Shown: piece by piece, positions 1 through 31,347 of the stretch | Position numbering within the stretch: position 1 is the first letter of the stretch | How the letters are laid out: every line of letters begins with the position of its first letter | IMG/VR virus record: IMGVR_UViG_3300028388_002415 | Coordinates: 1-31,347 of that record | Length of the DNA: 31,347 bases | Source of the DNA: a virus | Strand: one strand, 5' to 3' | Program-made: the position numbers and the translations under genes | The notes under the pieces: generated by a model | What the model saw: the letters and a program-made list of their open reading frames with translations, nothing else | Databases searched by the model: none | Told to the model about the DNA's origin: nothing

Positions 1-571
1 AAATACTAGGTGCAGTAAAATACCACCATTCTAACCATCCTGTAATAGTACTATCTCCAATTACCTCTCCTACAGAAGGAGTTCTAAGTATAGGTCTATT
101 GGAATCAAAATTAACAACTCCTATCCCTGGTTCATTAGTAATATTTAGAGAGTCAATATTATAATTAAGTACACAATCTTGTACTTTTCTAACTACTCCG
201 CTAGTTACATAGAGTTGTCTGTTTTCTATATTTGGAGAAGTTAATTGACCTGTACCAAAAGCAGGACTAAAATTATGATTAATAGGGTCTAATTCTAATG
301 TTAAAGGAGAATTTCCTTCTTTATACTTAATTTCAAAAAGATGGCAATCTACGTCCATCCAGTAATGACTTCCGTCAGTTTTAATAGAATCTACTGTATA
401 TACAAAACCATTACCGTTCTTCCTATTATCAACATTACTATAAAATCCTACGACTCTATAGGTAGCAAATGAAGGGGGTTCTGTAACAATAGCATTAAAC
501 TCACCAGCGAATTGACTATATGAATAGGTTAATGTAAATAGGAAAAATAAAAATAATAAAAAGATTCTCAT
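1..571 (-). CDS. Secreted-looking phage protein, partial (3' end off the window)
   Basis: A minus-strand frame stays open from ATG at 571 to the left edge, giving about 190 residues with no stop. It begins with a very hydrophobic segment (MRIFLLFLFFLFTLTYSYSQ) that reads as a Sec signal peptide, with a possible cleavage site near residue 20. The rest is beta-rich and polar, with W, N and T residues and no cysteine pattern I recognise. The start follows the stop of the fibre-like gene at 573 directly (TGATATG), so both are in the late operon. A signal peptide in a virion operon is odd. It could be an exported receptor- or surface-related protein, or a virion protein whose N-terminus is hydrophobic for another reason. 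The function is unknown. Confidence 0.7.
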   Translation of the reverse strand, partial: MRIFLLFLFFLFTLTYSYSQFAGEFNAIVTEPPSFATYRVVGFYSNVDNRKNGNGFVYTVDSIKTDGSHYWMDVDCHLFEIKYKEGNSPLTLELDPINHNFSPAFGTGQLTSPNIENRQLYVTSGVVRKVQDCVLNYNIDSLNITNEPGIGVVNFDSNRPILRTPSVGEVIGDSTITGWLEWWYFTAPSI

Positions 572-572
572 A

Positions 573-1424
573 TCAACCAAAGTTTAATTGTAATAGAAGT
601 CGTGTTTTACTACCAAAAGTCTGATTACCGTTAAACTTAAAAGTTATTCTTCCTCCACCAAAAGTAAATGTAGGAACTATTGGCTGAGCTTGTAAAGAAT
701 CATCTGTTATTTGAGATAACCCTAAACTAGTTGGACCAATATCCATAACTCTATATTCAGGAATAAATAGATCATGCTCATTGATTCCCTCTGTTACAGG
801 ATTCCAATTATTTGTAGTATTTGACTGATCATCAATTACTAAATCAAAACTGGTATTTTCTACAGGCTCTATAATAATAGAAACAGTAGCAACATCTTGA
901 ACAGAGGATATTGTCAACGTACCTAAAGTAGAATTATTAGTTACATATGTAACCGATCCAGCTTTAGCCTGAATTCTAGCATTACCGTCTTGATAGAAAG
1001 GATATGACCCACCACCTGTTTGCCAAATTGTAGTACCTAATTCGGTATTAATAGCTGTAACTATTTCAAGATCGGTTTGATCTGCAGTTGCACCAGCTTC
1101 AATTCCATCTAACTTAGCAAATAGGGCAGCGGTCATTAACCCTTTTACAAGAGCAGTAGCATCAGGTATTATGGCATCTGATCCAGCACTATTTTCAATA
1201 GTACCGTCATTATAAGTAAGATTAACAGTACTTAAGTCTTGATCGTCTAAAGCATGTTGAATAATTGAAAAAAGGTCTACCGACCTCTTTCCAAATCTCT
1301 TACCCCCTTTTATCTTATTAACTCCATCATCAAATGCATGAAGTAGAAGATAACGGTACTCCTCAAATTCCTGGTTGGTCTGAGGCAGATAGTTATCCGC
1401 CTCAGACATATTTTTGCCAGTCAT
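573..1424 (-). CDS. Tail-fibre-like or appendage protein
   Basis: 283 aa. The middle holds a stretch common in phage tail fibres and appendages (around residues 96-135: FAKLDGIEAGATADQTDLE, then a TAINTELG segment). In such proteins this usually marks a trimeric fibre shaft or neck. The C-terminal half is Gly-, Thr- and beta-rich and ends in an aromatic/Gly pattern (TFTFGGGRITFKFNG). The N-terminal part (residues 1-60) is charged and probably attaches it to the particle. A second ATG five codons in (MSEADNY) could be the true start. It lies 9 nt downstream of the 462-aa structural gene and just upstream of the signal-peptide gene. The fibre role is inferred from the repeat-like segment only. 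Confidence 0.6.
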   Translation of the reverse strand: MTGKNMSEADNYLPQTNQEFEEYRYLLLHAFDDGVNKIKGGKRFGKRSVDLFSIIQHALDDQDLSTVNLTYNDGTIENSAGSDAIIPDATALVKGLMTAALFAKLDGIEAGATADQTDLEIVTAINTELGTTIWQTGGGSYPFYQDGNARIQAKAGSVTYVTNNSTLGTLTISSVQDVATVSIIIEPVENTSFDLVIDDQSNTTNNWNPVTEGINEHDLFIPEYRVMDIGPTSLGLSQITDDSLQAQPIVPTFTFGGGRITFKFNGNQTFGSKTRLLLQLNFG

Positions 1425-1433
1425 AATTATCTA

Positions 1434-2822
1434 TTAAACTAAAGCCGAAGCTCCAACATAGTCGTCAGTAGCAGCCGATTCAATCCAAGGCTGAACAATA
1501 GCGTTCAAATCGGTTAGAAGCGTACCATCAGAACCTTGAGTCGTAAGACCATCAGCAACTGTAGCAGCAGCCGTTCCAACACCATCAAAGTCTAGGTCAG
1601 CGGCATTATCTTCACGAGGCGTAAGGATATAAATATTAACAGGATATTCGTCAGCAATGTCTTGCTTAACTACCTGAATAACATTAATATTATAATCCTG
1701 ATTAGCATCGATCAGTTGTGGCCAGCGAAGTTGATATTCGTTATGTCCAACAAGGTCTTCACCGTAAGTGCCAAATGCTCGCTTATCATAGCGAAGTTGC
1801 AGAAGGGAACCTTTACCTTGATCAACAGTGCGATCAGAAGCAACAGTGGTCGTAGAGTTATTCACAAATCCTTCCGAAGGCTGAACTCGAACACGAACTT
1901 TATTAGAAGTAAATCCACTGTAAGCAACAGCACGTTCATGTTCCATACCAATTACAAGCATACCATCAATAGCAGCCGTACCTTCACCACCAGCATCAAC
2001 TACTTCTACAGTAGAAGCTGCGGTAATTGCAGTATTAGTAATTGCTTCGTTAAGCGTTTGCAGTAATTCCTTAGTTACCGTAATTGAAGAGGTAACACCA
2101 CCTTTTTCCTGAACATCGACAGTATCTCCAACTTCCAAAGCACCGATAGCCGTACCTGTACCACCACTTACATCAATAGCAAGAGCTACAAATGGCTTGC
2201 GACCATGCGTGGGGTAGTTAGTACCAAAAGATACATAACGTGAGCTAAGGTTTAATTGATAAGTAAGTAGATGAAATACATAATCTACTTTATCGGCAAT
2301 ACCAGTGAAAGTGGCACCAGAAGGCGTAGTTACACGTTCTACGATAATATCTTCTGCATTACGATAAAGCTTATCATTAACCTCACTTTCAATTACCATA
2401 TCAATACCATAAATGGTATCAGCGGCAATATCGGTAGCGCCTTTTTGAAAGAATACAGCAGAATTAGTGCCAATTACTGTAGCATTAGCACGAAGAAGTT
2501 TAACTTCTCCTTTCTTAATTTCTACAGATTCACGCCATGCTTGTTCAACAAGACCTTTAGCGCCAAGAATACCTTTAGTGTCAGCACTCTTAGAAGTACC
2601 TAATACAAACTTAGCAGAGCGTACAGTAGAAACCGTATCACCTGCTTGAAGAAATGCATTAGGGACTCTAGTAGAACTATCAATATCAGTAGATACTAAA
2701 CCTAGTTGATTTGCGGTAAGGTTAACCGCAGACCCCGTAGTTTCTAAAGAGCCTGTTTTTGCCATTGCGCCAGTTGGAGCAAAGAAAAACTCAGTAGCTC
2801 TTCTATTTCTAGTTTTTTTCAT
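1434..2822 (-). CDS. Abundant virion structural protein, family unassigned
   Basis: 462 aa. It starts with a basic tail (MKKTRNRRATEFFF), followed by Ala/Thr/Val/Gly-rich sequence typical of capsid or tail-tube proteins, and has no enzymatic motif. Residues about 215-290 (a GGTGTAIGALEVGDTVDVQ segment and beyond) resemble a small inserted beta domain. Codons are clearly richer in G/C-ending forms than in most neighbours, as in the probable capsid gene. That suggests high expression, so a major head, tail or auxiliary protein is likely. It lies 1 nt after the 224-aa connector candidate. Alternatives are a major tail protein or a head auxiliary protein; the sequence alone does not decide. Confidence 0.6.
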   Translation of the reverse strand: MKKTRNRRATEFFFAPTGAMAKTGSLETTGSAVNLTANQLGLVSTDIDSSTRVPNAFLQAGDTVSTVRSAKFVLGTSKSADTKGILGAKGLVEQAWRESVEIKKGEVKLLRANATVIGTNSAVFFQKGATDIAADTIYGIDMVIESEVNDKLYRNAEDIIVERVTTPSGATFTGIADKVDYVFHLLTYQLNLSSRYVSFGTNYPTHGRKPFVALAIDVSGGTGTAIGALEVGDTVDVQEKGGVTSSITVTKELLQTLNEAITNTAITAASTVEVVDAGGEGTAAIDGMLVIGMEHERAVAYSGFTSNKVRVRVQPSEGFVNNSTTTVASDRTVDQGKGSLLQLRYDKRAFGTYGEDLVGHNEYQLRWPQLIDANQDYNINVIQVVKQDIADEYPVNIYILTPREDNAADLDFDGVGTAAATVADGLTTQGSDGTLLTDLNAIVQPWIESAATDDYVGASALV

Positions 2823-2823
2823 T

Positions 2824-3498
2824 TTATGTTGTTACTTTTTGAATTTTATTTTCATTTAAAGCATATCTCTGATCACCATTAATTCTAAAGAATTCTTGTG
2901 CAGCCATGATTGGTAGCAAATAATGATACCTTTCACTTAAATTACACTCTACTTTATTCTTTAGTTGTGAACTTCCGATATTTGATATATCCTCATAAGT
3001 TCCTAAACAAACTTCATTAGGTTTACTTAAATAAGTAAGCACAAGTCTATTTAATTGATTAGAAGGATAGTTTCCTTTTATTTTAAGTTTACCATTAATC
3101 CTTGTAAGGATAAGTTGTTGAATTAATGGGTTAGAGTTATACTCTGAATTATTATTAACAGATGATTTAATAATATCCACATACATCTCTTGTCCACAAG
3201 TATCAGTAGCATCTACATCAATAACATAAGATAATTCAGGAAGAGTAAAAGAGTTAGAATCTCTAATTAAAGTTTTTTCTCTAATCAAAGATTCTAACAT
3301 CTCTATACGCTGTTGATTTACTTCAAAGCCTAATCTATATTGTTTTGGATTAGTACCGTTGTAGAAGATTTCAACAAAATCCTTTATAACAATATTAAGC
3401 AGTCTGTCTCTTTCGGGATCAGTAATATTATAAATATGCCCATTATTGAGCTTATCTATTTCATTATCTACTTCCCAATGGAGTTGCTCAATTATCAT
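2824..3498 (-). CDS. Putative head-tail connector or neck protein
   Basis: 224 aa, mostly helical at the N-terminus with a beta-rich centre. Its position between capsid-associated and tail-like genes, its size, and a C-terminal helical segment (residues about 195-215, FFRINGDQRYALNENK) fit a neck or connector ring protein. The start codon overlaps the stop of the 370-aa gene by one base (TAATG on the minus strand), which points to translational coupling. No family was identified with certainty. Confidence 0.5.
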   Translation of the reverse strand: MIIEQLHWEVDNEIDKLNNGHIYNITDPERDRLLNIVIKDFVEIFYNGTNPKQYRLGFEVNQQRIEMLESLIREKTLIRDSNSFTLPELSYVIDVDATDTCGQEMYVDIIKSSVNNNSEYNSNPLIQQLILTRINGKLKIKGNYPSNQLNRLVLTYLSKPNEVCLGTYEDISNIGSSQLKNKVECNLSERYHYLLPIMAAQEFFRINGDQRYALNENKIQKVTT

Positions 3499-4610
3499 TA
3501 TCCAAGTCTTACTTGCTTAGCTTCTAATTCAGAAACGAGCATATGATAGATATTATCATCTTCTGTTTCAGGAGTGAGCAATTCTTTCTCTTCTTTTAAT
3601 TTAGCTTTAAATTTATCCAGGTTATATCCTAGTTTGTATAAAGCTTCATTCTTATCTCGCTGTGATAGCCAGTAAAATGTATTATCAGAAAGAGTAAAGA
3701 CTCTGGAATTAATAGCTTGGCTGATCAGATAATCAATATAGAACTTTTCTGGTTGTTCTTTTAGTTGATTATATAGGTCAACAAAATCATTAATTCGTTC
3801 TCTATTGCCTTTATTGTTGATTCGCTTATCTGCCCATACATAATTAGAAAGTTCATCATGAATCGCATTTCGCGTCATTTCTCCTCTACCTAATTTAAGC
3901 AGAACTGCAAACTGATATTGCAAAAAGACATTAGATTCTAGTACCTCGTTAAGAAGAGAAACAGCTTTAGTTTTACTTCTTCTAATCTCTTTCTTCTTAT
4001 CCAAACTATCGTTCTCGTTACCAATATAAAAATGGTGGTGAGAAGGATTCACTTCACTTCTGCTATTGGCAATCTTTTGAGACATATATGCAGCAAAAAT
4101 TGCTAATCTGTCTTTAGGTCTTACCCAATAAAGCGGAGTGATGTTATTATAATCGAGATAATAGTTAAAGCTACTTAACGTAGTATGATTAGATTGTGCC
4201 AGTTTTCTACGATCAGATTGAACCTCTGCCATATTGAAAACTTTTGAAACCGGATCATACGTATTTTTAGGTACGTTATTAAGTATTTCAAGATATTCCT
4301 GAACACTTAATTCGTCCTTACTAATAACTTCTTCTGCTCGATCCTTCCATCTTGGAGTAAGATCATCAGCACTAGTATACGGATTGGTAATCGTTCCATC
4401 CATTCCAGATTTAACCATTTTAATACTATGGTCAATTTGAAAACCTAATGGAAATTGAGCCTCACTTGGCCTATTTGCTCCTCTAGGTCTGGAACGATTA
4501 CCAGCCGTAATAATTGCTCTATCCTTTTCTTGGGCGGAAGATTGTGGAACAGGAATAATAAAAATATTCTTTCCAATTATTTCTTCACCCGAAATCCCTT
4601 TGTTGCTCAT
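3498..4610 (-). CDS. Virion or capsid-associated protein of unknown role
   Basis: 370 aa, rich in charged residues, and mainly helical from residue 95 on. The N-terminal 90 residues are Pro/Gly/Ser/Arg-rich and probably extended (FIIPVPQSSAQEKDRAIITA, then RSRPRGANRPSEAQFPLG). The C-terminal 40 residues are highly charged and look like a coiled coil. It sits directly after the probable major capsid gene and is coupled to the next gene by a 1-base overlap. It may be a capsid-associated, cargo or ring protein. I see no catalytic motif. Confidence 0.5.
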   Translation of the reverse strand: MSNKGISGEEIIGKNIFIIPVPQSSAQEKDRAIITAGNRSRPRGANRPSEAQFPLGFQIDHSIKMVKSGMDGTITNPYTSADDLTPRWKDRAEEVISKDELSVQEYLEILNNVPKNTYDPVSKVFNMAEVQSDRRKLAQSNHTTLSSFNYYLDYNNITPLYWVRPKDRLAIFAAYMSQKIANSRSEVNPSHHHFYIGNENDSLDKKKEIRRSKTKAVSLLNEVLESNVFLQYQFAVLLKLGRGEMTRNAIHDELSNYVWADKRINNKGNRERINDFVDLYNQLKEQPEKFYIDYLISQAINSRVFTLSDNTFYWLSQRDKNEALYKLGYNLDKFKAKLKEEKELLTPETEDDNIYHMLVSELEAKQVRLG

Positions 4611-4635
4611 TAAAGGTCTATTTATTTATATTTGA

Positions 4636-6255
4636 TTAATTATCAGTATCAGTAACAATCCATTCGATACGACCGATACCACCAGTATCCCAGATACCAA
4701 GCGAACCAGACTTCTCGCGGTGAATAGATACTTTCTTATCCATATTAGCTACAACTGATCCATCAGAAGTAATACCATTCTTCTTCATTACATTAGCAAT
4801 AGAGAAGTAGTAATCACTCATTGACGAACGAGCCATAAAGATGTTAGACTTACTATCTACACCTTCAGCAGCATATTCCGTATCACCAAACTCCAAAATA
4901 TCAATCTGGAATGATTCTAGCGGCAGGTAAGAACCCGGTGCTTTCTGACGGAAGAGTTCTGAATCATCTTTACGAGGATCGTACATAATCCGTACATCCA
5001 GACCCAATGCGCCCTTAAAGCGGGTAAACATGAAGCCTGTTTCATATTCATGATCGTGAATACCAGTAGGATTATTATTGCCTCTAATAGCAAATCCAGG
5101 CTCTTGTACCGAAGCAATCGGAGCATAATCAGCAATCAGTTGGCTAATAAATAACATACCGCCAATACCCGTAGAAAGTACAATTTCACGATTGCTAAAT
5201 GCACGACGATTATGAACTACAGCAAGAAGCTTTTCTTGCAGCCATTCAAGCGTGAAATAACCATTATGGGGGAAGTACTGACCATCACGTACAAGCTGTC
5301 TCCAACCCGGAGCTACACGCTTAACGCGATTATTATCACGATCAAGTGAGGTTTCCCAGTTACCGAACTCCATCATCAGGTAGCAATCTTCTTCGACTGC
5401 TTCTAGTACCCGTTCTTCAGCAACACCCATAAAGAAGCCATAACGAGCCTCTTTATTATTCTTATCCTTAGCATTCCAGTAGTAAACATGACCACGAGAG
5501 AAAGCTTCACCAAAAGGCTGACCAGTTACATCAGTATAAGAAGCCGTATTCTTTTGCTTGGATTTAGCAGCTTGCAGTTCTCTACGAATGAACAAGTCAG
5601 TCATAGTAACTTCTGCACCTACTTGACCTACTTGGCTACGCAACGTAAGCGGAGCGGAGAAAGGACCAACTGAACGATACTTGTAGTTCTCTTCATTAGA
5701 GATAGAAGAACCGGCAATTCGTAGGGTACGACCCGGTGAGAAATACTTACCGTCAATGAACAAATCAGGATTACTACCCTGAATCTCGAAAGTAAGGAAA
5801 TACGGAGCAGATTCATCGCCTACTTCCGGTTCACCTACAATCTTAATAAGAGGAGCATTGTCATCCTCCGTTTTCATAATACCCGGTTCAGCATAGAAAT
5901 CGTAATCTACACCAACACGAAATTGCTTTCCGCCTTTACCTACTTGATCAGTAGAAGTAACAGAACCCCAACTAACAATACGAATACTCATACGAGCGTC
6001 GTCCATTGCTTGCCAAGTATATTCTGTCTTTGACAATGGAATTTCATATACACGGCCTTGGGCTTCCGTCATATAATTCCACCGTTTATTCGTCATACCC
6101 ATATTTTCGGTAGACGAGAATAAACGAGAAGTCATTACGCCAAAATGATGAGGATTGTCAGAGCGAAATAACTCCGCATGGGCTATACTATCGTAAAAGC
6201 CTCCACCAGCGTAATGCGCGTACTCGTTAACTTGAATAGCGCTTAATCTTTCCAT
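4636..6255 (-). CDS. Probable major capsid protein (HK97-fold candidate)
   Basis: 539 aa. The assignment rests on position (after terminase, portal and scaffold-like genes), size, lack of enzymatic motifs, and a composition typical of capsid proteins: mixed alpha/beta, many aromatic residues and Gly turns. It carries an N-terminal segment (residues 1-60, including HYAGGGFYDSIAHAELFRSD) that could be an N-arm. The codon choice is richer in G/C-ending codons than in the scaffold and portal genes, as expected for the most abundant virion protein. The alternative is that the 462-aa protein at 1434-2822 is the main shell protein and this one is another large structural component. I favour capsid because it directly follows the scaffold candidate. 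Confidence 0.7.
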   Translation of the reverse strand: MERLSAIQVNEYAHYAGGGFYDSIAHAELFRSDNPHHFGVMTSRLFSSTENMGMTNKRWNYMTEAQGRVYEIPLSKTEYTWQAMDDARMSIRIVSWGSVTSTDQVGKGGKQFRVGVDYDFYAEPGIMKTEDDNAPLIKIVGEPEVGDESAPYFLTFEIQGSNPDLFIDGKYFSPGRTLRIAGSSISNEENYKYRSVGPFSAPLTLRSQVGQVGAEVTMTDLFIRRELQAAKSKQKNTASYTDVTGQPFGEAFSRGHVYYWNAKDKNNKEARYGFFMGVAEERVLEAVEEDCYLMMEFGNWETSLDRDNNRVKRVAPGWRQLVRDGQYFPHNGYFTLEWLQEKLLAVVHNRRAFSNREIVLSTGIGGMLFISQLIADYAPIASVQEPGFAIRGNNNPTGIHDHEYETGFMFTRFKGALGLDVRIMYDPRKDDSELFRQKAPGSYLPLESFQIDILEFGDTEYAAEGVDSKSNIFMARSSMSDYYFSIANVMKKNGITSDGSVVANMDKKVSIHREKSGSLGIWDTGGIGRIEWIVTDTDN

Positions 6256-6270
6256 TCTTTATTTTTGTAT

Positions 6271-7344
6271 TTAAAGTTCTAATTCGCCAATAATTTTATC
6301 GACGTTTATTGCACGTTGATTTCGAGCTGCATCCTTAGTTACTTTAGGAGTTGACTCAAAATACTTATTAATATTCTTTTTAGCGGCTCGAACACCACCA
6401 TCTTTACCTTTTAATTTTAGGTAATCGTTAAGATTAAATCCTTTTTCAGAATCATAATGCTTAACAAACTCTGCTAATAGATGAAGATTTCTAGGATCAC
6501 GAGTAAGAGCTTCTAATTTAGATTTAAACTCACCTTTAGTGACAAAATCTTTAATTTCCCCTTTATATGCAGGTTTCCAGTTAAGACTATTAAGATTAGA
6601 AATAAATTCTCCTCCTAATCTTTTTTGTTCTTCTTCCCGCTTAAGCCGTGACTCGTTTAGTTTAGAAATCTTCTCTTGTGAAGATTCTTTTTCTACACTA
6701 TATGCTTTTTGAAAAGCTTTTACTTTATCTTCATCAGAAAGTGCATCAATCATATTTTCAGCAGCAGTCTGATCAAAATTTCCACTTTCCGCATATTTGC
6801 GAACAAGATATTTAGAAGCTACTTCAGGATCAGAAAGTTCTTCTTCTGTGTAAGAATTCTTGTATACAGAAGAAACTAATTCTACGATCTTATCTTCTTC
6901 AATTTTACCACCTTTCTGAATATAATCAATTAGTGGTTTAATCGGCTCTGGAAACTTATCTACATAATAGTTATGAACCTCTTTAAGAACTTCTCCTTCA
7001 TAAAGCTTATTACGTTCATCTAAAAGTGATAAAAACTCTTCTGGGGTTGTCGGCTCACCTTTTTCTTTTAGTAAAGCTTCAGGAAAATATTTTTGATCTT
7101 TGAAGTATTTATAAGCAGGTGTAAAAACAGAAGGATCAACTTCTATTTCTTCTTCCTCTTCAGATTCTTCAATAATCGGTTCAGCGTTATCTATACTAGT
7201 TTCCGCTTCTCGCTCGCTTCGCTCCCCTTCTTCTTCAATAATGGGGTCACTTTTCTTTTCTTCCTCGACATCCAATCTAGCGTTATCTGGCACTTCAATG
7301 CCCATATCTTCTAGATCGGGAAAGAAAAACTCGTCGTTATTCAT
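6271..7344 (-). CDS. Acidic scaffold-like protein
   Basis: 357 aa. The first 80 residues are extremely acidic and low in complexity (IEESEEEEEIEVDPSVF near residue 60). The remainder is helical and charged with coiled-coil character (around residues 215-250, KESSQEKISKLNESRLKREE). This profile, between portal and capsid genes, is typical of a capsid assembly scaffold, which organises the shell inside the prohead and is removed later. I see no protease motif. The acidic region contains a short direct duplication (PIIEE twice) around a segment GERSEREAET. On the plus strand this segment reads as TCGCTCGCTTCGCTC, the same repeat found in intergenic DNA elsewhere in the window. Confidence is moderate because scaffolds share no sequence signature. 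Confidence 0.65.
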   Translation of the reverse strand: MNNDEFFFPDLEDMGIEVPDNARLDVEEEKKSDPIIEEEGERSEREAETSIDNAEPIIEESEEEEEIEVDPSVFTPAYKYFKDQKYFPEALLKEKGEPTTPEEFLSLLDERNKLYEGEVLKEVHNYYVDKFPEPIKPLIDYIQKGGKIEEDKIVELVSSVYKNSYTEEELSDPEVASKYLVRKYAESGNFDQTAAENMIDALSDEDKVKAFQKAYSVEKESSQEKISKLNESRLKREEEQKRLGGEFISNLNSLNWKPAYKGEIKDFVTKGEFKSKLEALTRDPRNLHLLAEFVKHYDSEKGFNLNDYLKLKGKDGGVRAAKKNINKYFESTPKVTKDAARNQRAINVDKIIGELEL

Positions 7345-7364
7345 TGAATAGTTATTTTTAAATA

Positions 7365-9866
7365 TTAGTTGTTCTTACTATTTTGTACAGCTTGTTGTTT
7401 AATATCTAACTCTCTATCTTTTTGTGAGAGTTTTCTATCTTCTTGCTGAATCTTACGTACCGCTTCTAAAGCTTCAATTTGATCCGGTATTCCGTCTTGA
7501 TCTTTATTCTGATCATCCTGAAACGCATAAGAAGCAATAGTGGCTTTTTGTACATCATACTCACCTTTAATAGTAGCAAGTCTTTCTTTGCCAGCTTGCT
7601 CGCTTTCTTGCAGTGCTTTAGCTGCTTCAGATTGAGCCTGTTGCATGCGCATAAGTTGCTCTTCCTGCTCTTTGCCTTTTATGGTGATCATTTTATGTAT
7701 AGTCTCAGGATCATCTCCTTTAACTATAGCTTTAAAAATTAATGACATTAATTCAGCACCTTCTCCTCTATTTTGAGATAGTGGCTGAAGTCCATATTGT
7801 GTCATTAGCTCTTTATATTCTCTAACGTAATTATCATTAGCCATATAAAAGCCAAGATCATCATAATGAAGATACTCGGGAATTATCTTTAAAAGCTTTC
7901 TTTCGGAAGAACCTACAATATAATTAAGTGTAATCTCTTTTCTTTCAGGATTCTCTCTAAATTCTTTACGGAAGTAATTAACCAATTGATGTAGATATTC
8001 TTGAATACCTGCATTAATAAGATCAGAGACAGCAGCATAGTAATCATGTGCAAGTATATTACCTACTTGCATTGCCTGTTCATCCTGCTTAGCTGTTGAA
8101 TATGGATTGAATGTACCATCTGATTGAGGAGGTACTAACATTATCATTCCTAACTCTCTATCTAGAAGAGACAGATAGTTTTGCATATTAATAATCTCCG
8201 CAAATGCTGTTGTAGGAATAAACTCTGATGCGGGGCGAGATGTAGAAAGACCTTGTACACCAAGATTATCCGCTCCGTCATCTCCTAATGAATAACCAAA
8301 GACATCTTGAATATATTTATATACTAGAAGCTTATCAGTATTATCTCCCGAGCCATTTTTAAAAAGGGAATTACCGTTTTCATCATTAACTAACCAATCA
8401 GGTATTTTAGCATGATCAATTACCTGTTGATTCCCTTTATACTTAGAGAGTTCTCTATTTTGAAGTTTCTTTACATATATGATCTGCGCAAGAGTGGGGC
8501 AAGCGCGTTCAATTAAAGAAAAGTTTTTAGCATTCATGCTATTAAGAACCTTTCTTTTAATAGGAAAACTATACTCTTTATTTATATTAAACGATTGATA
8601 AGGAAGCTTTCTATATTTTATAATAATATCACTTTCATAACGCACTGCTTCATAAAATACAGGAATAGTTCTTTCTTCTAAATATGCTTCTTGTCCTGCC
8701 TCATCTACCCATTGCCATACCTTTATTTCTTTACCAAACTCATTATCTTTTTTAACTTTAGTTGCATCTTTAGGTACAATAAAATCAGTAACTATTTCAG
8801 ATATAAATTTATTATTCTCATTATAATAATTGAGAATTTTAATCTTATCGTATGCATTAAAGATTAAATGTGTACGCCATACAAATTCTTCGTGAGTAGT
8901 GTTACGTGTAGGTTCTGTAGAGTGGCCAATATCTTTATCTAAAGGACGTTGGTCTGCATTACGAAGGGCTTTATATGCTGTAAAATTATAATCAGGTTTA
9001 GCTTTAGCAGAAGTTATATCCCAGGATTCGTTAGGACGAGAATGAAAGTGATATGATGAATATTGACTTAGTTTTTCTAAATCTTCTTCATTACCATAAT
9101 TAAGTACTTCTCTATATGCATCGTGGATACTAACCGATTCCGTAGTAAAAAAGTAACTGAGTTTATCAATTTCAAGCTCATTAGGAGAGCCGATACCACG
9201 GGACTGAAGCGTATTGAAGACTTTCATCTTTGGCTTACCAGCTTCTTCTACAACACCTATATAAGCAGTATCAGATGTAAGAAGATGTATAATTAACGTC
9301 TTAATGTAAGAATCTATAGGTAATGTATTATATACATACTCGATTAGATCAGAATAAAATGATTCTATAGATGAATTGAAGTTTTCATAGGATTCCGGTT
9401 TCTTTTGTAGAATTGCATCTAACTGATCCTGTTTTCCTTGCTGAATAGCTTGATTAATCTCCTGCATCATTCTATCCACAAAATCAGTAACCTCGCTAAG
9501 ATATTCTTCCTGTTTAAACTCAGAAGAATCTTCTCCTACTGGTAATACAGATATATTTTTAGGAATAAGCCTAGCATTATTAATATGATGCTGTATTTTA
9601 GAAAATAGAGGATTATGTAGAAGATCAATATTATCAAGCATATTCTCAATAGGAATGCTAAACACACCTCCTGTAGGGTCTTTAACAAGCTTCATATAAT
9701 CTTCTAGTGCTTTTAGGTCATTATTAACTAAACCATAAAGACTTTTTAATTTCTCATAGTATTCGTCATTATTGCCTACTTGATTAAAAGGTACATAAAG
9801 ATCAAGTACATCTCTATACCATTCTTCATCCTTATTATCTTTAAAGAATAAATCTATATAATCCAT
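7365..9866 (-). CDS. Portal protein
   Basis: 833 aa. It forms the dodecameric ring at the capsid vertex through which DNA is packaged and to which the tail attaches. Support comes from length, position directly after the large terminase with a 2-nt gap, a helical and beta-mixed central region, and a long C-terminal helical, Gln/Glu-rich part (residues about 715-833: repeated QEEQLMRMQQAQSEAAKAL-type heptads) that fits the barrel seen in long portals. Near residues 784-795, DDQNKDQDGIPD looks like a calcium-binding loop (Asp-rich, EF-hand or thrombospondin-3 type), unusual in a portal. The length is close to that of portals of crAss-like phages. The assignment is by context and overall profile. 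Confidence 0.8.
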   Translation of the reverse strand: MDYIDLFFKDNKDEEWYRDVLDLYVPFNQVGNNDEYYEKLKSLYGLVNNDLKALEDYMKLVKDPTGGVFSIPIENMLDNIDLLHNPLFSKIQHHINNARLIPKNISVLPVGEDSSEFKQEEYLSEVTDFVDRMMQEINQAIQQGKQDQLDAILQKKPESYENFNSSIESFYSDLIEYVYNTLPIDSYIKTLIIHLLTSDTAYIGVVEEAGKPKMKVFNTLQSRGIGSPNELEIDKLSYFFTTESVSIHDAYREVLNYGNEEDLEKLSQYSSYHFHSRPNESWDITSAKAKPDYNFTAYKALRNADQRPLDKDIGHSTEPTRNTTHEEFVWRTHLIFNAYDKIKILNYYNENNKFISEIVTDFIVPKDATKVKKDNEFGKEIKVWQWVDEAGQEAYLEERTIPVFYEAVRYESDIIIKYRKLPYQSFNINKEYSFPIKRKVLNSMNAKNFSLIERACPTLAQIIYVKKLQNRELSKYKGNQQVIDHAKIPDWLVNDENGNSLFKNGSGDNTDKLLVYKYIQDVFGYSLGDDGADNLGVQGLSTSRPASEFIPTTAFAEIINMQNYLSLLDRELGMIMLVPPQSDGTFNPYSTAKQDEQAMQVGNILAHDYYAAVSDLINAGIQEYLHQLVNYFRKEFRENPERKEITLNYIVGSSERKLLKIIPEYLHYDDLGFYMANDNYVREYKELMTQYGLQPLSQNRGEGAELMSLIFKAIVKGDDPETIHKMITIKGKEQEEQLMRMQQAQSEAAKALQESEQAGKERLATIKGEYDVQKATIASYAFQDDQNKDQDGIPDQIEALEAVRKIQQEDRKLSQKDRELDIKQQAVQNSKNN

Positions 9867-9868
9867 TG

Positions 9869-12229
9869 TTATCTGCTAGAGCTGTTCTGTTTAATAAGTT
9901 TACGCATCATTGAAGCGAAACCTTTATTAGTATTATCAACCGATTTATTACGAATTTCGTTTTCGGCTATTGCAATAGGTAGCACCTGTAAAGATGATAT
10001 TGCATCCAAGTTTTCATAATTAGCTGCTTCAATTATTTGATCTAGTAGGTAAAGATCGGGAATTTCTTCCACAACTCGTTTAAATATTATTTCTCCATTC
10101 TTTTCTACTTGAACCTCTCCATTTTCTAAAAGCTGACCAAGGTCTTCCCAAATACTCTTTTTATTACTTCCAATTTTATAACCTGTAGTACGTGCTTTCT
10201 TTCCAAATGCGGAGTTACCCTGCGAGAATTGCGGAGTGAAGGCAAGAAAATGGGAGCGGTTATATTTAATAGCAACTTCTCTAATTTTACTTCCTCCTAT
10301 AATATCTTCATAATAAAGAGTTCTTTTACAACCGCCATAGAATTGATGACCCATTATTACAATCTTAGCAAACTCATCGGTTCCTTTTATAGGTTTACCA
10401 TTATAACAAGCTAAGATTTTATTGCCAGGAAGTCCGTATGGGGTATATTTAGGATTACAGTAATAGTATACAGAACCTAATGAACCACCATCTTCCCATG
10501 CATCTGCTGAATAAGGGTCTACAGTAGTAATAACTGCATCATTTGGAATCTTACCGTTAAGTTTAATATCATTAGGATGTATAAACATTAAAAAGCATCC
10601 CTCAAGATGTTTACGGCCACCATAGGGAAATTTATCAAAAGGTCTTACATCTGTACCAGTTAACACTGTATAGGAAACTCCAAAAGTATCATAATTATTA
10701 CTATCCCAATGAAGTCTAATTGGTGTGCGTAATTGTTTGTAAAGTTCTCCTTCTAGTAGCTCTCTTTTCCTAGCCTCTGCTTGTTTTACAGGAAATAAGT
10801 TTATACCTGCCTGTACCCACATATCTTCCTCTACTCGCGGATAGTTCATCCGATGATTATTAATTACATCAGGATTAGTAGTGGAAGCCTCTAGTTTCTC
10901 ATATTCTTCTTTATGGAATTGTTTAGATGCCTTTATATCGGTATTACCATCTTCATCTTTAAATCTTGGATCAACCATTTCTAGATTAAGAAAAAAGCCT
11001 CTTTCTATATTAGGGTTATTTTCGTCATAAATAAATCTAAGACATTTATATTCTTTAGGATTTTCATAGATGGTACGCATTGGCCCAACTACTTCAATAT
11101 TACCAGAAGTACCAATACCTTTTTGCGGAGCGTATTTAAAGTTAGCCTCTCCTACCATACCTTCGTTGTTCCCCCAAGCATCTAGAAGAAGTTCATTAAG
11201 ACCTATTTCTTCATGTATAACTCTAGTTCTACGACCGCCTGCTGACTTTTGAGCACCTTCTCTTTGGTTTGGTGAGTAATTAGTATTAATAACATAATCT
11301 CCGTTACCTCTAACTATCCATTCGTTTCCTACTTTAGTTTTATACTCATTTATCCATCTATTTTCTTTATTGTTAGATGTATATCTACCTTCCATTTTTT
11401 TATAAAAGGGAGAAGGTTCTATCTTTTTTCCGCCAGGATAACTGTAAACACCTAATTCTGGAAAGGCGGGGTCTTTTAATGCATCAAGCATATCCTGAGT
11501 CTTCTGTAAGAGTTCAGTAGCTTTACCACCACCAGCAGAAGTAACTTCTATTTCCGCTAATGTTTTAGCATTACCCTGTCTTACTGCATACTTTCTATTT
11601 CTAAAGACTAGTTCATAACCAACTTCTGCCATTGCACACCAATATGATTTTCCTCCACCTCGGCTACCAACTTCAATTTCATTGGAAGCTTGATTGAAGT
11701 AGAGACAATTACCTTTTGGCTCCGAATGAACACCGTATAAAGCTTTACGTGGATGAATAAATTCTTTTAATTCACCTTTATCATTATACAAATACTGTAA
11801 ACGATTCTTACTATACATAGTAGACCTACCTTGAATTACATCAAAGTAGGCCCAATCACTTGTAAATTCGTTATCGTTTGTAAATCCAGAGAATCTACCT
11901 GCTTCTAGATTATGATAAGCTCTATGCCATTCAATATCTCTTACGTTTGGAGTACCAACAATTCTGTTGCCTGTTGATTCCTCCCATTCAAAAAAGCGGC
12001 AGAAAACCCCATACCATCCTATTTTACCAGGAACATAACGAACACCTCCATCTTGTTCAAACCAAATACCTTCAATGAGTTTTTTACGAATAATTCCCCA
12101 ATATTCCTTATATCTAGGATCATCAGGATGATAAAATTGAGTAGGTCTAAACTCATCTAGAATATCAGCCAAGTGCTGTATTCGTATCCATTCATGTATT
12201 GGCGGTCTTGTATGATCTTTTAATCCCAC
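9869..12229 (-). CDS. terL: Terminase large subunit (packaging ATPase-nuclease)
   Basis: 786 aa. It powers DNA translocation into the prohead and cuts the concatemer. The Walker A loop is GSRGGGKS at residues 188-195. A Walker B-like strand with two acidic residues (TRVIHEEIG, residues 335-343) follows. The C-terminal RNase H-like nuclease domain shows a beta strand ending in Asp (AVITTVDPYSADAW, residues about 560-575) and a second acidic segment (TLYYEDIIGG). The N-terminal extension of about 185 residues before the ATPase is long for TerL but is seen in large phages. The start is a GTG that lies inside the end of the 197-aa gene (10-base overlap, ATGTGGGATTAA). No in-frame ATG precedes the Walker A loop until residue 138. 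Confidence 0.92.
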   Translation of the reverse strand: MGLKDHTRPPIHEWIRIQHLADILDEFRPTQFYHPDDPRYKEYWGIIRKKLIEGIWFEQDGGVRYVPGKIGWYGVFCRFFEWEESTGNRIVGTPNVRDIEWHRAYHNLEAGRFSGFTNDNEFTSDWAYFDVIQGRSTMYSKNRLQYLYNDKGELKEFIHPRKALYGVHSEPKGNCLYFNQASNEIEVGSRGGGKSYWCAMAEVGYELVFRNRKYAVRQGNAKTLAEIEVTSAGGGKATELLQKTQDMLDALKDPAFPELGVYSYPGGKKIEPSPFYKKMEGRYTSNNKENRWINEYKTKVGNEWIVRGNGDYVINTNYSPNQREGAQKSAGGRRTRVIHEEIGLNELLLDAWGNNEGMVGEANFKYAPQKGIGTSGNIEVVGPMRTIYENPKEYKCLRFIYDENNPNIERGFFLNLEMVDPRFKDEDGNTDIKASKQFHKEEYEKLEASTTNPDVINNHRMNYPRVEEDMWVQAGINLFPVKQAEARKRELLEGELYKQLRTPIRLHWDSNNYDTFGVSYTVLTGTDVRPFDKFPYGGRKHLEGCFLMFIHPNDIKLNGKIPNDAVITTVDPYSADAWEDGGSLGSVYYYCNPKYTPYGLPGNKILACYNGKPIKGTDEFAKIVIMGHQFYGGCKRTLYYEDIIGGSKIREVAIKYNRSHFLAFTPQFSQGNSAFGKKARTTGYKIGSNKKSIWEDLGQLLENGEVQVEKNGEIIFKRVVEEIPDLYLLDQIIEAANYENLDAISSLQVLPIAIAENEIRNKSVDNTNKGFASMMRKLIKQNSSSR

Positions 12230-12813
12230 ATTGTTTCTGATTTAGGAATATAAGCTCCGCCTATACCCTTAGCTTTTTCTTTTTCTTTGCGAAGATTAAC
12301 TAAAGCTTTTTCTAGCTTTTCTGTTGTCTTTTCAAAATTCTTTAGAATTCCTTCTATTTGTTTAGCAGTTCCCTTTACTTGAATCCCGTATTTCTTACCA
12401 GAATTAGGATCAACTTCAATAAGTGTTTCATCAAGAGTTAACTCTGTATTTAGAAACAATTCATTAAACTGACGTAAAGTTTTTAATCCTGCATTAACTG
12501 CAATTTCAGCAGATGTGAGAAGCTCATTAGGAAATGCCATATAACATTTCTTAAAAACGGCATTCTCTTTAAGATCAGGTATAAATGTCTCTTTAAGAAC
12601 TTCTTTAGCTTCTTTTTCTGACATCTTAGCAAATCTATTTTCTTCTGAATCAGGATTAAATAGAAATGAAAGATACCACATAACACGGGAAGTGTACTCT
12701 CTATTCTTACCGTTATTATATAATTCAGAAAAAGGGGGAACTAAACCCACTGTAGGATTTAGTTCCCAAAAGTCAACAGGTTCAGATAAAGAGAATTTTA
12801 CATTCAACTTCAT
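12220..12813 (-). CDS. Conserved phage protein upstream of terminase
   Basis: 197 aa. The N-terminal half has aromatic residues and a Pro-rich segment (NPTVGLVPPFSELY, residues about 19-33). The C-terminal third is a charged coiled coil (residues about 145-180, LKNFEKTTEKLEKALVNLRK) followed by an extended tail GGAYIPKSETMWD. It overlaps the terL start by 10 nt and follows the 143-aa gene after 2 nt, so it is translated with the packaging genes. A role as small packaging subunit or packaging accessory factor is possible from position and coiled coil, but I have no motif to prove it. Confidence 0.55.
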   Translation of the reverse strand: MKLNVKFSLSEPVDFWELNPTVGLVPPFSELYNNGKNREYTSRVMWYLSFLFNPDSEENRFAKMSEKEAKEVLKETFIPDLKENAVFKKCYMAFPNELLTSAEIAVNAGLKTLRQFNELFLNTELTLDETLIEVDPNSGKKYGIQVKGTAKQIEGILKNFEKTTEKLEKALVNLRKEKEKAKGIGGAYIPKSETMWD

Positions 12814-12815
12814 CT

Positions 12816-13247
12816 TTAGATATTCGGATTAAGATTAAAACCAATAAGACTAAGAATACCAGAGATAACTGGATTAACCTTAATATTGGTTTGTTTCTGT
12901 TCGCAAGTAAACCGAGCAAGAACAACTTGATACCAAACTTGATTCAATAAACTTACCCATTCTTTCCAGGGAAGTTTAATTTTATCATCTTGAGTATGTC
13001 GTTCTAGTTTTTCACGTACAATTGTAGTTACCGTTTGTACTCCACCCATATAGCATTCTGCATCAGCTAGAGTATTAAACAGTTCTGTATTTTTCTTAAC
13101 TAGTGCGATAACATCTTCATTATCGGAAACTTCCGAAAAGCCGCTATCTGCCAGTTTAAGATTTAATTCTTTTACTTCTTCTTCAAGGAGTGCAACTTTA
13201 GCTTTTTCGTCTGCTAGAAGTTGACTTACTGATGGTTTTCGTCCCAT
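12816..13247 (-). CDS. Coiled-coil protein, possible small terminase or packaging accessory
   Basis: 143 aa. Residues 10-35 form a coiled coil (LADEKAKVALLEEEVKELNL). The middle is helical (EDVIALVKKNTELFNTLADA) and the C-terminus is hydrophobic (PVISGILSLIGFNLNPNI). Coiled-coil oligomers just upstream of terL are often small terminase subunits, but a clear DNA-binding helix-turn-helix is not visible. It starts 2 nt after the true end (13250) of the frameshifted gene upstream. Confidence 0.45.
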   Translation of the reverse strand: MGRKPSVSQLLADEKAKVALLEEEVKELNLKLADSGFSEVSDNEDVIALVKKNTELFNTLADAECYMGGVQTVTTIVREKLERHTQDDKIKLPWKEWVSLLNQVWYQVVLARFTCEQKQTNIKVNPVISGILSLIGFNLNPNI

Positions 13248-13249
13248 TG

Positions 13250-13766
13250 TTAATTTAGTTTAGCAATAATTTTATCAGGAGTTAATTTCAAGTATCCGAA
13301 ATGTTTATTATCAATAGCTTTTGGTGGTACAAAATCATACCAAATAGGCAATGTACCAGGGAGAGTTTACCATTTCACGAATACCCATTCCGTTTTGAGT
13401 TGCTTCTGCAACCTTTACATTAATAGGCATAAATAGACTGCCTTGCATAGTCATTTCTAAATGTTTGCATCTAACAATGATATGCTGATAAGGGGCTACT
13501 GAAGTATAATCAGGATCAAGTTCTGTAATTTTATTATTGTATTCCTTTATAGAAGCATCCATCTTTTCATATTGGGATTGATCTACAGCCAAAGGAACAT
13601 CTTTAATTTCTTTTTCTTTTTTATCTGAAGATTTAACTCCAATTAATTTATTAGGCATTGTATAAAGTTTTGGTCGATCTGGATCAGGAAACTCCTGTTC
13701 AGCAATTTGAGCAATTGTTTTATGTTTAGTGTGAGGATGTTTTCCTATTTTATTCTTCTTCGCCAT
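13250..13766 (-). CDS. Small late-operon protein, reading frame broken by an apparent +1 shift
   Basis: The frame from ATG 13766 encodes 143 aa and stops at 13335 (ending SPWYIAYLV). The next 85 nt read as good protein in the +1 frame: LPGTLPIWYDFVPP, followed by KAIDNKHFGYLKLTPDK, ending at TAA 13250. This leaves 2 nt before the next ATG, the tight spacing used throughout this operon. Joining at AAC-T near 13368 gives about 171 aa. Either a one- or two-base indel truncated the gene, or the shift is programmed. The N-terminus is Lys/His-rich (MAKKNKIGKHPHTKHKT). The central part (YQHIIVRCKHLEMTMQGSLF) is beta-like. The family is unknown. I set the end at 13250 because both parts look coding. 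Confidence 0.6.
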
Positions 13767-14022
13767 TTATATCAAGATATTTACGTAATTCTTCTTTTTT
13801 ATTAAGAGGATAATCTCCTTTGATATAGTCTCTCATTTTTCTTGCACTCGCTTTTATAAGAATATTTTTAGTAAAGCGAACAGTTCCTATACCAATAGAA
13901 GGATTTCTTATGTAATGAGCTGTAGATTGTTCAATATGATATACAACATATTTTATAAGTTGTTTGCTGTACTTTCCATTGAATTTTTCATATAGCTCAT
14001 CTAGTGTATCATTTTTAGTCAC
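13750..14022 (-). CDS. Small basic late-operon protein
   Basis: 90 aa, helical and basic (SKQLIKYVVYHIEQ, then TKNILIKASARKMRDYIK), ending in an acidic tail (LDINGEEE). The start is GTG, overlapping the stop of the 100-aa gene by 8 nt. The next in-frame ATG is at residue 59, too far in to be likely. It overlaps the next gene start by 17 nt. The function is not recognised. It could bind nucleic acid, judged only from charge. Confidence 0.5.
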   Translation of the reverse strand: MTKNDTLDELYEKFNGKYSKQLIKYVVYHIEQSTAHYIRNPSIGIGTVRFTKNILIKASARKMRDYIKGDYPLNKKEELRKYLDINGEEE

Positions 14023-14317
14023 GATTTTCTTTTTCTTCTCTAATCATAGTAACAATATCAGTTAATGTATCTATGATGTCTTGTTGTTCTTCTGTAGCAT
14101 TATATCCATTATACTCAAAAATAAGTTTATGTTTGATACAATTAAGAAGTTGAGAAACAGTGATTCCTTTGTATTCTTTACCGACAAAGGTAATATCTAA
14201 ATATTCAGCAGTTTGTTCTAAACCATATTCTCCTACTTCATATACAGGAACAATATATTTACGTCCTGGTAGTAAAGGATTAATATGGGAACCTACTGCG
14301 CTGTTGGGTCGTCCCAT
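14015..14317 (-). CDS. Small conserved late-operon protein
   Basis: 100 aa. The N-terminus is rich in Pro/Gly and beta (NPLLPGRKYIVPVYEVGEYG) and the C-terminus is helical (TEEQQDIIDTLTDIVTMIRE). It overlaps the 128-aa gene upstream by 25 nt and the GTG-started gene downstream by 8 nt. No family is recognised. The chain of overlaps says it is translated as part of the packaging operon. Confidence 0.5.
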   Translation of the reverse strand: MGRPNSAVGSHINPLLPGRKYIVPVYEVGEYGLEQTAEYLDITFVGKEYKGITVSQLLNCIKHKLIFEYNGYNATEEQQDIIDTLTDIVTMIREEKENRD

Positions 14318-14679
14318 GTAATAAACAATTTAAGGTTTAATTCTTCGGGTATATTTTTAGCCCGTTTAGTAAATTTATATAATCTCTTTCTAGCATCATT
14401 AGAATCTATCTCTTCGGTAAGAAGACCTAATGATAAAAGCTTTCGTTTAATACGAGTGGTTTCTTGATATCCGCAATTTTCTATAGGTTCAACATACTGA
14501 TCTTTTGGTTTAAAAGCAAAATAATCTTCACCATTATCTAAAGACATTAGTTTTGCAGCTACATTAATATCCTTTTCATTTAGAATAATAGAACCATTTA
14601 AAGCATTTATAAGACCTAAATATATTTTATAGAAATATTCTCTATCAATATTTCTATTATAAAGGGTTAGTTTCTGCAT
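14293..14679 (-). CDS. Winged-helix-like small protein
   Basis: 128 aa from the ATG at 14679, which overlaps the preceding stop by one base (TAATG). A TTG two codons upstream is less likely. Residues about 75-110 (QETTRIKRKLLSLGLLTEE, then RKRLYKFTK) have the look of a recognition helix followed by a wing, as in small winged-helix proteins of phages. The N-terminal 60 residues are helical. It could be a DNA-binding regulator or a small terminase. Position as second gene of the late operon fits either. Confidence 0.5.
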   Translation of the reverse strand: MQKLTLYNRNIDREYFYKIYLGLINALNGSIILNEKDINVAAKLMSLDNGEDYFAFKPKDQYVEPIENCGYQETTRIKRKLLSLGLLTEEIDSNDARKRLYKFTKRAKNIPEELNLKLFITWDDPTAQ

Positions 14680-14918
14680 TACCAATTATTATTTTCGATC
14701 ATCTCTCCTAAGATATCTTCCCATGTACGCTTATTTGGAAGATTTAAATGTTTAACGTATCCGTCTTCTCTACAGATTCCTTCTGGATATATGTAATATT
14801 CAATACGTTCAAATTTATGCGGGTTTGTTTTACTAGGTACAAGTTTAGCTTCAATAAAGTTGGTTGTACTTGTATAATCTTTTAAAATAGGTATACGAGA
14901 TTTCCACTTTCTACGCAT
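14679..14918 (-). CDS. First gene of the late operon, unknown
   Basis: 79 aa, basic at the N-terminus (MRRKWKSRIPILKDY), then beta-rich with several aromatics (HKFERIEYYIYPEGICRED) and an acidic end (WEDILGEMIENNNW). It is the first gene of the leftward operon, starting 17 nt after a TACATTTG box that matches the Bacteroidota -7 promoter consensus. The function is unknown. Confidence 0.5.
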   Translation of the reverse strand: MRRKWKSRIPILKDYTSTTNFIEAKLVPSKTNPHKFERIEYYIYPEGICREDGYVKHLNLPNKRTWEDILGEMIENNNW

Positions 14919-14934
14919 ATTTTAATTATTTTTA

Positions 14935-14942
14935 CAAATGTA
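14935..14942 (-). promoter_or_regulatory. Possible leftward promoter -7 box
   Basis: On the minus strand TACATTTG matches the Bacteroidota sigma factor consensus TAnnTTTG. It lies 17 nt before the first leftward start codon, leaving a very short leader. The -33 TTTG element is not convincing: the upstream stretch has only TTTT-rich sequence. The 50-nt gap is the only space between the divergent operons, so promoters for both directions must lie here or overlap 5' ends. Confidence 0.35.
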
Positions 14943-14968
14943 TAAAAAACTTTTCTTAAAACATAACT

Positions 14969-15406
14969 ATGATTTATTCAACAACCGGACATCGAGATTT
15001 TTATGCCGAAAATGTTAACACGCCTATTGAAGATTTTCTTCTTACCAGTGATATTGATCTTATGTTAATAGGAGGCGCTGGTGGATGGGATACTTATTTA
15101 GCTCAGAAATGCCGAAACTTTTATATCCCTTATACATTAGTACTTCCTTATAGAGGATTTAACGGCAGCAATGCTGAAACTAGTATATTAAGTAATTTAA
15201 TGAAAAGCGCTATACAGACTATATATTTAGCAGATGAATACTATAAAGACTGTTTTAAAGTGCGCAATCAGTATTTAGTAGATAACTCTGATATACTACT
15301 AACCTATTATGATGAAAAGAATAAAGAAGCTAGTGGTACTGGCCAAACAGTTAGAATGGCTAGAAATAATAAATTACCCATTATAAATATTTTTAAAAAA
15401 GATTAA
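14969..15406 (+). CDS. SLOG-fold nucleotide-binding protein (YspA/DUF1273-like)
   Basis: 145 aa. The N-terminal TTGHRDF motif, the glycine-rich loop LIGGAGGWDTYLAQ (residues about 33-47), a VLPYRGFNG strand-loop, YYKDCFKVRNQYLVDNSDIL, and a late Ser/Gly segment ASGTGQTVRMA are the ordered hallmarks of YspA/DUF1273-type SLOG proteins. These share a Rossmann-like fold with DprA and with lysine-decarboxylase-like LOG proteins and are thought to bind nucleotides or NAD-derived ligands. Phages carry such genes often; their task is unsettled. Here it is the first rightward gene, so probably expressed early. Length matches a single-domain member. Confidence 0.75.
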   Translation: MIYSTTGHRDFYAENVNTPIEDFLLTSDIDLMLIGGAGGWDTYLAQKCRNFYIPYTLVLPYRGFNGSNAETSILSNLMKSAIQTIYLADEYYKDCFKVRNQYLVDNSDILLTYYDEKNKEASGTGQTVRMARNNKLPIINIFKKD

Positions 15407-15408
15407 TT

Positions 15409-15447
15409 ATGACAGCTAAAGAATTATTAAATACAATGATCAACTGA
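15409..15447 (+). CDS. Micro-ORF or gene remnant
   Basis: A 12-codon frame (MTAKELLNTMIN) begins 3 nt after the SLOG gene in a proper A-rich context. The wording MTAKELL resembles the beginning of ordinary small phage proteins. It may be the stub of a truncated gene or a leader peptide before the lipoprotein gene. Evidence is thin. Confidence 0.25.
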   Translation: MTAKELLNTMIN

Positions 15448-15476
15448 GGTCGAAATTAAATAATCAATAATAACAA

Positions 15477-15899
15477 ATGAAATATCTAATTTTCAGCCTT
15501 CTACTACTTTTTAGCTGTAATAAAAAAGTAACAGAGGTTGTCAAGCAACAAGCTTTTGAAGATGATCATGGTCTTTTTTATACTATTCCGGATAGTTTTA
15601 ATTATGAATTTATTACTTATAGAGAATCTCCAGAGTTTGAGTATTTATATCAATATGAAATTGTTCCTACAAAAAACGACACTATAAATATTAAATGTGA
15701 GGAACGTGGTCATGTTCTCTTAAATAATTCCGTAACATTAATGAATATTTCTACTAGGATTAAAGATACTGATTCTACTAGAATAATGATTTACACTAAT
15801 CCAAATCTTGAACGAGGTAATTGTTCGATATGTGGTGAGTATATTGAAAGACCTGTTCAAGAATATTCCGATACTACAATATTGTGGAAAGCAAATTAA
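15477..15899 (+). CDS. Small secreted lipoprotein
   Basis: 140 aa. Residues 1-14 form a lipoprotein signal peptide (MKYLIFSLLLLFSC) with lipobox cysteine 14, so the product should be lipid-anchored in the host envelope after signal peptidase II cleavage. The mature part is polar and has cysteine pairs near residues 73 and 117-120 (CEERGHV; NCSICGEYIERP), which could bind metal or form disulfides. Phage lipoproteins of this size sometimes block superinfection at the surface; that role is inference only. It is followed by a non-overlapping small gene (15908) if that gene uses its second ATG. Confidence 0.65.
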   Translation: MKYLIFSLLLLFSCNKKVTEVVKQQAFEDDHGLFYTIPDSFNYEFITYRESPEFEYLYQYEIVPTKNDTINIKCEERGHVLLNNSVTLMNISTRIKDTDSTRIMIYTNPNLERGNCSICGEYIERPVQEYSDTTILWKAN

Positions 15900-15907
15900 T
15901 CCCTAAT

Positions 15908-16090
15908 ATGGAGACTAAAGAATTATTTGTAAATGAAAATATTTATATTACTTACATTTCAGAAATGGATATAGTAAGCATTACGTTATATGAAAATAAT
16001 GACGAAGATGCCGAACAGATAATCTTTTTAGAGAAGGAAAGATTCAAAGAACTACAAAAAGCTATTGGGAATATTTCCCTAATGAAATAG
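15908..16090 (+). CDS. Small acidic protein
   Basis: 60 aa (METKELFVNENIYITYISEM...), beta strands followed by a C-terminal helix (EKERFKELQKAIGNISLMK). I choose the ATG at 15908 rather than 15884 because the upstream one overlaps the lipoprotein gene and adds a non-conserved-looking MESKLIPN. A strong terminator follows 18 nt after the stop. It resembles other single-domain beta-beta-helix proteins in this region (for example 17030-17224), perhaps distant relatives. Confidence 0.55.
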   Translation: METKELFVNENIYITYISEMDIVSITLYENNDEDAEQIIFLEKERFKELQKAIGNISLMK

Positions 16091-16107
16091 TTGCATATGT
16101 TTATATG

Positions 16108-16137
16108 GAGGATGTCGTACTAGGCATCCTCTTTTTT
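16108..16137 (+). terminator. Rho-independent terminator
   Basis: Perfect 7-bp stem GAGGATG/CATCCTC with a 10-nt loop, followed by six T. It ends the SLOG-lipoprotein transcript. Confidence 0.85.
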
Positions 16138-16148
16138 AAATTAAAACA

Positions 16149-16340
16149 ATGAATAAACTAACAGAAGAAGAAAAAAGTATGATTAAATACTTTTGGAAAG
16201 AAAAAGGTAATCTTGAAAGGTATGTAGAATATCCAGAAGTAATAAAAAAACTTAGAGAAGAAGGTTCAGTTATTCCACATTTATGGAATAATTATATACT
16301 AGCAAGAGATTTACTAGATATGGCAATTGATGACTTATGA
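16149..16340 (+). CDS. Small helical protein
   Basis: 63 aa, charged and helical (LTEEEKSMIKYFWKEKGNLE). The stop overlaps the next start (ATGA), so the pair is translationally coupled. Unknown function. Confidence 0.5.
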   Translation: MNKLTEEEKSMIKYFWKEKGNLERYVEYPEVIKKLREEGSVIPHLWNNYILARDLLDMAIDDL

Positions 16341-16594
16341 AATATAAAATTTATTTAATAAAAAGAGAAAAATTAATTAAGAATTCTTTCCTTAAGCATA
16401 ACCATGAGTTTGATTATTTAAATCATGCGTTAGAGTATATAAGAACAGCTATTAAGGATGATACTATCGAAGGCAATGTTTTTCTTCGTCATCAGATATT
16501 AATACAGTGCTATGACGAGGGGCGAGAGATGCCTGAAGTAGTAGCTATTATAGATAAAGGAACTGAATTAATTCTTCATCAAATAAAATATTAG
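16337..16594 (+). CDS. Small unknown protein
   Basis: 85 aa, coupled to the gene before by a 4-base overlap. Beta-helix-helix-beta impression: KYKIYLIKREKLIKNSF, HALEYIRTAIKDDTIEG, VAIIDKGTELILHQIKY. No motif recognised. Confidence 0.5.
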   Translation: MKYKIYLIKREKLIKNSFLKHNHEFDYLNHALEYIRTAIKDDTIEGNVFLRHQILIQCYDEGREMPEVVAIIDKGTELILHQIKY

Positions 16595-16596
16595 TA

Positions 16597-16710
16597 ATGA
16601 AACCTTATAAAGGAAAAATACGGAAAGCAAAATACATGAAGCATATTAAAGCTTATTGGACATTACTTAAAAACATTAGACGTAATAACTTTAAATCAAG
16701 AAAACCATAA
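16597..16710 (+). CDS. Very small basic protein
   Basis: 37 aa (begins MKPYKGKIRKAKYMKHIKAY, ends FKSRKP), with about a third Lys/Arg and no acidic residue. It starts 2 nt after the previous stop and ends 5 nt before the next start, fitting a real gene in the run. It may bind nucleic acid, judged by charge only. Confidence 0.45.
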   Translation: MKPYKGKIRKAKYMKHIKAYWTLLKNIRRNNFKSRKP

Positions 16711-16715
16711 CTATC

Positions 16716-17027
16716 ATGTATAAAGAATTAAAAGTAATAACCACTACTGACTATATAGAAACAGTAGAGAAATATTTAGAAAAGAGAGAAGAAGTTAATG
16801 TATTGGTTTATCATTCATATGATAAATCTGTATGTGTAGGTAAGATTAATTACGATGGATATAGAGGAATTGAATTTAGATTTAATGCTTCTACTGTATC
16901 TCAATTAAGTAACACATCTGCTATTATTTTACCTAACGCTTTTATATTAATAAAAGACGGTGATTGTGATCATCCTATTAAACAACGATTTTTAGAGTTT
17001 ATGCTCTATCCATATTTAAAGTATTAA
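16716..17027 (+). CDS. Unknown protein, paralogue of 17208-17588
   Basis: 103 aa. It aligns by eye with the gene two places downstream: TDYIETVEKYLEKREEVNVLVYH here against TNYITEVANILEKEEEHNVLIYT there, then SNTSAIILPNAFILIKDG against LNTMAILLPYNKAILIDG. The shared pattern is an N-terminal helix, a beta strand and a C-terminal hydrophobic strand pair. The function is unknown. Confidence 0.55.
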   Translation: MYKELKVITTTDYIETVEKYLEKREEVNVLVYHSYDKSVCVGKINYDGYRGIEFRFNASTVSQLSNTSAIILPNAFILIKDGDCDHPIKQRFLEFMLYPYLKY

Positions 17028-17029
17028 TA

Positions 17030-17224
17030 ATGAAAAAGAACAGTAAAGCATTAGCGTGGGAAACAGAGAACTACCTTATACAGGTATTCTTTGAAAAAGG
17101 ATTTGTAGAGCTATCAATATTAGATCATTCAAATGATCAAGTAAGTTCTACATATATAACAGATAAAGATTTTAAACAAATGATTAAGGATATTAATACT
17201 GCATATAATGAAAATACTCAATAG
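17030..17224 (+). CDS. Small unknown protein
   Basis: 64 aa; three beta strands and a C-terminal helix (WETENYLIQVFFEKGFVELS, then FKQMIKDINTAYNENTQ). It lies between two paralogues and overlaps the second by 17 nt. Confidence 0.5.
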   Translation: MKKNSKALAWETENYLIQVFFEKGFVELSILDHSNDQVSSTYITDKDFKQMIKDINTAYNENTQ

Positions 17225-17588
17225 TACTAACTATATAACAGAAGTTGCTAATATTTTAGAGAAAGAAGAAGAACATAATGTACTTATTTATACAAAAGAT
17301 GGTTTAAAAATAGTAAAACCAAAAGTTGAAATAATAGAAGTACCGTTATCTCAACCCGTTAGAAGTGTTGATTTCTATATAGGAGATAAAAAAACTTACA
17401 ATCTTTTAAATACTATGGCAATTTTATTGCCTTATAATAAAGCAATACTAATTGACGGGAGACGTACAACGGAAAGTGTTCTTATTAGATTGATACATGG
17501 TATGAATGAATCAGATAATATTAATAGAATTATAGAGGAAACTATTACCGAAGATGAATATGAGCATCGTTTTAGTAATAGACATTAA
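17208..17588 (+). CDS. Unknown protein, paralogue of 16716-17027
   Basis: 126 aa, longer than its paralogue by an acidic C-terminal tail (IIEETITEDEYEHRFSNRH). The ATG overlaps the previous gene. The stop codon lies inside the 5' arm of the terminator that closes the operon. Confidence 0.55.
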   Translation: MKILNSTNYITEVANILEKEEEHNVLIYTKDGLKIVKPKVEIIEVPLSQPVRSVDFYIGDKKTYNLLNTMAILLPYNKAILIDGRRTTESVLIRLIHGMNESDNINRIIEETITEDEYEHRFSNRH

Positions 17589-17626
17589 ATAGGGTGTCTA
17601 ATTTATAAAATTTATTTAATGTCTTT
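17581..17626 (+). terminator. Terminator-like hairpin at the end of the 16149-17588 operon
   Basis: Perfect 11-bp stem GACATTAAATA/TATTTAATGTC with a 21-nt AT-rich loop, followed by CTTT-type sequence. The T tract is short. The arms include the last two codons and stop of the upstream gene. The loop starts with GGGTGT, so the motif TAGGGTGT occurs here as in several later RNA elements. Confidence 0.55.
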
Positions 17627-17734
17627 AAGTGTTTGGGTTGTATGATGAATAAGCGGTTAATATGTGGATTAATTTGTTTTTTATAGAAATTGAGTAAGGG
17701 TTATAAGCGTCTGGGTTACACCATCAACTATAAT

Positions 17735-17745
17735 TCGCTTCGCTC
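17735..17745 (+). repeat. TCGCTTCGCTC repeat, copy followed by start-less coding sequence
   Basis: Exact copy of the 11-nt repeat, followed by ATTTTTTTTCTACCCCCC. The 240 nt between 17589 and 17828 hold no gene I can support upstream of this repeat. Coding-like sequence begins soon after it. Confidence 0.7.
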
Positions 17746-17828
17746 ATTTTTTTTCTACCCCCCGGTCAATTAGCGCACTAGAGGACTACGACAGTGCGCA
17801 CTCAGGAGACTTTATCGTAGGTAGTCCG

Positions 17829-17972
17829 ATGTCACGAGTGAGTGTTATCATCAAAGGAGAAATGAGTATCCTTGACGATAAGATTGACTCTTTCATGCGC
17901 GAGGAGTTCATCAGAGACTATGACGAATGCCCTGAAGACAGCGTACATAAGTTCGAGGACGATCCGTTCTAA
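17829..17972 (+). CDS. Small acidic protein with SSB-like C-terminal tail
   Basis: 47 aa from ATG 17829 (MSRVSVIIKGEMSILDDKI...), ending VHKFEDDPF. The acidic run before a terminal Pro-Phe copies the C-terminal tail of bacterial SSB (DDDIPF in E. coli, usually DDLPF-type in Bacteroidota). Many replication and repair proteins dock on that tail. Good coding sequence in the same frame extends upstream to about 17763 (SALEDYDSAHSGDFIVGSP) without any ATG, so the N-terminus is uncertain. Either an unusual start is used or the 5' end was lost. Codons are G/C-richer than in the genes before 17588. A terminator follows 8 nt after the stop. Confidence 0.55.
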   Translation: MSRVSVIIKGEMSILDDKIDSFMREEFIRDYDECPEDSVHKFEDDPF

Positions 17973-17980
17973 TCATCAGA

Positions 17981-18018
17981 AACGCTAGTGATCATCTTGG
18001 TCACTAGCGTTTCCTTTC
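17981..18018 (+). terminator. Terminator hairpin
   Basis: Perfect 11-bp stem AACGCTAGTGA/TCACTAGCGTT with a 9-nt loop and a T/C-rich tail (TCCTTTCTC). It separates the two SSB-tail genes. Confidence 0.65.
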
Positions 18019-18047
18019 TCTATACGCTTGAACTAAATACCAATACA

Positions 18048-18242
18048 ATGGATGAAGACGCAATGGACATGTATATGTCCGACCTACATCAGTTAGATGG
18101 TCATCGCTACTACGAAGATTCTGTCTTCGAGATGGACATGGAAACGGAAATGGACTACATCGATAGCGTAGTCGAGTCCCACCTTCCCGAGAACGGCAAT
18201 GACCTACCGTTTGAACAAACCCCGTTCGACCTGCCATTCTAA
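18048..18242 (+). CDS. Small acidic protein with doubled SSB-like C-terminal tail
   Basis: 64 aa from ATG 18048. A GTG-started extension to 17988 would run through the preceding terminator and is rejected. The body is strongly acidic and Met/Asp-rich (MDEDAMDMYMSDLHQLDGHR). The end reads NDLPFEQTPFDLPF: two DLPF units, the last at the very C-terminus, as in Bacteroidota-type SSB tails. No OB-fold domain is present, so this is a tail without SSB. It is flanked by terminators on both sides, so it is a single-gene unit, and its codons are G/C-rich. A likely role is binding host or phage proteins that recognise the SSB tail; this is inference. Confidence 0.65.
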   Translation: MDEDAMDMYMSDLHQLDGHRYYEDSVFEMDMETEMDYIDSVVESHLPENGNDLPFEQTPFDLPF

Positions 18243-18246
18243 ACAT

Positions 18247-18285
18247 AAAGAGCGTCAGTGACTACTCAATCGCTGACGCTCTTTT
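18247..18285 (+). terminator. Strong rho-independent terminator
   Basis: 12-bp perfect stem AAAGAGCGTCAG/CTGACGCTCTTT with a 14-nt loop and TTTT tail, directly after the SSB-tail gene. Confidence 0.88.
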
Positions 18286-18298
18286 ACAACTAAACATC

Positions 18299-18475
18299 AC
18301 TGCAATATTGCAGTAGGGTGTAAATCTGCACTTACCCGTAAAAGTGCAGACGGTGGTCTTCATCCCGCCGTAAACGGAAAACAGATGAAGCTCTTTGGAG
18401 TAGTGGTGATCATCAGTGGTTACCACTACTTCTTATTACTTTTAAATAAAAAGAATAGTAATCCCGACTATTCTT
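18299..18475 (+). ncRNA. Structured leader or ncRNA with an H-type pseudoknot
   Basis: Five consecutive elements read by eye. They are the palindrome TGCAATATTGCA (18301-18312); hairpin TCTGCACTT/AAGTGCAGA (18325-18333 with 18342-18350); an H-type pseudoknot at 18351-18390; hairpin AGTAGTGGT/ACCACTACT (18399-18407 with 18422-18430); and hairpin AAGAATAGT/ACTATTCTT (18451-18459 with 18467-18475). In the pseudoknot CGGTGG pairs with CCGCCG, and the loop CTTCATC pairs with GATGAAG. The gene after it probably starts at 18517. The element could regulate that gene in cis or be processed as a small RNA. No known riboswitch was recognised. Confidence 0.5.
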
Positions 18476-18516
18476 CTCTAACCAGAGTTTATAGTGTTAT
18501 AGCAAGGGAAGTAGTT

Positions 18517-18897
18517 ATGAATTCATTCAAATATGTTAATAACTATGCAGAGAAGTTCTCAACTGAGTTCAAAATCCTTTGGGATGTTGAGCCTATTATG
18601 GCTTGGAGTCCTAATCTCCGCGCCATGAAAAGCGATGTTCAGGAGATTGTCAACTATGTTTCGTTACTCCAGTTAAGCATTTCTAATTGGGCGACATTAA
18701 ACATGGCGGCACAAGAGTTGTGCAGCATGAGTATGAACGAAGAAGGGCTTCCCTCTTTTGAGGAATTCTACACCAGCATTTACGAAAGCGGTTTCTTAGA
18801 TGAAACCGAAGAAGAGTGTATGGAGTTTGGAATGCACATTAACTTCTTCAAAAATCAATATATCGGGTGCTCCAACAAAGGAGGGTTCACCCGATGA
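18517..18897 (+). CDS. Small helical protein after a structured leader
   Basis: 126 aa from ATG 18517 (MNSFKYVNNYAEKFSTEF...). The frame is open back to ATG 18385, but that start lies in the pseudoknot and would add a hydrophobic, hairpin-encoded stretch, so I prefer the internal start. The protein is all-helical with several Met and acidic residues (NMAAQELCSMSMNEEGLPSF, then ETEEECMEFGM). The last codons lie in a nested hairpin (TCGGGTG/CACCCGA around CTCC/GGAG, 18864-18895). The function is unknown. Confidence 0.6.
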   Translation: MNSFKYVNNYAEKFSTEFKILWDVEPIMAWSPNLRAMKSDVQEIVNYVSLLQLSISNWATLNMAAQELCSMSMNEEGLPSFEEFYTSIYESGFLDETEEECMEFGMHINFFKNQYIGCSNKGGFTR

Positions 18898-18903
18898 GAA
18901 ACA

Positions 18904-18945
18904 AAAGGCCAGCAATGACTACGGTTGTTGCTGGCTTTATTTTTA
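18904..18945 (+). terminator. Rho-independent terminator
   Basis: Stem GCCAGCAA/TTGCTGGC with flanking AAA/TTT pairs and a 12-nt loop, then TTTATTTTT. A G-free leader AACCACTAAATCA to the next ATG follows at once. Confidence 0.8.
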
Positions 18946-18965
18946 ACCACTAAATCAGCATTATC

Positions 18966-19310
18966 ATGACCATTGCAATCATTATGGAATACGCTCACAA
19001 CAAGGTGGGTGTTAAAACAATGGAAATAACTGAGCAAAATCTTCCGTTAGATGTTGCACCAAACATGGTGTGTAATAATTTAATTTCCATGCCGACAGGT
19101 CCAGTCTTTCTTGGGAAAAGCATTTCTCATCATTTCCCTAGTGACGTAATTGCTCTTCCAATTACTAAAGTTCAAAAACGGGCAATCGAGTCCGTATACA
19201 ATACACCTGTAAAGGAATTAGAGCCGGGTGAGTCCGAAGAATACTACTTTGAGTACGAAAGCGAAATTCGTGCGGAATCGGCTATAGCTCTTGCAAAGAG
19301 TTATATCTAA
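18966..19310 (+). CDS. Unknown small protein
   Basis: 114 aa. The N-terminus is MTIAIIMEYAHNKVG; an alternative ATG 18 codons in (MEITEQNLPLD) is possible. A beta-rich centre with Pro (PTGPVFLGKSISHHFPSDV) precedes an acidic segment (EPGESEEYYFEYESEIRAES) and a C-terminal helix. The transcript ends at the hairpin 19320-19358. No family recognised. Confidence 0.55.
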   Translation: MTIAIIMEYAHNKVGVKTMEITEQNLPLDVAPNMVCNNLISMPTGPVFLGKSISHHFPSDVIALPITKVQKRAIESVYNTPVKELEPGESEEYYFEYESEIRAESAIALAKSYI

Positions 19311-19319
19311 TAAAAGATA

Positions 19320-19358
19320 GAGCAAGCGACTTAATCAACTAGGTCGCTTCGCTCCTTT
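19320..19358 (+). terminator. Terminator hairpin whose 3' arm is the TCGCTTCGCTC repeat
   Basis: GAGC-A-AGCGAC pairs with GTCGCT-TC-GCTC, and CTTT follows. The repeat copy at 19344-19354 forms the 3' arm. This is the only copy where I see a long complementary partner just upstream. Confidence 0.6.
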
Positions 19359-19389
19359 AACTCTCAACACTACACTAAATCACAATATC

Positions 19390-19773
19390 ATGGCTCACAT
19401 CACAACAGAAGCCCTCATCCGCGAAAAAGGGGTAACTATCTTGTACAAGATTAACAAATGGACGTTTATGTACGCCTATCAAGATACCTGCGGCACAGTC
19501 GTAATTGTTGCCACTTTCAAAATGCCCAAATTTGCTGGGGGTGGAGAACAGCAGCGTGTCTACCCATTAGACATCTTTCCTGGATACAAAGATGCTTACG
19601 GTATCTACCTCAATCTAAAAGAGGAGTTTGACCAGTCTATTAAGGCTGATCGCATTGCCTACTACAAAAACAAACTAGCTAAGCTAGAAGGCAAAAAAGA
19701 GGAGGAAACCTTTGTAAACCCTGGACAGCGTCCTGACATCTTTGATTGGTCACAGGATAACCACATACAGTAA
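19390..19773 (+). CDS. Unknown conserved-looking protein, C-terminal GQRPD motif
   Basis: 127 aa, G/C-rich codons. Beta-rich N-terminal half (LYKINKWTFMYAYQDTCGTV), then a helix with a charged linker (YYKNKLAKLEGKKEEET) and the C-terminal peptide NPGQRPDIFDWSQDNHIQ. Just downstream, in a start-less frame, a second GQRPE-type C-terminal peptide occurs (19785-19877). This suggests a duplicated or exchanged C-terminus. The function is unknown. Confidence 0.6.
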   Translation: MAHITTEALIREKGVTILYKINKWTFMYAYQDTCGTVVIVATFKMPKFAGGGEQQRVYPLDIFPGYKDAYGIYLNLKEEFDQSIKADRIAYYKNKLAKLEGKKEEETFVNPGQRPDIFDWSQDNHIQ

Positions 19774-19784
19774 TTTCCTTATAA

Positions 19785-19877
19785 AGATATTTTTCACCAG
19801 TCCTAGGACAACGACCTGAACAAGTCTCTAAACTGTTTAACTTTAATGCAGCCAAAGACGGTCCAAAGCCCGTATAA
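19785..19877 (+). pseudogene. Start-less coding fragment with GQRPE motif
   Basis: Open frame between two stops, reading YFSPVLGQRPEQVSK, then LFNFNAAKDGPKPV and a stop. It has no ATG/GTG/TTG in place. It contains the same GQRP(D/E) motif as the C-terminus of the gene just before it. It looks like the left-over or alternative 3' end of a related gene. Confidence 0.4.
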
Positions 19878-19915
19878 ATGCAGATGGAAGTTTTCACCAC
19901 TAAAATCACACTACC

Positions 19916-20218
19916 ATGTTTGTTTCCGGCGTGTATGCCAACGTAAATCTGGAAGAGGAAACCATCAAGAGTTTCACTCTTCTTTCCACCCTAGAGGAGA
20001 ACTGTCTCTTACTCAATGCCTTCTCTGACTTTCAGAAGAAGGAAGACGGATCTACTAAGTACGTAGTTCGTTTTGCGTTAGGACATCCTTTTGAGGAGTC
20101 CATCCATGAGATTACTCCACAGCAAGCAAAAGAAATGTACCTTCTTCTTGCAGAGCAGGCAGAGCTTAAGATGGAGTCATACCAGCATTCAGCAAAACAT
20201 ATTGACATTAAACTTTAA
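19916..20218 (+). CDS. Small unknown protein
   Basis: 100 aa, G/C-rich codons. Beta-rich N-terminus (MFVSGVYANVNLEEETIKSF), Cys/Leu helix, and a final helix (TPQQAKEMYLLLAEQAELKM). The leader CACCACTAAAATCACACTACC matches the G-free leaders of the neighbouring genes. A 14-bp hairpin follows 8 nt after the stop. Confidence 0.6.
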   Translation: MFVSGVYANVNLEEETIKSFTLLSTLEENCLLLNAFSDFQKKEDGSTKYVVRFALGHPFEESIHEITPQQAKEMYLLLAEQAELKMESYQHSAKHIDIKL

Positions 20219-20225
20219 CAATAAT

Positions 20226-20261
20226 GTCACTAGCTAGTAAATACTAATACTAGCTAGTGAC
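20226..20261 (+). terminator. Perfect 14-bp hairpin
   Basis: GTCACTAGCTAGTA pairs with TACTAGCTAGTGAC over an 8-nt loop. No T tract follows (TAAATAAAC), so it may be an RNA end-protector or operator-like palindrome rather than a classic terminator. Confidence 0.6.
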
Positions 20262-20281
20262 TAAATAAACGTTCTGCGTTC

Positions 20282-20356
20282 TCGCTTCGCTCGTTTATTG
20301 CTAAATATTGCGCAAGCCGTCACACGTAGCTCTCACACTGCGTATTCGCTGCGCTC
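20282..20356 (+). repeat. Two copies of the TCGCTTCGCTC repeat (second with one change)
   Basis: Copies at 20282-20292 (TCGCTTCGCTC, then GTTTATT) and 20346-20356 (TCGCTGCGCTC, then ATTTATA). The first lies in a hairpin AATAAACG/CGTTTATT. The non-coding stretch 20219-21040 holds these repeats, a weak start-less coding-like piece (20393-20491, PRDVSKQELVTLKTNGFS) and the RNA elements described separately; I see no convincing gene in it. Confidence 0.6.
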
Positions 20357-20565
20357 ATTTATACCTAAAAACTACCAAGGATGAACACCTAATCCGTATC
20401 ATTCTTCTGGCATTCGTTCCCACGAGATGTCAGTAAACAGGAGCTGGTAACTCTAAAGACTAATGGTTTTTCTAAATGTACATTTAGATGAACTTCACTG
20501 GTCAGTTACAAACGGATTAATTTTAACCGTCCATCGTAAGAGAGGACGTCATTTATACTATAGTA

Positions 20566-20613
20566 ACTCTATCCTTTTAATTTCCCTACACAGGGATAGA
20601 GTGTTCAGTAGGG
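20566..20613 (+). ncRNA. Hairpin or pseudoknot element
   Basis: ACTCTATCC (20566-20574) pairs with GGATAGAGT (20594-20602). The loop has CCCTAC (20584-20589), which can pair with GTAGGG (20608-20613) downstream. The crossing loop is only 5 nt, so the pseudoknot may not form at the same time as the full stem. It ends in CAGTAGGGTGT, an 11-mer also present at 18311-18321. A further AAGAG/CTCTT hairpin follows. Confidence 0.4.
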
Positions 20614-20676
20614 TGTGTAAGAGCCTGACAAACTCTTATATATAACGTTAAGTCATTTCTTAATCAATTTTATAAA

Positions 20677-21018
20677 ATCCTATTCGGGACACTTCTATAC
20701 GTTAATCCGTATAGAGATCGAAGGATAGGCTAACCGTACATTTTAAGTTAATGTTATTGGTACACATTAATGGAGGTTAGAAAAGTCAGCAAAAAAGAGT
20801 AACATAGATGCAAGTCTATTGGTAAACTCTCGGGGAGAAGGTCCTATTCGTGGGACAGTTGTGGTAGAATCGACTGCTTACGTAGCCGAGATACTCTTTT
20901 ATAGGTGAGAAACCTGCTGATGATACCAGATTGCATAATAAGGCTAACGTGGCCTGGGGTATCTGTCAACCAACAATGACAGTGTGTAATCGAAAGCACG
21001 CCCTAAGCAATTAGGGTG
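20677..21018 (+). ncRNA. Large structured RNA candidate (about 340 nt)
   Basis: Consecutive helices cover the stretch. CCTAT/ATAGG encloses CTATACG/CGTATAG. CTAACC/GGTTAG (20730-20735, 20775-20780) encloses TTAATGT/ACATTAA. A long-range 9-bp helix AAAAGAGTA/TACTCTTTT (20793-20801, 20892-20900) encloses ATAGA/TCTAT, CTCGG/CCGAG and GTCC/GGAC. Then come GATACC/GGTATC, CTGTCA/TGACAG (20963-20968, 20977-20982) and CCCTAA-GCAA-TTAGGG (21001-21016). There is no coding frame through it. I compared it by memory with RNase P RNA, tmRNA and group I intron cores and found no convincing match. It may be a new phage RNA or a distant member of a known large-RNA class. Confidence 0.55.
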
Positions 21019-21040
21019 CTTAAACTAAACAATTACAACT

Positions 21041-21262
21041 ATGAAACTGCAAGGTGGAGTTATGAAGAGAGAGCGTCGCCGCCGAGCGATTTCGATCATT
21101 AATCGTCGAATGTCAACAATTGAATCTGCCGTCGAGAAAGAAGGCAAACAATATATCCCACACAGAGGGGAGTTTGGGCTCTCCAATAAAAAGGGATTGC
21201 CTTTACATGCATTACTCGAACGAGCAGTCCGAGAAATGAAAGCCGTAAGCTCTAAGATTTAA
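21041..21262 (+). CDS. Small basic protein after the large RNA element
   Basis: 73 aa. The N-terminus is very basic (KRERRRRAISIINRRMST). A second ATG at 21062 preceded by GGTGGAG could also serve. The middle holds GKQYIPHRGEFGLSNKKGLP and the end is a helix (LHALLERAVREMKAVSSKI). It could be an RNA- or DNA-binding protein. Its place directly downstream of a large structured RNA makes RNA binding an attractive guess, not shown. Confidence 0.55.
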   Translation: MKLQGGVMKRERRRRAISIINRRMSTIESAVEKEGKQYIPHRGEFGLSNKKGLPLHALLERAVREMKAVSSKI

Positions 21263-21268
21263 CTTATT

Positions 21269-21342
21269 AATAAGCATCAAGGTTACGCTTCTTAGCGATA
21301 AAAGGCCAAGAGTCTCTCTTGGAGCATTCCTGGTGCTTATTT
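21269..21342 (+). ncRNA. Three-way-junction RNA element
   Basis: Closing stem AATAAGCA (21269-21276) with TGCTTATT (21334-21341). Inside are two arms: CGCT-TCTT-AGCG and the perfect hairpin CCAAGAG-TCT-CTCTTGG (21306-21322). The 3' end runs into TTAAAA just before the tRNA-like gene. It could be the terminator of the basic-protein gene or a small RNA. Confidence 0.5.
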
Positions 21343-21349
21343 AAAATAC

Positions 21350-21440
21350 GGACCCATAGCTCAGTTGGTCAGAGCACTGCACAGTCTAAATACTGGTTAT
21401 ATAGCCGCAGGAGTCCCTGGTTCGAGTCCAGGTAGGTCCA
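21350..21440 (+). tRNA. tRNA-like gene with enlarged anticodon arm
   Basis: Acceptor GGACCCA/TAGGTCC (one C-A mismatch), D arm GCTC-AGTTGGTCA-GAGC, variable loop GAGTC, and T arm CCTGG-TTCGAGT-CCAGG are all standard. The body resembles Bacteroidota elongator Met/Ile(CAT)-type tRNA. The anticodon arm, however, is 34 nt (CTGC...GCAG) instead of 17 and can fold into two small hairpins, CAGT-CTAAAT-ACTG and GGTT-ATAT-AGCC. No ordinary 7-nt loop with U33 and an anticodon can be drawn. CCA is not encoded. It is a pseudo-tRNA, a tRNA with a 17-nt insertion, or a tRNA mimic. Confidence 0.65.
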
Positions 21441-21452
21441 CAATCAACCGGA

Positions 21453-21468
21453 TCGGCAGATATGCCGA
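21453..21468 (+). other. Tetraloop hairpin after the tRNA-like gene
   Basis: TCGGCA-GATA-TGCCGA, a perfect 6-bp hairpin 12 nt downstream of the tRNA-like 3' end. It may protect or define the tRNA-like 3' end. Confidence 0.5.
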
Positions 21469-21473
21469 ACATT

Positions 21474-21582
21474 ACACCAGTTAGAGAGTTGCGCGTAGGT
21501 CTTAGACTGTCTCAACTGCTCCATTGGCTTCAATGACTGATGGTGTAAAAGTTGCGTTATATACTCTCTACTGGTGTTTTTT
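21474..21582 (+). ncRNA. Three-way-junction RNA with T tract
   Basis: Long closing stem ACACCAGT-t-AGAGAG (21474-21488) with CTCTCT-ACTGGTGT (21564-21577), 14 bp with one bulge, followed by six T. Inside are AGTTG/CAACT and CCATTG-type hairpin CATTG-GCTT-CAATG. The architecture is like the element at 21269-21342. It ends as a terminator and the next gene's leader AACCACACAATCAACTAATC follows directly. Confidence 0.6.
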
Positions 21583-21602
21583 AACCACACAATCAACTAA
21601 TC

Positions 21603-21881
21603 ATGAGAATACTGACCAAAAAAGATAAGTTGTTCTTTGGAAAAAATAAGGGACGAACTGTTGAAGATGTGCTTAGAGAAACTCCTGGGTATCTTCGATG
21701 GGTTAACACTAATGTAGAGTTTTGTAGTTTTCCTGAAGACTTGATTTCAGAAATAATTGAAAAAGCATGCGAGGCTGATCGTGAAGCATACAAGTACAAC
21801 AGAACCTCTGATTATGATAACCATCCTATGTGGGACGATCATCGAGATTTTGGTACTATTATTGGAATCAACGGTTATTAA
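21603..21881 (+). CDS. ExoX C-terminal-like small protein
   Basis: 92 aa. Residues 10-35 read FFGKNKGRTVEDVLRETPGY then LRWV, the signature of the small domain found at the C-terminus of exonuclease X-type DnaQ proteins (GK.KG.....V....PGYL.W). In phages it occurs alone as here, without the DEDD exonuclease domain. It probably binds DNA or a partner protein; activity alone is not established. The tail is acidic/aromatic (NHPMWDDHRDFG). It begins after the T tract of the RNA element at 21474-21582. Confidence 0.7.
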   Translation: MRILTKKDKLFFGKNKGRTVEDVLRETPGYLRWVNTNVEFCSFPEDLISEIIEKACEADREAYKYNRTSDYDNHPMWDDHRDFGTIIGINGY

Positions 21882-21894
21882 AACTATAACCTAT

Positions 21895-21965
21895 ACTCCA
21901 TAGGTAATCTAATACTAATGCATTGGAGTCCTTTCTTGCTTAACCGCGTTAGGGTGCATTAGTAT
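21895..21965 (+). promoter_or_regulatory. Pseudoknotted leader of the 52-aa gene
   Basis: ATACTAATGCA (21912-21922) pairs perfectly with TGCATTAGTAT (21955-21965). ACTCCA (21895-21900) pairs with TGGAGT (21924-21929) inside the loop, giving an H-type pseudoknot. A small TAAC-CGC-GTTA hairpin lies in the remaining loop. The start codon at 21986 follows after 20 nt. Confidence 0.5.
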
Positions 21966-21985
21966 AACTTCATAATCAATCAACA

Positions 21986-22144
21986 ATGAAATCGATTCTT
22001 CCGCCAATTAATATGCACAATACTGACTTCTCTAACCTTGGATTACCTAGCTTAAAAGTCAACAGAAACCGAAAGAAATTCAACAAAACTAAAGCTCGAC
22101 TTAAAGCAAAACGTGCGCGTATTGCTCGTCGAGTAAACCGATAA
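21986..22144 (+). CDS. Very basic 52-aa protein
   Basis: The N-terminal half is ordinary (MKSILPPINMHNTDFSNLG). The C-terminal half is Lys/Arg-rich (NRNRKKFNKTKARLKAKRAR, then IARRVNR), a helix able to bind nucleic acid. The leader AATCAATCAACA fits the local start context. It lies between two structured RNA elements. Too short for family assignment. Confidence 0.55.
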   Translation: MKSILPPINMHNTDFSNLGLPSLKVNRNRKKFNKTKARLKAKRARIARRVNR

Positions 22145-22147
22145 TCC

Positions 22148-22246
22148 TTTAATCGTCTAAAGGATAGTTCATGATTATGATTTGGTGTTAATGATTATGT
22201 GGTAATTATGTAGGCAGCTTGACGACTATGGCTGCCTACTTTTTTT
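22148..22246 (+). terminator. Hairpin plus strong terminator
   Basis: A first hairpin TCCTTTA/TAAAGGA (22146-22165) is followed by the terminator GTAGGCAGC/GCTGCCTAC (22210-22218, 22231-22239) and seven T. The two loops contain complementary TCGTC and GACGA, so a kissing interaction is possible. Confidence 0.85.
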
Positions 22247-22267
22247 AACCTAAAAAATACCAACGAC

Positions 22268-22648
22268 ATGGGAGAACATGCTGAAGAAATGACAAATGAA
22301 TTGATGTTTGCTCAGGATCGATACTCTATTGAACCTGAGCCACCTATTGTACTGTATCATACCACTAAGGATGGATACAAAATTCGCTTTGAAGACCTGA
22401 CAGATAACCATCTTCGTAACATTATTGCTCTAAAAAAGCGTAATGCTAAAAAAGGTATTACTGTAGTCGAAGGAGGTGGATCATCTGCTGAAGAGATGTG
22501 GGGAGATGTAGACGTTCTATATGGATTAGATGCTTTAATACATAATCTATGTACTGCTTATCTAATAGAATGGGTTCGTCGTTTTCCCAACGATACCGAA
22601 GCTAAGGAACTAATTACTAAGATTGAAAACCATCTTGATTGTTTCTGA
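22268..22648 (+). CDS. Conserved phage protein of unknown function
   Basis: 126 aa. The central YHTTKDGYKIRFEDLTDNHL followed by RNIIALKKRNAKKG is a pattern I associate with a widespread small phage family (T.dG..i...dl.d.HL.ni). The C-terminal half is helical with a conserved-looking W (TAYLIEWVRRFPNDTEAKEL). No enzymatic motif. It is a stand-alone unit between a terminator and a repeat copy. Confidence 0.6.
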   Translation: MGEHAEEMTNELMFAQDRYSIEPEPPIVLYHTTKDGYKIRFEDLTDNHLRNIIALKKRNAKKGITVVEGGGSSAEEMWGDVDVLYGLDALIHNLCTAYLIEWVRRFPNDTEAKELITKIENHLDCF

Positions 22649-22660
22649 TTCACTACTTTT

Positions 22661-22671
22661 TCGCTTCGCTC
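22661..22671 (+). repeat. TCGCTTCGCTC repeat
   Basis: Exact copy, followed by ATTTTCT, 12 nt after the stop of the 126-aa gene. It takes the place where a terminator 3' arm and T tract would be expected, but no complementary 5' arm is seen. Confidence 0.7.
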
Positions 22672-22704
22672 ATTTTCTCCTAAGCACTACATAAATCAAT
22701 CGTT

Positions 22705-22905
22705 ATGGAGCCACTGGAGCCGCTGTACTGGACGCTCAGAGAGTGCGAGTACAGAGCATTACATAACCCAGAAGAGTTCGATGCGTACTCCTTCTGGCAC
22801 TTCTACCTGCACTATTTTGTGCGTGGTAGACTTCACGCATTCAAGACGCAAAGAGCAATAATGCGATACATACGTAATTATGGCAACTTCGCTATACTTG
22901 CGTAA
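22705..22905 (+). CDS. Small aromatic-rich protein, frame continues past the stop
   Basis: 66 aa, rich in Tyr, Trp, Arg and His (LYWTLRECEYRALHNPEEF, then YSFWHFYLHYFVRGRLHAF). G/C-rich codons (CTG, TAC, TTC). It stops at TAA 22903-22905. The repeat follows at once and the same frame stays coding for 84 more codons. The natural product may therefore be either 66 aa or, with readthrough or bypass, about 151 aa. Confidence 0.55.
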   Translation: MEPLEPLYWTLRECEYRALHNPEEFDAYSFWHFYLHYFVRGRLHAFKTQRAIMRYIRNYGNFAILA

Positions 22906-22916
22906 TCGCTTCGCTC
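22906..22916 (+). repeat. TCGCTTCGCTC repeat directly after a stop codon
   Basis: Exact copy, followed by TTTTATT, placed at TAA|TCGCTTCGCTC between two in-frame coding halves. Confidence 0.75.
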
Positions 22917-23160
22917 TTTTATTCAAGAGGACCGCAACACCGGAGAGATTATCCTCTCCAACGGTTCCAATGAGGAGCCGCTGTACAACTTCACTGCTGA
23001 AAAGCTTTCCTTGTGGAAGGTCGAACAGATTCGTAAAGAAGCCGGACTTAGCGTCAATGCTAAGATCGTTTCCGCTTACGAAGATGCTACGGAAACTACC
23101 GAAGAAGGCAGCAAGGAAGAGGACAGCGTACCGGCAGAAGATGCCAACGCTAAGTTTTAA
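22906..23160 (+). pseudogene. Start-less in-frame continuation (84 codons) or readthrough extension
   Basis: Reading on in the frame of the 66-aa gene after its TAA gives SLRSF (the repeat), IQEDRNTGEIILSNGSNEE, PLYNFTAEKLSLWKVEQIR, KEAGLSVNAKIVSAYEDAT, an acidic Ser/Glu linker and DANAKF, then TAA. The composition and G/C-ending codons are clearly those of a protein gene. There is no ATG in this frame; the only weak candidate is a TTG within LSLW. Either it is the 3' part of a broken gene, or it is expressed by readthrough or bypass of the TAA. Confidence 0.55.
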
Positions 23161-23174
23161 GACGTAATGTCTAC

Positions 23175-23212
23175 AGTGGTGGGGTAGTTTAACGGCTGCC
23201 CTGCCACTTTTT
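23175..23212 (+). terminator. Strong terminator with G-U pairs
   Basis: 13-bp stem AGTGGTGGGGTAG/CTGCCCTGCCACT (three G-U pairs) with an 8-nt loop and TTTTT. It ends the transcript covering the start-less frame, so the region is transcribed as a unit. Confidence 0.85.
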
Positions 23213-23253
23213 AACTTACCAAACGTTACCTTTTAACTCAGTAAACTGAGTAA

Positions 23254-23515
23254 TTTGTTTAAAAGAATTGAATCATGCTAACCACACAAGAAGCATGGGA
23301 TAAACTCCCACAGAATTTTAAAGATAAAGTTATATTGACCTACATAAACACAGGTATTACACCTGCTGCTTTAATCATAGGAATGTATGTATTGAACCAT
23401 ACCGATGGTTCAGCGGAGATAGTAAAAACAGAACTAGAGTTGATTCTTATTAATGAAACTCAAGCTAATTAGATACTTGAGTCTAAGAATTGATTCGTTT
23501 GTTTAAGAGAATTGA
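23254..23515 (+). repeat. Direct repeats flanking the 65-aa gene
   Basis: TTTGTTTAAAAGAATTGA (23254-23271), just before the ATG, recurs as TTTGTTTAAGAGAATTGA (23498-23515), 26 nt after the stop, with 17 of 18 bases the same. The second copy precedes no gene on the plus strand. Confidence 0.6.
23275..23472 (+). CDS. Small helical protein
   Basis: 65 aa (MLTTQEAWDKLPQNFKDKVI...), an N-terminal helix, a hydrophobic middle (TPAALIIGMYVLNHTDG) and a C-terminal helix. A hairpin ACTCAG-TAAA-CTGAGT lies in its leader (23237-23252). Flanked by direct repeats. The function is unknown; a weak membrane association is possible. Confidence 0.5.
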   Translation: MLTTQEAWDKLPQNFKDKVILTYINTGITPAALIIGMYVLNHTDGSAEIVKTELELILINETQAN

Positions 23516-23529
23516 TCGCTACTGCGTTT

Positions 23530-23540
23530 TCGCTTCGCTC
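23530..23540 (+). repeat. TCGCTTCGCTC repeat at the 3' end of the RepL-like gene
   Basis: Exact copy, followed by TCTTTTT, 10 nt before the stop codon of the leftward RepL-like gene. The orientation is the same as all other exact copies. Confidence 0.7.
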
Positions 23541-23549
23541 TCTTTTTAC

Positions 23550-24104
23550 CTAATGTTGTTTCATTATATCTCTTATTCGTTCAGGAGTGAAGAAATCATC
23601 TGGATCAATCTCTTTACCTGAATCTATAAGTTTATCATATTCTTTGCATGTTTTAAAGAAATTGATAACATTACCTTTAAGAATCTTAAAAGGATTAATT
23701 CTGTATTTATTACGACCTTTTATTCTAGCTAATATATTTAGCTCAATAAATTTATTAATAGCTTTTTGATAAGTTTTACGATCCATCATGTGTTCATAAT
23801 CTGAATACTGTATTGTTGGACGTAATTCATACTCGGAAAGATTATCAATAATTTTAATCAATAGTGCAGGTTGATGTGCAGAATCCATCTTTAGAAATTC
23901 ATCAGATAAGTCTCTATAGATATTAAGGTAGCGTCTACCTACAATATTTTCAGTATACTCAATTCCTTTATGAGTGAGTTTACCTGAATCATCATATTGA
24001 TTAGGATGCTTTCTTTTAATCTTGAAGTCGTAATCAGACATTGGTCGATCAATTTCTATACTAACGCTAAAGTCTTTAAGCAAGTTTTTGTAACTTGTTT
24101 CCAT
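23550..24104 (-). CDS. RepL-like winged-helix replication or regulatory protein
   Basis: 184 aa, the only leftward gene in the right half. Residues about 105-145 (KTYQKAINKFIELNILARIK, GRNKYRINPFKILKGNVINF) show helix, turn, recognition helix and wing ending in INPF..LKGN, the arrangement of RepL plasmid initiators and related winged-helix proteins. The first 100 residues are charged and mixed alpha/beta. RepL-like genes are reported in some crAss-like phages, where plasmid-like replication has been suggested. Here it faces a non-coding region of about 560 nt that could contain its target. A winged-helix transcription factor is the main alternative. Confidence 0.65.
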   Translation of the reverse strand: METSYKNLLKDFSVSIEIDRPMSDYDFKIKRKHPNQYDDSGKLTHKGIEYTENIVGRRYLNIYRDLSDEFLKMDSAHQPALLIKIIDNLSEYELRPTIQYSDYEHMMDRKTYQKAINKFIELNILARIKGRNKYRINPFKILKGNVINFFKTCKEYDKLIDSGKEIDPDDFFTPERIRDIMKQH

Positions 24105-24135
24105 AATATAATTTATTTATTAAATATGTTTTTTA

Positions 24136-24172
24136 GCAGGAGTGATCAATGGGATTACTCCTGCCTTTGTTT
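24136..24172 (+). terminator. Terminator-like hairpin upstream of the RepL-like gene
   Basis: GCAGGAGT (24136-24143) pairs with ACTCCTGC (24157-24164), 13-nt loop, tail CTTTGTTTT on the plus strand. It could stop rightward transcripts antisense to the RepL-like gene, or act in its leader. Confidence 0.55.
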
Positions 24173-24564
24173 TATCCAACATGTAGGATATAATAAAAGT
24201 TTTTTACATTAAAATAGGTAATGTTTTATCCATACCCACTACTATTACAAAATGGTCAAAAAATGAGTGTAAGTAATTGATTCTTAATAAGTTACAAAGG
24301 TTAGTTAAAGTAAATTCTAGGAGTATAATATATATTATAGGGACTGATTTTGATGAGTTAGTTGAGTTAATTCATAGGACTCAAACCCCCTTAAACAATC
24401 AATAATCAAACCTTTAACTCCAATTATTTCCCTACACACATTAACTATAAAATTAATTCAACTGTAACTGACACTGCTTTTAACCCTAATTCTATCATTA
24501 TAACTACTAATAACACTACTTAATCTAATCTTTTGCTTTAATTAACTACGGCAGTATTAAAGAA

Positions 24565-24632
24565 GCCTATGCATGTAATGTCAGTAGCCTTTATGAATAA
24601 CACAAACTGCTGACGTATTTATAGGCGTTATT
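24565..24632 (+). promoter_or_regulatory. Pseudoknotted leader of the 24668 operon
   Basis: GCCTAT/ATAGGC (24565-24570, 24621-24626) encloses GTCAG/CTGAC (24580-24584, 24610-24614). The loop carries AATAAC (24596-24601), which pairs with GTTATT (24627-24632) right after the outer stem. The start codon lies 35 nt downstream. Confidence 0.45.
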
Positions 24633-24667
24633 AATCTTTATGCTACCGAAGTATTAAATAAATAATT

Positions 24668-24922
24668 ATGAACATCAAAAAATCAGCTAAAAGAATCGAA
24701 TGGATAGAGTTAGACAAAAACAATCTACCTAAACTAGAAGATTCGGATTATGGCTATATAGGTATTCAACTAGACCCTGAATCTTCCAATTACAAAGAGA
24801 AGCGATATGGGAGTTGGTTTGATATAGTAGATGATGAAATCAATCTAGTCTACAGTTATCATTATTTCAAATGCACTCATTATATACCTGTAAATTCACT
24901 TCCACATCCTTTAATTGAATAA
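24668..24922 (+). CDS. Small unknown protein
   Basis: 84 aa. Beta-rich with many Tyr and Asp (DSDYGYIGIQLDPESSNY, INLVYSYHYFKCTHYIPVN). First gene of the right-hand operon. Not recognised. Confidence 0.55.
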   Translation: MNIKKSAKRIEWIELDKNNLPKLEDSDYGYIGIQLDPESSNYKEKRYGSWFDIVDDEINLVYSYHYFKCTHYIPVNSLPHPLIE

Positions 24923-24961
24923 AGAAAAGTCGGACATTCTTTTTATTAAATCACAAATACT

Positions 24962-25111
24962 ATGAATAAAAAGGAGAAAATTCAAGAATTAGAAGAATTA
25001 TTACAAGATGCAGAAGCTTCACTCAATCAACTGGGAATTCTAGCAGATATGTATAATTTTATCAAAACAGATGATAATAAAACATATCACAAAACACTCC
25101 ATTATGTTTAA
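24962..25111 (+). CDS. Small coiled-coil protein
   Basis: 49 aa (MNKKEKIQELEELLQDAEAS...), one amphipathic helix with heptads followed by a short basic tail. The final codons overlap the next start (ATGTTTAA), so the two are coupled. Confidence 0.5.
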   Translation: MNKKEKIQELEELLQDAEASLNQLGILADMYNFIKTDDNKTYHKTLHYV

Positions 25112-25520
25112 ATATTTTATTAAAGAAATGGAACAATATCCTAGTTCTATTTCATCTCACTTTAAAATGACCAAAGGATGGGGTAATGGCTATGTTATTA
25201 TTCCAAAAGATCATTGGTTACATGGAATTCATTATAATGATGTATCTCTACACATAGAAGTACATGGAGGACTTACATTCTCTAATTACACTAAAGTATT
25301 AAAACCAAAGACTAAGGATCATTCTTGGTGTTTTGGGTTCGATACAGCTCATTTTGGAGACTCTCTAAAGAATTGGCCTAAAGAAAAGGTTTTGAAAGAG
25401 ACTGAAGCATTAGCTCGTCAGTTATGGAATCTAAAGCTTTGGGAAAAAGAAACATCAGAATACGATTCAAACATTCATTGTGAAGTCTGCGCTAATACAC
25501 AAGATGCATGTTTTTGCTAA
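25104..25520 (+). CDS. Conserved phage protein with HGGLTFS and GFDTAH motifs
   Basis: 138 aa from ATG 25104, which overlaps the preceding stop; the in-frame ATG at 25071 would lie deep in the upstream gene. Ordered motifs GWGNGYVIIPKDHW, LHIEVHGGLTFS, WCFGFDTAHFGDSL and an end helix (KETEALARQLWNL) define a small phage family I recognise but whose function is not known to me. The C-terminus adds CEVCANTQDACFC, a four-cysteine set able to bind one zinc. Confidence 0.65.
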   Translation: MFKYFIKEMEQYPSSISSHFKMTKGWGNGYVIIPKDHWLHGIHYNDVSLHIEVHGGLTFSNYTKVLKPKTKDHSWCFGFDTAHFGDSLKNWPKEKVLKETEALARQLWNLKLWEKETSEYDSNIHCEVCANTQDACFC

Positions 25521-25532
25521 ACAATAAATACT

Positions 25533-25787
25533 ATGACTAGAGCAGATTATTTCTTTTTAGCTGGACCAGCCATTTTATTCCTATTATGGCTGTTTTATCC
25601 TTGGTATATTATATTAACCAAAGGATTTGATTACTTAATGGATAATGACGAAACCTTTACAGAATACATTGCTAATATATCCTTTATTATACAAGTAGTA
25701 ATAGCTGTAGTAGGACTTGGCAGTGGTATTCTTTTAGTAGTTGAATATATAGGTAGATTTATCTATCACTGGATTAATTCTTTTTAA
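25533..25787 (+). CDS. Small membrane protein, two transmembrane segments
   Basis: 84 aa. Segments at residues about 8-28 (LAGPAILFLLWLFYPWYI) and 48-72 (ISFIIQVVIAVVGLGSGILL) are long and hydrophobic enough to cross the membrane; the loop between them is acidic. Phage inner-membrane proteins of this size often alter host envelope functions. No specific family. Confidence 0.6.
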   Translation: MTRADYFFLAGPAILFLLWLFYPWYIILTKGFDYLMDNDETFTEYIANISFIIQVVIAVVGLGSGILLVVEYIGRFIYHWINSF

Positions 25788-25797
25788 CAACTCAATC

Positions 25798-26052
25798 ATG
25801 GAAATTTCAATCAATGATGATTATGCATGTGCATCTACATCAGAAGATGATCCTTTTAAATTGACTTTTTATTACGGATATGAATACATTTATCCACCAA
25901 CTAAAGAATGGTGCTTTATGGTATGGAAAGAAGGTCAGCTAGTAAAAAAATTAACAACTAGTGATTTACAGCAAGCCTGTAAGAACAATCTTGATTCACC
26001 GGAAAAGTTTCTTTTACAAGGAATGATGATGTATTTCCTACAATCGTTATAA
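25798..26052 (+). CDS. Small unknown protein
   Basis: 84 aa. Beta-rich aromatic middle (KLTFYYGYEYIYPPTKEW, FMVWKEGQLVKKL) and a helical end. It starts 10 nt after the membrane protein gene and ends 3 nt before the next. Confidence 0.5.
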   Translation: MEISINDDYACASTSEDDPFKLTFYYGYEYIYPPTKEWCFMVWKEGQLVKKLTTSDLQQACKNNLDSPEKFLLQGMMMYFLQSL

Positions 26053-26055
26053 ACT

Positions 26056-26241
26056 ATGAAACAGTCTGAATTAATCAAAGAACTAAACAAAGTTTTTGAT
26101 AAACTTAGCGTAAAAGAACAACTTAAAATACTTACGGAAATGTATATCTTTACTAAAGAAGAAGAGAAAGATATTTCTGATGAAGTAGTTCAAAAATCCA
26201 AAGAACGTATCCGTAAGAAACTCTTCGGAAGTTCTAAATAA
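26056..26241 (+). CDS. Small charged helical protein
   Basis: 61 aa, nearly all helix and highly charged (LIKELNKVFDKLSVKEQLKI, KSKERIRKKLFGSSK). A possible coiled-coil partner of a neighbour. Confidence 0.5.
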   Translation: MKQSELIKELNKVFDKLSVKEQLKILTEMYIFTKEEEKDISDEVVQKSKERIRKKLFGSSK

Positions 26242-26263
26242 TTAATTAATTAAATCTAAGACA

Positions 26264-26446
26264 ATGAAATCTTCAACAGTTCTAGGTATTATAACATTTG
26301 CAATTATTTTACTTGTTGGAAGTGTTTACATTACCCAACTAACATGGAATTATCTTTTTCCTTCCATCTTAGAAGGAAATATTACATTAACACAAGCATT
26401 TCTTTTACTTGTATTAGGTAGACTATTAACCTATTCAAGTAAATAA
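26264..26446 (+). CDS. Small membrane protein
   Basis: 60 aa. One clear transmembrane segment at residues 6-25 (LGIITFAIILLVGSVYITQL) and a second weaker one at 43-56 (TQAFLLLVLGRLL). Function unknown. Confidence 0.55.
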   Translation: MKSSTVLGIITFAIILLVGSVYITQLTWNYLFPSILEGNITLTQAFLLLVLGRLLTYSSK

Positions 26447-26469
26447 TTAATCAATTAAACGCTACAGCA

Positions 26470-27246
26470 ATGCTAAAGCAACACACAGTAGTTATGCTTC
26501 CTACTAATGAAAAAGCAGTAATCGGGGAATATGCAATTATGAAGAATTCTGCACCAGGTATGGACACATACCTTAGTTGTGGAATTCTTCACTCCGAAGG
26601 ATTTAATATGCAATGTGATAAACAACATCTATACATTATAGATGAATCTGCTTCTATCGAAGAAGGAGACTATGGATATGATGGACAAAAAATCTTTCTT
26701 TCTAAAGAACTATATAACGATTATACTCAAGGTGAATTTCTTGATGGATCGGGTAGTTTTATACGTAGCTTTATACAAGGAGACAATGATCGCATTTATC
26801 ATAAAATCATCGCTTCAACAGACCCTTCCCTTTCCCTTCCTTCGCCTTCCACTGCCTTCATTGAAAAGTATTGTGAATTAGGGGGAATTGATGAAGTAAT
26901 GGTAGAGTATTATGAACATACTGTTACATTCATTGACCCACCTAATGGATATTTGTATGGATTTCCTAAAGTTATTCCTGATAAGTTAAAAGATACCGAA
27001 GACATTGCTATTAAATTAGGCTATCCTAAAGAAGTAGCAGATAAATATAACGGTAACTTTGATTGTTGGTATTGGGATCAAACTACCAAATTACTTAAAG
27101 TATCTTCAGATAACACTATCACTATTAAACCAGTAAAAGATCATTACACCAGAGCAGAAGTATTTGAACTATTGAAACAGTTTGCTTTATTTAAAGATAG
27201 TACTTTTGATCAAACAGATAAAAACTGGATTAATAGTATGATCTAA
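26470..27246 (+). CDS. Conserved large accessory protein, unknown function
   Basis: 258 aa. The N-terminal 90 residues are beta-rich. The centre IIASTDPSLSLPSPSTAFIE, then KYCELGGIDEVMVEYYEH, is a pattern I know from many Bacteroidota phage proteins of unknown function (TDPSL.LP.PS..FI.KYC). The C-terminus has aromatic residues and a helix (TRAEVFELLKQFALFKD). The gene is followed by a structured terminator. No catalytic motif seen. Confidence 0.6.
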   Translation: MLKQHTVVMLPTNEKAVIGEYAIMKNSAPGMDTYLSCGILHSEGFNMQCDKQHLYIIDESASIEEGDYGYDGQKIFLSKELYNDYTQGEFLDGSGSFIRSFIQGDNDRIYHKIIASTDPSLSLPSPSTAFIEKYCELGGIDEVMVEYYEHTVTFIDPPNGYLYGFPKVIPDKLKDTEDIAIKLGYPKEVADKYNGNFDCWYWDQTTKLLKVSSDNTITIKPVKDHYTRAEVFELLKQFALFKDSTFDQTDKNWINSMI

Positions 27247-27252
27247 AAATAT

Positions 27253-27310
27253 AGAGAGTCGGGGAAACATTGTCATTATAAGCGATGGGGGCATCCCTGG
27301 CTCTCTTTTT
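27253..27310 (+). terminator. Multi-helix terminator
   Basis: GAGAGTC/GGCTCTC closes a loop with GGG/CCC and CATTG/CGATG helices; TTTTT follows. Confidence 0.7.
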
Positions 27311-27323
27311 AAAATAATTTAAT

Positions 27324-28232
27324 ATGAGCTACAGAGAAGATTTCGAGAAATGGGTTAAAGATAATAACGTTAAGATAGGAGATGAAGTAAAAATTGTTAA
27401 TATTCATAAACCTAGTGGATGGGTTAATGATTGGGTAGATGAAATGAAATATAATACAGGTAAAACATTTAAAATCATAAGTCTAGAGCATGGTTCATCG
27501 GGGGGTTTAAAACTTGATGAGTATATATATCCTTATACTTGTATAGAAATCATTGGTAAAAATGAACCATCTACATCTTATCAAGAACGATTTCAAAAGT
27601 GGAAAAAGGATAATAATGTAAAGATAGGAGATGAGATCGTAATTGATACTTTACTTATTCATTCTGATTGTCCTGGTATATCCTTAAATAGTATTAATCC
27701 AGGAGAAAAATACACAATAACGGGTTTTTCAGATAACTTTATTAGGATTACTGTAGGTAAAATAGACGCGTATTATGTTCCTTTTGAATGTGTAGAATTA
27801 ATCAAAAATACTCCTAAAGTTTCTTTAACTTCAGAAAAACTTTTAAAGGGGTTTACTGATGAACTACCTGAAACAATAGAGGAATATAAATGGAGCATTC
27901 CTCTTGATTCTCATGAAGTAAGTGAATATGGAGACAGATCAAATCGAAAATCATTTTACGGAATTAGCGGTAAAATAGAACCTCGTGAATACTTTTTACC
28001 AAAACACTTTTTAACCAAAAAAGAAAAATCAAAAATTCTTAACTTTTTAAATAATGACAATGAAATATATCGAACGTCAGAAACAATCCCAGGAGGAGTT
28101 GAAGGAAATTCAATTGAATCTTCTAGTACGGGAGAACAAGCAACAATTAGCGGCAGATATTCTGGCAACGGAATCTCTTATGGTAAAGTTAGAGCTAGAA
28201 CTAGAAGTTTTAAAAAATCAAAAAAATCTTAA
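27324..28232 (+). CDS. Unknown protein with a tandem duplicated domain
   Basis: 302 aa. Residues 1-80 and 84-165 are two copies of one domain: SYREDFEKWVKDNNVKIGDE against SYQERFQKWKKDNNVKIGDE, each followed by beta strands and an I(E/Y).(I/Y).Y...CIEII / VPFECVELI end. The third part (residues 185-245) is different (WSIPLDSHEVSEYGDRSNRK, then FLPKHFLTKKEK). The last 59 codons (28054-28230) overlap the next gene out of frame and look less protein-like (Ser/Gly/Thr then Arg/Lys), so the natural end may lie earlier or a frameshift has changed it. Confidence 0.6.
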   Translation: MSYREDFEKWVKDNNVKIGDEVKIVNIHKPSGWVNDWVDEMKYNTGKTFKIISLEHGSSGGLKLDEYIYPYTCIEIIGKNEPSTSYQERFQKWKKDNNVKIGDEIVIDTLLIHSDCPGISLNSINPGEKYTITGFSDNFIRITVGKIDAYYVPFECVELIKNTPKVSLTSEKLLKGFTDELPETIEEYKWSIPLDSHEVSEYGDRSNRKSFYGISGKIEPREYFLPKHFLTKKEKSKILNFLNNDNEIYRTSETIPGGVEGNSIESSSTGEQATISGRYSGNGISYGKVRARTRSFKKSKKS

Positions 28233-28323
28233 TTTTAAAGAGATAGTTGCCATTAAAGGTAAAATTCAAGCCTATAAAGATGGGATTGAAGAACTTAGAG
28301 TTCTAGAAAAAGAACTATTTTAA
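28054..28323 (+). CDS. Coiled-coil protein
   Basis: 89 aa, continuous amphipathic helix (ERQKQSQEELKEIQLNLLVR, LELELEVLKNQKNLNFKEI, IQAYKDGIEELRVLEKELF). It is almost certainly a real coiled-coil gene although its first 179 nt overlap the 302-aa frame. Confidence 0.6.
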   Translation: MTMKYIERQKQSQEELKEIQLNLLVRENKQQLAADILATESLMVKLELELEVLKNQKNLNFKEIVAIKGKIQAYKDGIEELRVLEKELF

Positions 28324-28330
28324 AAAGCTG

Positions 28331-28387
28331 CTATACTTGACAGTATAGATTTAGGGGTGGTAACAAAAGAGTTGCTGCCCCTATTTA
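28331..28387 (+). terminator. Hairpin pair, probable terminator
   Basis: CTATACT-TGAC-AGTATAG (28331-28348), then AGGGGTGGTAAC/GTTGCTGCCCCT (28353-28364, 28371-28382), with tandem G-U pairs like the terminator at 23175-23212. The following T tract is weak (ATTTAATT). Confidence 0.6.
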
Positions 28388-28401
28388 ATTAATTTTAGTT
28401 T

Positions 28402-28572
28402 ATGCGCCTCTTTCTCAATACAATACTGTTATTATTAATCTTAGGTATACTCATACATGAGATATGCTTTACCTATTCTATAGATATAGTAAAATCATTC
28501 TATTGTATTATATTTCTTTACGCTATAAATCATAAAAATGAGCAACTTAAAGCAAATAAGCAAAGACCTTGA
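28402..28572 (+). CDS. Small membrane protein
   Basis: 56 aa (MRLFLNTILLLLILGILIHE...), two hydrophobic stretches (residues 3-18 and 26-42) and a polar, basic tail. It overlaps the next gene by 35 nt. Could be a signal-anchored peptide. Confidence 0.5.
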   Translation: MRLFLNTILLLLILGILIHEICFTYSIDIVKSFYCIIFLYAINHKNEQLKANKQRP

Positions 28573-28855
28573 ATATTTATATTCCAAGATTAATTGGGAA
28601 GCTTCTAACATGGACGCGGAAGCTATTCGTATTATGAATGAGCTAGGGGGAAACATTAAAGAAGCAGTTGAACAGAAGGATAAAGCTATTAAAGCTTTAC
28701 ATTCACATTATCTTGCCGAAATAGATAGAGCCACTGAAATAGCTAAAGAACATGATAGCGAAGTTATCATTTTGGCTTCATTAGCAAGAAGAGATGTATT
28801 TTATGATTTTACCCATAACCTAGCAAAAATCCTTAATAATGAGCCTATTGAATAA
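28538..28855 (+). CDS. Helical protein, unknown
   Basis: 105 aa, almost all helix with heptads (LKQISKDLEYLYSKINWEAS, KEAVEQKDKAIKALHSHYL). Overlaps genes on both sides (35 and 17 nt). Confidence 0.5.
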   Translation: MSNLKQISKDLEYLYSKINWEASNMDAEAIRIMNELGGNIKEAVEQKDKAIKALHSHYLAEIDRATEIAKEHDSEVIILASLARRDVFYDFTHNLAKILNNEPIE

Positions 28856-29213
28856 TATCTCCGAATCAACAGTAGCAATTGAAATTACATCTGTAACTCA
28901 ATACTATGCTATTCTTTCTGCTTTATGTAGAGAGTATATAGAAGATATTGCATCACCGCTTATTATCTTTTCTGATATTGATGAGCTTCCTGACAATGTC
29001 CGACGAATGATGTCTTATGCTGGAATGAATAATCGTCAAGTGTTGGATTTTAATAAGGATATAGATCATCCTTGGTATCTCTTTGTAAATAAAGATACAC
29101 ATCTAATGCATCTTTTACCGCAATCAAGTGATGTAATGTCTTACTATCGTCCTGAAAAAACACTTTTCAGAAGAGGTAAATTTATTGGAACTGGTAAATC
29201 TATTTACTTATGA
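28839..29213 (+). CDS. Unknown protein
   Basis: 124 aa, mixed alpha/beta (VTQYYAILSALCREYIED, PLIIFSDIDELPDNVRRMM, HPWYLFVNKDTHLMHLLPQ). The end overlaps the next start (ATGA). No motif. Confidence 0.5.
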   Translation: MSLLNNISESTVAIEITSVTQYYAILSALCREYIEDIASPLIIFSDIDELPDNVRRMMSYAGMNNRQVLDFNKDIDHPWYLFVNKDTHLMHLLPQSSDVMSYYRPEKTLFRRGKFIGTGKSIYL

Positions 29214-29488
29214 TATGTAGAGAAGATAGACTAGAAATTCTAGAGATTCTACGTAAAAGCTTATTTAGTACTCTTTCAATTATGGGAGAGGCCGAACAAG
29301 CTTTAGAAAAATTAAACAATGATTCATCTAGTCATGATAAAGAAAGAGAAACTATCAAACAGTCTATTAATCGTAGAATAGATGAAATAATTGAAATTTA
29401 TAAAGTGTATCAATTATTAAATGGTACATTATCTAAATCATTTCAAGATTTAATAGATAATATTCATCGTTACAAACATAAATTATGA
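29210..29488 (+). CDS. Helical protein, unknown
   Basis: 92 aa, all-helical and charged (REDRLEILEILRKSLFSTLS, KERETIKQSINRRIDEIIE). Coupled by 4-nt overlaps at both ends. Confidence 0.5.
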   Translation: MICREDRLEILEILRKSLFSTLSIMGEAEQALEKLNNDSSSHDKERETIKQSINRRIDEIIEIYKVYQLLNGTLSKSFQDLIDNIHRYKHKL

Positions 29489-29916
29489 CCCCACAAGAAA
29501 TATTAGAAACAAAAGAAGTCCAAGAATGGCTTACCTATTTAGAAGAGAATCCTGAGAAGCATTACACGGGCATGCTTGGCATTTTAGAAGAAAATGAACT
29601 AGAAAAGGGATGCTGTCTTGGGGCTTATCTCTATTTAACTAATAATTATAAAATCATCAATAACAATAAAAGTTGGCTATGTGATCTTAATAATTGTAAA
29701 AAAACCTTAGAAGAATCCTTTTCTAAATTATTTCTACATAGCCCTGAAGGACAATTAAAAGAAGAACTAACAAGAGAAGAAACATTAAAGTATTTTCCTG
29801 ACTATACATTTAACTATAATCCTACCTCTCTAGCAAATCTTAATGATCATGGCGCTAAATGGCCTGAAATAGCCAAATTCATTAGAGAGAATCCTGAATT
29901 AGTATTTCAATCGTAA
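29485..29916 (+). CDS. Phage protein of the CCLG / LND-G-W-EIA family
   Basis: 143 aa. Ordered motifs GMLGILEENELEKGCCLGAY, HSPEGQL and LANLNDHGAKWPEIAKFIRE match a common small phage family: a glycine turn with CCLG, a central Pro/Leu helix, then LnD.g..f.eIA..I. Its biochemical role is not established. Linked to the gene before it by a 4-nt overlap. Confidence 0.65.
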   Translation: MTPQEILETKEVQEWLTYLEENPEKHYTGMLGILEENELEKGCCLGAYLYLTNNYKIINNNKSWLCDLNNCKKTLEESFSKLFLHSPEGQLKEELTREETLKYFPDYTFNYNPTSLANLNDHGAKWPEIAKFIRENPELVFQS

Positions 29917-29925
29917 TAATAAATA

Positions 29926-30246
29926 ATGACAGAAGAACTAAAACAAAAGACAATCAAAGAAATAGAAGAACTTTTTCCTATTAACGATTGCTATAAATGT
30001 AAATATAGAAGACCTTTGCCAGGAAATACTCATAGTCAATGTGTATTTCCATTAGCATTATCCCCAGGAGCAGGTATTAAAATGGGAGAAGAAAAAATAT
30101 TTGAGTTTATCACTATTAATGAATATGGAAAATCGCAAGGATGGGCTTATTTTCCTTATAATTTCGATCCTATTTGGATTGAATGTCGATTTCCAATAAA
30201 GCATAAAAACAATGAACAGACCGAATCTTTATCAGAAAACAGTTAA
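29926..30246 (+). CDS. Small cysteine-rich (zinc-binding) protein
   Basis: 106 aa. Cys22-x2-Cys25 (DCYKCKYRRPLPG), Cys39 (HSQCVF) and a late Cys in WIECRFP make a likely zinc site similar to small phage proteins with a C..C...C...C.F pattern. Overlaps the next gene by 35 nt. Confidence 0.55.
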   Translation: MTEELKQKTIKEIEELFPINDCYKCKYRRPLPGNTHSQCVFPLALSPGAGIKMGEEKIFEFITINEYGKSQGWAYFPYNFDPIWIECRFPIKHKNNEQTESLSENS

Positions 30247-30691
30247 TCTATTATTAGATGCTTATAACAATGAAACGTTAAAACATGGAAACTGTTATGC
30301 ATGTGCTGTAGGTAATATTTGCAGAGGCAGTTATGCATGGGGACAGGCATTTACAACTAGCGATACTGGTAAACAACATAGAAATTATCTTTTACCTGGT
30401 TGGAAAATTTCCCATAAAGATGTAGTAGAATTAGTTGAATCTACTGGCTATACATTTGATGAGCTGGCAGATATTGAATTTGCTTTTGAGTCTTCTGTTG
30501 CAGACACCAAAGATGACCCTACCAGATATTATTTTTATACTACAACAAAACCTAAACTAGGTCAATATATTGGCTTATGTGCTGTTTTAGATAAGCTCAG
30601 AGAGATTCATGAAGTTGATCAAGCTTCTGCTACTGATTCCCAAGAAAAGCTTACTAGCATCGCTAAGGATCGTTTTGAAGTAATTGTTTAA
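30212..30691 (+). CDS. Conserved Bacteroidota-phage protein (CYACAVGN family)
   Basis: 159 aa. LYQKTVNLLLDAYNNETLKH, then GNCYACAVGNICRGSYAWGQ, TGYTFDELADIEFAFE and GLCAVLDKLREIHEV form an ordered set that I recognise from many phages of this host group. The family function is unknown; the two cysteines may bind metal. It ends the operon; a Cys/Gly-poor non-coding stretch follows. Confidence 0.65.
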   Translation: MNRPNLYQKTVNLLLDAYNNETLKHGNCYACAVGNICRGSYAWGQAFTTSDTGKQHRNYLLPGWKISHKDVVELVESTGYTFDELADIEFAFESSVADTKDDPTRYYFYTTTKPKLGQYIGLCAVLDKLREIHEVDQASATDSQEKLTSIAKDRFEVIV

Positions 30692-30699
30692 TTTCCACT

Positions 30700-30717
30700 C
30701 GCTCGCGCTCGCTCGCT
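30700..30717 (+). repeat. Variant of the TCGCTTCGCTC repeat
   Basis: CGCTCGCGCTCGCTCGC followed by TTTTTT, in the same position relative to the upstream stop and the T tract as the other copies. Confidence 0.5.
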
Positions 30718-30756
30718 TTTTTCTTAAATAAACTCTAAAAAGAATACTAGCCCTTT

Positions 30757-30845
30757 TACTGTTTCGGGGAGACGTAAACAGTAGTTTGCTATTTATAGCA
30801 TAGTATATACTTGGAAATGGGAGCTATAATAGCTCCCTTTCCTTT
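30757..30845 (+). ncRNA. Possible small structured RNA with terminator
   Basis: TACTGTTT/AAACAGTA (30757-30764, 30776-30783) with an 11-nt G-rich loop, GCTAT-TT-ATAGC, and a strong hairpin GGGAGCTA-TAA-TAGCTCCC (30819-30837) with TTTCCTTT tail. No frame. The region 30692-30951 holds only this, the repeat variant and the next attenuator-like element. Confidence 0.45.
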
Positions 30846-30870
30846 ATACTAAAAGAATATTTTATTTATT

Positions 30871-30921
30871 TAACTTTGTCGAACGTTTTAGAGATGGGTA
30901 TTGGTTACCCATCTCTTTTAA
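30871..30921 (+). promoter_or_regulatory. Promoter-like box followed by an attenuator hairpin
   Basis: TAACTTTG (30871-30878) fits the Bacteroidota -7 consensus TAnnTTTG. The 11-bp hairpin AGAGATGGGTA/TACCCATCTCT (30890-30900, 30906-30916) with TTTT follows at once. The start of the next gene lies 30 nt further. No clear -33 TTTG. Confidence 0.4.
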
Positions 30922-30951
30922 TCTTTTATAATGTTAATAATTATCAAAAAA

Positions 30952-31095
30952 ATGAATAAAGAAGGAGACGTATCTGGGATCATTCTTTGTACAAATTGCG
31001 GAGTACCTATTTTAGGTATTGCTAAAGACACTGATCTTGGATTATTTTGTAGTAATCAATGTGCTAATAAAGCACTTAACAATAAAAATAGATAG
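30952..31095 (+). CDS. Very small zinc-ribbon protein
   Basis: 47 aa. Cys13-x2-Cys16 (LCTNCGVPIL) and Cys33-x3-Cys37 (LFCSNQCANKAL) give a treble-clef-like zinc site as in small FCS/MYM-type fingers. It ends 2 nt before the next gene. Confidence 0.6.
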   Translation: MNKEGDVSGIILCTNCGVPILGIAKDTDLGLFCSNQCANKALNNKNR

Positions 31096-31097
31096 TT

Positions 31098-31310
31098 ATG
31101 GAATACGTAGATTTTTTAGAATCTGGAGTTAATTGGGACAATGATATTTGCAATGCACATAATTGTAATAGACCTGTAGCTCCTGGGAAGTTCTTTTGCA
31201 ATCGTCATTTACATAGTTCTAAATCACATAAAGAGCTTACTGGACTAGGTAGAACTAGCGCTACTTGTGGTTTTTGGATGACTGCATTGTTTTTATTGAT
31301 TGTTCTTTAA
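31098..31310 (+). CDS. Small zinc-binding protein with C-terminal membrane anchor
   Basis: 70 aa. CNAHNCNRPVAPGKFFCNRH supplies Cys18, Cys23, Cys34 and His37 as zinc ligands. The last 14 residues (WMTALFLLIVL at the end) are hydrophobic and could anchor it in the membrane. Paired with the zinc-ribbon gene just before it. Confidence 0.55.
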   Translation: MEYVDFLESGVNWDNDICNAHNCNRPVAPGKFFCNRHLHSSKSHKELTGLGRTSATCGFWMTALFLLIVL

Positions 31311-31321
31311 GAGTAATCGTT

Positions 31322-31347
31322 GGTCCTGTAGCTCAGGGGATAGAGCA
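31322..31347 (+). tRNA. tRNA, 5' part only (cut by window end)
   Basis: GGTCCTG-TA-GCTC-AGGGGATA-GAGC-A is a complete acceptor 5' strand and D arm of a tRNA. The anticodon lies outside the window. It begins 12 nt after a stop codon and may open a tRNA cluster. Confidence 0.8.

Follow-up and report, generated by a model that had tools for sequence, protein, structure and literature searches.

What do the structured RNAs crowded between the small genes of one segment of a phage genome do, and do they act on the transcripts that carry them or in trans? The window considered here, that is, the whole analysed stretch of 31,347 nt, is a fragment of a crAss-like phage (a bacterial virus related to crAssphage). 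A preliminary description of this DNA proposed an island of structured RNA at 17589-24667, and the proposal is partly confirmed, being borne out in the main, with qualifications. The proposed span stands for a core at 17.6-23.5 kb but not for 23.55-24.1 kb, which a minus-strand gene occupies. The non-coding fraction is 0.396 at 17589-23549, compared with 0.053 (14969-17588) and 0.045 (24668-30691) in the flanks. The flanks, described as packed with genes and lacking structure, are indeed only about 5% non-coding, but two pieces, 28233-28401 (z -4.4) and 30692-30930 (z -4.6), contain strong terminator-type structures. Every recognised RNA element of the island is located between single genes, on the coding (+) strand.

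On the gene strand, the intergenic RNA of the island outperforms shuffled controls, as had been anticipated. In 120-nt sliding windows along the + strand, the island has a mean z of -1.55, and 28% of its windows are below -2; the mean is -0.93 at 24.7-31.3 kb and -0.63 across the late region. For intergenic windows, the means are -1.85 in the island vs -0.87 in the flanks (one-sided p = 0.006, an optimistic value because the windows overlap). Among whole intergenic pieces, z reaches -9.8 at 18247-18384, -7.0 at 20219-20462, -4.7 at 22145-22267, -4.2 at 23168-23274, -3.1 at 21882-21985 and -2.4 at 21263-21602. Two island pieces show no excess of minimum free energy (MFE), 17589-17828 (z +1.6) and 19774-19915 (z +0.1); the former runs into a strong pseudoknot, the latter contains a ribozyme, and MFE is blind to pseudoknots.

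The coding windows of the island (mean z -1.35) likewise show slightly stronger folding than the flanks, so that part of the excess is not limited to intergenic RNA. This observation, together with the contribution of terminator hairpins, which supply much of the fold excess, and a GC3 of 0.395 in island ORFs vs 0.199 in other early ORFs, would suit an explanation in which the island is mostly ordinary, consisting of intrinsic terminators and leaders of small separate genes with a higher GC, one ribozyme and a decayed tRNA. We consider this quite unlikely: the z-scores come from shuffles that preserve composition and thus cannot be put down to GC alone, and the pseudoknots exceed shuffles. The G-free leaders, previously presented as a trait of the island, do not set it apart, given that other early genes show similar G-free runs before the ATG.

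The several terminators of the original description are real in number, with 25 terminator-like sites across 14.9-31.3 kb vs 7.3 expected. Terminator-like hairpins lie 3' of ORF 17862-17972 (17979-18013, 16-pair stem), of ORF 18517-18897 (18905-18938, 15-pair stem) and of ORF 18966-19310 (19319-19359, predicted by folding; z -6.3 in the 120-nt window at 19281), and at 23175-23212 (15-pair stem, in the piece 23168-23274). The 3' arm of the hairpin at 19319-19359 is a copy of TCGCTTCGCTC, a repeat confined to the window among the sequences searched; the copy at 19344 belongs to the terminator and one at 7215 lies inside a late gene. On these grounds we dropped the idea that the GCGAAGC inside the TCGCTTCGCTC repeats forms a template-strand DNA-hairpin promoter for the virion RNA polymerase. 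Folding and repeats also identify a perfect 14-bp hairpin (20226-20261, in the piece 20219-20462) 3' of ORF 19916-20218.

Pseudoknots had been claimed as well, and crossing helices, each site being compared with 200 dinucleotide shuffles, exceed all of them at 17773-17827 and 22153-22239 (0/200 in both cases). The first is an H-type pseudoknot (GCGCACT/AGTGCGC crossing GGACTAC/GTAGTCC; score -29.1 vs -20.1 shuffled) that ends 34 nt ahead of the ATG of ORF 17862-17972. The second belongs to a hairpin and terminator (22145-22246) 3' of ORF 21986-22144, with loops able to pair (TCGTC/GACGA). The observed score is reached by 1/200 shuffles at 21882-21980, where the 3' UTR of ORF 21603-21881 contains a hairpin and a 12-bp stem (21882-21965) and the signal comes mostly from the long stem, and by 5/200 at 21472-21570, in an element predicted to combine a long hairpin, a crossing helix and a T tract (21441-21583). 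Ahead of ORF 18517-18897, folding and a terminator scan place a terminator, a structured or pseudoknotted RNA and a second terminator (18397-18432) within 18247-18432, a layout that would fit the plan of an attenuator; its crossing helices, taken alone, are reached by 13/200 shuffles.

The large multi-helix element also withstands scrutiny: 395 nt at 20646-21040 fold at -108.5 kcal/mol, below all 100 shuffles (z -3.25; z -3.6 in the comparison of whole intergenic pieces). This RNA has no Rfam match, and nhmmer finds no relatives in 2.1 Mb of related genomes. A hammerhead was rejected by eye, the one CUGAUGA (at 20917) lacking the following GAAA context. Apart from the two RNAs described next, the window elements yield nothing credible in Rfam at permissive thresholds, and matches to Lnt, Plastid-ycf2 and MIR6145 were dismissed as chance or tRNA-derived.

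A twister-type (P1) ribozyme, probably self-cleaving, occupies 19840-19891. It matches RF03160 over the full length of the model (positions 1-68; 55.3 bits, E 1.3e-10), with the consensus core and the P1-P2-P4 arrangement present and a cut site predicted, by analogy, at U19844/A19845. The score is under the gathering score of 67.2 bits, a curation cut-off and not a structural feature, hence the name twister-type. Across five phage copies, 69/70 base-pair cells are kept, and compensatory changes are seen in P1, in P4 and in the T1 pseudoknot. In T1, L4 pairs with the 3' strand through CCA/TGG in the window and CAC/GTG or TAC/GTA in relatives; the T2 pseudoknot, whose shortness and conservation leave no room for covariation here, was left out of the pair counts. 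In 122 copies, T1 pairing holds in 362/366 cells, compared with a shuffle maximum of 309. Lack of covariation, together with no excess of folding energy, had been set beforehand as grounds for refuting the island; it could be assessed for the ribozyme alone because the other window elements gave no homologues, and the ribozyme covaries.

The placement of the ribozyme is informative, too. Its end is separated by 24 nt from the ATG of ORF 19916-20218 (ATG at +25), and the start codon follows at 25, 25, 26 and 25 nt in the window and relatives G019, G031a and G044, respectively. Of the 122 twister copies in IMG/VR, 38% sit 20-30 nt before a start codon vs 11% of control positions. A start codon fixed 25-26 nt downstream is more readily explained by mRNA processing in cis than by one trans-acting set. 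No clear biological role is known for twister ribozymes, and the spacing in the window and >100 viral relatives suggests a concrete, testable one, namely to define the 5' end of phage mRNA.

The claimed tRNA-like gene (21350-21440) is real by its match to RF00005 (48.6 bits vs 29), and ARAGORN makes no call there. The acceptor (6/7 pairs), T (5/5) and D arms are kept, and the anticodon arm is replaced by a 4-bp stem and a 26-nt branched insert. A canonical anticodon arm (5 bp, 7-nt loop, U33, standard place) is absent from the window copy and five counterparts, whereas the same scan does find it in five control phage tRNAs. Therefore this RNA should not decode, and we do not file it as a tRNA; neither does the window contain a match to tmRNA (RF00023). 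A predicted three-way junction (21263-21349) lies directly 5' of it, and the long hairpin at 21441-21583 would probably form the 3' end of its transcript. Such non-decoding RNAs, differing in their inserts, recur in five phages and keep perfect T arms; decay of a tRNA, as postulated under the mostly ordinary explanation, would not produce this. The insert sits at the usual position of tRNA introns, and the G044 copy can form a 5-bp anticodon stem, which invites the view that splicing of an anticodon-loop intron yields a functional tRNA. We regard this as highly improbable: the insert-flanking bases give no 5-bp stem with U33 in the window, G010a and G067, the loop of G053 is 5 nt, and the inserts, at ~20-76 nt, are far below group I intron size and match no Rfam intron family. 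For most copies, splicing was rejected on anticodon-stem geometry.

Single-protein searches returned no close relatives of the window, so that a terminase alignment was needed to find any. A DNA search of phage records, near and distant, with the island gave no match, and nhmmer searches of the 2.1 Mb with every window element recovered the ribozyme, ordinary tRNAs, two matches at chance level and nothing else. In 6/6 crAss-like relatives examined, genes are sparse at the corresponding place, at the head of the early strand, which again argues against a mostly ordinary origin, and RNA genes found there are twister, pistol, tRNA-like or tmRNA. The plan judged unusual for a phage may be so for phages generally, but it recurs in all six of these relatives.

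The relatives also bear on the possibility, which we consider real but doubtful, that the tRNA-like RNAs, the 395-nt RNA and the terminator-bounded RNA at 18.25-18.43 kb form a trans-acting set directed at the host. For example, tRNA mimics might occupy tRNA-binding enzymes or tRNA-cutting defences, which is possible chiefly for the tRNA-like RNAs. Non-decoding RNAs with differing inserts in five phages and the tmRNAs near the early-strand head of relatives are in line with such a set, as is a 561-nt intergenic stretch that is 86.6% identical between G010 and L009, although no island protein of G010 matches L009, a pattern expected if the RNA itself is under selection. However, the best-conserved window element is the predicted cis-acting ribozyme, at a fixed distance from a start codon, and the other window RNAs lack relatives in the sequence searched. 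Of the proposal that phage non-coding RNAs act together here, the concentration stands, given the covarying ribozyme, the non-decoding tRNA-like RNA and the six relatives, but the spacing favours action in cis over one trans set.

Our preferred reading, held at slightly below even confidence, is that the island RNAs mainly punctuate early transcripts in cis, yielding separate single-gene messages. It is suggested by the position of the elements on the coding strand between single genes, the covariation of ribozyme P1, P4 and T1 with conserved spacing to the start codon, the excess of terminator-like sites, and the gene-poor early-strand head in six relatives. The island is the RNA-rich part of the early strand, close to its head. 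On this reading the ribozyme cuts the mRNA right before a gene, so that the downstream message would keep a folded 5'-OH ribozyme body directly 5' of its start codon and the upstream message would be left with a 2',3'-cyclic-phosphate end. The end-processing of tRNAs depends on the acceptor and T arms and, because the tRNA-like RNA keeps both, host tRNA-processing enzymes may excise it. Only one ribozyme was found in the ~6-kb island, and it could not separate all island genes; terminators, some capped by a kissing loop or pseudoknot, would close the remaining units. The result would be separately ended, stabilised single-gene messages and released small RNAs. Computation establishes which elements are present and on which strand, how the ribozyme covaries and is spaced, and that an RNA-bearing, gene-poor region recurs at this place in relatives; cleavage of the RNA, its maturation by RNase P or Z and the stabilisation of transcripts are what we infer. 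Besides the presence of just one ribozyme, several observations count against punctuation: the RNAs at 20646-21040 and 18290-18392 are bigger than it requires and may have functions of their own, the match of the ribozyme falls short of the Rfam cut-off, and the G031b copy has no nearby start codon.

A broader reading, which we deem rather unlikely, is that an early locus devoted to RNA is maintained in crAss-like phages, with content that turns over while its kinds recur (leader ribozymes 25 nt before start codons, non-decoding tRNA mimics, long-tag tmRNAs and large unclassified RNAs), the tRNA mimics acting in trans on host translation or tRNA-based defences. A ribozyme beside tRNA mimics and tmRNAs near the early-strand head suggests that crAss-like phages, a major group among the viruses of Bacteroidota, employ RNA devices early in infection. 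In the literature searched, we found no report of phage twisters or crAss-like tmRNAs, which does not prove that none exists.

Among known systems, twister type P1 (RF03160) shares with the window ribozyme the core bases, P1, P2, P4 and the T1 pseudoknot over a full-length model match, but the phage copies score 39-55 bits, under the gathering score, have a short or missing P3 and are placed directly before a start codon. Theta (HDV-like) ribozymes are likewise small and self-cleaving, occur in gut phages of Bacteroidota beside tRNAs and have been proposed to process RNA (PMC10879173); they differ in fold and cut at tRNA 3' ends, whereas the window ribozyme precedes an mRNA start codon, and the window contains no match to HDV-like Rfam families. 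With tRNA (RF00005), the tRNA-like RNA has the acceptor, D and T arms in common but not the canonical anticodon arm. Cellulophaga phage phi14:2 (NC_021806.1), a relative with a comparable region, is in culture on Cellulophaga baltica. Its early region has neither a twister nor a tRNA match, but phi14:2 resembles the window in having the terminase and phrog_15656 on opposite strands, and in its gene-poor early-strand head, which in phi14:2 carries a tmRNA.

The window, an IMG/VR virus record of 31,347 bases, encodes a crAss-like capsid protein (PF23898, E 2.8e-27) and a terminase (phrog_6681) on the minus strand within 1-12 kb, and small early-type genes occupy the plus strand from 15 kb onward. 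By terminase comparison, the closest named relative is Cellulophaga phage phi14:2 (28% identity), and IMG/VR relatives reach 41-43% identity. The small proteins encoded by the window include one with a YpsA/SLOG match (14969-15406; PF06908, E 7e-7) and one with an ExoX-like C-terminal motif (21603-21881; PF20600, E 1.2e-6).

The region 17589-23549, hereafter the island, is 39.6% non-coding, compared with about 5% in either flank. Against dinucleotide shuffles, plus-strand sliding windows fold better in the island (mean z -1.55) than elsewhere (-0.93 and -0.63), and the excess is greatest in intergenic windows. The proposal of the preliminary description that the intergenic pieces are structured is borne out in the main: 7 of the 9 pieces of at least 90 nt have z from -2.4 to -9.8, and crossing helices exceed shuffles in four island elements. 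The two pieces lacking an excess are the one with the ribozyme and one running into the 17.77 kb pseudoknot; the minimum free energy takes no account of pseudoknots. The several terminators in that description agree with 25 terminator-like sites against 7.3 expected. Its gene-packed flanks stand but their lack of such structure does not, with strong terminators also at 28.3 and 30.8 kb, and its G-free leaders fail as an island trait because other early genes carry similar ones. GC3 is 0.395 in island ORFs versus 0.199 in other early ORFs. In three relatives (loci L135, L092 and L009), the gene with the highest GC3 sits at the head of the corresponding early locus or close to it, so high GC3 perhaps marks highly expressed early genes.

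Four further elements have no relatives in the sequences of related phages compared: a strong H-type pseudoknot that precedes the opening gene of the island (17773-17827); a structured RNA between two terminators upstream of ORF 18517-18897 (18247-18432), whose predicted fold has the plan of an attenuator; a terminator whose loop could pair with that of an upstream hairpin (22145-22246); and a 395-nt multi-helix RNA (20646-21040, z -3.25). The repeat TCGCT(T/G)CGCTC, leading into a T-rich tract, occurs at 17735, 19344, 20282, 20346, 22661, 22906 and 23530, without exception on the plus strand and after an ORF; an extra copy lies inside a late gene (7214), and the repeat is not seen in the relatives compared. 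TAGGGTG occurs five times on the plus strand (17590, 18314, 20609, 21012, 21950), always in intergenic or gene-end positions of the island, with no further plus-strand copy in the window. Two small acidic proteins (17862-17972, 18048-18242) end in FEDDPF and FDLPF, which recall the C-terminal tail of SSB in bacteria; in L009 the first early protein closes with DLGF. A protein-like frame at 22903-23167 (QEDRNTGEIILSNGSNEEPLYNF...) has no ATG, GTG or TTG start; a stop codon and a TCGCTTCGCTC repeat immediately precede it.

The ribozyme (19840-19891, plus strand) is a full-length twister-P1 match (cmscan, 55.3 bits, E 1.3e-10, under the gathering score). Twister matches are present in 4 of 53 terminase relatives and named phages, namely the window, G019, G031 (two copies, G031a and G031b) and G044; in the latter three genomes, they lie on the strand opposite the terminase, some 5-10 kb beyond it, the G019 position presuming joined contig ends. 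The covariation check on related phages proposed earlier favors this element: in the hand-made alignment, 69 of 70 base-pair cells hold standard pairs, with all pairs of P1, P4 and the T1 pseudoknot varying yet remaining paired (one G019 cell excepted) and P2 invariant. Among 120 re-pairings (mean 49.4), the true strand pairing alone reaches 69. A strict twister descriptor recovers the Rfam copies, one more in L009 and a doubtful match in L038, with zero matches in 2.08 Mb of shuffled sequence.

Far beyond crAss-like phages, viral contigs commonly carry twister-P1 ribozymes (L168-L247), and several contigs bear 2-3 copies. At least 119 IMG/VR stretches match a degenerate twister pattern, and a crAss-like terminase model matches 5 of 50 carriers, most of them thus not crAss-like by that model. 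Across 122 distinct copies (the IMG/VR matches listed plus those in loci already analysed), 362 of 366 T1 cells are paired, against at most 309 in shuffles; for P1 the figures are 396 of 488 and 256. The scan pattern prescribed P2 and much of the core and left P1 and T1 positions two and three free. The ribozyme precedes a start codon by 25 nt in the window, G019 and G044 and by 26 nt in G031a; G031b has no start codon nearby. Such placement, 20-30 nt before a start codon, characterizes 38% of the 122 copies; for intergenic positions drawn at random from their loci the share is 11%. A cut at the site known from twister biochemistry would, by analogy, leave a downstream message that begins with the folded ribozyme.

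The RNA at 21350-21440 retains the acceptor, D and T arms of a tRNA; its anticodon arm is a 4-bp stem enclosing a branched 26-nt insert. G010 (two), G044, G067 and G053 carry similar RNAs whose inserts are long or whose arms are altered; a canonical anticodon arm at the expected position is absent from all of these and from the window copy, and present in 5 of 5 control phage tRNAs. Because a predicted three-way junction precedes the tRNA-like RNA and a long hairpin with a T tract follows it, 21263-21583 looks like a single RNA gene. By eye, G010 also contains a tRNA minihelix-like RNA (L135 14642-14683), which is reduced to an acceptor stem and T arm and lacks the D and anticodon arms.

The head of the early strand is also gene-poor in G031, G044, G019, G010, phi14:2 and G040 (about 24-48% non-coding per 4 kb), with a far lower share across most of each genome; elevated values appear in some other 4-kb bins too, many of them at places where the boundary of a sequence piece cuts through a very long gene. 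This position holds twister ribozymes in G031, G044 and G019, a pistol ribozyme in G040 (L138 214-290, 56.6 bits, above gathering), tRNA-like RNAs in G010 and G044, and tmRNAs in phi14:2, G019, G031 and G044; phrog_15656 lies near the gene-poor region in the window, G031 and phi14:2. Over 561 nt, mostly intergenic and containing a twister-like core, G010 and L009 are 86.6% identical; the G010 island proteins have zero matches to L009. The tmRNA model RF00023 matches 14 of 34 records, 4 of them above the cut-off.

Crass-like phage tmRNA genes lie at NC_021806.1 4031-4502 (L003, the phi14:2 record, where the gene is unannotated), L091 4834-5209, L092 12157-12711 and L093 ~6341-6730 (minus strand). 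In all four, one frame continues through the hairpin, the usual tag end, to LAMVA* or LALVA*, with synonymous codon changes, suggesting from sequence a tag that is unusually long, at some 35-40 residues. In G010, six copies of promoter-like CTTATATAATGGATATTTC.TTTTGA (L135 7643, 7998, 8240, 8530, 8894, 9292) lie ~25-50 nt upstream of the start codons in a succession of small early genes. In G010 and L009, leaders of one family, starting GGACACNAGTTTCTTT (L135 10219, 11045, 11465; L009, minus strand, 16354, 17017), likely form a closing stem with AAAGTTTTA near the start codon; the genes downstream differ. In G031, a GIY-YIG homing endonuclease ORF comes after ~900 gene-free nt (L092 8050-9653), together perhaps a mobile intron.

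The main rival explanation is that the tRNA-like RNAs and the 395-nt RNA act in trans. Computation here establishes the elements, their strand, the recurrence of an RNA-bearing region in relatives and, for the ribozyme, covariation and spacing; the simplest and most likely reading is cis punctuation of early transcripts. Under cis punctuation, we infer cleavage, processing and stability of these transcripts: the ribozyme would cut the early transcript, host tRNA processing would free the tRNA-like RNA, and structured terminators would give protected 3' ends. The ribozyme is a known fold, in a new instance and a specific phage setting. The literature searched contains no report of non-decoding tRNA-like RNAs or of a recurrent RNA-rich early locus; the nearest published precedent is the theta ribozymes that adjoin phage tRNAs (PMC10879173).
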